IMG/VR virus record: IMGVR_UViG_3300025705_000008
Coordinates: 1 to 45,195 of that record
Reading direction: 5' to 3' (one strand)
Source of the DNA: a virus
Length of the DNA stretch: 45,195 nucleotides
Positions 1 through 45,195 of the stretch are shown here, piece by piece (positions within the stretch are counted from its first letter, which is position 1; each line of letters starts with the position of its first letter). Made by a program: the position numbers and the translations under genes. Below the pieces are notes generated by a model. That model was given only the letters and a program-made list of their open reading frames with translations. It was not told the DNA's origin and did no database searches.

Positions 1-1
1 T

Positions 2-349
2 ACAAGAGTTGAAATAGAACCGCACGACACATGGAGTATGGATTGCACACTTGCTATGATTATTCATCCTATGCTTGTACAACTCAAAGCAACGACACAT
101 GGATATCCTAGCACTACTACTGAACAAGAGTGGGACCAAATACTAGATGAAATGATCTGGGCGTTTGAACAAAAGTGCCGAGATAATTGGGAAGATGATT
201 ATCTCGGCGACTATGTAGAAGATCAAAAGAATGGGTCGATGGTTGGTAGTTTTAAATGGATTGACCATGAAGGACTGAAAACACACCAAGAACGAATGTC
301 AAATGGCTTCAGACTATTTGGAAAATATTATGAAAACTTATGGGATTAA
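2..349 (+). CDS. Conserved T4-like phage hypothetical protein (5' partial)
   Basis: The frame is open to the left edge, so the gene probably starts outside the window; the first ATG inside it is at 38. The readable part (about 115 residues) is acidic and Trp-rich, with 'DTWSMDCTLAMIIHPML' near the start and 'WDQILDEMIWAFEQK' in the middle. This pattern is one I recall from a conserved family of unknown function in T4-like marine phages. No catalytic motif is visible. It is followed directly by a short SH3-like gene. The identity as a real conserved gene is fairly sure; the function is unknown. Confidence 0.75.
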   Translation, partial: TRVEIEPHDTWSMDCTLAMIIHPMLVQLKATTHGYPSTTTEQEWDQILDEMIWAFEQKCRDNWEDDYLGDYVEDQKNGSMVGSFKWIDHEGLKTHQERMSNGFRLFGKYYENLWD

Positions 350-353
350 AATT

Positions 354-611
354 ATGGATCAGGAACAAAAAACAAACGTTTTGGAAAACTTAAAGAATGG
401 TGAGGTTACAGTCACTTTTACCAAAGTTAACGGTGATAAACGAGTAATGACTTGTACACTTAATGAAGCAGTACTACCGCCTGCTAAAAAAGATGACCCA
501 CTGACACAAAAGAAAGTACGTGCTATCAATCCAGAAGTATGCAGTGTATGGGATGTAAATGCCAAAGGCTGGAGAGCTTTTCGTTGGGATAATGTAGTAG
601 AGGTAGAATAA
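354..611 (+). CDS. Small SH3-like beta-barrel protein (DUF2693-like)
   Basis: 85 residues from the ATG at 354; an in-frame ATG at 303 lies inside the upstream gene and is less likely. The sequence 'LKNGEVTVTFTKVNGDKRVMTCTL' region followed by a C-terminal 'VWDVNAKGWRAFRWDNV' resembles the short SH3-fold proteins (DUF2693) frequent in T4-like phages. They are often assumed to bind nucleic acid or protein, but no activity is established. The stop codon overlaps the start of the next gene (TAATG), suggesting translational coupling to the phosphomannomutase-like gene. Confidence 0.7.
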   Translation: MDQEQKTNVLENLKNGEVTVTFTKVNGDKRVMTCTLNEAVLPPAKKDDPLTQKKVRAINPEVCSVWDVNAKGWRAFRWDNVVEVE

Positions 612-1360
612 TGCGTACAGCATATCTATTTGATGTAGACGGAACATTAACACCAAGTCGCTGTGGTATGAACGGCGAGTTCCGTATTTGGTTTTGTGAG
701 TTCATGAGCAACAACGATGTGTTCCTGGTTACTGGTAGTGACTATGGAAAGACTGTTGAACAGTTGGGAACTGTTATTACAGAAAATGTAAAACGTGTAT
801 ATGGATGTAGTGGTAATGATGTCTGGCAACACGGACGAAACACATACTCAAGTGAATGGAAATTACCAGACCTAGCAAGAACATTCTTAATCAGTTGTGA
901 ATACGAAAGCCCATTTGAGATACGCACAGGCAATCATATTGAAGAACGTCCTGGTGTAGTAAACTTTAGTGTAGTTGGTCGTAATGCAACCAGAGAAGAA
1001 CGTGCAAAATATGTTGAATATGATCAAGCCACTGGCGAACGCAATAAAATTGTACAAGCATTCAACACAATGTTCCCAGATCTAACAGCAACAGCCGGTG
1101 GAGAAACTGGCTTGGATATCTATCCAAATGGCAAAGATAAAGCACAGATTCTGGACGATTTTTCCGAGTACGATTCAATAGTCTTTTTTGGAGATCGTTG
1201 TGACGAACTAGGAAACGACTACACGCTTTCTCGGGCGATTTCAGCTCTGTCAGAGGGCAAGAACAGCCTAGAGTACGGGCGTGGTAAATTTTATAATGTA
1301 GAAGGTTGGCAAGATACTTGGAAAATACTTCAAAATAATTTACAACCTGTTGAAATCTAA
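611..1360 (+). CDS. Phosphomannomutase-like HAD enzyme (eukaryotic PMM type)
   Basis: 249 residues. The N-terminal 'LFDVDGTLT' motif (Asp8 and Asp10) is the HAD nucleophile and acid/base pair. 'VTGSDYGK', 'EERPGVVNFSVVGRNATREER', 'GGETGLDIYPNGKDK' and 'FFGDRCDELGNDY' follow in the order seen in eukaryotic-type phosphomannomutases (PMM family), which interconvert mannose-6-phosphate and mannose-1-phosphate for GDP-mannose synthesis. Length matches the family (about 245 residues). It starts on the stop codon of the upstream gene. A second sugar-nucleotide-like gene group lies at 43.9-45.0 kb, so the phage may modify a glycan or sugar pool. The fold call is firm; the exact substrate is inferred. 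Confidence 0.85.
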   Translation: MRTAYLFDVDGTLTPSRCGMNGEFRIWFCEFMSNNDVFLVTGSDYGKTVEQLGTVITENVKRVYGCSGNDVWQHGRNTYSSEWKLPDLARTFLISCEYESPFEIRTGNHIEERPGVVNFSVVGRNATREERAKYVEYDQATGERNKIVQAFNTMFPDLTATAGGETGLDIYPNGKDKAQILDDFSEYDSIVFFGDRCDELGNDYTLSRAISALSEGKNSLEYGRGKFYNVEGWQDTWKILQNNLQPVEI

Positions 1361-1383
1361 AGAAACTTTTTTACACTTTTTTG

Positions 1384-1412
1384 TTGACAAGTAAGACGTC
1401 TTACTGTATATT
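1384..1412 (+). promoter_or_regulatory. Sigma70 promoter with perfect 14-bp palindromic operator-like site
   Basis: TTGACA (1384-1389), 17-nt spacer, TATATT (1407-1412). The spacer contains the perfect palindrome GTAAGACGTCTTAC at 1391-1404, seven nucleotides from the start of the -35 box. It drives the 147-residue gene at 1445. The same site, imperfect, is at the same offset in four other promoters of the window. Confidence 0.85.
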
Positions 1413-1444
1413 GTATTAGTAAGTTAAAAACACTAGGAGTTAAT

Positions 1445-1888
1445 ATGTTAGATCAAACAGTAACATTTGAAGATGTAAGCGCAGAAACAATTGCAATGGA
1501 ATTTGTTCAATTTGAAGATGTAGATGCTGACACACTTGCTATGGAACACTTTGACGATATGAAAACTGAACTATGTATGGATTCAGTTTGGAGCATTTGG
1601 GAAGCTGCGGCACTAAGTGCTGATGACTTATTATTTCAAGATCGTCAGTATTTGGTACGTTACCAATTTGTACGCTCTGATTCAACATGTGAAGAAATTT
1701 ACGATGATTTGCAGAATGGTACAAAAAGCTCAATGGCTGAAGTAACAATGTTTGCCGTAAGTGGCAGTATTAAACATCTTTGGTTTGCCGCTGATAGTTG
1801 TATTAAACAAAGTGGTACACATCATTCTTACATTGAAGATTTTCAAATGCAAGAAGATGGTTCACTATTATTAATTACTGGATCTTAA
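1445..1888 (+). CDS. Acidic hypothetical protein with N-terminal tandem repeat
   Basis: 147 residues, unrecognised. The N-terminus holds two consecutive copies of a 14-residue unit ('TFEDVSAETIAMEF' then 'QFEDVDADTLAMEH'), which points to an internal duplication. The rest is acidic with several aromatic residues and no membrane segment. It sits just downstream of the promoter with the perfect palindrome, with an 'aggag' Shine-Dalgarno, so it is probably expressed early and may heads a short operon with the next two small genes. Confidence 0.7.
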   Translation: MLDQTVTFEDVSAETIAMEFVQFEDVDADTLAMEHFDDMKTELCMDSVWSIWEAAALSADDLLFQDRQYLVRYQFVRSDSTCEEIYDDLQNGTKSSMAEVTMFAVSGSIKHLWFAADSCIKQSGTHHSYIEDFQMQEDGSLLLITGS

Positions 1889-1899
1889 GGAGACATTTA

Positions 1900-2070
1900 A
1901 TGATTAGATTTTTTATCGGACTTGTAATAATTTTAGGTGCTGTTGGTGCAGATGATTTTGCACATGAAGCAGGACTATTACCTCCTTCCCTTTGGGAAAC
2001 AGCAGGGTGGTGCGCCCTTGGACTAGCCTTCATGTTGTGGGCTCTTCCTAAACTCGCCAATCAACAATAA
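1900..2070 (+). CDS. Small two-helix membrane protein
   Basis: 56 residues: an N-terminal hydrophobic stretch (about residues 2-18, 'IRFFIGLVIILGAVGAD'), a short polar loop with 'DDFAHEAGLLPPS', then a second hydrophobic helix (about 35-50). It has an 'aaggag' ribosome site spaced 6 nt before the ATG. Proteins of this size and layout are common in T4-like marine phages; function unknown. Confidence 0.7.
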   Translation: MIRFFIGLVIILGAVGADDFAHEAGLLPPSLWETAGWCALGLAFMLWALPKLANQQ

Positions 2071-2096
2071 CTCACTCTACCATACAGGAGCCATAT

Positions 2097-2285
2097 ATGA
2101 GCAATTCTTCCACAAAATATCAGTATAATAGTCTTTTGGATATCGACGAGGAAACTCTCGATTATCTTAGTTTTGTAATTCCAGGTGGGGATGTATACAA
2201 AACGCCAATTGATGATGTTAATACATTTCTCAATGAGCTAGATACATTATATGAGGAATTGGAAAGAGAAAAACAAATTGCATAA
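2097..2285 (+). CDS. Small acidic hypothetical protein
   Basis: 62 residues, strongly acidic, with a predicted helical C-terminus ('TFLNELDTLYEELEREK'). 'caggag' precedes the ATG. No recognised domain. It is the last gene before a new promoter at 2302, so it likely ends the transcript begun at about 1420. Confidence 0.6.
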   Translation: MSNSSTKYQYNSLLDIDEETLDYLSFVIPGGDVYKTPIDDVNTFLNELDTLYEELEREKQIA

Positions 2286-2301
2286 AAGTAAAAGTTTTTG
2301 C

Positions 2302-2330
2302 TTGACATGTAATACTTCTTACTATATATT
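2302..2330 (+). promoter_or_regulatory. Sigma70 promoter with operator-like site
   Basis: TTGACA (2302-2307), 17-nt spacer, TATATT (2325-2330). The spacer carries GTAATACTTCTTAC (2309-2322), an imperfect copy of the 14-bp palindrome seen at 1391, at the identical offset from the -35 box. It drives the ParB-like/HNH gene pair. Confidence 0.85.
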
Positions 2331-2363
2331 GTAGTTGAAGCAACAACAAGAAAGTATTCAAAT

Positions 2364-3545
2364 ATGATGATGCTATTACAAAATACTAATAATACAAACA
2401 ACTATGCCTCTCAAATTAATTCAACTTATCATACAGATGAAGATCTGTTTGTCACAGTTGATCAGCGTCTACAAGAATTGTATGCCAAAGATAGTGATTT
2501 GGAAATGCTATTCCGTAGTTTAGCTGAAGGCATGGTTGCCGCAATGGGGTATGAAACATACAATGATATGGTTAAAGATATTGTTGGCATGGGAGAAATC
2601 CAATATGTACCAGTAACAAGTATCGATATTAACGATACAATGCAACGTTGGCCTGATCGTGAGAACTTGATTGATATCATTTCAGAATTTAATCCAGACT
2701 TTGTTAATCGTATCCGCACTTATTTAGATACAAAACGTAAAGATGGTAATGTATCACGTCATGTTGCTTGGGATGGACAACACACTGGACTAGCACTATA
2801 CATTATTGGTGTATATGGTTTTGGTATGATGCCTGAACTGGTAACAGTACCAGTTGATCAATATCCAGGAGATGATCGTGCTGCAATCCGCCGCCGCTTT
2901 GTTGAGTTTAACAGTGGCCGTACCAGCAAGAAATTAGAAAACATTGACTTGTACAAACAGTATGTAGCAGGGTTCCGCCATGATGGACTTACTGATTTCT
3001 GGAACAACCGTTGCGTTAAGTTGCAAGAGTATTTTGAGAACTACAGTTACTATGCTACTAGCGAAAAGTTTGGTGATGAGAAACGTAGTGGTGCTTGGTC
3101 ACGTATGACAGAAGTATTTAATCGTAACTTTCCAGTAGAAGTATTTGAGCGTGTGATGTATTATCATTCAGTTAGCAATGCTGACAAGCCGTTTATTGCA
3201 ATGGAGATTGATAACCTCAGTGTATTCTTCCGTCAATGTATGGACGATGGAATTGTTATTACAGATGAATACATAGATGAAATGTCATCTGTACTGTCAA
3301 AGATTACACAAAACACATGGGCTCCTAGTGGCACTGTTAAAGGACGCAAAGTACAAGCAGCATACCAAAATCACTGTGATATCGAAAAGAAAGCAGGGCG
3401 TATGATTGAGGGCAAGACTTACCGTTGTAACCAAACGATTGTTGGGCCAAGCTGGATTGCAGGTGCTCTTAAAACAGCAGGATTTAAACACAAGTTACCA
3501 ACTTTTGAAGTAGCATTTAACTTTACTGCGGAGGACTTAGTATAA
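2364..3545 (+). CDS. ParB/DGQHR-like phage protein
   Basis: 393 residues. The region around residues 75-150 reads like a ParB/sulfiredoxin-fold domain: 'VTSIDINDTMQRWPDRENL' followed by 'VAWDGQHTGLALYIIGVYG', the DGQH signature being typical of ParB-like and DGQHR proteins. A downstream 'RRRFVEFNSGRTSKKLENIDLYK' also fits DGQHR-type proteins. The C-terminal half is not recognised. Three ATGs in a row mark the start. Its stop overlaps the start of an HNH nuclease (TAATG), implying the two work together, possibly on host DNA. Fold call moderate, role unknown. Confidence 0.6.
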   Translation: MMMLLQNTNNTNNYASQINSTYHTDEDLFVTVDQRLQELYAKDSDLEMLFRSLAEGMVAAMGYETYNDMVKDIVGMGEIQYVPVTSIDINDTMQRWPDRENLIDIISEFNPDFVNRIRTYLDTKRKDGNVSRHVAWDGQHTGLALYIIGVYGFGMMPELVTVPVDQYPGDDRAAIRRRFVEFNSGRTSKKLENIDLYKQYVAGFRHDGLTDFWNNRCVKLQEYFENYSYYATSEKFGDEKRSGAWSRMTEVFNRNFPVEVFERVMYYHSVSNADKPFIAMEIDNLSVFFRQCMDDGIVITDEYIDEMSSVLSKITQNTWAPSGTVKGRKVQAAYQNHCDIEKKAGRMIEGKTYRCNQTIVGPSWIAGALKTAGFKHKLPTFEVAFNFTAEDLV

Positions 3546-3997
3546 TGGGCATTCGTGAAGCAACAGATCGGGTACGTAAATCAACAACCGAAATGAAAGC
3601 CGCAATGCGAGGCAAATGTAAAACACCAGGCTGTAACAGTCACTTAACACTGTGGAAAGGTCCAGGTGAGAAAGAGTACTGTGATCCATGTCAGCGTAAT
3701 TTTGCTGCATTTGGCGGTATGGCCACACCATCCAAAGCATACAGTCAGTTGCGTCAGACATCATGCAGTGATTGTGGATTTGATCCTGCTAAATTGCCAC
3801 GTGTTAAAAAATACAAGGAAAGTGACCCCAAAAAATACAACAGCCTATTACGTGCCGCACTAACAGTAGATCATATTGATGGTAACCATCAAAACAATGA
3901 TCCAGAAAATTTAGTAACACTGTGTAGTAATTGTCATAATATCAAAACAATTGAATACGGCGACAATCTTACTCCAAGTAATCAAAATATTTTATAA
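3545..3997 (+). CDS. HNH endonuclease with zinc ribbons
   Basis: 150 residues. The C-terminal half has a clear HNH core: 'VDHIDGNHQNND' then 'NLVTLCSNCH'. The N-terminal half has Cys pairs ('CKTPGC', 'CDPCQ', 'CSDCGFDPAKLP') consistent with zinc-binding ribbons. HNH proteins cut DNA; as a free-standing gene in a phage this could be a homing nuclease or a host-DNA-degrading or packaging-related nuclease. It is translationally coupled to the ParB-like gene upstream, which is unusual for a mobile homing gene and argues for a joint function. Confidence 0.85.
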   Translation: MGIREATDRVRKSTTEMKAAMRGKCKTPGCNSHLTLWKGPGEKEYCDPCQRNFAAFGGMATPSKAYSQLRQTSCSDCGFDPAKLPRVKKYKESDPKKYNSLLRAALTVDHIDGNHQNNDPENLVTLCSNCHNIKTIEYGDNLTPSNQNIL

Positions 3998-4014
3998 TTT
4001 ATTGCCTTTTACTG

Positions 4015-4043
4015 TTGACAACCAAGACGTTTTACCTTATAAT
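4015..4043 (+). promoter_or_regulatory. Sigma70 promoter with operator-like site
   Basis: Consensus-quality TTGACA (4015-4020), 17-nt spacer, TATAAT (4038-4043). The spacer contains CCAAGACGTTTTAC at 4022-4035, same offset as in the other members of this promoter family. Confidence 0.87.
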
Positions 4044-4073
4044 GATGGTATAAGTTAACAAAAAGGAAACAAT

Positions 4074-4346
4074 ATGTTTGAAGTAATGTCAAAAGAAGAT
4101 AAACAGACGTTGTTTGAATCAGCAGTAATTGATATCACAGCAGGTTGTATAGTTGATATTGATGATGCAAGTGGTTCATCCAACAGTGTTTGTATTGGTG
4201 ACTTTCGTGACATTGGTTGGAGTACACGTGTAGCAACACGTGATAGTCTTTACTATGCTTGGAACGGTCCTAACCCTATCAAAGTTAATGGACAGATTGT
4301 TAACCCTGGTGAAACAACAGAAGAAGTTGAAATGGATTGGTCATAA
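4074..4346 (+). CDS. Acidic hypothetical protein
   Basis: 90 residues, acidic, no membrane segment, not recognised. It contains 'CIGDFRDIGWSTRVATRDSLYYAWNGPNPIKVNGQ', which looks beta-rich. It is a single-gene unit with its own promoter upstream (4015) and another directly downstream (4362), so it is probably an early gene with individual control. Confidence 0.65.
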   Translation: MFEVMSKEDKQTLFESAVIDITAGCIVDIDDASGSSNSVCIGDFRDIGWSTRVATRDSLYYAWNGPNPIKVNGQIVNPGETTEEVEMDWS

Positions 4347-4361
4347 AAGTTAAAAAAAGGC

Positions 4362-4390
4362 TTGACAACCAAGACGTTTTACTATATACT
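4362..4390 (+). promoter_or_regulatory. Sigma70 promoter with operator-like site
   Basis: TTGACA (4362-4367), 17-nt spacer, TATACT (4385-4390), with CCAAGACGTTTTAC at 4369-4382, identical to the element at 4022. Confidence 0.86.
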
Positions 4391-4421
4391 GTAAGTATAG
4401 TTAATAAAGAAGGAATACACA

Positions 4422-4661
4422 ATGTTTAGAATCCCTAGCTTTTACCAAGAAACAGTAGATTTTACTAGTGCTTGGAATACAATTAAAAACTTTGGCCGTG
4501 GCGATGCTCTTGAAGGTATGAACGCTATGAACCGTGTTTGGGAAGAGCATGCCAGTGGTAGTGACCGCTTTGAAGAAGATGATGACTTTTATGAGTGGTA
4601 TGAAGCTGAAGTGAATGCTTACAATGTGGTGTTTAAAAATATGGGCAAATTGTTTGCCTAA
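4422..4661 (+). CDS. Small acidic conserved phage protein
   Basis: 79 residues, with 'NFGRGDALEGMNAMNRVWEEH' and 'DDDFYEWYEAEVNAYNVVFKNMGKLF', a pattern I recall from short conserved T4-like phage proteins of unknown role. Probably an early all-alpha protein. 'aaggaa' ribosome site precedes the ATG. Co-transcribed with the HAD phosphatase that follows. Confidence 0.65.
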   Translation: MFRIPSFYQETVDFTSAWNTIKNFGRGDALEGMNAMNRVWEEHASGSDRFEEDDDFYEWYEAEVNAYNVVFKNMGKLFA

Positions 4662-4723
4662 GGTATGTTATAATGTATGAAGGATATTACGCATATATGT
4701 TAAGAAGGACTAAAGAGGAAAAT

Positions 4724-5314
4724 ATGAAAGAAAAGATGAAAAAGATGAAAAATATAATTTTAACAGATTGCGATGGTGTTCTGCTCGATTGGGAAAATAG
4801 TTTCCATGATTGGATGTATGACAATGGATATAAAAAAGTTGTTGAAGGTGTTTATGAAATGGAAGTTGCTTATGACATTTCCAAAGCAGAATGCAAAAAA
4901 TTAGTTAAAGAATTTAACCAGAGTGCTTGGATGTGCTGTTTGCCTGCTTTACGAGATGCACGAAGCGGTGTTGCCAAGCTAGTTGAAGCTGGATACACAT
5001 TTACTTGTATTACTAGTTTAAGTTTAGATCCGTATGCAAAGAAGCTACGGGAGGAGAACTTGGCTAAGATATTTGGCCAAGATGTGTTTAATGATGTTGT
5101 GTGTTTGGATACTGGTGCAGACAAAGATGAAGCACTTGCACCCTACAAAGATACAGGACTTTATTGGCTTGAAGACAAGCCAGAAAATGCACAGTTGGGT
5201 GCAGACCTTGGTTTGAACACGATCCTTATAAATCATGAACATAATGTTGGGTTTATGGATAAACGAATTACTAACGTCGACAATTGGGCTCAAGTCTGTG
5301 ATATTATTTTGTAA
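4724..5314 (+). CDS. HAD-family phosphatase, nucleotidase-like
   Basis: 196 residues from the ATG at 4724, which has 'agagga' at a good distance; an ATG at 4673 would add 17 residues and cannot be excluded. 'ILTDCDGVLLDWE' is HAD motif I, 'CITSLS' looks like motif II, and 'LYWLEDKPENAQLG' motif IV with acidic residues. The layout resembles phage HAD proteins related to 5'(3')-deoxyribonucleotidases that dephosphorylate nucleotides. It ends 5 bp from the convergent phoH stop codon, with no room for a separate terminator. Confidence 0.75.
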   Translation: MKEKMKKMKNIILTDCDGVLLDWENSFHDWMYDNGYKKVVEGVYEMEVAYDISKAECKKLVKEFNQSAWMCCLPALRDARSGVAKLVEAGYTFTCITSLSLDPYAKKLREENLAKIFGQDVFNDVVCLDTGADKDEALAPYKDTGLYWLEDKPENAQLGADLGLNTILINHEHNVGFMDKRITNVDNWAQVCDIIL

Positions 5315-5319
5315 TACGT

Positions 5320-6051
5320 TTAGTTAATACTTTCGTCTCCATAAATTGATAATACTTCAGACACGGCAGGATGTCTTTCCACATCACACCGGTTAAATTC
5401 AGTAAAGCCGATACGTTGTGTGTCGGTTTTTTTCAGTAAGAACATAAAGTCTTTTAACCCATTGTTGTCGAACCCCCTATCATGCTGAGCTAAGTCTCCT
5501 GTCACAACAATACGACTACCAACACCTATACGTGTTAGCAACATTTTCATTTGACTTGGTGTGGCGTTTTGCATTTCATCTGCGATAATGAATGCTTCTT
5601 TGAAAGTCCGCCCACGCATATATGCTAATGGGGCAACTTCAATTATGCCTTCTTCAATCATTGTTGTGATTTCTTTTGGAGTGTAATAATCTTCAAGTAC
5701 ATCGAAGATTGGTCTAGTCCATGGTGCCATTTTCTCTAGTAGAGTACCGGGCAAAAAGCCATGTTGTTCATCCACACTTACTGCTGGACGAGTTACAACA
5801 ATTTTCTCACAGTCGCCTTCCTTGAGCGCACGAACCGCCGCTAGCACTGCTAGCATGGTTTTGCCAGTACCCGCTGGGCCTGTTGCAAACACGATGTTTT
5901 TATTTGCATCGTCAAGTAACGTCAAGTAATCCTCCTGTGCAAGATTTTTAGGTAAAATAGTTACCCTTGAATTACGCTTTTTATATTTCCCGAAGTCAAC
6001 AATTGGCTCCGAACTGTTGAACGATTTGGTTTTTCTAGCTCTTTTAGTCAC
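5320..6051 (-). CDS. phoH: PhoH-like P-loop ATPase
   Basis: The only minus-strand gene. 243 residues if started at the GTG whose coding complement is at 6049-6051; AAGGAG lies 9 nt before it, and no in-frame ATG is nearby with a better site. Walker A 'GPAGTGKT' (residues 58-65) and Walker B-like 'AFIIADEMQN' identify the PhoH ATPase domain. The phage copy keeps this domain alone with a short basic N-terminus. PhoH is a very common marine-phage auxiliary gene, expressed in phosphate stress in bacteria, with proposed roles in RNA handling. It faces away from the chaperone operon. Confidence 0.93.
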   Translation of the reverse strand: MTKRARKTKSFNSSEPIVDFGKYKKRNSRVTILPKNLAQEDYLTLLDDANKNIVFATGPAGTGKTMLAVLAAVRALKEGDCEKIVVTRPAVSVDEQHGFLPGTLLEKMAPWTRPIFDVLEDYYTPKEITTMIEEGIIEVAPLAYMRGRTFKEAFIIADEMQNATPSQMKMLLTRIGVGSRIVVTGDLAQHDRGFDNNGLKDFMFLLKKTDTQRIGFTEFNRCDVERHPAVSEVLSIYGDESIN

Positions 6052-6121
6052 TACGTCATTCTCCTTTTGTAGTTTATATTTGCTAGACTTGAGCCCAAGT
6101 TGTTCATTGGTATTTAACAGA

Positions 6122-6150
6122 TTGACGTCAAACACCTTTGATAGTATAAT
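6122..6150 (+). promoter_or_regulatory. Sigma70 promoter upstream of chaperone operon
   Basis: TTGACG (6122-6127), 17-nt spacer, perfect TATAAT (6145-6150). The -35 region lies in the palindrome TTGACGTCAA (6122-6131), so the same hexamer is also present on the minus strand facing phoH, although I see no good -10 box there. A late promoter follows at 6177, so the operon may be read both early and late. Confidence 0.75.
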
Positions 6151-6176
6151 GAAATAACAAAATAGTTTCTTGTTTG

Positions 6177-6184
6177 TATAAATA
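6177..6184 (+). promoter_or_regulatory. T4-type late promoter (TATAAATA)
   Basis: Perfect TATAAATA, predicted transcript start about 6190, 23 nt before the ATG at 6213. TTAC (6186-6189) and GTAA close to the ribosome site can pair weakly. Confidence 0.75.
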
Positions 6185-6212
6185 GTTACAACAGCAATTA
6201 GGTAAATGAATA

Positions 6213-6746
6213 ATGATTGAACCACAAGACATAACAGACACAATTAGTAGTATCTATGACGGTAATAGTAAGCTAGATATGCTACTCGAATTTGAGGGCG
6301 TATTAGACAAGTTACACTTGTATGCTTATAAAAACTGGATCAAAGGTGAAATTGTAGCAGGACCAGAAATTAGTCGCTATTGGATTGAAGCCACAGTGAT
6401 GTATCCTAGAGATTTCATGCCAGATCCAGAAGGTTCGTTACGACTTACCAAACATGGTTGCTATGTGTATTTTCAGAAAGAAACATACATTGTAAGTAAA
6501 GAAATTAAAACACCAGATGATCTTGAAACAACTGACCGAGGCGAACGTAAGCCTAAGAAAATTGAAAAAGATGTTTGGCTAGTGCGTATCGTGATGCCAC
6601 GCCACTTTGTGGACGAATTCAAAAGTCAGCAAATTGAAGTTAACGGCGTTGAAATTGACATGAGTGATGTTAGTGATGCTTACGAACAAGGACTAGATAA
6701 CGAAGAGGCTTTAAAAAATGACAATGACCCAGACCAAGATATTTGA
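6213..6746 (+). CDS. Conserved phage hypothetical protein
   Basis: 177 residues, soluble, with an acidic tail. Contains 'YWIEATVMYPRDFMPDPEG' and 'KDVWLVRIVMPRHFVDEF'. I recall similar proteins from T4-like marine phages but no assigned function. It is the first gene of the operon carrying IF-1, spanins, DnaJ and Clp, and overlaps the next gene by 29 nt. Confidence 0.7.
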   Translation: MIEPQDITDTISSIYDGNSKLDMLLEFEGVLDKLHLYAYKNWIKGEIVAGPEISRYWIEATVMYPRDFMPDPEGSLRLTKHGCYVYFQKETYIVSKEIKTPDDLETTDRGERKPKKIEKDVWLVRIVMPRHFVDEFKSQQIEVNGVEIDMSDVSDAYEQGLDNEEALKNDNDPDQDI

Positions 6747-7218
6747 GGGATTAACCCACGAAGAAATGCAAGGACTAGTCAATAGTGTAGTTAGTATTGA
6801 CCAGTATAAACCTAAAATTGGCGAAAACGCAGACACTGTTGTGGTAGCATTTACTGTACAATATGAGAAGCCAGCCAAAGATTTAAGTAACTTTATTGAA
6901 ACAGGTGTAAATGAGCATTTGGATGTTGAAGCTAGCCCTGCACCCAATCAGGACGGCGAGTACAAAGTGTTTGTTGAATTCCAACGTAATAAAGATTTAT
7001 ATGAAAAAATATCTGGTATGTTGTCACACATTAATAAAATTACCAGTGATGCTGGTGAATGGCAATACACTGGATATAAACTTGATGACCCACGTACACT
7101 TGATGAGGAACGTTTTACTAGAGATATTATTACTGATCCAGAACTGTATCGTCAGAAGTTTGAAAAGACAGCCGGTCAGGAGATCGCAGAACGCATGGAC
7201 TTTTTAGTTAAATATTAA
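6718..7218 (+). CDS. Conserved phage hypothetical protein
   Basis: 166 residues. Regions 'DTVVVAFTVQYEKPAKDLSNFIE' and 'GEYKVFVEFQRN' look like an alpha/beta domain; 'DPELYRQKFEKTAG' near the end is also conserved-looking. Starts inside the preceding gene with an 'agagg' site. No function can be assigned. Confidence 0.68.
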   Translation: MTMTQTKIFEGLTHEEMQGLVNSVVSIDQYKPKIGENADTVVVAFTVQYEKPAKDLSNFIETGVNEHLDVEASPAPNQDGEYKVFVEFQRNKDLYEKISGMLSHINKITSDAGEWQYTGYKLDDPRTLDEERFTRDIITDPELYRQKFEKTAGQEIAERMDFLVKY

Positions 7219-7219
7219 A

Positions 7220-7441
7220 ATGGCCAAAGAAGAAATCTTTACGGTTACTGGTAAAATTATCGATTGCATGCCCAATGCAACATTCAAGGTAAAGATTGAA
7301 GATACCGATAATATTATTATTGGACTTATCAGTGGAAAAATTCGTAAATTTAACATAAACATATTGTTGGGCGACCGTGTAGACTTAGAGCTATCACCCT
7401 ATGATCTATCCAAAGGCCGTATCGTTTATAGACACAAATAA
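7220..7441 (+). CDS. infA: Translation initiation factor IF-1
   Basis: 73 residues, the exact size of bacterial IF-1 (about 72). It follows the family end to end: 'MAKEE' start, 'GKIIDCMPNATFKVKIED' (bacterial form: E-LPNA-FRV), 'ISGKIRKFNINILLGDRVDLELSPYDLSKGRIVYRHK', including the hallmark 'LSPYDLSKGRI'. IF-1 is an OB-fold protein that binds the ribosomal A site and cooperates with IF-2 and IF-3. The ATG lies 2 nt after the upstream stop with no obvious Shine-Dalgarno, so translation is probably coupled. A phage copy may alter initiation in favour of viral messages or replace a degraded host factor; that role is inference. Confidence 0.92.
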   Translation: MAKEEIFTVTGKIIDCMPNATFKVKIEDTDNIIIGLISGKIRKFNINILLGDRVDLELSPYDLSKGRIVYRHK

Positions 7442-7452
7442 GGTAGACCATT

Positions 7453-7923
7453 ATGGGATATAAAATTTCAGCGGCATTACTGGTTGTAATTATGGCAATG
7501 AGTGGATTAGGCTATTGGTATTATACCTCAAGTCAAGCAACTATCCAAGTATTAACAGCAAACAATGCTAAACTTGATACAGCAATACAATTAAACGAAG
7601 AAGCAATAACTTCGTTACAAGCAGACTATACAAGAGTCCTAGAACAAAATACTAAAATACAAGAACAATATGCTGACATTCGTCAGCAAAATAATCGTCT
7701 CAGAGATAAACTGTCTGACCTAGATTTAGGTCTTATTGCAAGTGAAAAACCAGACAGCATTGAACGAGCGATTAACAATGGTACCATCAATGCTGGACGT
7801 TGCTTTGAAATACTAAGTGGCGCACAGTTAACGGAGAAAGAAACAAATGCAGAAAACGGTGAACAATTTAACAAAGAGTGTCCTTGGCTTTGGCCTGGTA
7901 ATATTACTGGCGAGTTGCAGTAG
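7453..7923 (+). CDS. Rz-like inner-membrane spanin subunit
   Basis: 156 residues: one N-terminal membrane helix (about 5-25, no cleavable signal), then a long coiled coil (about 30-95, rich in Q, N, L and K) and a C-terminal periplasmic part with two Cys. This is the i-spanin layout. The 3' end overlaps by 77 nt, in another frame, a gene for a lipoprotein, as in classical Rz/Rz1 pairs. Spanins fuse inner and outer membranes at the end of lysis in Gram-negative hosts. Confidence 0.72.
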   Translation: MGYKISAALLVVIMAMSGLGYWYYTSSQATIQVLTANNAKLDTAIQLNEEAITSLQADYTRVLEQNTKIQEQYADIRQQNNRLRDKLSDLDLGLIASEKPDSIERAINNGTINAGRCFEILSGAQLTEKETNAENGEQFNKECPWLWPGNITGELQ

Positions 7924-8245
7924 CTTACCACAAACTGTCGAAATCAGCGCAAAACCTGTCGAAAAACCACAACTCATTTTACCTCCAGTAGATCAAGTTA
8001 ACATGCGATCAGTGGATTGGGTAGTTATCAATCAGGATAATCTAGATGAGAAGATCAGTCAACTCACAACAAACGGAAAGCCGTTGGCTATGTTTGTACT
8101 AACTGGAGACGGTTACAGTAACTTAGGACTAAACTTCAGTGATATACGTGCGTTAGTTCAGCAACAAAAAGCAATCATTGTTGCTTATGAAGAATATTAC
8201 CAACAGGCAGAAGAAACACTTGACAATGCTGTCACAATCGATTAA
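7847..8245 (+). CDS. Rz1-like outer-membrane lipoprotein (o-spanin candidate)
   Basis: 132 residues with a signal peptide and lipobox 'LLASC' placing the lipidated Cys at residue 24, followed by a Pro-rich segment ('KPQLILPPVDQ'). The start lies inside the Rz-like gene in another frame. Rz1 proteins are usually shorter (about 40-70 residues), so this would be a long version with an extra C-terminal domain. The alternative is an unrelated lipoprotein that overlaps by chance, but the nested arrangement strongly suggests a spanin pair and therefore a diderm host. Confidence 0.7.
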   Translation: MQKTVNNLTKSVLGFGLVILLASCSSLPQTVEISAKPVEKPQLILPPVDQVNMRSVDWVVINQDNLDEKISQLTTNGKPLAMFVLTGDGYSNLGLNFSDIRALVQQQKAIIVAYEEYYQQAEETLDNAVTID

Positions 8246-8257
8246 ACTCGTTGTAAT

Positions 8258-9073
8258 ATGTCAGATCCTTACACAACACTCGGCGTAGACCGAAACAGCA
8301 CAGACAAAGATATCAAGAGTGCATTTCGTAAACTAGCGCACAAACATCACCCTGACCGTGAAGGCGGAAGTGAGGAAAAGATGAAGGCAGTTAATGAAGC
8401 CTATCGTCAGATCCGTACACAGGAAGATCGTGACACCTTTAATCGCCCACAGCAAGAATATCCACAGGGGTTTGGACCTAATGGATTCCAAGGCATGGGC
8501 GGTTTTGAAGATATGTTTGCTAATTTTGGATTTCGTAAACCACAACCACAAATGAATCCAAACAAAGATATACATATAAATTACAACATTACTATGGAAG
8601 AGATCTGTCTAGGTGTAAATAAAGACATACAGATATCATTGCCCGCAGACAGAAAAACCACAGTACATATAAAAATCCCACCCGGCATCAAACACGGACA
8701 AAGAATTAAATTTAGTGGATGTGGAGAAACTACACACAAAGGCTTTACATCTGGTGATTTATATGTTACAGTAGTAGAACAATTACACCCATTATATGTA
8801 CGACAAGAAAACAACTGTTGCATAAAACAAAGTATAGATCTTTACACTGCTATGACAGGCGGTGAGCTGGAGGTCAACAGTATCGACAATAGTAGATATA
8901 AATTAAAAATTAAACCCGGAACTCAACCAGGAACACGGTTGCGTATACCAGAAGCAGGATTTCCAATACTCAACACAAAACGTACTGGAGATTTAGTAGT
9001 AACAATAAACGTAGTTATTCCTGCCGTATCTGATGTAAATATACGTATAAGCGACCTCAATAAGGAAAAATAA
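8258..9073 (+). CDS. dnaJ: DnaJ/CbpA-like class B J-domain co-chaperone
   Basis: 271 residues. J domain at residues 3-63 with His-Pro-Asp at 31-33, then a short Gly/Phe-rich linker (about 70-100), then the two beta-sandwich C-terminal domains ('IKIPPGIKHGQRIKFSGCGE', 'GDLYVTVVEQLHPLYVRQ', 'LKIKPGTQPGTRLRIPEAGFP'). There is no zinc-finger region, so it is class B (CbpA type). It would stimulate the ATPase of a host DnaK. It is 4 bp from a Clp unfoldase gene, which suggests joint action on protein folding or turnover, for example during capsid or tail assembly. Confidence 0.92.
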   Translation: MSDPYTTLGVDRNSTDKDIKSAFRKLAHKHHPDREGGSEEKMKAVNEAYRQIRTQEDRDTFNRPQQEYPQGFGPNGFQGMGGFEDMFANFGFRKPQPQMNPNKDIHINYNITMEEICLGVNKDIQISLPADRKTTVHIKIPPGIKHGQRIKFSGCGETTHKGFTSGDLYVTVVEQLHPLYVRQENNCCIKQSIDLYTAMTGGELEVNSIDNSRYKLKIKPGTQPGTRLRIPEAGFPILNTKRTGDLVVTINVVIPAVSDVNIRISDLNKEK

Positions 9074-9077
9074 AATA

Positions 9078-11300
9078 ATGTCAAACGAACGTTTAGAATT
9101 AATGGTAACAAAAGCATTTAAAATTGCAGAAGAGTTTAGTCACAAGTATGTAACTCTCGAGCATGTATTATGTGTGATTTTAGAAGATCAGGATGTCATT
9201 GATGTGATTGTTGAATTGGGAGGTGACCCACTTCAGATTAGCGATCATACGTATGCATATTGTCATACAGAACTAGAAGAAATTAAAGTTGTAGGTACAC
9301 TACGCCCAACTAAAACACAGGCACTGGAACGTGTATTTAATCGTGCATTTACACAAGCACTGTTTAACGGACGTCAACAACTTACAACAGTGGATGTATT
9401 GTTGAGTATCCTGAGCGAAAAGAATAGTTTTGCAACATACATCTGCGCAAACAATTTTGTAACACGTGAATCATTACTAGAGCATTTGGCAGACAAAAAC
9501 GATCAGGCTGAACTAGACAGCAACGACCCACGCAATAAAAAAGAAGCAGTACTGCGTAAGTTCTGTGTTAACTTAAACAAGGAAGCAGAACAAAACAAAT
9601 TAGATCCACTTATTGGACGTAAAGAAGAAGTAGACTTACTGACACAAACACTGGCCAGACGTAAAAAGAATAACGTTGTATTAGTGGGCGATGCTGGTGT
9701 TGGTAAAACGGCAATTGCTGAAGGACTGGCACATCGTATTGTAACAGCAGATGTTCCAGAAACTATTCAAGGACACACAGTATACAGTTTGGATATCGGT
9801 GCATTATTGGCTGGTACAAAATATCGTGGAGACTTTGAAGAACGTATGAAAGAGATACTGGATATCTTGGAAACACGTGATGATGCTATCTTGTTTATTG
9901 ATGAGATACACATGATTATGGGCGCAGGGTCAGCAGGACAAGGAGCAATGGATGTTGCTAACTTACTGAAGCCAGCACTACAAAAAGGCAAACTACACTG
10001 TGTAGGCAGTACAACATATGAAGAATATCGCGAAAAATTTGAGAAAGATCGTGCTTTAGCAAGACGCTTTTATAAGATTGATGTACCTGAACCAACACCA
10101 AGTGAAGCACGTGAGATTGTGACACAGAGTATTGCAACATACGAAACATATCACAACTTACAGATTAGTCCAGAAGCAATACAAGCGGCTGTAGACTTGA
10201 GTGTACAATATCTACATGATAAAAAGTTGCCAGACAAAGTATTTGACGTTATTGACAGCGCATTTGCTCGTCAGCGTGTAACTGAAACAGGTAAACGCAA
10301 AAGTCTTATTGATGAAGACTTAATTAAATATGAGATTAGTAAACTTGCACGTATTCCACTAGACACAGTTGTTAATGTCAAGAAGCGTGAAACACAAATG
10401 ATTAATATCGAACAGAAACTGCGTGATAGAGTGTTTGGGCAAGACGAAGCAATTGACTTATTGGCGGATGCTGTTTATATCAGTAAAGCAGGACTAAAAA
10501 GCAAAGACAAGCCTGTTGGTACTTACTTGTTTACTGGACCTACTGGTGTTGGTAAAACTGAAACTGCAAAAGCAATTAGTGAATTACTTAATATGCATCT
10601 TGTACGTTTTGACATGAGTGAATATCAGGAACGTCACACTGTTGCTAAACTTATTGGTGCACCTCCTGGCTATGTTGGACATGGTGATGGTAAAATGGGT
10701 AGCGGACAACTTATTAATGAGTTGGAAAAGACTCCCAACTGTGTATTACTGCTTGATGAAGTAGAAAAAGCACACCCAGATGTACTAAACGTTATGTTAC
10801 AAGTAATGGACAACGGCATGGTGACAAGCAGTGACGGTAAAGCAGTGAGTGCTAGAAATGCTGTTATTATCCTAACCAGTAACTTGGGCGCCGCTGACAG
10901 TGAAAAGAATGTAATTGGATTTAGTGGTGGTAAACATGATACTGCACAAGACAAAGCAGTTAAAAACTTCTTTAGCCCAGAGTTCCGCAATCGGTTGGAT
11001 GCTACTGTTAAGTTTAATAAACTTGACCGTGGACACATCAACAAAGTTACTGATAAATTCCTTAATGAACTAAAATATATGGTCAAGGATCGTGGTGTTA
11101 CATTAACGTGGACACCAGCAGTAACTGATTGGTTGAGTGATCGTGGATTTAGTGAAACAATGGGTGCAAGACCAATGGCACGTGAGATTAATGAAAATAT
11201 CAAGAAGCCACTTGCACGTAAAATGCTGTTCGACGATTCGGAACTTAGTGATATTCAAGTAGACATCAATAATGACACAGTGCAAATTGAATATCGATAA
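9078..11300 (+). CDS. clpA: ClpA-like AAA+ unfoldase
   Basis: 740 residues, close to bacterial ClpA (about 758). N-terminal Clp repeat domain (about 1-145), first AAA+ domain with Walker A 'GDAGVGKT' at 204-211 and Walker B 'AILFIDEIHM', second AAA+ domain with Walker A 'GPTGVGKT' at 487-494 and 'VLLLDEVEKAH'. There is no long ClpB middle domain. An 'IGF' tripeptide at 613-615 lies where ClpA has its IGL ClpP-binding loop, so it may dock on host ClpP and redirect proteolysis; no clpP gene is in the window. The last 29 nt overlap the next gene. Confidence 0.93.
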   Translation: MSNERLELMVTKAFKIAEEFSHKYVTLEHVLCVILEDQDVIDVIVELGGDPLQISDHTYAYCHTELEEIKVVGTLRPTKTQALERVFNRAFTQALFNGRQQLTTVDVLLSILSEKNSFATYICANNFVTRESLLEHLADKNDQAELDSNDPRNKKEAVLRKFCVNLNKEAEQNKLDPLIGRKEEVDLLTQTLARRKKNNVVLVGDAGVGKTAIAEGLAHRIVTADVPETIQGHTVYSLDIGALLAGTKYRGDFEERMKEILDILETRDDAILFIDEIHMIMGAGSAGQGAMDVANLLKPALQKGKLHCVGSTTYEEYREKFEKDRALARRFYKIDVPEPTPSEAREIVTQSIATYETYHNLQISPEAIQAAVDLSVQYLHDKKLPDKVFDVIDSAFARQRVTETGKRKSLIDEDLIKYEISKLARIPLDTVVNVKKRETQMINIEQKLRDRVFGQDEAIDLLADAVYISKAGLKSKDKPVGTYLFTGPTGVGKTETAKAISELLNMHLVRFDMSEYQERHTVAKLIGAPPGYVGHGDGKMGSGQLINELEKTPNCVLLLDEVEKAHPDVLNVMLQVMDNGMVTSSDGKAVSARNAVIILTSNLGAADSEKNVIGFSGGKHDTAQDKAVKNFFSPEFRNRLDATVKFNKLDRGHINKVTDKFLNELKYMVKDRGVTLTWTPAVTDWLSDRGFSETMGARPMAREINENIKKPLARKMLFDDSELSDIQVDINNDTVQIEYR

Positions 11301-12042
11301 TATACGAGAACTTTGTAAACAAACAGGTGTTAAGTATACACTGAGCAACAAAGCATTCTATCGAAAATTTGCATACAACATTAGTTTACGTAGTATCTCC
11401 ATGTGGCAGTATCGTGATAGTGACGATTTATATGCAATAAAGCGTGAATACATGAATCTAGTTGCTAAACAACACAAAATAACCAAACTAATGGATCGAT
11501 TGGATATTGAATATCGCTTTAGACGTGAGCAAAACTTTAATTTGTATTTGAGTGACAGTAGTATAGTACGCCGTATATTAAACACAATGAGTGATGATGT
11601 ATTATTAATTGATGGTCCTAAAAACGATCAACATTTGGATGTATTATTATCCAATCGTAAAGCAATAGTAAAATCACAGTTGTATTACAGGAAGTATCGC
11701 TTTAAGGTTGCGTATAACACCAATACAGTGTTTAAAGAAGAAATATTACCAGTGTTATCTCAATATCTCAAAAACACACCAATAGAAAATGTCAAAGTAA
11801 GCAGTAATTACTACAAACTTATAAGGGATATGGAAGCTGAACAGTCCAAAGCATGGGTTAGTAATATGAAGCCATCCAGCAACTACTCTAATATTGCCAA
11901 TTGGCACTATCGACCTAAAATTAATTCATGGCATGTTGTTAGCATATATTTTGCTGATGAGGAAGATTATGTAATGTATAAAATGATGGTGGGCGGTGAT
12001 ACATTGCATGAATATGAAGTGATATTACAACAGGACCTGTAA
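11272..12042 (+). CDS. Hypothetical protein, basic, Tyr/Arg-rich
   Basis: 256 residues, unrecognised. Basic and rich in Tyr, Asn and Arg, with helical segments in the first half and a beta-like C-terminus ('SWHVVSIYFADEEDYVMYKMMVGGD'). It begins 29 nt inside the clp gene and ends the chaperone operon, just before the first late promoter. No signal peptide or membrane segment. Possibly nucleic-acid binding from its charge, but this is a guess. Confidence 0.65.
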   Translation: MTQCKLNIDNIRELCKQTGVKYTLSNKAFYRKFAYNISLRSISMWQYRDSDDLYAIKREYMNLVAKQHKITKLMDRLDIEYRFRREQNFNLYLSDSSIVRRILNTMSDDVLLIDGPKNDQHLDVLLSNRKAIVKSQLYYRKYRFKVAYNTNTVFKEEILPVLSQYLKNTPIENVKVSSNYYKLIRDMEAEQSKAWVSNMKPSSNYSNIANWHYRPKINSWHVVSIYFADEEDYVMYKMMVGGDTLHEYEVILQQDL

Positions 12043-12044
12043 CA

Positions 12045-12052
12045 GATAAATA
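12045..12052 (+). promoter_or_regulatory. T4-type late promoter (GATAAATA)
   Basis: GATAAATA with predicted start near 12058. A perfect 18-bp palindrome (arms AAATAAC 12048-12054 and GTTATTT 12059-12065) spans promoter and start, so only read-through RNA could form the full hairpin next to the 'aaggag' site. Confidence 0.8.
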
Positions 12053-12077
12053 ACTATAGTTATTTAAGGAGAAGGTT

Positions 12078-12242
12078 ATGGCAAAAATTGCAGAAACTAC
12101 AGTAGTAATTAAAGCCAGTAGACTGGTTAGAGACGATGAGCAAATATTAGCACCACTGGACGAAGGTCTACTTGATCAGCTATCAGCTATCGTACAAGAA
12201 TTGGCAGGTGAAGGTACACTTGTAGAGATCATTAAGGAATAA
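12078..12242 (+). CDS. Small conserved late phage protein
   Basis: 54 residues, acidic, with 'DDEQILAPLDEGLLDQLSAIVQELAGEGTLVEI'. I recall short proteins of this type next to virion genes in T4-like marine phages; function unknown. A strong 'aaggagaagg' site precedes the ATG. First gene of the late structural block and 3 nt from the next gene. Confidence 0.65.
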   Translation: MAKIAETTVVIKASRLVRDDEQILAPLDEGLLDQLSAIVQELAGEGTLVEIIKE

Positions 12243-12245
12243 GAG

Positions 12246-12650
12246 ATGAGCAACGTCAGTTATACAATGTTAACACACAAAGCAGAATTAAGCTATAAAG
12301 GCGACAATATTAAGGCTGATGCCTTTTATGGTAATACTGACGGCTTACACACAGTAAGTGTAAAATTTGATGATTTTGTTGGAAGAGTTTATATCGAAGG
12401 CACATTGGCCACAACACCAACTGAGCAAGATTGGTTTCCAATATATTTAACGTCAGGTACTACGTATAAACAGTATCCAGTAAACAGTGCAGTGCCAACA
12501 GGCTCAGTTGGAGACACTGGTACAGACGGATTTACGTTCCGTGTAAACGCAATTTATTTAAGAGCGAAAATTGATCGTAGTCATTTAGGTGCTGGTTCGT
12601 ATTCTCAAGTGGCACATGGCCGAATTGACCAAATACTTTTGAACGTATAG
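12246..12650 (+). CDS. Beta-rich virion protein (putative)
   Basis: 134 residues, no charged tails, beta-rich: 'LHTVSVKFDDFVGRVYIEGTL', 'DWFPIYL', 'FTFRVNAIYLRAKID'. The pattern suggests a jelly-roll domain such as those found in phage tail or baseplate attachments. It is transcribed from a late promoter along with fibre-like genes. Assigned to the virion by context, not by a known family. Confidence 0.6.
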   Translation: MSNVSYTMLTHKAELSYKGDNIKADAFYGNTDGLHTVSVKFDDFVGRVYIEGTLATTPTEQDWFPIYLTSGTTYKQYPVNSAVPTGSVGDTGTDGFTFRVNAIYLRAKIDRSHLGAGSYSQVAHGRIDQILLNV

Positions 12651-12651
12651 G

Positions 12652-12659
12652 CATAAATA
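12652..12659 (+). promoter_or_regulatory. T4-type late promoter (CATAAATA)
   Basis: CATAAATA, predicted start near 12665. ATACTAC (12657-12663) is complementary to GTAGTAT (12685-12691), which includes the first two bases of the start codon at 12690; only read-through RNA contains both arms. Confidence 0.78.
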
Positions 12660-12689
12660 CTACTAATAAAAGATAAAGGTAAATGTAGT

Positions 12690-13757
12690 ATGGCAATCTA
12701 TGCGAGTTCTTCAACAATAACAGCACAAACAGTCCCGTCCATTAAACTTGACAGGTCAACATTAACTGACGATCAAGTTTTACAGTGGAACACCACACAG
12801 GGTAATTTTATAAATTCCGATTTAAGTATCGGCGGTAATCCAGCGGTTACTTCCTTTCAAGCAGGTGACGGTGCTACTGGTACATCATTAATTGGTGCTA
12901 GAACTGGTACTGGTAACCATACACAAATTATAAAAACATTAAAGGTTGGTGCCAATTTAGATATTACTGGCACTGGTACAGATGTTACAATTAGTCTCGC
13001 TAATGGCGGTGCTTTACTCAACACAGGTAATAATGTTGGTGCTGGTCAAGAAGTATACAAAAGCGTAGCCAATAATATACTACAATTTCGTACATTAACT
13101 GCAACAGGCAGTAACCTTGCTATTACAACCAATGGCGATGAAATAGAATTTAACAATACAGCAGAAATTAATACAGCAAGTAACTTAGGTACTGGGCAGT
13201 CTATATTCAGTGCAAAGACGGGCGCAGACTTAGCGTTTAACAGCATTGATGTATCTGGACAACTAAGTGTAAGCACAGCCAATAACACAATTACAATTGC
13301 TCCAAACTACGGATTTCAAGCCGGCGATGAAGGCGAACTTGTGCAAGTTAATGGCGGTGCTTTAAGTACATTAACAACAGGTGCAACTGGTTCATTCTTA
13401 ATGAGTGGTGCTGGCGGACTTGAGTGGAGTACAACTACTGCTAATACAAGAATATTTAAAGTTACATTTGAGCAGGATGGCAATTTGGAAGCATTTAGTC
13501 AAGTACCGGCAGATTTAACTGTTTCCAGAATTGGTAACGAACTTACTGTAATACACAGTTTTAATACTTGGCCAAAAAGTGTAACCTATTTTGGTTTTGA
13601 CAACACAAACAATCAATATAAATTACGTTATCCAACCGGTAACTATCAAGTGTTACTTGATGGTGCAAATCCAACCACTACATTTAAGATACAACTTATA
13701 TCCTCCGTGGCTGGAGCAGATGTTAACCAACATGCATATGTAAACTTGGTGTTCTAA
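12690..13757 (+). CDS. Fibre-like virion protein with internal repeats
   Basis: 355 residues, rich in Gly, Thr, Asn and Ser. Three imperfect repeats of about 45-50 residues run through the first two thirds, each with a 'xxGTGxxI' turn, a short hydrophobic stretch and a strand ending 'xxITI/ITTN' (for example 'TGNNVGAGQEVYKSVANN' and 'ASNLGTGQSIFSAKTGAD'). The C-terminal ~90 residues form a different, globular-looking domain. This is typical of phage tail-fibre or whisker-type proteins. Expressed from a late promoter; one nucleotide separates it from the next virion gene. Confidence 0.7.
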   Translation: MAIYASSSTITAQTVPSIKLDRSTLTDDQVLQWNTTQGNFINSDLSIGGNPAVTSFQAGDGATGTSLIGARTGTGNHTQIIKTLKVGANLDITGTGTDVTISLANGGALLNTGNNVGAGQEVYKSVANNILQFRTLTATGSNLAITTNGDEIEFNNTAEINTASNLGTGQSIFSAKTGADLAFNSIDVSGQLSVSTANNTITIAPNYGFQAGDEGELVQVNGGALSTLTTGATGSFLMSGAGGLEWSTTTANTRIFKVTFEQDGNLEAFSQVPADLTVSRIGNELTVIHSFNTWPKSVTYFGFDNTNNQYKLRYPTGNYQVLLDGANPTTTFKIQLISSVAGADVNQHAYVNLVF

Positions 13758-13758
13758 A

Positions 13759-15138
13759 ATGAGTAATCTTAATCCACCAAAGTTACTGAGTGTTGGGATA
13801 CAAGTACAAGGAATAACAGCATACTGGGCTGCAAGCACTCCACAAAAAGATATTGATGGCAATGCCAAACAGTGGCGTTTAGAAATGAACGTCAATGCAC
13901 AACTACACAGTGGTGTTGAAAGTACAGTCCCTTTTCAGTATGACGGCAGAAACATTGCAGTGGGCGACTACGTTGCCACTGGTGCCAATGGATTAATTTT
14001 ACGTATTGATGCAATTGAAAGTGCCAATGTAAGTACAGTTGTTTGTTTAGCAAGTGACGAAGATAGACTCAACGCACTTATGGATCAAACACAGTTTGGT
14101 GACGGAAGTATACTGGAAGGTCCTGGTATATGTTTTGAAATAGAAAACCAAATGCCAGTGCTGTTCCCATTACCAAGTGTATTGCCAGCAGGATTTAGTC
14201 GTGGGTTTGCTACACAGATACTCAGCAGATTTTTACTGCGTGAAAAACGAGACACATTAACTATTGAACAAGCCGGACATGGGCTTGCAAAGAAACAAGC
14301 AGTTGTTTTAAACAATACTGGACAGTATCAAGCTGTTGATTATACAGCGGCTGATGCTACAATGACCAAACGTATTATTGGTATTGTTGAAGAGCCAAAA
14401 TGGCCAACAGACGATCACTTCCGTATGCGTACAGTTGGACCAATTGTAGACATTATGTTGGGCGGCAATCCTGGTACTCTTTATTTTGTAGACCCAGCAA
14501 GTACAACTGGACAATTGTATCACTTAGACCCCAACAGCGCACAAGCAGCCAGTACTACTGCTGACCCAGTATACATTGTTATTGATGATCACAGAGCAGT
14601 ATTTTTTGCCAGCGGATTAGTAGACAATACCAGTTCAACACAGGCATTTATAGTAGGAAATCAAACTGAATTACTTGCACTAGCACCAGGGCCAGGAGAT
14701 ACAGCATTTGTTATAGACAGTGGTAATCCACTAGGGCCAGGCGAATGGGCATATTACATTTATCAGGGCGGTGGATGGAAAGCACTCAGTACACAAGATG
14801 GCGGTGGTGCAGACAGTCAAACCAGTTATAAGGCTATAGTAACACACAACGGAATGAACACAGTTAATATACATCGTGTAGACCATAATGTAAGAGTACT
14901 CAATGTAAGTATTGAAGTTACCACAGCATTTAATGGCGGCGCTACATTAACAGTGGGCGATAATAATAATTTTACAAGACATATGACCGCAGATGAGAAC
15001 GATCTCAGTGAAGTAGGAACATACTACAGTTTTCCAAATCATTTATACAATGAAGCATCGGAAATTCATGTTAGTGCTTTTTTGAATAAAGGTGCAGCCA
15101 CTGTGGGCGAAGCAGAGGTTTTGATCACCTATGCATAA
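13759..15138 (+). CDS. Large virion/fibre-associated protein
   Basis: 459 residues. The N-terminal domain ('PPKLLSVGIQVQGITAYWAA') and middle region ('ATMTKRIIGIVEEPKWPTDDHFRMRTVGPIVD') are not of a family I can name. The last ~95 residues form a beta domain with 'VLNVSIEVTTAFNGGATLTVGD' that is also found, diverged, at the C-terminus of the next gene. Shared C-terminal modules suggest interchangeable tips or trimerisation domains. The stop codon lies within the next late promoter. Confidence 0.65.
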   Translation: MSNLNPPKLLSVGIQVQGITAYWAASTPQKDIDGNAKQWRLEMNVNAQLHSGVESTVPFQYDGRNIAVGDYVATGANGLILRIDAIESANVSTVVCLASDEDRLNALMDQTQFGDGSILEGPGICFEIENQMPVLFPLPSVLPAGFSRGFATQILSRFLLREKRDTLTIEQAGHGLAKKQAVVLNNTGQYQAVDYTAADATMTKRIIGIVEEPKWPTDDHFRMRTVGPIVDIMLGGNPGTLYFVDPASTTGQLYHLDPNSAQAASTTADPVYIVIDDHRAVFFASGLVDNTSSTQAFIVGNQTELLALAPGPGDTAFVIDSGNPLGPGEWAYYIYQGGGWKALSTQDGGGADSQTSYKAIVTHNGMNTVNIHRVDHNVRVLNVSIEVTTAFNGGATLTVGDNNNFTRHMTADENDLSEVGTYYSFPNHLYNEASEIHVSAFLNKGAATVGEAEVLITYA

Positions 15139-15141
15139 ATA
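15134..15141 (+). promoter_or_regulatory. T4-type late promoter (CATAAATA) overlapping a stop codon
   Basis: CATAAATA; its TAA at 15136-15138 is the stop codon of the upstream gene. Predicted start near 15147. Flanking CTATGC and GTATAG could pair (one G-U) with the promoter in the loop. Confidence 0.78.
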
Positions 15142-15166
15142 CGTATAGAGGATATTAGGAGCAAAA

Positions 15167-16618
15167 ATGGCACTTATTAAACAGTTTGGGCTAGCAGGTG
15201 TATACGAAAACGTTCAGTTCGGCAAGGGCAACGGACGTATTAAGTTTGACCAATCAGCGAACGCATTTCTTGTACGCAACTTAGCTGACTCAAGTTTAGT
15301 CAACGCCCGAGTTGCTGAACCAGTAAATGATAGCGATGCGGCTACAAAATTTTATGTTGACAGCGTAGCACAAGGACTTGACCCCAAGGAAGCAGTTGTT
15401 GCGGCAACAAACACAATAACAACAAACATAGACGGTGACGTTTCAGGACCCATAGTTAATGATATGTTAAACTTAACATACATTACTAATGATGATAAAT
15501 GGACACTAAGTGGCGGCGTAATTGACGGTGTAACACTAACAACTAACGACCGTGTATTAGTTAAAGATGCTACTGGTGCTGACGCAGTTGGTAATGGTAT
15601 ATTTGTATTTGCCGCAGGTGAGCTAACCCGTTCAACTGACGCAGACAATGATATAGCAGGAACACAAAACGAAATCGGCGGCGGTACATTTGTATTTGTG
15701 ATAGGCGGTACAGTATGGGAAAACAGTGGATGGGTTGTAACATCACCAAAAGCCACAGCCGTACTAAAAACAGACGACATTTTATTTGCACAGTTTAGTC
15801 GTGTTACTGGCATATATGCAGATGACGGCCTTGGAAAATCTGGCAATAAAATATATGTTAGAACAGATGGAACAACCACACATATTGACAACGACAATGT
15901 GTCGGTTAAAAGTAGCACAACACAATACCAATCATTAGTAAGTGATGGCGCTGGCGGCACAGCCAATTGGAGCGCAATCAGTTTAAATGAAGCAGATGCT
16001 ACACAAAACACACTACTACGTTCACGTGGTGGTTTTGGTGCAGATGCCAGTGCATTTGCTGACCAGAGTATATATCTTAGTAACTTAACAAGTAACACCA
16101 CTACAGAACTAAGCGTTGGTGCAGCCAACACTGTATTACGTGTTGACGCCAACGGTGTCTTAAGTTACGGAACAGTTGACTTAGCTAACAGTGTATCAGG
16201 TATTTTACCTATTACAAAGATCAGCACAGGCACAGGCGACAATCAACAAGTTATTACCACTAATAGTGGTGCTAATGTTTGGACAGATGTAACTGAACTT
16301 AAAGGATTAGAAGCTTCTAGACAAGTAGCATTTAATTCAAGTTCTGTATCAATTGGTGCAGCTTTACCAGCAAACGCAAGAGTTACAAGTGTAAAAGTAT
16401 CAATTACATCAGCGTATCAAGCATCAACATCAATTATTGTTGGAGATGCATCTGATCCAGACGCATTAGTAACAGCAGATGAGATAGATCCAACTGTAGT
16501 TGGAATTTATCAAATTGATCTAATGCATCATTATGTAAACAGTACACAAACTATCTTAGCAGTATCAAACTCAGGCAGTGGTACTGGATATGTAATGTTA
16601 ACATACATTTTAGATTAA
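15167..16618 (+). CDS. Tail-fibre-like virion protein
   Basis: 483 residues. N-terminal 'FGLAGVYENVQFGKGNGRIKF' and 'DSDAATKFYVDSVAQGLDPKEAV' are typical of marine phage fibre proteins; the 'AATKxYVD' motif recurs widely in them. The middle is repetitive and Thr/Ala/Gly-rich. The C-terminal domain ('ARVTSVKVSITSAYQASTSI' onward) is homologous in layout to the end of the previous protein. A long open frame on the opposite strand here is a shadow. Followed by a hairpin and another late promoter. Confidence 0.75.
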   Translation: MALIKQFGLAGVYENVQFGKGNGRIKFDQSANAFLVRNLADSSLVNARVAEPVNDSDAATKFYVDSVAQGLDPKEAVVAATNTITTNIDGDVSGPIVNDMLNLTYITNDDKWTLSGGVIDGVTLTTNDRVLVKDATGADAVGNGIFVFAAGELTRSTDADNDIAGTQNEIGGGTFVFVIGGTVWENSGWVVTSPKATAVLKTDDILFAQFSRVTGIYADDGLGKSGNKIYVRTDGTTTHIDNDNVSVKSSTTQYQSLVSDGAGGTANWSAISLNEADATQNTLLRSRGGFGADASAFADQSIYLSNLTSNTTTELSVGAANTVLRVDANGVLSYGTVDLANSVSGILPITKISTGTGDNQQVITTNSGANVWTDVTELKGLEASRQVAFNSSSVSIGAALPANARVTSVKVSITSAYQASTSIIVGDASDPDALVTADEIDPTVVGIYQIDLMHHYVNSTQTILAVSNSGSGTGYVMLTYILD

Positions 16619-16623
16619 ACTAG

Positions 16624-16642
16624 GCTTTTTTATTAAAAAAGC
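16624..16642 (+). terminator. AT-rich hairpin between fibre gene and late promoter
   Basis: GCTTTTTT (16624-16631) and AAAAAAGC (16635-16642) form an 8-bp stem with an ATT loop, right after a stop codon. There is no U tract after it, so it may be a processing or 3'-end-stabilising hairpin instead of a terminator. The next late promoter begins on its last base. Confidence 0.5.
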
Positions 16643-16649
16643 ATAAATA
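16642..16649 (+). promoter_or_regulatory. T4-type late promoter (CATAAATA)
   Basis: CATAAATA; predicted start near 16655. The transcript would begin within two bases of a GCGC/GCGC hairpin (16657-16660 with 16666-16669, AATAG loop). Confidence 0.78.
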
Positions 16650-16694
16650 AAAGTAAGCGCAATAGGCGCAGAACCATATTTTAGGAGAATTATT

Positions 16695-16952
16695 ATGGCT
16701 TTAACAACAGCAGCAAAAGGTCAAGCAGGTAACGGACTTGGCGGACGCACACAAATCGTATCAGCACCAGTAGCAAACCAGACTGAGTATGACGCAATCA
16801 TCGAAGGCTTCGGCGCAACAGGTACAGTAGCAGGCGCAGACGGCGCACACGGTGGAACAGTACACTTTGCAATTCAGCAGACAGCTGACGTTGCAGGCAC
16901 AGTTGCAGCTATCACTGTAACAGCAGTTTGTGACTTCAAAGATAACGTATAA
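16695..16952 (+). CDS. Small Gly/Ala/Thr-rich virion protein (putative)
   Basis: 85 residues, rich in Gly, Ala and Thr ('GAGNG', 'GATGTVAGADGAHGGTVHF', 'DVAGTVAAITVTAV'), probably all-beta, with codons noticeably richer in G and C than neighbouring genes, as in highly expressed genes. 'ttaggag' precedes the ATG, and it has its own late promoter and its own strong terminator, making it a single-gene late unit. A minor capsid, decoration or fibre component is plausible; no family is recognised. Confidence 0.65.
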   Translation: MALTTAAKGQAGNGLGGRTQIVSAPVANQTEYDAIIEGFGATGTVAGADGAHGGTVHFAIQQTADVAGTVAAITVTAVCDFKDNV

Positions 16953-16973
16953 TACGTAATTTTTAGTTAAATT

Positions 16974-17003
16974 AAAATAGGCGCCTAGTGCGTCTATTTT
17001 TTT
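16974..17003 (+). terminator. Intrinsic terminator
   Basis: AAAATAGGCGC (16974-16984) pairs with GTGCGTCTATTTT region (16990-17000; one G-T) giving an 11-bp stem with a 5-nt loop, followed by a T run. Ends the 85-residue gene transcript just before a new promoter. Confidence 0.8.
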
Positions 17004-17023
17004 GACTTTTTTTAAAAAAAGGC

Positions 17024-17052
17024 TTGACTTTAGTGTTAGGATGTATTATATT
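17024..17052 (+). promoter_or_regulatory. Sigma70 promoter of the noncoding RNA
   Basis: TTGACT (17024-17029), 17-nt spacer, TATATT (17047-17052). No palindrome in the spacer, unlike the early-gene promoters. No gene with a ribosome site follows for 400 nt, so it most likely drives the RNA at 17058-17384. Confidence 0.78.
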
Positions 17053-17057
17053 AAAGA

Positions 17058-17384
17058 CATAAGTTAGGAGATATCCTAAGTTAGATAGTGCAAGGAATGG
17101 CGGTCCGTAGAGGTCGTAACTTGATTCATAGCTGTGGTGGCAATGCAAGAGCGTAGAGATACGAAGTTGTATTTTTAGACGTAACTGTTTAATATGAAGT
17201 TCCCGGATTTGAGCGTGGCTCTACAGAAGGGTTGTTGGTATTCACAGAGTCCAACCTATCACATTATTATAAACTTGACAGTAATCGGATTACAGTCAGA
17301 CCAGTTTTAGATAAGAACTTGACTGGAGATAAGAAATACAAATACAAGAAATGACAAACCCACCATTGGTGGGTTTTGTTTTTT
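17058..17384 (+). ncRNA. Putative structured noncoding RNA (~325 nt)
   Basis: A 510-nt gap between late virion genes holds a sigma70 promoter, this stretch, and a strong intrinsic terminator. It has no credible coding frame, its base composition is more GC-balanced than the surroundings, and it contains several local hairpins: TTAGGA/TCCTAA with a GATA loop near the 5' end, CGTA/TACG closed by a GAGA tetraloop (about 17152-17163), GAGC/GCTC (about 17211-17221), GGTTG/CAACC (about 17230-17255), a near-perfect TGACAGTAATC inverted repeat (about 17276-17298) and CCAGT/ACTGG (about 17300-17326). I cannot match it to tmRNA, RNase P RNA or 6S RNA. The RNA call rests on promoter, terminator and lack of coding; the family is unknown. 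Confidence 0.65.
17357..17384 (+). terminator. Strong intrinsic terminator of the ncRNA
   Basis: AACCCACC (17357-17364) and GGTGGGTT (17368-17375) form a perfect 8-bp GC-rich stem with an ATT loop, followed by TTGTTTTTTT. Confidence 0.92.
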
Positions 17385-17392
17385 AATAAATA
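17385..17392 (+). promoter_or_regulatory. T4-type late promoter (AATAAATA)
   Basis: AATAAATA directly after the ncRNA terminator. Predicted start 17398, which is exactly the first base of the first leader hairpin. Confidence 0.78.
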
Positions 17393-17397
17393 CAAAC

Positions 17398-17450
17398 ATA
17401 AGTGATACTTATCGACAGCAACCTTAGGTTGACTGACAGTGGAAACACTG
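17398..17450 (+). promoter_or_regulatory. Triple-hairpin 5' leader of a late virion mRNA
   Basis: Three consecutive hairpins fill the leader: ATAAGT/ACTTAT (17398-17412, GAT loop) starting at the predicted +1; CAACC/GGTTG (17419-17431, TTA loop), extendable by CAG/CTG across one bulge; and CAGTG/CACTG (17437-17450) closed by a GAAA tetraloop. 'ggag' and the ATG at 17464 follow. It may stabilise the mRNA or control translation; no known riboswitch is recognised. Confidence 0.7.
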
Positions 17451-17463
17451 AACGGAGTACAAA

Positions 17464-18150
17464 ATGGCAGTAACACAGAACCTGAAGGGCACAAGCTACC
17501 CTTCTTTTAAAATTCAGAAGGCTGGACCTACCTTATACCAAGGGTCAATTACCCCCGCATTATCAGCAGTTAACGGAGACATGTATCTACAGCATGGCAG
17601 TGAAGGCTCAGTATGGGTATACAACAACGAATGGACTAGAATTGAAACTGATATCAATGATGCAATTGATAACTTTACCATTTACAACAGTACAATGGCC
17701 ACCAGTAAAAATGTTAGTCATGTATTATGGGGAGAGACCACTGATGGTAATGAAACAGAATTATCCCCCAGTTCAAGTTTTGGTATAGACACAACCACAA
17801 CTACTATTGATAGTATAGCAGTAACCACAGACCAAGGGTCAGCAATTGGACAGATTCATATACCAACTGACACCGCTGGATTAGTGGAAGCTCGTTTTAT
17901 TGCGAGAGATGCAGACAACAATGACCATGCAGGGTATGTTATACGTGGTGTAATTACCAATGATAGTGGAAGCACAACACTACTAACTAATCCAGTGGAA
18001 GAAATTATTGGCGAGAGTATTAATTCTTGGTATGCACTGATAGCCGCAGACGATGCAACTGATTGTTTAAGTATTAGAGTAAGTGGCGAAAATGGTAAAA
18101 CTATTAAATGGACAGCGTTTGTAAACTTAACATTGGTCACAAAGACTTGA
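17464..18150 (+). CDS. Virion/fibre-associated protein
   Basis: 228 residues. The N-terminus 'LYQGSITPALSAVNGDMYLQHGSEGSVWVYNNEWTRI' resembles the GDMYL-type turns of marine phage fibre proteins. The C-terminal ~130 residues are beta-rich ('AGLVEARFIARDADNNDHAGYVIRGVI', 'CLSIRVSGENGKTIKWTAFVNLTLV') and look like a receptor-binding or trimerisation domain. Own late promoter with an unusual triple-hairpin leader. The stop codon overlaps the next late promoter. Confidence 0.68.
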   Translation: MAVTQNLKGTSYPSFKIQKAGPTLYQGSITPALSAVNGDMYLQHGSEGSVWVYNNEWTRIETDINDAIDNFTIYNSTMATSKNVSHVLWGETTDGNETELSPSSSFGIDTTTTTIDSIAVTTDQGSAIGQIHIPTDTAGLVEARFIARDADNNDHAGYVIRGVITNDSGSTTLLTNPVEEIIGESINSWYALIAADDATDCLSIRVSGENGKTIKWTAFVNLTLVTKT

Positions 18151-18156
18151 TAAATA
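18149..18156 (+). promoter_or_regulatory. T4-type late promoter (GATAAATA) with SD-hiding hairpin
   Basis: GATAAATA overlapping the upstream TGA stop. Predicted start 18162. CTCCT (18157-18161) lies just before the start and is complementary to AGGAG (18167-18171), the ribosome site of the holin-like gene, so only read-through RNA could hide the site. Confidence 0.8.
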
Positions 18157-18178
18157 CTCCTAGTAGAGGAGAGAAACT

Positions 18179-18529
18179 ATGAACACAAACAGTATTTGGT
18201 GGACAGCACCGGAGTACTTTAGCAGATGGAGACTATTCCCAAGAGCATTTATTACAATGTACATTTACCTACTGTATAAGACAGTAATTTGGTTCCAGGA
18301 CCTACCAGCACCAACTATGGAACAAGCTGGTCTAGTAAGTGTAATTGTAGGCGCAGGCGCCGCTTGGTTTGGATTATATGTTAACAGTACTAGCAGTAAA
18401 TTTAGTGGTGTACAAGTAGACACAACACAAACAGGCAGTATGCCAACTCAGAAAAGCAGTACATCAGTGACACCAGTTGAAGCTGAAGCAGACGATGAGC
18501 CAGTAATTATTAGACGAAAAAGGGCATAA
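18179..18529 (+). CDS. Holin-like membrane protein
   Basis: 116 residues. 'WWTAPEYFSRWRLFPRAFITMYIYLLYKTVIWF' is a first membrane helix after an amphipathic N-terminus; 'AGLVSVIVGAGAAWFGLYVNS' is a second. The C-terminal ~50 residues are polar and end with basic 'RRKRA'. I recall this layout, including 'SRWRxxPRAF' and 'GAGAAWFGLYVN', in proteins annotated as holins in marine myoviruses. It would form the inner-membrane lesion that lets endolysin out. It is under late control, which fits. Confidence 0.75.
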   Translation: MNTNSIWWTAPEYFSRWRLFPRAFITMYIYLLYKTVIWFQDLPAPTMEQAGLVSVIVGAGAAWFGLYVNSTSSKFSGVQVDTTQTGSMPTQKSSTSVTPVEAEADDEPVIIRRKRA

Positions 18530-18531
18530 CA

Positions 18532-19098
18532 ATGCATTATATACGACTATTGACAAGTGAAGAATTAGAAGAAACACAAATGGTATCTTGGTACAACACC
18601 GTAATGCGGTTTGCACCAGTTAATACTGTAGTGGTTGATGACGATGACTCACTTGACGATATGTTGGAAGTGGAAGAAGAAGTAGGGGATGAAGGCTTCC
18701 CCTACGTCTACATTGTAGAGCTACGCAGAGACTTAATTGCTCGTGAAGCAGAATTTATTGTAAGTGCATGGGACATGCGTTATGATAATGATTATGAAAT
18801 AGAAACAAGTAACTTGTATCGTCCAGATGCAGACATTCAACACCCATTTGATATCGAAATGGAAGATGAAGTACATCAGAATATACAACTTGAAGCCGCT
18901 AAGTTTTTGCACAACCGTTGGGTGGAAGCAAAGAACTTGGACGGATGGCGTTATGGTACACGCCTAAATATACAAGAAAAAAGTCATCCAGCAATGCGTG
19001 ATTGGGATAATTTAAGCGAAGCATATCGCAAATATCCAACAATGACTAAAACAGAAGCATTGGATTTTTACACAAAGTACCGTCACCTTTTTAATTAA
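18532..19098 (+). CDS. RyR-domain protein
   Basis: 188 residues. The C-terminal part 'EAAKFLHNRWVEAKNLDGWRYG' followed by 'KSHPAMRDWDNLSEAYRKYP' matches the RyR domain consensus (H..W...K..GWxYG......K.HP....W..L), a small module named from ryanodine receptors and found in phages and bacteria; a nucleotide-ligand role has been discussed for the family. The acidic N-terminal half is unrecognised. Two nucleotides after the holin-like gene, so co-expressed late. Confidence 0.78.
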   Translation: MHYIRLLTSEELEETQMVSWYNTVMRFAPVNTVVVDDDDSLDDMLEVEEEVGDEGFPYVYIVELRRDLIAREAEFIVSAWDMRYDNDYEIETSNLYRPDADIQHPFDIEMEDEVHQNIQLEAAKFLHNRWVEAKNLDGWRYGTRLNIQEKSHPAMRDWDNLSEAYRKYPTMTKTEALDFYTKYRHLFN

Positions 19099-19103
19099 AC
19101 CTC

Positions 19104-19132
19104 TTGACATCTTGTAAAATTTACGCTATACA
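19104..19132 (+). promoter_or_regulatory. Sigma70 promoter with 11-bp inverted repeat
   Basis: TTGACA (19104-19109), 17-nt spacer, TATACA (19127-19132). The spacer has the perfect inverted repeat GTAAAATTTAC (19114-19124), different from the 14-bp element but matching in size and offset the one at 36849. Confidence 0.8.
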
Positions 19133-19164
19133 GTAAATAAGCTAAATTTACTCAGGAGCGTATA

Positions 19165-19551
19165 ATGCTAACTACATCTCAAAAAGAATTTCGTGCAAAA
19201 GAATTACAAGCCCGTGTACAAGGTTTGTATCGTGCTAGTCAACTACCACGAGGATCCGGCTTAACATATTATTATATGTGTCCAAAAAACAAAGCAAAAG
19301 ATATAGTAGAAGTAGCATATCTTGCCTATGCACTGCTACTTACAAAATTATGTAATTCAACACAAACCAATACACTGCTAACAGTAATCGCAACCATGTG
19401 TGAGGAACGAGGTGTACTTCCAATCACCGGAACCGCAAAGCAAAAAGATCTTGCAAAACGTATTTTAATGCACACTAAAAATCGTTCATCAGAAAAAGTT
19501 ATGCACCGTTCATTCTTTGGAGAATATCCAGTAAGTGCTCATTTAATGTAA
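19165..19551 (+). CDS. Hypothetical protein, basic
   Basis: 128 residues, basic, mostly helical, unrecognised. 'YYYMCPKNKAKDIVEVAYLAYALLLTKLCNS' is a moderately hydrophobic stretch but probably not a membrane helix. 'caggag' precedes the ATG. Single-gene unit between two sigma70 promoters; likely early. Confidence 0.62.
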   Translation: MLTTSQKEFRAKELQARVQGLYRASQLPRGSGLTYYYMCPKNKAKDIVEVAYLAYALLLTKLCNSTQTNTLLTVIATMCEERGVLPITGTAKQKDLAKRILMHTKNRSSEKVMHRSFFGEYPVSAHLM

Positions 19552-19568
19552 AAAAATTACTTTTTTAG

Positions 19569-19597
19569 TTGACAACCAAGACGCTTTACCGTATAAT
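19569..19597 (+). promoter_or_regulatory. Sigma70 promoter with operator-like site
   Basis: TTGACA (19569-19574), 17-nt spacer, TATAAT (19592-19597). CCAAGACGCTTTAC at 19576-19589 is the fifth copy of the 14-bp element, 15 kb from the other four, at the same offset. Confidence 0.87.
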
Positions 19598-19622
19598 AGT
19601 AGTATATTGTTAGGAGACACTT

Positions 19623-19847
19623 ATGAATTATCTAGTCACAGAACCCGGTTTAACTATTTTCAACTTTGCACAAAAAATTACAGCATCGCAGTACCAACTT
19701 GCACAGCAAGTATTCGGCTCAGATGCGTTCATTGCTGTGCCTTATACACGCAAGCAACAGCAAGCAATCCGTGCAAACTTCCCTAGTAAATTTACACATA
19801 CCTTTACTACAAAACAAACTACTAATTTGTTGCAATCATATGTTTAA
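19623..19847 (+). CDS. Small hypothetical protein upstream of UV endonuclease
   Basis: 74 residues, unrecognised, basic in its second half ('YTRKQQQAIRANFPSKFTHTFTTKQT'). 'ttaggag' precedes the ATG. It overlaps the UV-endonuclease start by 8 nt, so it may serve to couple translation of that gene. Confidence 0.6.
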   Translation: MNYLVTEPGLTIFNFAQKITASQYQLAQQVFGSDAFIAVPYTRKQQQAIRANFPSKFTHTFTTKQTTNLLQSYV

Positions 19848-20865
19848 TCAAAACGTACAGCGTGTAGGATTTGCATGCAAGTACATGCACCCAGACCAGA
19901 CACAAAAGCCAAAAATACTTAAAGAAGTACAAGGTGCTTACAGTGAACGCAGTACTACTATCACATGGCTTAACAATCAAAAGCAATCAGTAGCAGAAGA
20001 TAAACTGTGGTTTTGTTTGGATACTAACTGGCAAAATGCATATCGTCTGATTGAGTATGTGGGTAACTTACCACAAGGTCAGCGTATGGTACGATTGGGC
20101 AGTAATATGATGCCTGCGTATACACACAATGACTGGGCTTGGTTTTACAAACAGAGCGATGTACGAGATGCCGCAGCCAAAGGCTGGGCGCAAGTGGGAG
20201 AGCTAGCACGTAAACTTGATGTGCGTGTAAGTATGCACCCTGGTCAATTTACTGTATTGGCAAGTGACAATCCAGAAATAGTAAATAGAAGTATAGAGGA
20301 GTTCGAGTATCATGCGGATATCATCAGGTGGATGGGTTACGGTAAAAAGTGGCAAGACTTCAAGTGTAACGTCCACATCTCAGGACGTCAAGGTCCAGCC
20401 GGTATCAAAGCCGTCCTTCCAAGACTGTCTACAGAAGCACGAAACTGTATCACTATTGAAAACGACGAAAACGCCTGGGGTCTCGAAGCTAGCCTAGAAC
20501 TAGAAAACGATGTTGCACTGGTGTTGGATATACATCATCATTGGTGTCACAGTGGAGGAGAATACATTGACAGAACTGACGATCGCTGTAAACGTATTAT
20601 TGACAGTTGGCGTGGTGTACGTCCTAGTATGCACTACAGCGTCAGTCGTGAAGACTTGCTGGTTGATCATCCAATGGATCAAAAGCCTGACTTCCAAAGA
20701 CTATTAGAACAAGGCTACAAGAAAGCAAAACTACGAGCGCACAGTGACTACATGTGGAATACGGCAGTCAATGAATGGGCTAGCACGTTTCGTAATGACT
20801 TTGACATTATGGTAGAAGCAAAGTGCAAAAACTTGGCAAGTATTCCGTTTGAAGAAAGTATGTAA
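19840..20865 (+). CDS. uvdE: UV-damage endonuclease (UvdE/UvsE family)
   Basis: 341 residues from the ATG at 19840. TIM-barrel UV-endonuclease motifs occur in order: 'GFACKYMHP', 'MVRLGSNMMPAYTHNDW', 'VSMHPGQFTVLASDNPEI', 'CNVHISGRQG', 'ITIENDENAWG', 'LDIHHHWCH', 'MHYSVSRED', 'LRAHSDYMWN' and 'VEAKCKN', supplying the His, Glu and Asp metal ligands. These enzymes nick 5' of UV photoproducts and some abasic sites, starting alternative excision repair. A sun-exposed surface-water phage would benefit. The start lies inside the upstream small gene and has no strong ribosome site, so coupling is likely; the stop overlaps the GIY-YIG gene. Confidence 0.92.
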   Translation: MFNQNVQRVGFACKYMHPDQTQKPKILKEVQGAYSERSTTITWLNNQKQSVAEDKLWFCLDTNWQNAYRLIEYVGNLPQGQRMVRLGSNMMPAYTHNDWAWFYKQSDVRDAAAKGWAQVGELARKLDVRVSMHPGQFTVLASDNPEIVNRSIEEFEYHADIIRWMGYGKKWQDFKCNVHISGRQGPAGIKAVLPRLSTEARNCITIENDENAWGLEASLELENDVALVLDIHHHWCHSGGEYIDRTDDRCKRIIDSWRGVRPSMHYSVSREDLLVDHPMDQKPDFQRLLEQGYKKAKLRAHSDYMWNTAVNEWASTFRNDFDIMVEAKCKNLASIPFEESM

Positions 20866-21440
20866 TGATTTTATATCTTAAAACACATAATGTTACAGGT
20901 ATGAAGTATCTTGGACAAACAACTAGAAATCCATACAAATATGAGGGATCTGGTGTTTATTGGCGCCGGCACATAGAGATGCACGGCAATAATGTAACAA
21001 CTGAAATACTTTACCAAAGTGACAACCAAGACAATTTTAAAAAGGTTTGTATAGACTACTCAGCAAAATTTGATGTTGTTAATAATAAAATGTTTGCAAA
21101 TCTAGTTGAGGAACATGGAAATTCACTTGGTGGTAAAGCTAATCCCAACTACAAGACTGGCATGTATACAGGGCGTTTAGATAATCCTGAACTATATAGA
21201 CAGTTAGACAGAGATCGTCATTCTGCACAATGGGATAATAAAAAAGAACACACACACCCTAGGATGAACTTCTTTCATCATAAACGTATGGGCAATAAAG
21301 AACGTGCTGAATACTATTGGAATATATGGTACAACATGGCTCCTAAGAAAAGTAATAATCGACAAGCACTCTGGAAAACAGATACATTTGAAATGTGGTA
21401 TAATCGTAAAGGCAACGATTTGGACTTTAGAGAGAAATAG
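20865..21440 (+). CDS. GIY-YIG endonuclease-like protein
   Basis: 191 residues. The N-terminal 'ILYLKTHNVTGMKYLGQTTRN' followed by 'YEGSGVYWRRHIEMHGNNVTTEIL' matches GIY-YIG nuclease domains of the Seg/homing type in T4-like phages. The C-terminal half is basic and aromatic-rich ('HHKRMGNKERAEYYWNIWYN') and may bind DNA, including a short NUMOD-like stretch around 'NPNYKTG'. Start overlaps the uvdE stop (TAATG). May be a free-standing homing endonuclease, or a repair partner of UvdE. Confidence 0.78.
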   Translation: MILYLKTHNVTGMKYLGQTTRNPYKYEGSGVYWRRHIEMHGNNVTTEILYQSDNQDNFKKVCIDYSAKFDVVNNKMFANLVEEHGNSLGGKANPNYKTGMYTGRLDNPELYRQLDRDRHSAQWDNKKEHTHPRMNFFHHKRMGNKERAEYYWNIWYNMAPKKSNNRQALWKTDTFEMWYNRKGNDLDFREK

Positions 21441-21447
21441 AACTAAT

Positions 21448-21717
21448 ATGATCAATAGAGTTACCCCATCACAATTAGCTGATCTGGCAATGCACATAGA
21501 TCAGGTTGATCCTATTGATTGGGGAATGTTAAGTATAAAAGAAGAAGATGCATATCTAATGATGGCACAACAAGTGTTGGATATGATTAGAGAAATTGAA
21601 GATGACAAGCAACTATTGGTTGCTGCTGCAAGTTTAACAAAACTAACTGTGGAGAACTTTGTGCTTAATACTCAACTATATCAAAATACAACTTTGAGTC
21701 CTGATAAGCATAAATAA
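21448..21717 (+). CDS. Conserved small phage protein
   Basis: 89 residues from the ATG at 21448. 'RVTPSQLADLAMHIDQVDPIDWGMLSIKEEDAYLMMAQQVLDM' and 'LTKLTVENFVLNTQLYQ' are helical and resemble short conserved proteins of T4-like marine phages. Function unknown. Last gene of the early island; its stop codon overlaps the next late promoter. Confidence 0.65.
   Translation: MINRVTPSQLADLAMHIDQVDPIDWGMLSIKEEDAYLMMAQQVLDMIREIEDDKQLLVAAASLTKLTVENFVLNTQLYQNTTLSPDKHK
21709..21716 (+). promoter_or_regulatory. T4-type late promoter (CATAAATA)
   Basis: CATAAATA overlapping the upstream stop; predicted start 21722. TCCTG (21699-21703) and CAGGG (21724-21728, part of the ribosome site) could pair with the promoter in the loop (one G-U). 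Confidence 0.77.
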
Positions 21718-21737
21718 TAGCAACAGGGGATTTTGAT

Positions 21738-23420
21738 ATGGCAAAACAAGATTTAAATTTAGGCGCCACACCTAACGATGGTACAGGCGATCCACTCCGT
21801 GATGCAATGGACAAAGTTAATGATAACTTTCTTGAAGTTTATAATGCATTGGGCGGAAGCACACCAACTACCATTGTCAACAGTGGACAACTAGAACTAA
21901 CAGGTTCTAACAAAATTACATTTTTATATGCAGACTTAGCATCATTACCATCAGCATCAAGCTATCATGGAATGTTTGCTCATGTACACGCTACTGGAGG
22001 AGCATACTATGCTCATGCAGGAAGCTGGTTAGAATTAGCAAATAAATCAACAATGGATGCACTTACTACCAGTAGTTTAACTGACGTAAGTAGCACGGCA
22101 CCAAGTACTGGACAAGTTTTAAAATGGGACGGTTCAGAATGGGCACCAGCCGCAGACAGCGCAGGTAGTTCACTTGGAGCAGATGCAATTACAGCAGGCA
22201 TGATTGCTGAAAATGTTGTAACAACTAGAGAAATTGCAGCAAACACAGTTGCCGTGGGCGACTTGGCTACCAATATTAGCATAGACTTTTTAGCAGACGT
22301 AGACACGACTACCGTTACCCCAGCGGCCGGTCAAGCTCTTGTTTGGTCAGCATACAACAAATGGGAACCAGCTACAGTTGCTAGTGGTAGTTATGCTAAC
22401 AGCGATGTTGACACACACCTAAACGTAAGTGGCGCATCAAGCGGACAAATACTAAGTTGGAATGGAACTGACTATGCATGGGTAGCAGACCAAACTGGTG
22501 GTGGTGGTGGAACACCTGGCGGCTCTGACACACAAGTACAATACAACAACAGCGGCGCATTTGGTGCAGAAGCTGACTTTACATACAACGCAAGTACCAA
22601 CACATTAACAGTGGTTAACTTAGTTGCAACTAATATTACTGCAACTGGTTCTGGCACACAGACAATTAGTGCTGGTGCTAACATCGAACTAGATGCAACA
22701 AACCGTGTACTAGTTACAGACACACCATTTAGGTTAGCAAGTTTTACAACAACTACACGTAATGCTATTGCAAGTCCTGTAAATGGTGATATGATTTACA
22801 ATACTACAACTAACCAATTAGAGAGTTATGAAAACAGTTCTTGGGTAGCGACAGCTGGATCTGCTGGCGGTGCAACTAGTGTCAATACTGCTGGTAACAC
22901 AGGAACAGGTAGTGTAACTTTTGCAAGTGAAACATTAACAGTAACTGGTGCAACAGGACAAATTAATGTTGATGCTGCTGGATTTGCGCTAAGTTTAAGT
23001 TTAGATGCAGACCTAACCAGTTTAACAACTATTAATACGCATACTATACCAAGCGGCACAGGTACATTAGCACTAACAAGTGATATTCCTGCAGACAACA
23101 CCCCAACATTTGCTGTAACAGCACCAGATAGTGGACGTTATACGTTTAACGGTGCAGGTACTGATGGTGATGACAACGCAACATTATATCTATATCGTGG
23201 ATTTACATACAAATTTGCAGTTAATAGTTCAGGACATCCTTTCCATATTCAAACATCAAGTGGTGCTTACAATGCTAGTAACTTGTATACTGATAATGTA
23301 ACAAATCCTGGAACACAAAGTGGTACTATTACTTGGACTGTGCAAATGGATGCACCAAGTACATTGTATTATGTATGTCAATATCACAGCGCAATGGCTG
23401 GCACAATTAATATTGTTTAA
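21738..23420 (+). CDS. Tail fibre protein with C-terminal cupredoxin-like domain
   Basis: 560 residues. The N-terminal 'NLGATPNDGTGDPLRDAMDKVNDNFLEVYNAL' is a classic attachment segment of marine phage fibres. The middle is repetitive (Thr/Ala/Gly-rich, with 'GQVLKWDGSEWAP' and 'GQILSWNGTDYAW' repeats). The last ~100 residues look like a cupredoxin: 'GRYTFNG', 'LYRGFTYKFAVNSSGHPFHI', 'SGTITWTVQMDAPSTLYYVC'. Candidate type-1 copper ligands are His500 (or His503), Cys547, His550 and Met553, giving the C-x2-H-x2-M spacing of amicyanin and pseudoazurin. The domain may have a structural, adhesive or copper-binding role. Confidence 0.78.
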   Translation: MAKQDLNLGATPNDGTGDPLRDAMDKVNDNFLEVYNALGGSTPTTIVNSGQLELTGSNKITFLYADLASLPSASSYHGMFAHVHATGGAYYAHAGSWLELANKSTMDALTTSSLTDVSSTAPSTGQVLKWDGSEWAPAADSAGSSLGADAITAGMIAENVVTTREIAANTVAVGDLATNISIDFLADVDTTTVTPAAGQALVWSAYNKWEPATVASGSYANSDVDTHLNVSGASSGQILSWNGTDYAWVADQTGGGGGTPGGSDTQVQYNNSGAFGAEADFTYNASTNTLTVVNLVATNITATGSGTQTISAGANIELDATNRVLVTDTPFRLASFTTTTRNAIASPVNGDMIYNTTTNQLESYENSSWVATAGSAGGATSVNTAGNTGTGSVTFASETLTVTGATGQINVDAAGFALSLSLDADLTSLTTINTHTIPSGTGTLALTSDIPADNTPTFAVTAPDSGRYTFNGAGTDGDDNATLYLYRGFTYKFAVNSSGHPFHIQTSSGAYNASNLYTDNVTNPGTQSGTITWTVQMDAPSTLYYVCQYHSAMAGTINIV

Positions 23421-23429
23421 GGAAGTATA

Positions 23430-25061
23430 ATGAGTGAAAGAGAGTATATCGTAACACTGAATGTAGGTGTAGACTATGCAGCATTTAATGCTGAAATGAT
23501 TGAAGAAACTGGAGCAGGCGACATTCCAAATCGTACTGTTGAAGTAACTAATGCTAGACCTATTTCACAACGTAATACACACTACTCATTAACTGACGAA
23601 GAAGCAGTTGATCTTGCTCAAGATTCCAGAGTAGCTGGTGTTGAAATCCCACCTGATCAAAGAGACGATCTTGATATAGGATTTGACGCAGTTCAAACTG
23701 GAGATTTTACAAAAACCAACAGTGACAGTGGAGTTTACTTAAATTGGGGGATGCGTAGATGTGCAACCACTACAAACGACTACAACACAGGCAACACAGT
23801 AAGCGGCGACTATGAGTATAATTTAGACGGTTCCGGTGTTGATGTAGTTATTCATGATAGTGGACTACATGTTGATCATCCTGAGTTTCAAGATGCAGAT
23901 GGTGTAAGTAGAGTGCAACAAATTGACTGGTATACTGAAAGTGGTGTAAGTGGAACACAAGATGCCAATCACTACAGAGACCAGCACGGACACGGCACAC
24001 ATGTTGCTGGTACAGTAGCAGGTAAAACTTATGGATGGGCTAAAAATGCTCGTATATACGCAATAAAAGTCAGTGGACTTGAGGGTACTGGTGATAGTGG
24101 TACTGGTATTCCAATAAGTGATTGTTTTGATGTAATCAAAGGTTGGCACGATAATAAACCTATTGATCCAGCTACTGGATATAAGCGTCCAACTATTGTA
24201 AACATGAGTTGGGGGTATAGTAATACTAATACATATGAGCCATATGATGGTTACTATAGAGGAACACAGTGGACATACGACAATAATAATTCTGGCGTTG
24301 CTACAAATTTAACAACATCAGCACAACTACAAAATCGAACTGGGCTACCATTATGGAATTCTTATTCTGATGGAAACGCTCGTAAACTGAATACACGTAT
24401 TACCAGTGTTGATAATGATGTACAAGAACTAATAGATGCTGGTATACATGTTTGTATTGCTAGTGGTAATAGAAACTTAACAATTGATGTAAGTGGCGGT
24501 CCAGATTATGATAACAGATACAGAGTAAATCCATTTGGAACTCCAGGCGGTTATATCTATTATTGTAGAGGCAGCAGTCCTTTTAGCAATGATGCGTTTA
24601 TGGTAGGAAATGTAGATAGTGCAACTAACAGCAATGATGATTTAGAGCAAAGAGCATCCAGTAGTAACCATGGACCGGGTGTAGATATATATGCTCCTGG
24701 TACACGAATTATGAGTGCATGCAGTAACACAAATGAAATAGGCGGTCAAGACTATAATATAGATAGCAATTATAAACAAGCTAATATAAGTGGAACTAGC
24801 ATGGCAAGTCCACAAGTTTGTGGTGTAGGCGCACTGGCACTTCAAGTTAATCCACACATGACTCCAGCACAGCTTAAAACATTTTTGCACAATCAATCAC
24901 AATCAGGTAAACTAAGAGAAGATGCAAACTATTCTAATTGGACCATTGCTGATAGTGATTATAGTAGTTCATCATCAGCTAGATATATAGCTGGCGCACC
25001 TGACAGATTTTTATATAGTCCATATCCTGGACAATACAAGTTTAGAATTCAAAACACCTAA
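23430..25061 (+). CDS. Subtilisin-family (S8) serine protease
   Basis: 543 residues. Residues 1-75 resemble an I9-type propeptide ('EYIVTLNVGVDYAAFN', 'DLAQDSRVAGVEIPP'). Catalytic triad: Asp143 in 'VIHDSGLHVDHPEF', His188 in 'GHGTHVAGTVAG', Ser457 in 'SGTSMASPQVCG'; oxyanion Asn347 in 'IASGN'. No secretion signal is visible. It lies 9 nt after the cupredoxin-tipped fibre gene in a late unit, so it is probably a virion-associated protease that clears host surface proteins or matures fibres. Confidence 0.93.
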   Translation: MSEREYIVTLNVGVDYAAFNAEMIEETGAGDIPNRTVEVTNARPISQRNTHYSLTDEEAVDLAQDSRVAGVEIPPDQRDDLDIGFDAVQTGDFTKTNSDSGVYLNWGMRRCATTTNDYNTGNTVSGDYEYNLDGSGVDVVIHDSGLHVDHPEFQDADGVSRVQQIDWYTESGVSGTQDANHYRDQHGHGTHVAGTVAGKTYGWAKNARIYAIKVSGLEGTGDSGTGIPISDCFDVIKGWHDNKPIDPATGYKRPTIVNMSWGYSNTNTYEPYDGYYRGTQWTYDNNNSGVATNLTTSAQLQNRTGLPLWNSYSDGNARKLNTRITSVDNDVQELIDAGIHVCIASGNRNLTIDVSGGPDYDNRYRVNPFGTPGGYIYYCRGSSPFSNDAFMVGNVDSATNSNDDLEQRASSSNHGPGVDIYAPGTRIMSACSNTNEIGGQDYNIDSNYKQANISGTSMASPQVCGVGALALQVNPHMTPAQLKTFLHNQSQSGKLREDANYSNWTIADSDYSSSSSARYIAGAPDRFLYSPYPGQYKFRIQNT

Positions 25062-25075
25062 CACAGGAGGTTGCT

Positions 25076-25453
25076 ATTAAAATAGGAACTATATTCTCTG
25101 AGGCTATTTCGGATATTGTATCTGGTAAAGTAGACCCCACACAAGTAATAATGATATTTGATTATTCAGGTTATAATTACGAACACAGTGATGATTGGGA
25201 AGAGTGTTGGAGTTATAACAGTCAACCCAGTGGACACTGGTATAACTTGGACAAAGACAGTGTTTGGAAAGCTATTGACGAATTAATGTTTGATAGAAAA
25301 ATACATCGTTATGAATGTATGCAACCAGCCTGGCGCTTTCCCTGGATGGATTTAGTAATTCCCAATGATTATCTTGATGATATTCCACAACTACGTGAGA
25401 TGTGGGAAGATTATCAAGTATTAGCTAAATTAGCTACTCCTGCATATAAATAG
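25076..25453 (+). CDS. Conserved phage protein, probable ATT start
   Basis: 125 residues if translation starts at ATT 25076, giving 'KIGTIFSEAISDIVSGKVDPTQVIMIFDYSGYNY'. A perfect AGGAGG lies 5 nt upstream of that ATT, whereas the first ATG (25151) has no ribosome site, and the frame before it reads as normal protein. The rest is acidic and Trp-rich ('DDWEECWSYNSQPSGHWYNL', 'PAWRFPWMDLVIPNDY'). Function unknown. ATT starts are rare and tuned by IF-3. Its stop codon lies in the next late promoter. Confidence 0.62.
   Translation: MKIGTIFSEAISDIVSGKVDPTQVIMIFDYSGYNYEHSDDWEECWSYNSQPSGHWYNLDKDSVWKAIDELMFDRKIHRYECMQPAWRFPWMDLVIPNDYLDDIPQLREMWEDYQVLAKLATPAYK
25445..25452 (+). promoter_or_regulatory. 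T4-type late promoter (TATAAATA) with 5'-terminal hairpin
   Basis: Perfect TATAAATA. Predicted start 25458 is the first base of hairpin GTTGC/GCAAC (25458-25472, AATTA loop). Downstream ATTTATA (25481-25487) is complementary to the promoter itself. Confidence 0.85.
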
Positions 25454-25501
25454 TAACGTTGCAATTAGCAACTGAGTGAAATTTATACAGAGGAGAAGCA
25501 A

Positions 25502-25828
25502 ATGTATCATCACAGTGAATCAATGGTCGCTATGTGCGAAGAGTTACAACGCCAAGCCGACCAAATGGAAAAAGAAGTTAAAATGATGTTGGAAATGGAA
25601 GGCCGTGCATGGGGTATTGAATTAGACAGACGCAAAAATGCAAGAGCTCTAATGGAAGAACTATCTACACACCAAGCAAGTAGCGAACTTCCACAAATGA
25701 CTTGGGCATATGTTCCTGAAGAAAAAATTGAATACGATACATCAATGCCGGATGATTATGTGCCAACTGCATATGATAACCAAAGAATGGCTGAATCTGG
25801 CACTACGCCAAATGCAGATCCAGCATAA
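25502..25828 (+). CDS. Small acidic late protein
   Basis: 108 residues: helical, Met/Glu-rich first half ('CEELQRQADQMEKEVKMMLEMEG', likely coiled coil), acidic Pro-containing tail. Own late promoter and 5' hairpin with a strong 'gaggag' site, so it is probably abundant. Context (just before two virion genes) suggests a head or tail component or a chaperone for one. Not recognised. Confidence 0.65.
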   Translation: MYHHSESMVAMCEELQRQADQMEKEVKMMLEMEGRAWGIELDRRKNARALMEELSTHQASSELPQMTWAYVPEEKIEYDTSMPDDYVPTAYDNQRMAESGTTPNADPA

Positions 25829-25831
25829 ATA
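25824..25831 (+). promoter_or_regulatory. T4-type late promoter (CATAAATA) with 5'-terminal hairpin
   Basis: CATAAATA overlapping the upstream TAA stop. Predicted start 25837 is the first base of hairpin AGTCC/GGACT (25837-25851, ATTAA loop); a second hairpin GGGGT/ACCCC follows at 25856-25869. Confidence 0.83.
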
Positions 25832-25855
25832 TTACTAGTCCATTAAGGACTTTAT

Positions 25856-25915
25856 GGGGTACCAACCCCGTAGACTTAGAACGTCAAGGAGAAAACAAAT
25901 GGGAAGACCACTAAA
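25856..25915 (+). repeat. 60-bp perfect direct repeat, copy 1
   Basis: Identical to 26413-26472. Contains the GGGGT/ACCCC leader hairpin, the AAGGAG ribosome site and the first codons (MGRPL) of the virion gene that follows. Confidence 0.93.
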
Positions 25916-26360
25916 GGCATCAAAAACAGTTAATGGAGTTGCAATTTTAGGTGCAATTGGCAAAGCTTCAGAACCAGGCGAACAGTTAAAAATGAGTGCA
26001 TTTGTCACAGGCGGTAGCGCATTAGATACAAATGACATTGTACAAAAAGGCACACACCGTTTCCGTTGCACAACAGCTGATGGCACAGAAATATGCACAC
26101 TAGTTGCAAAAGCACCTGGTGCTCTTGTAGCAGGAGAGTGCTGTCTGGTGGCAGCAGATCAGCAGGGAGACACATACTATGTAAGTCGTATTAGTGCTAA
26201 CTGGATTGAAATTGGTGCATTGGGCACAGGTTCACAGGTTGCAGTAGGCGATCGTGTACAGTGGGTTAGGGCAACAGCACCAGCACTAACAATCTATACT
26301 GACACATATCCTGTTGGTTCAGTAGAACAGCCAGGCAGATTCCAAATGAGGACATCATAA
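25899..26360 (+). CDS. MGRPL-type virion protein, paralogue 1
   Basis: 153 residues from the ATG at 25899 (AAGGAG 7 nt before); an in-frame ATG at 25854 lies inside the leader hairpin region and is not used by the paralogue. Sequence resembles the 'MGRPL' structural proteins frequent in T4-like marine phages: 'FVTGGSALDTNDIVQKGTHRFRCTTADG', 'GTEICTLVAKAPGALVAGECCLVAADQQGDTYYVSRISANWIEIG'. It is clearly paralogous to the next gene, aligning at 'IVQKGTHRFRC' and 'IVRQKGSKRFVC'. Likely a small, high-copy virion component. Confidence 0.72.
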   Translation: MGRPLKASKTVNGVAILGAIGKASEPGEQLKMSAFVTGGSALDTNDIVQKGTHRFRCTTADGTEICTLVAKAPGALVAGECCLVAADQQGDTYYVSRISANWIEIGALGTGSQVAVGDRVQWVRATAPALTIYTDTYPVGSVEQPGRFQMRTS

Positions 26361-26379
26361 TTTTTGCATGATGCAAAAA
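26361..26379 (+). other. AT-rich perfect hairpin after paralogue 1
   Basis: TTTTTGCA (26361-26368) and TGCAAAAA (26372-26379) form an 8-bp stem with a TGA loop, directly after the stop codon and touching the next late promoter. There is no U tract, so termination is doubtful; it may protect the 3' end. Confidence 0.6.
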
Positions 26380-26385
26380 TAAATA
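26378..26385 (+). promoter_or_regulatory. T4-type late promoter (AATAAATA) with 5'-terminal hairpin
   Basis: AATAAATA. Predicted start 26391 is the first base of hairpin GATAACA/TGTTATC (26391-26407, ATA loop), followed by the shared GGGGT/ACCCC hairpin (26413-26426). Confidence 0.82.
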
Positions 26386-26412
26386 ATATTGATAACAATA
26401 TGTTATCTTATG

Positions 26413-26472
26413 GGGGTACCAACCCCGTAGACTTAGAACGTCAAGGAGAAAACAAATGGGAAGACCACTAAA
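26413..26472 (+). repeat. 60-bp perfect direct repeat, copy 2
   Basis: Identical to 25856-25915; covers leader hairpin, ribosome site and first codons of the second MGRPL gene. Sequence upstream of each copy differs, and so do the genes after codon six. Confidence 0.93.
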
Positions 26473-26914
26473 CAAAAGATTCTTTGCTAAAGCTGATGTA
26501 GGACCAACAGCGGCAGGCGAAGAAATTAAAGTAAATTTTCACAACGGAAGTGGAGTAAAAGAAGGCTTTATTGTGAGACAAAAAGGATCTAAAAGATTCG
26601 TATGCTCAGCACTAGACGTACAAGATACTGAACACACATGTACACTAGCAACTGGTAAACTACCATCGGCACTAGCAGCAGGTGAAATGACTATTTCATT
26701 CAAAATGGACGATGGCGAAACATACACAGTGAGTAAAATTGCTGGACGTAGAGTTACACTATCAGCACCAAGTGCTACAGGCACAAATAAGCATGATGGC
26801 GCAAGTGTTCCATGGGGCTTTGGCAACTATACTGATCAAGCACAAGTTGAAGAAGCTGGTGATGACGATGTTGCTGCTGGCACAGACGACGACGATTTCG
26901 CAGAAGATGCATAA
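26456..26914 (+). CDS. MGRPL-type virion protein, paralogue 2
   Basis: 152 residues. 'MGRPLNKRFF' start, 'EIKVNFHNGSGVKEGFIVRQKGSKRFVCSALD', 'CTLATGKLPSALAAGEMTISFKMDDGETYTVSKIAGRRVTLS' and an acidic tail ('AGDDDVAAGTDDDDFAEDA'). I recall this family, including 'VPWGFGN' and the acidic tail, as a virion protein of T4-like marine phages. Same 60-bp leader as paralogue 1. Confidence 0.76.
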   Translation: MGRPLNKRFFAKADVGPTAAGEEIKVNFHNGSGVKEGFIVRQKGSKRFVCSALDVQDTEHTCTLATGKLPSALAAGEMTISFKMDDGETYTVSKIAGRRVTLSAPSATGTNKHDGASVPWGFGNYTDQAQVEEAGDDDVAAGTDDDDFAEDA

Positions 26915-26940
26915 GTCATAAAGTTTAATAAAAACTTATA

Positions 26941-26979
26941 CCCTTTACTATTGGATAAATACATCTATATAGTAAAGGG
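26941..26979 (+). promoter_or_regulatory. Late promoter inside an SD-sequestering hairpin
   Basis: CCCTTTACTAT (26941-26951) is a perfect complement of ATAGTAAAGGG (26969-26979). The loop holds the late promoter GATAAATA (26954-26961), with predicted start 26967. The 3' arm contains AAAGG, the ribosome site for the ATG at 26987. Read-through RNA would hide the site; late RNA lacks the 5' arm and leaves it free. This is the logic described for T4 gene e. Confidence 0.83.
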
Positions 26980-26986
26980 TTTTATT

Positions 26987-27367
26987 ATGAAAATTAACGA
27001 AGTTACACAAATAGTCGAAAAGACTGAAATTACTCTAGAAGATACACACGACTTCCACGAAGAGTTTGGATATCTAGCATACAGTATAGACGAAAGCGAT
27101 CTATTCGAAGCAGAGTATCAAGGACGCAAAGTTAAACTAAACAAGCCAATGCGTGGCGATGTTAAAAAGTTTAAAGTATATGTAAAGAATGATAAAGGCA
27201 ATGTTATCAAAGTAAACTTTGGTCATGGCGGCACAAGTGCTAAACGTCCAACAATGCGTATACGCAAAAGCAATCCAAAAGCACGTAAGAGTTTTAGAGC
27301 AAGACACAATTGCGATAATCCAGGACCAAAAACTAAAGCACGTTACTGGAGTTGCCGTAAGTGGTAA
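26987..27367 (+). CDS. Basic capsid-targeted protein candidate (conserved T4-like)
   Basis: 126 residues from the ATG at 26987. The N-terminus 'MKINEVTQIVEKTE' resembles a T4 capsid-targeting peptide with an I-V-E cleavage-like site. The rest has an acidic part, then a strongly conserved-looking basic domain: 'KVKLNKPMRGDVKKFKVYVKND' and 'RHNCDNPGPKTKARYWSCRKW' with a Cys pair. I recall this domain from many T4-like cyanophages. Probably packaged in or on the head; the basic end could bind DNA. Late expressed under a hairpin switch. Confidence 0.72.
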   Translation: MKINEVTQIVEKTEITLEDTHDFHEEFGYLAYSIDESDLFEAEYQGRKVKLNKPMRGDVKKFKVYVKNDKGNVIKVNFGHGGTSAKRPTMRIRKSNPKARKSFRARHNCDNPGPKTKARYWSCRKW

Positions 27368-27418
27368 TATCCGATTAAGCCCTAACGTATTATATAAAGA
27401 GATAAAAGGAAGAGTGAT

Positions 27419-27871
27419 ATGAGTAAAGTGACACCATTTGCATACAGAGTAAAGAGTATGGTAAAAATTATTGACGGTGATACTTTCGATTGTATACTGG
27501 ACCTGGGATTTGACGTATTGCTTGAAGCACGTGTACGTATGGCTGGTATAGATACACCAGAGAGCCGCACACGAGACTTAATTGAAAAGCAATTTGGACT
27601 TGCCAGTAAAAAGTATTTAATAGAAAGAATTGAAGCCGCACAAGATATTATAGTAAGAACAGAACTAGATAATGAAAAAGGCAAGTTCGGCAGAATCCTA
27701 GGTACAGTATACTTGGATGATGTAGATGTTAATCAGCAAATGATTACTGACGGTTATGCTGTTGGATATCATGGACAAAGTAAAGATGATATTGAAGGCC
27801 AACATTTAGTTAATAGGGATCGACTATTGACTGAAAATAAAGTACAATTAGACCCAGACTTTGGGAAGTAA
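27419..27871 (+). CDS. Staphylococcal-type nuclease (SNase/thermonuclease)
   Basis: 150 residues. 'VKIIDGDTFDC' supplies the first metal-binding Asp, 'ARVRMAGIDTPESR' the catalytic Arg and Glu, and 'GRILGTVYLDDVDVNQQMITDGYAV' the closing strands and helix of the OB-fold. These enzymes cleave DNA and RNA with calcium. No signal peptide, so it acts in the cytoplasm or is packaged. It sits inside the cluster of predicted capsid-targeted genes but has no targeting-like N-terminus. Possible roles: host DNA or RNA degradation for nucleotides. Confidence 0.9.
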   Translation: MSKVTPFAYRVKSMVKIIDGDTFDCILDLGFDVLLEARVRMAGIDTPESRTRDLIEKQFGLASKKYLIERIEAAQDIIVRTELDNEKGKFGRILGTVYLDDVDVNQQMITDGYAVGYHGQSKDDIEGQHLVNRDRLLTENKVQLDPDFGK

Positions 27872-27886
27872 CACAGGAACAAAACA

Positions 27887-28585
27887 ATGGCAGAGATCAC
27901 ACAAGTACAATTAAACGCATTGGAAAATGCATTGGATAAAATTTTTAGTAAAGTTGGCATTGACGTTGAATTTACCCGACACTTTATTGATCGTGTAAAT
28001 GATGAACGCAATATGACACAAATTACATTGCGTGAACTTGGCCAGTTGTTTGCCAAAACATACCAAAAGTATGGAAAGCCCATTGCACAAATGGGACCAG
28101 ACGCTGAAGCTGTTCTTAAAGATATGGCCAGTGATGTTAATGTGCCGTTTGCACTTGAATGGAATAAAAGTACAGGGATGTTAGAATTAATTGCCAAAAC
28201 AGTTATGCGTAAGAAAAACTTCAAGACACCAGACAGAGAATTTGCTGTTGAGGCTCGTAAAGGTCCATTGGAAAAGGAAGTAATGGTACAAGGCTTGGGT
28301 GTATACTCAGTTGGTACATTACAAAGCAACCTAGCTGGAAAGTTTGCAGACTTAGCAAAGAAAGCCGCCAGTGGTGATCCATATGAGTTTAGACAAATTG
28401 AATATCATCTTAATCACGGCGTAATTGATGCAATGATGAAAAGCCTATTAGAGGCATATGACGAATTAGCAAAACAAACAATATACAGACGTGAGTTTGG
28501 AGAAACAGCAGACGCCCACACAACGCCTATAAGTAATTATGATGTTAAAAAAATGTACGAACGTTGGCAACGAGGCGAAAAATGA
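27887..28585 (+). CDS. Conserved T4-like phage protein
   Basis: 232 residues. The first ~125 residues contain 'VEFTRHFIDRVNDERNMTQIT', 'KPIAQMGPDAEAVLKDMASDVNVPF' and 'IAKTVMRKKNFKTP', a conserved module I recall from cyanophages, of unknown function. The second half ('EFRQIEYHLNHGVIDAMMKSLLEAYDELAKQ') looks helical. Its stop overlaps the start of the next gene (ATGA). Confidence 0.7.
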   Translation: MAEITQVQLNALENALDKIFSKVGIDVEFTRHFIDRVNDERNMTQITLRELGQLFAKTYQKYGKPIAQMGPDAEAVLKDMASDVNVPFALEWNKSTGMLELIAKTVMRKKNFKTPDREFAVEARKGPLEKEVMVQGLGVYSVGTLQSNLAGKFADLAKKAASGDPYEFRQIEYHLNHGVIDAMMKSLLEAYDELAKQTIYRREFGETADAHTTPISNYDVKKMYERWQRGEK

Positions 28586-30438
28586 AAATTACTGATTTTA
28601 TCAATGAAGCAAAAGATGGGTTACCGGTTAAAACACTCAAAGGATTATATCATGTTGGCACATTGGATGCATCTAAAAAGCGTGATGGATTTGAGGGAGC
28701 AGGTTTAAGTGTAAGTACACATCCTGATGCTTGGAAGCAGATTGCAAGAGGTCACGTAACAGGTGATACGTATAGTGCTACAAAAGAAGGCAACAAATTC
28801 TTAGATGCACACGGTCTTTCAGATGCACACAATGAACAAATCAAACAGTGGGCACTCGAAAATGACTACTTAGCACAACAAGAGACTGTCACAGTATGTT
28901 ATTACGATGATGAAATGGAAGATGACCTTTGTTCAACTTTCAATTCAATGGCAGACGCAGAAGCAGAGTACGACGAAGAATTAGAACACATGGATGTGTC
29001 TGTAGACAAGGGCGGCATAGTTCCTACTGATAAACTGAAAAAAGAAACAAGACAAAATCGTATTGAATCAACAGGTGTGCTAGAATTTGTTCTACCTATA
29101 TTTGCAGAACAGCAAGGACTTGATGGTGTTTGGTGGCAAGACAAACTAGACGTAAACAGATATTCAGCACCACGTGGTGTTATTGTTCCTAGCAAGATTA
29201 AATCTTGGAAGTTTGCTGTTAACGAAACAGCAGGAGTTGGTAAGATCACAAAACAAAACACTACACCTGATGTTAAGCCAGGTGAAACAGAACGTCAGGC
29301 TAAAAAGTTTTTTCCAATGAATAAAAATGGTAAACCAAAGCCATTGGGCGTTAAAGGTGCTACACCCAATCAAGCATTTAACTTGGGCATGACGGAAAAC
29401 ATAAGTGTTACTGGAACTGAGCGTGGTAAACAAGCTCGCAAAAAGAAATTACGCCCTGGTAGTGAAGCATGGTTTAAACATTGGTTTAGTTTACCTCTTA
29501 TGAAGCGTGAAAGTTTTGAACAAGCAAAAGCAGAATTAATTGAACATATAGACAATGTTAGAAGTGCTAAAGATACTGCAACTCCTGTTAAAGAGGACTT
29601 CGGGTCAGTACCCCCATTGGCAGAACTTATTCTTATGGCAGTTGTAGCAAAAACAACAGTTAGTGGACTAATAGCCGCATTTAAAGTTGCTGTAAAGACT
29701 GGCAAGGGCATCAATAAACTACGTAAATTGCACAATCACGTCAAAGACATGGGCGAAGATTTAGCAGACTATGCAATGCCCCGGCGTGAATCGTTTGACA
29801 ATTCACCTGCTTCGGAAAGATTTATAAATGCGGCATTACAAGCATTACATCGCTTGGTAACATCTAAAGGCAAAAAGCAGAGTGTAGGCGGATATGCATT
29901 TGATATTGCACGTGCATTTGATAGTATTAATGCTAGACAATTGGAAGACTTATATCATGAAAAGTATGGAGTTACTGAAAGTGTCAACGAAGCAATAGAA
30001 ATGAAAATTAGCGATTTGACTATCAGTGATGCTGGTATGGCAATCGCACAATCGGTAGGTGGTGGAAGTAGAACAGATGCTCCGTTGGCAGTTACAAAAC
30101 TCCCATCAGGCTATGTATATCTTGTAAATGGGTATCATAGATTGGTAGATGCTATGCAGGCTGGCAAAGATACTGTATCAGTAGAATATGTTCCATATGA
30201 AAAAGTAGAAATACTTTGGAAACAAGAACGTGAACAAGATATCAAATACGGTAAACAGTTTAACGAAAACTTTGCTGACGGTAAAGTAAAAGGCAAAAGT
30301 AGACCAGGCAGAGTAAAAAAGTCAGGTGCAAGTTGTAACGGTAGTGTAACAGAACTACGAGCTAAAGCTAAAAAAGCCAGCGGTGAAAAAGCAAAAATGT
30401 ATCACTGGTGTGCTAATATGAAAGCTGGCAAAAAATAA
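28582..30438 (+). CDS. Large mosaic protein with capsid-targeting-like N-terminus
   Basis: 618 residues from the ATG at 28582 (overlapping the previous TGA). N-terminus 'MKITDFINEAKDG' closely resembles T4 'MKTYQEFIAEA' targeting peptides, with I-N-E before a possible cleavage point. Modules follow: an N-terminal domain ('LYHVGTLDASKKRDGFEGAGLSVS') that looks like a toxin or ADP-ribosyl-type fold at best; a helical middle with a hydrophobic stretch ('LAELILMAVVAKTTVSGLIAAFKVAV', about 350-375); a ParB-like 'AVTKLPSGYVYLVNGYHRLVDAMQ' domain; and a basic Cys-containing tail. An internal 'VNEAIEMKISDL' repeats the targeting-like pattern. Probably an internal head polyprotein. Confidence 0.68.
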   Translation: MKITDFINEAKDGLPVKTLKGLYHVGTLDASKKRDGFEGAGLSVSTHPDAWKQIARGHVTGDTYSATKEGNKFLDAHGLSDAHNEQIKQWALENDYLAQQETVTVCYYDDEMEDDLCSTFNSMADAEAEYDEELEHMDVSVDKGGIVPTDKLKKETRQNRIESTGVLEFVLPIFAEQQGLDGVWWQDKLDVNRYSAPRGVIVPSKIKSWKFAVNETAGVGKITKQNTTPDVKPGETERQAKKFFPMNKNGKPKPLGVKGATPNQAFNLGMTENISVTGTERGKQARKKKLRPGSEAWFKHWFSLPLMKRESFEQAKAELIEHIDNVRSAKDTATPVKEDFGSVPPLAELILMAVVAKTTVSGLIAAFKVAVKTGKGINKLRKLHNHVKDMGEDLADYAMPRRESFDNSPASERFINAALQALHRLVTSKGKKQSVGGYAFDIARAFDSINARQLEDLYHEKYGVTESVNEAIEMKISDLTISDAGMAIAQSVGGGSRTDAPLAVTKLPSGYVYLVNGYHRLVDAMQAGKDTVSVEYVPYEKVEILWKQEREQDIKYGKQFNENFADGKVKGKSRPGRVKKSGASCNGSVTELRAKAKKASGEKAKMYHWCANMKAGKK

Positions 30439-30458
30439 TATAATATATAGGAGGCCTT

Positions 30459-30863
30459 ATGGCTTATTCAGACAAAGTGTTAGACCATTACGAGAATCCA
30501 CGTAATGTAGGCAAGTTTGATCCAAACGAAGATGGAGTAGGTACCGGAATGGTAGGTGCGCCAGCATGTGGCGATGTCATGCGTTTACAAATTAAGGTAA
30601 ATAGTGATGGTATCATAGAGGATGCAAAATTTAAAACATACGGATGTGGCAGTGCTATTGCCAGTTCAAGTATGGTAACAACAATGTTAAAAGGAAGAAC
30701 ATTAGATCAAGCAAAGGAAATCAAAAATACGCAAATAGTAAAAGAACTAGCATTGCCGCCAGTTAAGATACATTGTAGTGTACTGGCTGAAGACGCAATT
30801 AAAGCCGCAATTAACGATTACACTGGTAAGCAACACATAAACGCAAAGCCAGTACAGATTTAG
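30459..30863 (+). CDS. iscU: IscU iron-sulfur cluster scaffold
   Basis: 134 residues, full length. All key residues fall at the E. coli IscU numbers: Cys37 ('GAPACGD' with Asp39), Cys63 ('TYGCGSAIASSS'), His105 and Cys106 ('LPPVKIHCSVLAEDAI'), and the LPPVK chaperone-binding motif at 99-103. IscU holds nascent Fe-S clusters made by IscS and hands them on with HscA/HscB. No other isc gene is in the window, so it must use host partners. 'taggagg' precedes the ATG. It lies, unexpectedly, inside the cluster of predicted capsid-targeted proteins. Confidence 0.95.
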   Translation: MAYSDKVLDHYENPRNVGKFDPNEDGVGTGMVGAPACGDVMRLQIKVNSDGIIEDAKFKTYGCGSAIASSSMVTTMLKGRTLDQAKEIKNTQIVKELALPPVKIHCSVLAEDAIKAAINDYTGKQHINAKPVQI

Positions 30864-30888
30864 TAGTATAGCCAATGGAGGTTAATCC

Positions 30889-31113
30889 ATGAAAAAATCT
30901 ATTTCAAAAGAAGACCTGGAGGACACAGAAGGTCCAATGAACAGTGTCGCAAAAGACGATGCATTAGCATATGTAGGAGCACCAAACGTAAAACATTTAA
31001 GTCAACTTGAACCACATGTTGAACGTGAAGTCAGAGCCAAAAAAGCAAAAATTAAAAGAAGCACAACAAAACATGAACGTGCTATTGGCAAAGCCGTATC
31101 AAAATTAATATAA
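30889..31113 (+). CDS. Small basic hypothetical protein
   Basis: 74 residues, acidic start, basic end ('REVRAKKAKIKRSTTKHERAIGKAVSKL'), possibly nucleic-acid binding. Its ribosome site GGAGG and the first bases of its ATG lie in a small hairpin (ATGGA 30875-30879 with TCCAT 30886-30890), which could dampen translation. Unrecognised. Confidence 0.6.
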   Translation: MKKSISKEDLEDTEGPMNSVAKDDALAYVGAPNVKHLSQLEPHVEREVRAKKAKIKRSTTKHERAIGKAVSKLI

Positions 31114-31116
31114 ACC

Positions 31117-31124
31117 GATAAATA
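31117..31124 (+). promoter_or_regulatory. T4-type late promoter (GATAAATA), leaderless start predicted
   Basis: GATAAATA; with T4 spacing the start is 31130, the A of the next ATG, so the late mRNA would be leaderless. No ribosome site is visible before that ATG. Confidence 0.7.
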
Positions 31125-31129
31125 ACATT

Positions 31130-31303
31130 ATGAAAGTACATGACATTATAAAAGAAACAGTTTCAGGTTCATTTGCCTCAAGTATGGGAAATGGAAATGG
31201 TTTTGCGAACGGTGGTCCAGGCACAATAAGTCGCCAGGGTAAAGTTAAGAAAAAAACCAAAGAAACAGCAAGTAAACTAATCAAAAGGGTTCCGTCAGAA
31301 TGA
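31130..31303 (+). CDS. Small capsid-targeted protein candidate
   Basis: 57 residues. 'MKVHDIIKETVSGSFASSMGNGNG' has a capsid-targeting-like start with I-K-E before a possible cleavage point; the remainder is Gly/Asn-rich then basic ('RQGKVKKKTKETASKLIKR'). After cleavage this would be a small basic internal head protein. The predicted late transcript starts on its ATG. The stop overlaps the next gene (ATGA). Confidence 0.65.
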   Translation: MKVHDIIKETVSGSFASSMGNGNGFANGGPGTISRQGKVKKKTKETASKLIKRVPSE

Positions 31304-32397
31304 AAATATCTCAAATAAACGAAGCTGATAACGTTGATCTAAAGGACCTTGAAGGTTACGATCAGCAGACTGCATCAGTTGCGGCAGACATTAAAGCAAA
31401 GTATCCAAATGCACCAGATGCATTAAGTGCTGTGCTTGGATTTATTGCCGATATTAGAGATGCCAGTAAAAAAGATGATGAAGAACATGACCAAGAACTT
31501 GCAGCTAAGAAAAAACGTGTTGATGGCTTAGAGCAACGTGTCTACGATCTGGAACAAGAAGACACATCTAATAGGAAAAAAACAATGGAAAATCAAATTA
31601 ATGAAGGCGTACTTGATGACGCTGATGAAGATGGTTGGATGGCAAAAAGCCAATTATACAAATTAGCAAAATATGCTATCTCACTACACAGTATGATTAG
31701 TGACACTGACAACTTAGAGCCCTGGGTACAAGCAAAAATTACTCGTGCATCTGAAGATATGAGCAGTGTTAAACATTACTTGGAGTATGAAGCAGTTAAT
31801 CCACATGGTGAACAACCTAATGATGAAACAATGCCATCTATTGCAGCCACAGTACCATCAGGCGATGTTGAAGAAGGTTATGAAGTTATGCCGTCTATTG
31901 ACAGAGACAAATACCAAGAGCGTCCAGGCTTAGAGGGTCCTTTCCAAACCCGCAGTGGTAAAGTAGTTTATTATGATCCAAAAGAAGGTAGTTACTATGA
32001 CCCAACATCAGACATGTATATTAGTTATGATGATTGGCGTAAATTAGATAGTAAAACTATGCATTCAACTGATGTTAAAATGGAAGCACATGAACGTCCA
32101 TACATTTGTTTCCACGCTAAAAAAGGCAAGCATGAATGTCATGCTGATTCATCATATGGTGCAGCTAAGAAAGCGGCTGCACATTGGAAACTAAAATCAA
32201 CTGCTGGTATTACACCAAAGTTGGCAGATGTAGACCACGTTGCAGAAGGCAAATCACCACATAAAAAAGGTACTGCAAAGTATAAAAAGCACATGGCAGC
32301 AATGCATGCCGAAGGTGTTGAAGAAACAAAAGATGCTATTGAAAAACAAGCAATAGATTTCTTTACAAGCATTAAAAGTAAGATCGGGAGCAAATAA
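31300..32397 (+). CDS. Capsid-targeted mosaic protein candidate with coiled coil
   Basis: 365 residues. 'MKISQINEADN' (I-N-E) at the start and a second similar peptide 'MENQINEGVLDDADEDG' near residue 100, as if two targeted proteins had been fused. Between them is an alpha-helical, coiled-coil region ('KKKRVDGLEQRVYDLEQED'). After it come a helical module ('WMAKSQLYKLAKYAISLHSMISD'), a 'GKVVYYDPKEGSYYDPTSDMYISYDDWRKL' module and a Cys/His and Lys-rich tail ('RPYICFHAKKGKHECHADS', 'SPHKKGTAKYKKHMAAMHAE'). All are recurrent modules in T4-like marine phages without assigned function. Confidence 0.68.
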   Translation: MKISQINEADNVDLKDLEGYDQQTASVAADIKAKYPNAPDALSAVLGFIADIRDASKKDDEEHDQELAAKKKRVDGLEQRVYDLEQEDTSNRKKTMENQINEGVLDDADEDGWMAKSQLYKLAKYAISLHSMISDTDNLEPWVQAKITRASEDMSSVKHYLEYEAVNPHGEQPNDETMPSIAATVPSGDVEEGYEVMPSIDRDKYQERPGLEGPFQTRSGKVVYYDPKEGSYYDPTSDMYISYDDWRKLDSKTMHSTDVKMEAHERPYICFHAKKGKHECHADSSYGAAKKAAAHWKLKSTAGITPKLADVDHVAEGKSPHKKGTAKYKKHMAAMHAEGVEETKDAIEKQAIDFFTSIKSKIGSK

Positions 32398-33066
32398 ATG
32401 AGATTACACCAATTAGACGAACATGCAAGCCGACTTAGTGACGCACCTGAAGTTAATGTAACAGAAGCAGGCGGATATTATACACAACCCGTGTATGATA
32501 TGATTGAAAAACATGGTTATGAAAAAGTAATGGCTGAACTACTATCAAAATTAGATGCTGATGTAATTCAGGACTTTATACGCCGTGCAGATTTAGATGA
32601 ATCACTTAGTGAAGTATCAACTTCTGATGATTACGCTAATGTATATTATGATTACAAAGAAGATTTTTATATGATTGAAGTGTTTAAAGACGGCAAAAAA
32701 GTAGCAGAAGATAATGATTACTTTGGTGCAATGGCACAAGGTAACCCACTTAAAGATAAGTTCTTAGAACTTGTTAATAAAGCCGGTTTAGAACCAGAAG
32801 GCCTTCGATTAGTATCAACAGGCGGCGATGAACCTGATGAAACAGGCGTATTTAAAAATGGTAAATTTAACTGGGACAAAAATAGTAAAGTAACTGAATC
32901 AAAAATGATGACTGAAGCACAGTTTGACGAAGCGGCAGGTGAAAAAGATGCTTGCTATCGTAAAGTTAAATCACGTTACAAAGTATGGCCAAGTGCATAT
33001 GCAAGTGGTGCGTTAACAAAGTGTCGTAAAGTTGGTGCTGCTAACTGGGGCAACAGTAAGAAGTAA
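32398..33066 (+). CDS. Capsid-targeted protein candidate with basic Cys tail
   Basis: 222 residues. 'MRLHQLDEHASRL' is a shorter targeting-like start (L-D-E). Acidic central domains include 'YTQPVYDMIEKHGYEKVMAELLSKLDADVIQDFIRRADLDE', and the C-terminal 'EKDACYRKVKSRYKVWPSAYASGALTKCRKVGAANWGN' is a module I recall at the ends of many T4-like phage proteins; it has two Cys and many basic residues. ATG is adjacent to the upstream stop. Confidence 0.68.
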   Translation: MRLHQLDEHASRLSDAPEVNVTEAGGYYTQPVYDMIEKHGYEKVMAELLSKLDADVIQDFIRRADLDESLSEVSTSDDYANVYYDYKEDFYMIEVFKDGKKVAEDNDYFGAMAQGNPLKDKFLELVNKAGLEPEGLRLVSTGGDEPDETGVFKNGKFNWDKNSKVTESKMMTEAQFDEAAGEKDACYRKVKSRYKVWPSAYASGALTKCRKVGAANWGNSKK

Positions 33067-33067
33067 T

Positions 33068-33847
33068 ATGCTTATAGAACAAATCATAACAGAAATGCCA
33101 GCAATGACATTACATGGTCCAGATGGTTTTGGACTTACACAATACAGTGGCGACGAGTACGCACTGGTAGGCGGCTTTAGAGACGGTGCAAGTAATGCTG
33201 GTGAGTTAAGATTAAAATATCAAATATACAGTCATGCTCTTATTGATGCTAACAATGGCGACTTTGCTAAAGGTGAAATTGGTTATTGCGTTGTAAGAGT
33301 AGCAAGTGATGATGGACCTGATCAAGGCGAAATACTGGGCTTGATTGACATCGAACTAAAACCAAAGTATAGAAAAAGTGGACATGGACAAAAGATTGTA
33401 CGTGACATTGTTGATACAACAAAGTCAGGCAACTTAGACATACACGACATTCAGAAAAAAGCCAAGAAGTTTTGGGATAAAATGGGTGTTGAGTATGATA
33501 AAGATCGCCCAGGCGCTAAGAACGCCGTTCTTAGAAAACAAACTGAACAGATTGAAGAAGATTTACGTGCTTGGTTTGGCAAAGGTAAAAAAGGTGGTGC
33601 TGGAGGTGGCGGTTGGGACCGTTATAACAGCAAAGGCGAGCGAATTGGTAAATGCGGTGACAGCAAGCCAGGTGAAGGCAAGCCTAAATGTCTAAGTAAA
33701 AGTGCAGCTGCAAAGCTACGCAATGCAGACAAAAATAAAGATGGAAAGAAAGACGGCAAGAAAGGCATAGCTAATGCCGTCAAGCGTAAAAAAGCAAAAG
33801 ACCCTAATCGTGATAGACGTGGTAAAGCTAAAAACGTCAAGAACTAA
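33068..33847 (+). CDS. GNAT-like acetyltransferase with capsid-targeting-like start and basic tail
   Basis: 259 residues from the ATG at 33068. 'MLIEQIITEMPAM' at the N-terminus fits the targeting pattern (I-T-E). Residues 25-165 look like a GNAT acetyltransferase: 'ILGLIDIELKPKYRKSGHGQKIVRDIVD' has the acetyl-CoA loop pattern (R-K-x-G-x-G), followed by 'FWDKMGVEYDKDRPG'. The last ~90 residues are a Gly/Lys-rich module ('WFGKGKKGGAGGGGWDRYN', 'KCLSKSAAAKLRNADKNKDG') found in T4-like phages. If packaged and injected, it could modify host proteins at infection, by analogy with T4 Alt. Fold call moderate, delivery inferred. Confidence 0.65.
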   Translation: MLIEQIITEMPAMTLHGPDGFGLTQYSGDEYALVGGFRDGASNAGELRLKYQIYSHALIDANNGDFAKGEIGYCVVRVASDDGPDQGEILGLIDIELKPKYRKSGHGQKIVRDIVDTTKSGNLDIHDIQKKAKKFWDKMGVEYDKDRPGAKNAVLRKQTEQIEEDLRAWFGKGKKGGAGGGGWDRYNSKGERIGKCGDSKPGEGKPKCLSKSAAAKLRNADKNKDGKKDGKKGIANAVKRKKAKDPNRDRRGKAKNVKN

Positions 33848-33861
33848 TTTAGGAGATTAAT

Positions 33862-34515
33862 ATGGATGATTATAAAGTCTGGCAGGATATTCCTGCCTTT
33901 CGTAGTCTTTACAACAAGTTAGATTTAAGTCTACGTTTAGGATATACAGCAGGCCCAGCAGGATGCCCAGTACCAAAGAGTGGTACGTATATAGTACGTC
34001 CTATAATAAATTTAAGTGGTATGGGTGCCACAGCATATTCACAATACATTAAAGCAGATGAAGACCACGATGTTCCTCCGGGATATTTTTGGTGCGAACG
34101 GTTTACAGGCAATCATGTAAGTGTTAATTACAGTTGGCGCAAGGCTGAAATGTATGCGATTAATGCTATACAAGGCTGGAACAGTCCTAGTGAATTGTAT
34201 AGATTTAGTAGTTGGAAGTTGCTTGACAAAATACCAAAGTTTGCACAAGTTGATTCTTTGCCGAATTGGATAGATATGACAATGGCTGCTCATCATGTAA
34301 ACATTGAGTTTGTGGGCGGACATATTATTGAGATGCATGGCAGACATGGTACGGACTTACCCAAGGGTGCAAAAGAAATTGTACCAGTTTGGGCTGACAC
34401 CGAGCAGGATCAACACATGATGTATAATGAGATGTTGGAATGGACGTTTAAACCAAACTATGAAGATGCTGACGGAACACTACAAAACCCACGCCTTGGC
34501 TTCTATTACCGATAA
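33862..34515 (+). CDS. Conserved phage hypothetical protein
   Basis: 217 residues. 'GCPVPKSGTYIVRPIINLSGMGATAYSQYI' and 'VPPGYFWCERFTGNHVSVNYSW' look like part of an ATP-grasp-like or related alpha/beta fold, but I cannot confirm this. The C-terminal half is aromatic-rich ('MTMAAHHVNIEFVGGHIIEMHGRHGTDLP'). 'taggag' precedes the ATG. Stop overlaps the endolysin late promoter. Confidence 0.6.
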   Translation: MDDYKVWQDIPAFRSLYNKLDLSLRLGYTAGPAGCPVPKSGTYIVRPIINLSGMGATAYSQYIKADEDHDVPPGYFWCERFTGNHVSVNYSWRKAEMYAINAIQGWNSPSELYRFSSWKLLDKIPKFAQVDSLPNWIDMTMAAHHVNIEFVGGHIIEMHGRHGTDLPKGAKEIVPVWADTEQDQHMMYNEMLEWTFKPNYEDADGTLQNPRLGFYYR

Positions 34516-34518
34516 ATA
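34511..34518 (+). promoter_or_regulatory. T4-type late promoter of the endolysin gene, inside an inverted repeat
   Basis: GATAAATA overlapping the upstream TAA stop; predicted start 34524. ATTACC (34505-34510) before the promoter is complementary to GGTAAT (34538-34543), which covers the end of the ribosome site 'gagagg' of the endolysin gene. Confidence 0.8.
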
Positions 34519-34547
34519 ACTACATACATAACAGAGAGGTAATCATT

Positions 34548-35387
34548 ATGAGTTTTGTATTCGACTTCAATGCAGACCAGGTCAGAGAGTTATTAAGCGG
34601 AAACTCTGAAACCGATGAATGGTTTGAAGCAATGGAAGAGATCCTTCCATTTTATGATATTAATACAGTAGAGCGTGTGGCAGGATTTATTGCACAGTGC
34701 GCTCATGAAAGCAACAACTTTCGAGTTCTACAGGAAAATTTAAACTATAGTAGCAAAGCATTAGATGCTATTTTTGGAAAGTATTTTGTAAGAGCTGGAC
34801 GTAATGCAAAAGAATATCACAGACAGCCAGAAAAAATTGCCAACGTTATCTATGCTTCACGTATGGACAACGGCGACACTGATAGCGGTGATGGCTGGAG
34901 GTTCCGAGGCAGAGGTGTTATCCAACTTACTGGTAGACACAACTACACAAAGTTTGGTAATAGCCTAAGTATCAGTGCTGAACAAGCAATTAAGTATGTA
35001 AAGACCAAAAAGGGTGCATTGGAAAGTGCATGTTGGTTCTGGGATACAAACAAGATTAACCGATACGCTGACAAGCAAGACATCACTGGTATGACTAAAC
35101 GTATTAACGGTGGCACTATTGGACTAGCAGATCGCAAAAAACATTATAAACATGCACTAGAAGTGTTAGGTGGACATTGGGAACCAGCTGCAGTTGTACA
35201 CAGTACAGTACGCAAAGGCAGTAAAGGCGAAACTGTTAAAGCAGTACAAAAGGCACTGGGCGCCAAAGCTGACGGAGACTTTGGTCCAGGCACAGAAGCG
35301 GCAGTTATTGCATGGCAACGCAGTCGTGGACTGGTACCAGATGGTATTGTTGGCCCAAGTACACTAAAGGCCATGGGGATAACCTAA
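34548..35387 (+). CDS. Endolysin: GH19 chitinase-like domain plus peptidoglycan-binding domain
   Basis: 279 residues. Residues 1-205 are a glycoside hydrolase family 19 domain, with 'GFIAQCAHESNNF' supplying the catalytic Glu54 and 'GDGWRFRGRGVIQLTGRHNY' the substrate-groove motif. Residues 213-279 are a PG_binding_1 domain ('KGSKGETVKAVQKALGAKADGDFGPGTEAAVIAWQRSRGLVPDGIVGPSTLKAMG'-type repeat). No signal peptide, so it needs a holin, and a holin-like gene is at 18179. GH19 enzymes in phages cut the peptidoglycan glycan chain. The stop overlaps the next gene start (TAATG). Confidence 0.93.
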   Translation: MSFVFDFNADQVRELLSGNSETDEWFEAMEEILPFYDINTVERVAGFIAQCAHESNNFRVLQENLNYSSKALDAIFGKYFVRAGRNAKEYHRQPEKIANVIYASRMDNGDTDSGDGWRFRGRGVIQLTGRHNYTKFGNSLSISAEQAIKYVKTKKGALESACWFWDTNKINRYADKQDITGMTKRINGGTIGLADRKKHYKHALEVLGGHWEPAAVVHSTVRKGSKGETVKAVQKALGAKADGDFGPGTEAAVIAWQRSRGLVPDGIVGPSTLKAMGIT

Positions 35388-35524
35388 TGAGCTGTAAAAA
35401 TTGTGGACACCCATCACACTGTGGGGGTCCATTACACAGGGACGAAACTGATTATGATGGTAGATTATACACCATAAAAGTTTGTTATAATTGCAATTGT
35501 AAAAATTGCTCAAAGGAGAAGTAA
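35387..35524 (+). CDS. Tiny zinc-ribbon-like protein
   Basis: 45 residues from the ATG at 35387. Seven Cys in pairs: 'CKNCGHPSHC' near the start and 'CYNCNCKNC' at the end, consistent with binding one or two zinc ions. Short Cys-pair proteins like this are common next to lysis genes in T4-like marine phages. Starts on the endolysin stop codon. Confidence 0.7.
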   Translation: MSCKNCGHPSHCGGPLHRDETDYDGRLYTIKVCYNCNCKNCSKEK

Positions 35525-35525
35525 T

Positions 35526-35807
35526 GTGTGGGAAATGATTGAGAACATGGCGACAGATAGATTGTGGATTTATACTGCATTAGCTGGATCGTTAATTGGA
35601 TTAGCATTTAGTACATATTTTCAAAGTACACGATTAGGACTATGGCTATATGCTAAGTTTGATTTGACAGTAGACTTTTTAGTCAAACGTTGGGGTTGGA
35701 CTTGGTTAGAGCAACCCGAGGATGCATGGCGCAAAAAATATCCACACGTTACAAGAAAGATCGATGAACTTGAAAAGCGTATAAAACATCTTGAAGGGAA
35801 AAGATAA
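35526..35807 (+). CDS. Small membrane protein (GTG start)
   Basis: 93 residues with GTG 35526 as start; AAGGAG is 7 nt upstream, while the in-frame ATG at 35535 is too far from it. One membrane helix (about residues 12-30, 'LWIYTALAGSLIGLAFSTYF'), then a Trp-rich segment and a short charged C-terminal coiled coil. A four-codon frame starts at ATG 35524 but ends at once. Function unknown; possibly part of the lysis module. Confidence 0.68.
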   Translation: MWEMIENMATDRLWIYTALAGSLIGLAFSTYFQSTRLGLWLYAKFDLTVDFLVKRWGWTWLEQPEDAWRKKYPHVTRKIDELEKRIKHLEGKR

Positions 35808-36010
35808 TGGCAGATAAACAAGACAACACAGGCAAAATGGAAGTAGCCGTACGTGTATTGGGCAATGAATTAATTGCACTAAAGATGGTGGTTGATGACT
35901 TTAAGATTAAATGGTTAATCTATGGAGTTGTAACTATTGTTGCACTAGGATGGGCCGCAAGTAGTTTTGGTCCAGCATTGTTTGACATGGTCGGCGACAA
36001 TGTTCAGTAA
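35807..36010 (+). CDS. Small single-span membrane protein
   Basis: 67 residues: charged N-terminal half with helix 'MEVAVRVLGNELIALKMVVDDFKIKW' followed by a membrane helix 'LIYGVVTIVALGWAASSFG' and short tail. TAATG overlap with the upstream gene. Confidence 0.68.
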   Translation: MADKQDNTGKMEVAVRVLGNELIALKMVVDDFKIKWLIYGVVTIVALGWAASSFGPALFDMVGDNVQ

Positions 36011-36194
36011 GCAGTGCAAGTTACATTTAGAAAGTGTTGATCAAACTGGATTACAGCACATGGCAACAGCGTTAAAGACAGCAGTTAAATTACAACTAGT
36101 AGTGCCTGCTCTAATAATACATAGTGTAGCACCCAGGTGCTTTACTAACACAGCAACTAATGTTTTAAAAGACATTTTGGAGAAACGAAAATGA
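36000..36194 (+). CDS. Small hypothetical protein
   Basis: 64 residues from ATG 36000, inside the last 11 nt of the previous gene. Basic, with a hydrophobic stretch 'LQLVVPALIIHSVA' too short and mixed to be a sure membrane helix. Unrecognised; kept because it is tightly coupled on both sides (ATGA to the next gene). Confidence 0.5.
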   Translation: MFSKQCKLHLESVDQTGLQHMATALKTAVKLQLVVPALIIHSVAPRCFTNTATNVLKDILEKRK

Positions 36195-36673
36195 ACACTA
36201 AATTTAGTATAGGTGTTGTCGTTGCAATTGTACTACAAGTGAGTGCATTTGTATGGTGGACAGCACAACAAGCGCAAACAATCAGTCAACTTGAAAGTGA
36301 GATGGCAGAACTTACAGCAAGAACAGCCGTTGAGAAAGAAGTTACACTAATTAATGATGTAAAACAACTACAAAAAGATATTCAGGAACTAAGTGATAAA
36401 ACACTTGCAGCAGTACTAGAAACAAACCAACGTATTGATGGGTTAGGCGTACATGTGGACAGTCAAGATACTCGCATCAATGATACATTTGCAACACAAA
36501 TGGAAGAGTTTCAAACAACAGTACAAAATAGTTTCAATGTAGTTGAAAGTTGGATTGATGAATTAGACCAACACGTGAAAGAGATCTACTTACACATTGA
36601 TGTGTCACATCAAGGATTAGATAAAAAATTAAGTGATAGAATTAAAGATCACAACCATCAGGGAGAAGAATAA
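36191..36673 (+). CDS. Membrane-anchored coiled-coil protein
   Basis: 160 residues. N-terminal membrane helix (about 6-24, 'SIGVVVAIVLQVSAFVWW') then an extended coiled coil to the C-terminus, ending His-rich ('DHNHQGEE'). The layout is that of an i-spanin or a membrane-anchored rod, but unlike the pair at 7453 no lipoprotein gene overlaps it. ATGA overlap with the previous gene. Confidence 0.68.
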   Translation: MNTKFSIGVVVAIVLQVSAFVWWTAQQAQTISQLESEMAELTARTAVEKEVTLINDVKQLQKDIQELSDKTLAAVLETNQRIDGLGVHVDSQDTRINDTFATQMEEFQTTVQNSFNVVESWIDELDQHVKEIYLHIDVSHQGLDKKLSDRIKDHNHQGEE

Positions 36674-36834
36674 TGAAGAATTGGATTAAAGATAGATTGG
36701 ACGAGCGCACATCATGGGATGGAGCCGCTCTTGTAGCAGTGGGTGTTATTGTATTAATTGCAGGACCTTTTGCTAAGTTAGCCGCATATGCAGCAATTGC
36801 ATATGGTGCTTGGACTATATGGAAATCAGAATAA
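36673..36834 (+). CDS. Tiny two-helix membrane protein
   Basis: 53 residues: charged N-terminus ('MKNWIKDRLDERTSWDG') and hydrophobic 'AALVAVGVIVLIAGPFAKLAAYAAIAYGAWTIW', one or two membrane helices. TAATG overlap with the coiled-coil gene. Size and charge are compatible with a holin, antiholin or pinholin; not assigned. Confidence 0.68.
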   Translation: MKNWIKDRLDERTSWDGAALVAVGVIVLIAGPFAKLAAYAAIAYGAWTIWKSE

Positions 36835-36838
36835 ACAG

Positions 36839-36867
36839 TTGACATACGGTGAATTTCACTGTATAGT
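36839..36867 (+). promoter_or_regulatory. Sigma70 promoter with 11-bp inverted repeat
   Basis: TTGACA (36839-36844), 17-nt spacer, TATAGT (36862-36867). GTGAATTTCAC (36849-36859) is a perfect inverted repeat in the spacer, same length and offset as the one at 19114. Confidence 0.8.
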
Positions 36868-36904
36868 AGTATTATTATTAACAACAACTGGAGTATGACT
36901 CAAC

Positions 36905-37159
36905 ATGACTACATTTACATCTGATGATGTTAACAAGCTAAAACAGCTTGTAAACGAAGGCATTCAAGTAAAAGGCGAAATGGAAGCACTACGTGAAGGC
37001 CTTAAAGATACAGTTACAGCAATTGCTGAAGAACTAGACATTAAACCTGCGGTGCTTAACAAAGCAATTAGTATTGCATACAAAGCCGAATTTAGTAGAG
37101 CAAAAGATGATTTTGATGAACTAGAATCAATTTTGGAAACAGTTGGCAGAACACTTTGA
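36905..37159 (+). CDS. Phage DsbA-like DNA-binding/late-transcription protein
   Basis: 84 residues, all-helical. 'LKQLVNEGIQVKGEMEALREGLKDTVTAIAEELDIKPAVLNKAISIAYKAE' resembles the T4 dsbA (double-stranded DNA-binding protein) family, which binds near late promoters and modulates late transcription. This would fit the many T4-type late promoters in the window. Size close to T4 DsbA (89 residues). Confidence 0.72.
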   Translation: MTTFTSDDVNKLKQLVNEGIQVKGEMEALREGLKDTVTAIAEELDIKPAVLNKAISIAYKAEFSRAKDDFDELESILETVGRTL

Positions 37160-37437
37160 ACAAAGTAATTGACTTCTGGCGGCACAGTTGGGAAACAGAC
37201 AAGACAGCATTTTATTATGAACTAGTCAGTTTTGTTTTTACTGTGGCCGCCAGTTTAACACTGGCACTGAGTGCAGATGCTCCGGATATGCGAATCGTAT
37301 ATCCAGGCTTCTTCATAGGCAGTGTCACTGCAATCATAGCATATAAAAGACGTATGTTAGCATGGCCTTTGGTATTGACAATCTACTTTGCATTTGTTAA
37401 TATTATAGGGTTCGGAAAGGCGATGGGATATTGGTAG
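37156..37437 (+). CDS. Three-helix membrane protein (TTG start)
   Basis: 93 residues with TTG 37156 as start, overlapping the previous TGA; no in-frame ATG occurs before residue 44. Three hydrophobic segments: 'YELVSFVFTVAASLTLALSA', 'YPGFFIGSVTAIIAY', 'LAWPLVLTIYFAFVNIIGF'. Likely partner of the next membrane gene. Role unknown. Confidence 0.65.
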   Translation: MNKVIDFWRHSWETDKTAFYYELVSFVFTVAASLTLALSADAPDMRIVYPGFFIGSVTAIIAYKRRMLAWPLVLTIYFAFVNIIGFGKAMGYW

Positions 37438-37691
37438 ATTATTACGCACTACACTGGAGTGATATTTTTGGTAATATGGGAGTACTATTGTTAGTAACCA
37501 CTTACCTCTTATTACAAACAGATAGAATCAACGCAAAAGGCTTTTGGTATAGCTTTAATAATGCAATGGTAGCAATATTGTTGTTTGTTAATCTATATTA
37601 CAAACCTGTACTTGCCAATATTACCCTTGAGATATTTTGGTTAGGTATTAGCATATATGGACTTTACAAATGGTATAAGGCAAAACATTAA
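37431..37691 (+). CDS. CBU_0592-like membrane protein (TTG start)
   Basis: 86 residues with TTG 37431; the first ATG would remove a helix-preceding segment. Hydrophobic helices at about 12-30 and 38-55 and 62-80, ending 'EIFWLGISIYGLYKWYKAKH', which resembles CBU_0592-type small membrane proteins ('DIxGxxGVxLLxxxYxLLQ'). Overlaps the upstream gene by 7 nt and its stop overlaps the polymerase start. Both membrane genes use TTG, suggesting low-level expression. Confidence 0.65.
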   Translation: MVDYYALHWSDIFGNMGVLLLVTTYLLLQTDRINAKGFWYSFNNAMVAILLFVNLYYKPVLANITLEIFWLGISIYGLYKWYKAKH

Positions 37692-40333
37692 TGAGTTACG
37701 TAGACGGCATCATTGATAGAGACAAAGATATAATTAATATTGTTGAGCGTGTTGGAGGTAAGCGTGTTTATAAACAGCTACCAGCACGTTATGTTTTTTA
37801 TTATCCTGACGCAAAGGGTAAATTTAAAAGCATATGGAACGAACCATTAAGCCGCATTGCGTGTACTAATGGCAAAACCTTTGCAAGAGAGAAGAAGCTA
37901 TATTCGCACAAACAACTTTTTGAAAGCGATATGAATCCTGTGTTCCGCTGTTTGGCAGAAAACTATCTGAAAGCAGATGCACCGGAACTAAACATTGCAT
38001 TTTTTGATATTGAGGTTGACTTTAACAAGGACATGGGCTTTGCGCCTCCAGAAGATCCTTTTAATCCAGTGACTGCAATTGCAGTACACCTTAGTTGGCT
38101 AAATCGTACAATATGTTTAGCAGTTGCACCCAAGACACTGGATCAAGAAACAGCACAAGCAATTTGTGAAAAGTTTCCAGACACCATGTTAATGAATAAT
38201 GAAAAGGAACTACTTAATACGTTTCTTGATCTTATTGATGACGCAGATGTAATAACTGGTTGGAACAGCGAAGGCTTTGATATTCCATACATTGTAAATC
38301 GTGTTAAGCGTCAGTTGGGTAAAGAACACACTAGACGTTTTTGTTTGTGGGACAAATATCCCAAAAGACGTGAGTATCTCAGCTATGGTAAAACACAAGA
38401 AACATTTGATACAGTAGGGCGTGTACACTTGGACATGTTGCAACTGTATCGCAAGTATACATATCATGAAATGCACAGCTACAGTTTGGATGCTATTGCA
38501 GAGTATGAACTAGGCGAAACAAAGATTGAATATGAAGGCACACTGGATCAGTTGTACAACAATGACTTTGAAAAGTTTATTGGATACAACAGACAAGACG
38601 TTGACTTGCTGGTCAAACTGGAAAAGAAACTACAGTTTATTGACTTGGCAAACGTACTAGCACATGAAAACACAGTGCTTCTACAAACAACAATGGGTGC
38701 GGTTGCACAAACAGATCAGGCGATTATTAATGCGGCACATGCACGTGGTATGCAGGTTCCAGACAAACGTAGTCATGAAGGCAATACACAGGCTGCAGGT
38801 GCATATGTTGCAACTCCAGTAAAGGGTATGCATGAATGGCTAGCAAGTATGGATTTAAACAGTCTATATCCTAGTATTTTACGTGCAGGTAATATGAGTA
38901 CGGAAACTATTGTTGGACAAGTGCGCCATGTGTTTACACGTGAAATGTTGGCTGACTTTAAAACTGTATCAGAGGCATGGGAGGGCAAGTTTGCTTGTCC
39001 AGAATACGAACTTGTTATGGACAAGGATCGTGAAACTATACTACATTTGGATTTTGAGGATGGAACAACACTGGATGCAACTGGTGCTGAAATATATGAC
39101 TTGATATTCCTAAGTGGACAACCGTGGATCTTTAGTGCAAATGGTACTATATTCCATCATAACACCAAAGGTGTTATCCCTGGCTTACTGGAACAGTGGT
39201 ACGCAGAACGTAAGATACTACAAAAGAATGCCAAAGAGCAACAAGGTGTAGATGCTGATAAGTTTGCGTTTTGGGATAAACGACAGTTGGTTAAGAAGAT
39301 TAACTTGAACAGTTTGTATGGTGCGTTGCTAAATCCTGGATGTAGATTCTTTGATCAAAGACTGGGACAATCAACAACACTAACAGGCAGATGTATTGCC
39401 AGACACATGGCGGCAGAAGTTAATCGTGTTATTGAAGGTACTTATGATTACACTGGTAAAAGTATTATATATGGTGATACTGATTCCGTATACTTTAGTG
39501 CATATCCTATTTTAAAGCCACAGATTGACAGTGGAGAACTTGAATGGACAAAAGACAAAGTAACTGAATATTATGAAGCAGTATGTGAAGCGGCAAACGA
39601 AACGTTTCCAGGATACATGAACCAAGCACACAATTGTCCAAGTGAATTTGGTAGTATTATTGCCGCCGCTAGAGAAATTGTAGGTGTTGCTGGTATCTTT
39701 ATTAAAAAGAAACGTTATGCTATCCTAGTGTATGATAACGAAGGTTATCGTGAAGATACTGATGGCAAACCAGGCAAAGTAAAAGCAATGGGCTTGGACT
39801 TGAAGCGTAGTGATACGCCCAAGTTTATGCAAGAGTTTTTACATGAGCTACTGGTTATGGTGCTTACTGGTGTTGAAGAACAACCAGTACTCACACGTAT
39901 CAAAGAGTTCAGAAAGCCGTTTCGTGAGAAACCTGGTTGGGAGAAAGGTACTCCCAAACGTGTTAACAACTTAACTAATCATACTGCAAAGTATGATAAA
40001 ACTGGCAAGTGTGGTATTGGACATGCACTGGCCGCAATTAATTACAATAGGCTTCGCAAAATGAATAGTGATGCTTATAGTATGGAGATTACAGATGGTA
40101 TGAAAACTATTGTCTGTAAGTTGAAAAGCAATCCGTTAAACATGACAAGTGTTGGTATACCCACAGATGAAAAGCGTATACCAGACTGGTTTAAGGAATT
40201 GCCTTTTGATGACGATGCAATGGAGACTGCAATAATTACTAAAAAGATTGAAAACCTTTTGGGTGTGCTGAAGTGGGACTTAAAGAGTGCTCATGACAAC
40301 AATACCTTTGGTGATTTATTTGATTTTGGATAG
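37691..40333 (+). CDS. 43: Family-B DNA polymerase (T4 gp43 type)
   Basis: 880 residues (T4 gp43 898). Exonuclease motifs: Exo I 'FFDIEVDF', Exo II 'GWNSEGFDIPYIVNR', Exo III 'YNRQDVDLLVKLE'. Polymerase motifs: A 'SMDLNSLYPSI', B 'KINLNSLYGALLNPGCRF', C 'IYGDTDSVYF'. All are intact, so it should have replicative and proofreading activity. The C-terminus ends 'DNNTFGDLFDFG', like the clamp-binding tail of gp43. No intein. The sliding clamp is 1.2 kb downstream. Confidence 0.97.
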   Translation: MSYVDGIIDRDKDIINIVERVGGKRVYKQLPARYVFYYPDAKGKFKSIWNEPLSRIACTNGKTFAREKKLYSHKQLFESDMNPVFRCLAENYLKADAPELNIAFFDIEVDFNKDMGFAPPEDPFNPVTAIAVHLSWLNRTICLAVAPKTLDQETAQAICEKFPDTMLMNNEKELLNTFLDLIDDADVITGWNSEGFDIPYIVNRVKRQLGKEHTRRFCLWDKYPKRREYLSYGKTQETFDTVGRVHLDMLQLYRKYTYHEMHSYSLDAIAEYELGETKIEYEGTLDQLYNNDFEKFIGYNRQDVDLLVKLEKKLQFIDLANVLAHENTVLLQTTMGAVAQTDQAIINAAHARGMQVPDKRSHEGNTQAAGAYVATPVKGMHEWLASMDLNSLYPSILRAGNMSTETIVGQVRHVFTREMLADFKTVSEAWEGKFACPEYELVMDKDRETILHLDFEDGTTLDATGAEIYDLIFLSGQPWIFSANGTIFHHNTKGVIPGLLEQWYAERKILQKNAKEQQGVDADKFAFWDKRQLVKKINLNSLYGALLNPGCRFFDQRLGQSTTLTGRCIARHMAAEVNRVIEGTYDYTGKSIIYGDTDSVYFSAYPILKPQIDSGELEWTKDKVTEYYEAVCEAANETFPGYMNQAHNCPSEFGSIIAAAREIVGVAGIFIKKKRYAILVYDNEGYREDTDGKPGKVKAMGLDLKRSDTPKFMQEFLHELLVMVLTGVEEQPVLTRIKEFRKPFREKPGWEKGTPKRVNNLTNHTAKYDKTGKCGIGHALAAINYNRLRKMNSDAYSMEITDGMKTIVCKLKSNPLNMTSVGIPTDEKRIPDWFKELPFDDDAMETAIITKKIENLLGVLKWDLKSAHDNNTFGDLFDFG

Positions 40334-40341
40334 GGGGAAAT

Positions 40342-40545
40342 ATGAGTAAAATGACTGCAGAAAAAGCACAACGACATGTAGATAGCTTGTACCAAAAGAA
40401 AAAAGAGCTTGACACACGCATAGAAGTTTGTTATGCTGAAAGGGTTAATGATGAAATTATTAACAATATGAAACAGAACAAAGTCAAGCTAAACGATGAA
40501 ATTGTAAAATACAAACGTATGATAACAACCAATACACAGGAGTAA
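40342..40545 (+). CDS. Small helical protein (YdcH/DUF465-like)
   Basis: 67 residues, fully helical and charged: 'HVDSLYQKKKELDTRIEVCYAERVNDEIINNMKQNKVKLNDEI' resembles the short helical-hairpin YdcH (DUF465) family. 'taggggg' precedes the ATG. Role unknown. Confidence 0.62.
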   Translation: MSKMTAEKAQRHVDSLYQKKKELDTRIEVCYAERVNDEIINNMKQNKVKLNDEIVKYKRMITTNTQE

Positions 40546-40549
40546 GATT

Positions 40550-40750
40550 ATGGTTAAAAAGATCCGCCTTATCGAAGATGAGGTATCTGATGAACAAATG
40601 GATGCAAATGATATCCAGAAGCAGTTTTTAGAACTTGCTAAAAGCATGGACTGGAAGCTATGGGAATTATTGCAAACAATGCAACGCCTTGAAAAAGGTT
40701 TAACAATTGTAGATGAATCTGAGAAGACTGATGCAAAAACTGAAAAGTAA
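40550..40750 (+). CDS. Small acidic hypothetical protein
   Basis: 66 residues, acidic at both ends, helical middle 'KQFLELAKSMDWKLWELLQTMQRLEKGL'. 'caggag' precedes the ATG. Overlaps the next gene. Unrecognised. Confidence 0.6.
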   Translation: MVKKIRLIEDEVSDEQMDANDIQKQFLELAKSMDWKLWELLQTMQRLEKGLTIVDESEKTDAKTEK

Positions 40751-41114
40751 AATTTGGGTTACTTTCCGCAAGGAGGGTGTACACTTATATCCAGCGGCGT
40801 TGGATGACCCTAAATTAGCAACCGGCGGTTGGGACGATGTATCGTTCCTTGGAGTTCCACACCGTCATATATTCCACTTTAAGGTGGAGATTGAAGTATT
40901 CCATGACGATAGGGATATTGAATTTATCCAGTTTAAACGCTGGATGGAACGTCTTTATGACGTAGAAGAAGTTTTGTCACTGAATCATAAATCATGTGAA
41001 ATGATTGCTGAAGATTTGGCAGAACAAATTAACAATCGTTATCCAGGCCGTGATATGACCATCACAGTTTCAGAGGATGGCGAGAATGGTGCAACTCTAG
41101 AATTTAAAGGGTAA
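40731..41114 (+). CDS. QueD/6-pyruvoyl-tetrahydropterin synthase-like T-fold protein
   Basis: 127 residues from the ATG at 40731 (preceded by a 'gag' site; ATG 40713 possible). 'KEGVHLYPAA' could supply the first His and 'PHRHIFHFKVEIEV' the H-x-H zinc pair of the T-fold; 'IEFIQFKRWME' replaces the usual 'IDFxxLK', 'LNHKSCEMIAEDLAEQI' the Glu-containing helix, and 'TVSEDGENGATLEF' the last strand with its Glu. The usual catalytic Cys is not evident, so activity is uncertain. Proximity to a TGT-like gene suggests a link to 7-deazaguanine metabolism. Confidence 0.55.
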   Translation: MQKLKSKIWVTFRKEGVHLYPAALDDPKLATGGWDDVSFLGVPHRHIFHFKVEIEVFHDDRDIEFIQFKRWMERLYDVEEVLSLNHKSCEMIAEDLAEQINNRYPGRDMTITVSEDGENGATLEFKG

Positions 41115-41120
41115 GTAGTT

Positions 41121-41417
41121 ATGGCACGAAATAACTTCGTAAATATCAACGATGTCAAATTTGACTTGTTGAAGATCATCGAGCCATGGGACGGCGTTCT
41201 GTCACAAGAACAAAGTGGTCCTGTGTATCATCTTTTTAACGCATATCTTGGAGACCTACGTAGGTTTGGCAAGATAAAAGAGTATCAGATTACTAGTACT
41301 AATCGAAATACTGCAATTACCTACGACATTGCTGTTAAATTTAGTATTGATCGTAGTCCTAAGAAACTAAAAATCCATGTCGGTACATTCCAGTATCCAT
41401 GGACCGCTACAGCGTAG
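41121..41417 (+). CDS. Small conserved phage protein
   Basis: 98 residues, alpha/beta: 'VKFDLLKIIEPWDGVLSQEQSGPVYHLFNAYLGDLRRFGKI' and 'ITYDIAVKFSIDRSPKKLKIHV'. A shape of this type occurs in T4-like marine phages; function unknown. It ends the polymerase transcript, followed by a clear terminator. Confidence 0.62.
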   Translation: MARNNFVNINDVKFDLLKIIEPWDGVLSQEQSGPVYHLFNAYLGDLRRFGKIKEYQITSTNRNTAITYDIAVKFSIDRSPKKLKIHVGTFQYPWTATA

Positions 41418-41424
41418 CAACTTG

Positions 41425-41460
41425 GAAAACGGTCAATAAATGGCCGTTTTCTATCTTTTT
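41425..41460 (+). terminator. Intrinsic terminator
   Basis: GAAAACGGTC (41425-41434) pairs with GGCCGTTTTC (41442-41451) in a 10-bp stem (one G-T) with a 7-nt loop, followed by TATCTTTTTT. Confidence 0.87.
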
Positions 41461-41462
41461 TC

Positions 41463-41490
41463 TTGACATGGTCTAAATATCATGTATAAT
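41463..41490 (+). promoter_or_regulatory. Sigma70 promoter of the clamp gene
   Basis: TTGACA (41463-41468), 16-nt spacer, TATAAT (41485-41490). No strong palindrome in the spacer apart from two CATG copies. Followed by 'aaaggagaag' and the ATG at 41520. Confidence 0.85.
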
Positions 41491-41519
41491 AATATTAATA
41501 CACTAAAGGAGAAGTCTAT

Positions 41520-42263
41520 ATGAAAGACGTTATTGCAGATGTGGTAAAACACACAGCAGGATTAGGTTTTATTGAAAACGTAAAGGTTACTGGTACAGAT
41601 AGTGAAACAACACTAGATGCAATGGACAGTGATCGCACAGTGATCCTTAAAGCAAAATTACACAATGTACAGCCTGATTTTATTGGCGAGTTTGGATTGG
41701 GCAACTTAGGTTTTCTAAGTGGCGTAAGCAAACTGCCTAACTATGCAGGCGAAGATGCAACTGTAGAAGTTGTAAAACGTGAACGAAATGGTGTGCAAGC
41801 ACCGGATCATTTATTGTTTAAAGATAGCACAAACAATACTGACCGCTATCGCTTTATGAGCAAAGAAATTATTGACCAAACACTACAAACTGTAAAGTTT
41901 AAAGGTGTGGACTGGGATGTAACATTTGAGCCCACTAAAGCAAAAGTAAGTGAACTACAACAAGTAGCAGGCATTTACGGAGGCATTGAGCCAAACTTTA
42001 CTGTTAAAACTGAAGAAGGCAATCTTATTGTCACAGTTGGTGCAGCAGATGGTAGTTACACTGGTAAGCGTACATTTGCACAAAATGTAAATGGTGAGAT
42101 TACTGAAGGCTATGCATGGCCACTAGCACAAGTATTAGCAATCCTAAAACTAGGAATGAGTGGTGCGTGTGTAATGCAAATTAGTAAGCGTGGTGCATTG
42201 CAGATCAGTGTAGACAGTGGTATGGCAAAATATGATTATATCCTTCCTGCACTCACAGTATAG
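41520..42263 (+). CDS. 45: DNA sliding clamp (T4 gp45-like)
   Basis: 247 residues (T4 gp45 228). 'GEFGLGNLGFLSGVSKLPNYAGEDATVEVVK' matches the 'YDLNGFLGILSLV' region of gp45, and the end 'RGALQISVDSGMAKYDYILPAL' matches the final clamp strands. The middle 'GGIEPNFTVKTEEGNLIVTVGAADGSYTGKRTF' fits the second domain. A trimeric ring would tether the polymerase and, in T4, activates late transcription with gp33 and gp55. Own strong promoter. Confidence 0.75.
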   Translation: MKDVIADVVKHTAGLGFIENVKVTGTDSETTLDAMDSDRTVILKAKLHNVQPDFIGEFGLGNLGFLSGVSKLPNYAGEDATVEVVKRERNGVQAPDHLLFKDSTNNTDRYRFMSKEIIDQTLQTVKFKGVDWDVTFEPTKAKVSELQQVAGIYGGIEPNFTVKTEEGNLIVTVGAADGSYTGKRTFAQNVNGEITEGYAWPLAQVLAILKLGMSGACVMQISKRGALQISVDSGMAKYDYILPALTV

Positions 42264-42272
42264 GGATTGGGT

Positions 42273-43778
42273 ATGACAGCTACTAAAGTAAACTTAACAG
42301 AAAGTAACAAAGACTATGCAGTATTCCTGCCTAGTATTAGTACATTCTATAATAACTATGTTGCTAAACAACGACTGAATCCTAATGCGGTTCCTGCTGA
42401 TCGTATTCCAGCAGGGTTTGAGCAAGGTATTGAGGGGTGTAACTTCCTCAATCCTGATGCTTACTACAACTATAAGTGGGGGCTTTACTCAGCAGGACAT
42501 GCTCAACTTAATTTAGATAAAGCCAATGATGCAGATGCTATGGTACAAGGTCGAGATCGCAACAAGAGCTTTATGCTTTGCGATAGTGGCGGGTTCCAGA
42601 TCATTAAAGGCGTTATCCAGTGTGATTGGGCTAACTTTAAAACTGATGACAGTTTACGTCACAAGATCTTAAACTGGTTGGAACACACAGGCGATTATAG
42701 TATGATCCTGGATATTCCAACACTGGCGGCAGATCCTACATTTAGTGGACGTACTGGTATTACAAGTTTTAATCAGTGTTTGGAGTTTACAGACTTTAAT
42801 GTAAACTGGTTTAAGAAGAATCGCAAGTATCAAACAAAATACTTAAATGTTATGCAGGGCCGTAATTGGGCTGAAGCAGAACACTGGTATGAAACTATGA
42901 AGCACCATGATTTGGAAGGCTTTGCGTTTGGTGGTAGTGCCAAGAACGATATTAATATTGTATTGCGTACACTTATTAAGATGCGTGATGATCAGCAACT
43001 AGAGCGTGGCAAACGTGATGTGCTACACTACTTGGGTATTGGTAGATTGGAATGGGCAACAGCCTATACAGCAATCCAACGTGCATTGCGTGAGCATGTA
43101 AACGAAGATGTTCAAGTAATGTTTGACTGTGCATCGCCTTTCTTGGCAACAGCAAATGGTACTATGTATACACAACACGTACACAAAAGCGATCGCTTTG
43201 GTTATGTGATGGATAAAGCAATGGACAACAAACGTTTGGCTGGTAGTAAGATTCCATTCCCATATGGTAGCCCAATTGGCGAACGTATGAACTTGGGAGA
43301 CATTTGTCACTATGCACCTGGTATGTTGAATAAAATTGGCAAAGAAGGTAAAACAAGTTGGGATAGTTTCAGCTACTTCTTGCTAATGTCACACAATGTG
43401 TATAGTCATATTGAAAGTGTGCAACGTGCGAACTCATTAACTGATATGGTAAGTGCTACAGTAGATACAAACTACAAGCACTGGCGCAAACTTAAATCCA
43501 GTAGTAAAGAAGAACAGTTTAGTCCGTATGTTCCACGTAACATTATATACATGTCACAGTTTATTGATCAACTATTCCGTAGTGAAACACCAATGCAGAT
43601 GTTGGATGAAGCTGGCCCAATGCTTGCTAACTTTAACGGACAAAAGAGTCTAAGTTCTAGTACAGACAGTTTTAACGGATTGTTTGAAGTAGAAGATCAA
43701 TACTTGGGCGAATCAGATGAACTTACTCCTGAGCAAGAAGAAGCTGCAGGAGAATTTTTAGAAACTTTGGAGGTTTAA
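42273..43778 (+). CDS. TGT-superfamily base-exchange enzyme (DpdA-like)
   Basis: 501 residues from ATG 42273. 'LCDSGGFQIIKG' places the TGT substrate-binding Asp at 104, and 'VQVMFDCASP' places the nucleophile Asp at 285, matching Asp102 and Asp280 of bacterial TGT. 'LMSHNVYSHIESVQRAN' is the usual HN helix. The C-x-C-x2-C zinc site of tRNA TGT is absent; 'GDICHYAPGML' stands there. This, and the length (normal TGT about 380), point to the phage DpdA-like enzymes that insert 7-deazaguanines into DNA to evade restriction, and less to tRNA modification. Confidence 0.75.
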   Translation: MTATKVNLTESNKDYAVFLPSISTFYNNYVAKQRLNPNAVPADRIPAGFEQGIEGCNFLNPDAYYNYKWGLYSAGHAQLNLDKANDADAMVQGRDRNKSFMLCDSGGFQIIKGVIQCDWANFKTDDSLRHKILNWLEHTGDYSMILDIPTLAADPTFSGRTGITSFNQCLEFTDFNVNWFKKNRKYQTKYLNVMQGRNWAEAEHWYETMKHHDLEGFAFGGSAKNDINIVLRTLIKMRDDQQLERGKRDVLHYLGIGRLEWATAYTAIQRALREHVNEDVQVMFDCASPFLATANGTMYTQHVHKSDRFGYVMDKAMDNKRLAGSKIPFPYGSPIGERMNLGDICHYAPGMLNKIGKEGKTSWDSFSYFLLMSHNVYSHIESVQRANSLTDMVSATVDTNYKHWRKLKSSSKEEQFSPYVPRNIIYMSQFIDQLFRSETPMQMLDEAGPMLANFNGQKSLSSSTDSFNGLFEVEDQYLGESDELTPEQEEAAGEFLETLEV

Positions 43779-43937
43779 ATGACTAAACTTGATAGACTTA
43801 TGGTGCTGATGGAAGAAATTGCACTACTAGAAAGCAAATTTCAACCAACAGCCACAGGACATTTGCGCACTACTGTAAGCGTATTGCGTGAACGGGTGGA
43901 TGAACTAAAAGCAGAACTAGAAAAGACTGCCGCATGA
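43779..43937 (+). CDS. Tiny coiled-coil protein
   Basis: 52 residues, helical and charged ('LDRLMVLMEEIALLESKF', 'VLRERVDELKAELEKTAA'). ATG directly after the TGT-like stop with 'ggagg'; stop overlaps the next gene (ATGA). Possibly a linker or partner protein; unrecognised. Confidence 0.62.
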   Translation: MTKLDRLMVLMEEIALLESKFQPTATGHLRTTVSVLRERVDELKAELEKTAA

Positions 43938-44695
43938 ATCGTATTGTACTAGTTACTGGTGGGTTTGATCCCATACATAGCGGACATATTGCATATCTCG
44001 AATCCGCAAAGCGGCTTGGGGATATGTTGATTGTTGGTATTAATAGTGATGCCTGGCTCGAACGAAAGAAGGGCCAGGCTTTCATGCCATTTGAGGAACG
44101 ACAAAAAATTGTGGAAAGCCTAGGTTGTGTGGACAGTGTTTTGGCGTTTAATGACGATGATGGCAGTGCATGTGATGCAATTCAACAAGTGCTTGATATG
44201 TACAGTTACAGTGACGTGATCTTTGCCAATGGCGGAGATCGTACAGCAGATGAAATTCCCGAAATGCGGATCAAAGATGAAAATCTTATCTTTGAGTTCG
44301 GAGTTGGAGGAGAAGATAAAAAGAATAGCAGTAGTTGGATCCTTAAAAAATGGAATCAGCCTACAACACAACGTGCTTGGGGTACTTACACAGTACTGGA
44401 TCGCAATACTGAATGGCAAGTTAAAGAGCTTGCATTTGATGTTGACAAGGCACTTAGTGATCAAAGACATCTAATTAGAAGTGAACACTGGCATGTGGTG
44501 CAAGGAAGTATACGTATGGACTTGGAGTTTGCTAACGGAGATAAGGAAAGTAAAACTTATCAGTCAGGAGACAGCATTGATATTCCAGTACACACGTGGC
44601 ATAAAGCACACAATGTAGGCGATGTTACTGCAAAAGTAATTGAGGTTTGGATGGGATCTGAACTCAGTGAAGAAGATATTGAAAGAAGAGATTAA
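43934..44695 (+). CDS. Nucleotidyltransferase-cupin fusion
   Basis: 253 residues. Residues 1-125 are a cytidylyltransferase-type domain: 'TGGFDPIHSGHIAYLESAKRLGD' has the HxGH signature (His15, His18), and 'VIFANGGDRTADEIPE' the G-G-D/R motif as in RfaE C-terminal and TagD enzymes. Residues 145-240 are a cupin: 'WGTYTVLDRNTEWQVKEL', 'RSEHWHVVQGSIRMDLEFANGD', 'GDSIDIPVHTWHKAHNVG', like the C-terminal domain of type II mannose-6-phosphate isomerases. The fusion suggests making an activated sugar or polyol, and fits the phosphomannomutase at 611. Confidence 0.83.
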   Translation: MNRIVLVTGGFDPIHSGHIAYLESAKRLGDMLIVGINSDAWLERKKGQAFMPFEERQKIVESLGCVDSVLAFNDDDGSACDAIQQVLDMYSYSDVIFANGGDRTADEIPEMRIKDENLIFEFGVGGEDKKNSSSWILKKWNQPTTQRAWGTYTVLDRNTEWQVKELAFDVDKALSDQRHLIRSEHWHVVQGSIRMDLEFANGDKESKTYQSGDSIDIPVHTWHKAHNVGDVTAKVIEVWMGSELSEEDIERRD

Positions 44696-45033
44696 TGAAG
44701 TATGTTATTGATATTGATGGTACTATTTGTCACGAAGTTATTATCCCTGATAGTGGCGGTAAAAAAGACTATGCAAACCACATTCCTATCCCACAAAGAA
44801 TTATTAGGGTAAATCAGTTATTTAATGATGGGCATACAATTAAGTACATGACTGCTCGAGGTTGTGTAAGTGGTATTGACTATTATGACTTGACTAAAGA
44901 ACAACTCATTAAGTGGGGATGTAAATTTCACGAACTAAGTGTTGGCGAAAAAGAAAACTACGACATTTGGATTGACGATAAAGCATTTTGGAGTGAGAAC
45001 TTCTTCCGTCAGACGGGAGAGAGTTATGAGTAA
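44695..45033 (+). CDS. Small HAD-like hydrolase (capsule-biosynthesis phosphatase type)
   Basis: 112 residues. 'YVIDIDGTICHE' is HAD motif I, 'YMTARGCVSGIDY' motif II, and 'YDIWIDDKAFW' motif IV. Short HAD proteins of this kind occur in capsule and sugar gene clusters. TAATG overlap with the nucleotidyltransferase-cupin gene supports a shared sugar pathway. Confidence 0.82.
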   Translation: MKYVIDIDGTICHEVIIPDSGGKKDYANHIPIPQRIIRVNQLFNDGHTIKYMTARGCVSGIDYYDLTKEQLIKWGCKFHELSVGEKENYDIWIDDKAFWSENFFRQTGESYE

Positions 45034-45195
45034 AGTAACAATGTGTGATCCACCTAGTGGATGGAAGTATGGGTTTCCTAAACCTGTTCATGAAGAATAC
45101 CATACGCTAGGCAGTGATTTTAATGTGATATCCTGGCTTAAAGCCGAAGGTTACCCACAGTCAGAGATTGATGCTTGCGGTGACCATTTCTATTG
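45026..45195 (+). CDS. Conserved phage hypothetical protein (3' partial)
   Basis: Starts at ATG 45026, 8 nt inside the previous gene, and runs off the window. 'PPSGWKYGFPKPV' followed by 'VISWLKAEGYPQSEIDACGDHFYW'-type sequence is a short conserved pattern I recall from T4-like marine phages; function unknown. Confidence 0.65.
   Translation, partial: MSKVTMCDPPSGWKYGFPKPVHEEYHTLGSDFNVISWLKAEGYPQSEIDACGDHFY

Follow-up and report, generated by a model that had tools for sequence, protein, structure and literature searches.

We found that the Rfam RNA freshwater-2 is tied to T4-type late promoters and to one phage gene family, here called MGRP, and that the sequence of its first stem is replaced from leader to leader while the pairing is kept. 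The starting point was a 45,195-nt stretch of viral DNA (the window), in which two freshwater-2 leaders lie among five long late leaders that each have a predicted hairpin at or close to the predicted transcription start. The link between freshwater-2 and late promoters appears to be new; the principle of a stabilising stem was already known. An orphan RNA thus gains an owner (T4-superfamily phages), a transcript context (the start of late messages) and a gene family as its target, through which its function becomes directly testable. The results also suggest that shaping of late-message 5′ ends is a feature of phages with a T4-type late programme, a subject on which the T4 literature that we consulted is silent.

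Late promoters and leader hairpins of the window

The heptamer ATAAATA occurs 14 times in the window, all on the + strand and none on the − strand, and most of the sites lie shortly upstream of an SD and an ATG, on the coding strand. They correspond to the T4-type late promoter box, a TATAAATA-like sequence at −13 to −6, the full TATAAATA being present only at 25446 and 6178. As the TATA box of T4 late promoters spans −13 to −6, with A at −13 (PMC2988020), we took the sixth base after the motif as the predicted +1. Leader length divides the promoters into five with at least 40 nt (Table 1) and nine with 25 nt or less (0–25 nt).

Table 1. Long late leaders of the window and the MGRP-family genes
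Feature	Coordinates	Strand	Details
Late promoter ATAAATA and leader, 85-aa protein gene	16643..16697	+	motif 16643-16649; predicted +1 16655; hairpin GCGC-AATAG-GCGC from +3; SD AGGAG; ATG 16695
Late promoter and leader, 228-aa protein gene	17386..17466	+	predicted +1 17398; ATAAGT/ACTTAT (6 bp) at +1, then CAACC/GGTTG and CAGTG/CACTG; SD ACGGAG; ATG 17464
Late promoter and leader, 108-aa protein gene	25446..25504	+	predicted +1 25458; GTTGC/GCAAC (5 bp) at +1; SD GAGGAG; ATG 25502
Late promoter and freshwater-2 RNA (RF02980), copy 1	25825..25901	+	RNA 25836-25901; cmscan 51.5 bits; predicted +1 25837; AGTCC/GGACT (5 bp) at +1; UAUGGGG/CCCCGUA; GAC-UUAGAAC-GUC; SD AAGGAG; ATG 25899
MGRP-family gene copy 1, 153 aa	25899..26360	+	no Pfam or PHROGs family
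Late promoter and freshwater-2 RNA, copy 2	26379..26458	+	RNA 26391-26458; cmscan 54.8 bits; predicted +1 26391; stem 1 GATAACA/TGTTATC (7 bp) at +1
MGRP-family gene copy 2, 152 aa	26456..26914	+	small beta-rich fold, acidic tail

At 17386, 25446, 25825 and 26379, perfect Watson-Crick stems of 5–7 bp begin exactly 5 nt past the motif. When stems were defined by perfect Watson-Crick pairing of at least 5 bp with a loop of 3–8, a mean of 0.086 was expected at this offset from 1500 dinucleotide shuffles, and none of the 1500 reached four stems at any of 16 offsets; the binomial P was 1.4e-6 at offset 5 and about 2e-5 when corrected for the 16 offsets. These are the four promoters at which the first-pass annotation, with coordinates one base upstream of the heptamer, had described an inverted repeat after exactly five nucleotides, and that description was confirmed. 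It was also right in placing a fifth within two bases: the promoter at 16643 has a 4-bp GCGC/GCGC stem, 2 nt farther on than the other four. Each of the five long leaders (at least 40 nt) has a hairpin at +1 to +3, as opposed to none of the nine short ones. The claim of the first-pass annotation that the hairpin always follows ATAAATA by 5 nt must be given up, since 9 of the 14 sites are without such a stem, leaders of 0–25 nt leaving no room for one. The annotation had also suggested that the stems may stabilise the mRNAs of abundant virion proteins; the products encoded downstream of the stem-bearing leaders are small proteins without known function.

In predicted folds the SD was open in four of the five long leaders (0.75–0.87 unpaired). 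At 17386 the +1 stem is weak alone (−1.3 kcal/mol), and for the full leader the fold that contains it (−15.8) is nearly iso-energetic with one in which the ribosome-binding site is paired (−16.2); the bases held by the stem are those that otherwise pair with the SD. In four orthologs of the 16643 leader the pairing arms differ, and within this gene family a leader hairpin persists at +3 to +5 (GCGC/GCGC, GCGG/CCGC or GCAC/GTGC). For the leaders at 17386 and 25446 only near-identical contigs were found as homologs, giving no comparative material for these two stems. The leaders at 16643, 17386 and 25446 did not match the RF02980 covariance model.

freshwater-2 leaders and the MGRP gene family

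Both freshwater-2 leaders of the window exceed the gathering score of RF02980 (49.9 bits), cover all of the model (84 positions, 1–84) and begin at model position 1. The minimum free energy folds of 25837-25901 and 26391-26458 both show the three hairpins of freshwater-2, with stem 2 as UUAUG...CGUAG, the UAGAAC loop, and then AAGGAGAAAA and the start codon. From UUAUG on, the cores of the two copies are nearly identical; stem 1 is wholly different. Freshwater-2 is typed as cis-regulatory in Rfam, and its original description reportedly came from metagenomes, without an assigned organism.

With an RNA-core pattern that did not contain the promoter, we found 102 distinct freshwater-2 leaders in uncultured phage contigs. 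They precede the orphan MGRP gene, and NTAAATA lies just upstream in 101 of the 102, in 75 of these as ATAAATA. When loci were chosen by the MGRP protein instead, a recognisable leader and NTAAATA were present in 33 of 33. A stem 1 of at least 5 bp was found in 39 of 58 short leaders, relative to 13.7 in shuffled sequences, with 32 different 5′ arms. It begins mostly 4–10 nt past the motif, with modes at 5 and 8; the constant feature is the junction of its 3′ end with the following hairpin, at 0–2 nt from stem 2 in most leaders. In many leaders stem 1 lies at offset 8–9, which gives 3–4 unpaired nucleotides if +1 is at offset 5, and in the shortest it is absent or has 3–4 bp. The first-pass annotation had argued for selection on structure from differing stems at a constant position; the stems kept with replaced arms, and the excess of hairpins in relatives (below), argue for such selection, and the constant 5-nt position did not hold.

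Also conserved across these leaders, in front of proteins down to 25–30% identity, are the stem 2 flanks UUAUG/CGUAG, the UAGAAC loop and the AAGGAGAAAA region, a conservation that is partly a selection effect of the locus-finding pattern, which included part of the core, and that the protein-selected loci show without that bias. In freshwater-2 leaders the SD is unpaired to a greater extent than in shuffled sequences (0.61 and 0.49, P 4e-6). In seven cultured phages only sub-threshold freshwater-2 matches were obtained. The best of these, in HTVC008M (E 0.018), lies within a late leader with a hairpin.

Searches with the MGRP protein gave no family in Pfam or PHROGs, no confident fold match in the PDB and no tblastn match in cultured phages; a profile search of eight named phages, carried out without a positive control, was empty. 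Its significant structural matches in BFVD are uncharacterised viral proteins only, including two of Agrobacterium phage Atu_ph07.

Late leaders of other T4-superfamily phages

A survey of relatives for stems at ATAAATA plus 5 nt, which had been put forward together with the original claim, upheld an excess of hairpins and not their exact register. Among 85 long late leaders, 40 have a hairpin in the first 30 nt (fold ≤−4 kcal/mol) versus 13.6 in shuffled sequences; at the same cut-off the comparison sets gave 125 of 800 motif copies without a gene and 105 of 434 sequences preceding genes that lack the motif. Segments beginning 5 nt past the motif show the largest excess. Cultured phages with such leaders include Pelagibacter phage HTVC008M (tail sheath promoter at 66785, with a stem at the predicted +1), Synechococcus phage Syn9 (154359) and Cronobacter phage GAP32 (114022). 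Strict perfect stems exactly at +1 were only weakly enriched in the 15 other phages (3 of 85, P 0.06), and the exact +1 register was rejected as a general rule. When upstream bases were allowed to pair, 27 hairpins extended above +1 and 13 started at +1 to +5, both classes being enriched; this refolding used 5 extra upstream bases, and an edge effect accounts for part of the apparent surplus of first pairs at +1. Several palindromes in other phages run through +1. For T4 itself, with five long leaders, there was no effect at +1. A first ATAAATA survey of gp10-related loci, in which no downstream gene was required, gave no clear excess at offset 5, the signal being diluted by motif copies that no gene follows.

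Possible roles of the leaders and comparison with known systems

The best explanation, which we hold with evenly balanced confidence, is that a structured 5′-terminal leader shields the end of the mRNA and holds the ribosome site accessible. Longer leaders from T4-type late promoters (gp55-class TATA box) would open with a hairpin at, or a few nucleotides past, the start; this would leave too little single-stranded 5′ end for the RNA pyrophosphohydrolase RppH and for 5′-tethered RNase E and would prevent leader sequence from pairing with the ribosome-binding site. Late mRNAs whose leaders do not exceed 25 nt may do without it, as their 5′ end would be covered by the ribosome at initiation. In E. 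coli, RppH and RNase E favour 5′ ends that are single-stranded, and mRNA is made more stable by structure there, a precedent that makes stabilisation by the window stems plausible (PMC3997798); according to a 2010 review, the part played by RppH in T4 mRNA decay had yet to be studied (PMC3014915). Freshwater-2 would be the complete 5′ leader of the late gene family MGRP in uncultured T4-superfamily phages, transcribed from the late promoter, and in two window leaders the stem at predicted +1 is the first of its three hairpins. As the two window copies carry two extra hairpins and conserved sequence, simple 5′-end protection cannot be their whole function; a further, gene-specific control of translation probably comes from conserved stem 2 and the UAGAAC-loop stem 3. 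The exact start site, the protection of the mRNA and what stems 2 and 3 do are our inferences. Several observations count against this explanation: a stem 1 at offset 8–9 leaves enough unpaired 5′ nucleotides for RppH in principle, and the shortest freshwater-2 leaders have no stem 1 or one of 3–4 bp; strict +1 stems are only weakly enriched in other phages, where more hairpins extend above +1 than start at +1 to +5; T4 shows no effect; the weak 17386 stem competes with the SD-pairing fold; and end protection does not account for conserved stems 2 and 3. More tentatively, and with somewhat more doubt than belief, hairpin-first long late leaders may be a general rule of late-mRNA protection across the T4 superfamily (the Pelagibacter phage, cyanophages, jumbo phages and many uncultured phages, not T4), with freshwater-2 as a specialised and widely conserved form of it by which a single late gene family is controlled as well.

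It is rather unlikely that freshwater-2 serves mainly in translational control, with a protein (perhaps MGRP, or another phage or host protein) binding stem 2 and the UAGAAC loop and stem 1 acting as an aid to positioning or folding. The conserved core ahead of strongly diverged proteins, the close apposition of stems 1 and 2 and the Rfam type are all consistent with it, and a precedent is T4 gp43, which binds an operator hairpin on the mRNA that encodes it (PMC3014915); however, it leaves unexplained the hairpins at 16643, 17386 and 25446, which have no freshwater-2 core, and those of other phages, the predicted fold leaves the SD free, and part of the core conservation stems from the search pattern, although the protein-selected loci are free of that bias. 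We regard as unlikely to a greater degree an insulating role, in which the hairpin would keep the 5′ end of a long leader off the ribosome-binding site and start codon and leave half-life unaffected. The open SDs of the window and freshwater-2 leaders, and the overlap at 17386 between stem and SD-pairing bases, point in this direction, but insulation alone gives no preference for a stem at the 5′ end over one elsewhere in the leader, and the openness could be a by-product of compact folds.

Very improbable is an action of the inverted repeats in DNA or at initiation (promoter escape, a nascent hairpin in the exit channel or gp55 displacement) rather than in the mature mRNA: the position of the repeats is tied to the promoter and not to the start codon, and palindromes run through +1 elsewhere, but short-leader late promoters are without repeats and stem 1 is also anchored to RNA stem 2. 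Coincidence, with intergenic hairpins happening to follow a few promoters, is just as improbable, for although only 4 of the 14 sites, chosen by a pattern-seeking reader, are involved and strict +1 stems are few in other phages, it is opposed by the shuffling result, the replaced yet pairing stems of orthologs, the covariance-model matches and the repetition in other genomes with the same script.

The protective leader that we favour has several parallels. The two window copies agree with freshwater-2 (RF02980) in full model match, three hairpins and conserved core; the Rfam entry gives cis-regulatory only, and here the RNA is assigned to the beginning of T4-type late transcripts, before one phage gene family. 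Emory, Bouvet and Belasco are said to have described 5′-terminal stabilising stem-loops of the E. coli ompA and papA mRNAs. The window leaders resemble that class in that, at five sites, a stem is predicted at or within a few nucleotides of the predicted +1, ahead of a ribosome-binding site that is predicted to be open in four of them; in relatives the distance is 0–5 nt and sometimes more. Unlike ompA and papA, the window stems stand on phage late genes, at several promoters of one genome and with unrelated sequences, and would stabilise by analogy. The T7 gene 10 leader, with a stem-loop at +1 of the capsid mRNA that is reported to raise stability, is likewise a late phage message beginning with a stem at the first transcribed base. 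It differs in having a T7 RNA polymerase promoter and an initial transcribed sequence common to class III promoters, whereas the window has gp55-type promoters and a different stem at each gene. In T4 gene e, the early transcript contains a hairpin and the late start removes this inhibitory stem (PMC3014915); there too the structure of a T4-superfamily leader is linked with a late promoter, but in the opposite sense, as the late transcripts of the window would begin with a stem rather than lose one.

Hairpins at late promoters of the window

The 45,195-base IMG/VR virus record carries T4-type tail and replication genes, and its DNA polymerase is 44-50% identical to those of its best matches, Phosso, Atu_ph07, CBB and GAP32; for positions 16500-26600, no near DNA match was found among 50,697 phage records. 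An ATP-dependent protease of 740 aa (phrog_4871, E 8e-248) lies among the late genes at 9078-11300.

All 14 copies of the late promoter box ATAAATA (14/14) are on the + strand. At four of them (17386, 25446, 25825 and 26379) a perfect stem of 5-7 bp begins exactly 5 nt after the box, as the first-pass annotation had described; when the same 60-nt segments were dinucleotide shuffled, stems at that offset averaged 0.086 and four were never obtained at any of 16 offsets (binomial P 2e-5, corrected for offsets). The observation is genuine and statistically strong. As the late box of T4 spans −13 to −6 (PMC2988020), the base of each stem is the predicted +1. At the fifth promoter, 16643, for which a stem within two bases had been reported, a GCGC/GCGC stem indeed begins at +3. 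The leader from +1 to ATG is 40-66 nt long at these five sites and 0-25 nt at the other nine, which have no hairpin; therefore the "always" of the first-pass title was wrong, and the rule that holds in the window, without exception, is that a long leader has a hairpin at its start. Among the short-leader sites, the predicted +1 of promoter 31118 is the A of the ATG of a 57-aa ORF (31130-31303), so that its late mRNA is possibly leaderless. A terminator-like palindrome at 26938-26980 (CCCTTTACTAT...ATAGTAAAGGG, then TTTT) has promoter 26955 in its loop.

Features of the window and of other uncultured phage contigs or records (L and G numbers)
Feature	Location	Remarks
gp10-like baseplate protein	window 21738-23420	T4-type tail gene
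Family-B DNA polymerase	window 37691-40333	best matches are T4-superfamily jumbo phages
freshwater-2 RNA (RF02980), copy 1	window 25836-25901	covariance-model scan, above curated threshold, full 84-position model
freshwater-2 RNA (RF02980), copy 2	window 26391-26458	covariance-model scan, above curated threshold, full 84-position model
manA RNA (RF01745)	window 17064-17265	E 5e-8, 43.5 bits, below gathering score of 55.2
manA RNA adjoining freshwater-2 leader	L235 2950-3159 (G013); G014 12227-12433; G012 89473-89673	
Second family-like late leader	L119:9467, L144:4139, L153:7031, L171:8373, L191:12670, L235:9530	

The freshwater-2 RNA and its first stem

Freshwater-2, which Rfam types as cis-regulatory and whose model begins (position 1) at the base of stem 1, consists of the variable stem 1, a UAUGSGG/CCSCGUA stem, a short hairpin whose loop is UAGAAC, and then AAGGAGAAAA and ATG. 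The two window copies are near-identical from UUAUG into the coding sequence and have unrelated stem 1 sequences; from the sequence, the pair looks like the product of a duplication, stem 1 having been replaced with pairing retained.

A search with the DNA of the 3' half, excluding promoter and stem 1, matched at least 120 viral contigs. Among the matches listed, 102 distinct leaders had sufficient sequence on their 5' side and 101 of these had NTAAATA there (ATAAATA in 75, CTAAATA in 15), and the gene 3' of the RNA, heavily diverged and encoding 109-521 aa, nearly always starts MGRP (rarely MARG, MANG or MARP). When loci were selected instead by protein similarity to the 26456-26914 product (58-100% identity), 33 of 33 had a freshwater-2 leader and NTAAATA, the core of the RNA being altered in some. 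Neither Pfam nor PHROGs has a model of the MGRP family. The AlphaFold model (pLDDT 86) has a beta-rich fold that finds no confident match in the PDB; the proteins that it does match, two from Atu_ph07 among them, are uncharacterised and from phages. Freshwater-2 occurred as a single copy in each of 10 of 12 large records (124-374 kb), seven of the 12 having been picked for the presence of the RNA or its gene. It appears to be a late leader of T4-superfamily phages, a link that, judged apart from the original freshwater-2 description, appears new. One freshwater-2 contig, L126, also carries a Polynucleobacter-1 RNA (RF01718, 85 bits; 13720-13854, − strand), possibly a clue to the host or a sign that this RNA originated in phages.

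A stem 1 of at least 5 bp, its start no more than 8 nt from the motif and its end no more than 2 nt from UUAU, was present in 39 of 58 short-class leaders among the matches listed, against 13.7 in shuffles, and the 5' arms comprised 32 different sequences. In the leaders listed its start lay about 4-10 nt after the motif, with modes at 5 and 8, and thus the distance is not fixed at 5 as had been proposed; its 3' end adjoined stem 2 with a gap of 0-2 nt in most. Where the leader was shortest, with 11-15 nt ahead of UUAUG, it was reduced to 3-4 bp or absent. Stem 1 is anchored to the next hairpin and located near the transcript start. The leader of the 16695 gene forms another family, in which a hairpin at +3 to +5 is kept in four other phage contigs (L218, L228, L232 and L020) with unrelated arms. 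The proposed selection on structure was borne out insofar as pairing near the transcript start is kept while the arms are replaced, but not insofar as it relied on constant spacing.

A sigma70-like promoter (TTGACT-N17-TATATT) near 17025 precedes the manA-like RNA of the window, and an intrinsic terminator follows it at 17355-17383; the interval contains no ORF of at least 80 aa, and the RNA looks like a standalone one rather than a leader. It immediately precedes the 17386 late promoter, and in three other phages a manA RNA is found right in front of the freshwater-2 late leader; the two are a recurring neighbour pair. Contig L235 has, at 2666-2713, a glutamine riboswitch aptamer (RF01739, 49.7 bits) that begins some 6 nt downstream of a CTAAATA box and could therefore be another late 5' leader.

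Late leaders of other phages

Late leaders were defined by [AC]TAAATA followed, no more than 120 nt downstream, by an SD, ATG and open frame of at least 60 codons; for those with at least 42 nt to the ATG, freshwater-2 leaders left out, the 30 nt from +1 were folded. In a first set, from the comparison loci, 24 of 41 leaders were at or below −4 kcal/mol, and mean folding energy was −4.72 versus −2.48 for shuffled sequences. Six whole uncultured phage records, surveyed with essentially the same script, gave 17 of 31 versus 5.5, a partial replication because some records overlap the first set. Stable hairpins were found in 6 of 9 leaders of GAP32 (1.2 expected), 4 of 9 of HTVC008M (1.1), 3 of 4 of Syn9 (2.0), 4 of 13 of Atu_ph07 (1.6), 6 of 19 of five cyanophages (2.6), and 2 of 5 of T4 (1.5), where none was at +1. 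For the pooled 15 phages excluding T4 the count was 40 of 85 versus 13.6; the controls gave 125 of 800 for gene-less motif copies and 105 of 434 for motif-less segments upstream of genes.

The excess peaked for fold windows beginning 5 nt after the motif. Under the strict criterion of a stem exactly at +1, 3 of 85 leaders qualified (P 0.06). When five upstream bases were allowed, 27 of 47 stable hairpins extended above +1 and 13 started at +1 to +5, both classes exceeding controls. Therefore the general claim is of a hairpin close to the 5' end rather than exactly at +1; related phages share the anticipated excess of hairpins, but not its exact placement. Stems at the predicted +1 include those of the HTVC008M tail sheath leader (66785) and, in Syn9, of a gene with a major head protein annotation (154359). 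In the literature searched, this broader excess appears new. A second family-like late leader, about 90-98 nt long, has a long hairpin at its start (ctatt-AATGCAGTAACAGCGACCATTGTTCTGCAG is one example), and Rfam gave no match over it at gathering score.

Proposed function of the 5' hairpins

A single-stranded 5' end is required by RppH and by 5'-tethered RNase E, and 5' structure stabilises mRNA (PMC3997798). The classical stabilising layout places a hairpin at the transcript start and leaves the ribosome site behind it open, and this is the most likely mode here. In predicted folds the SD was 75-87% unpaired in four of the five window leaders, and SD openness in freshwater-2 leaders was 0.61 versus 0.49 when shuffled (P 4e-6). 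The exception is the 17386 leader, whose +1 stem is weak and near iso-energetic with an SD-pairing fold (−15.8 vs −16.2), so that, as modelled, it could be a switch or insulator instead. On short leaders the initiating ribosome would presumably shield the 5' end, consistent with the missing hairpins. In freshwater-2, end protection leaves stem 2 and the UAGAAC loop, both conserved, unexplained, and an additional, gene-specific binding function would be expected for that RNA.

The original stem-at-start interpretation is partly supported: a structure under selection, sited near the transcript start, survives, but the spacing is variable and two of the leaders are part of the larger freshwater-2 RNA. 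As of 2010, the action of RppH on T4-type mRNA was described as not yet investigated (PMC3014915); the principle that a 5' stem protects mRNA is already known.
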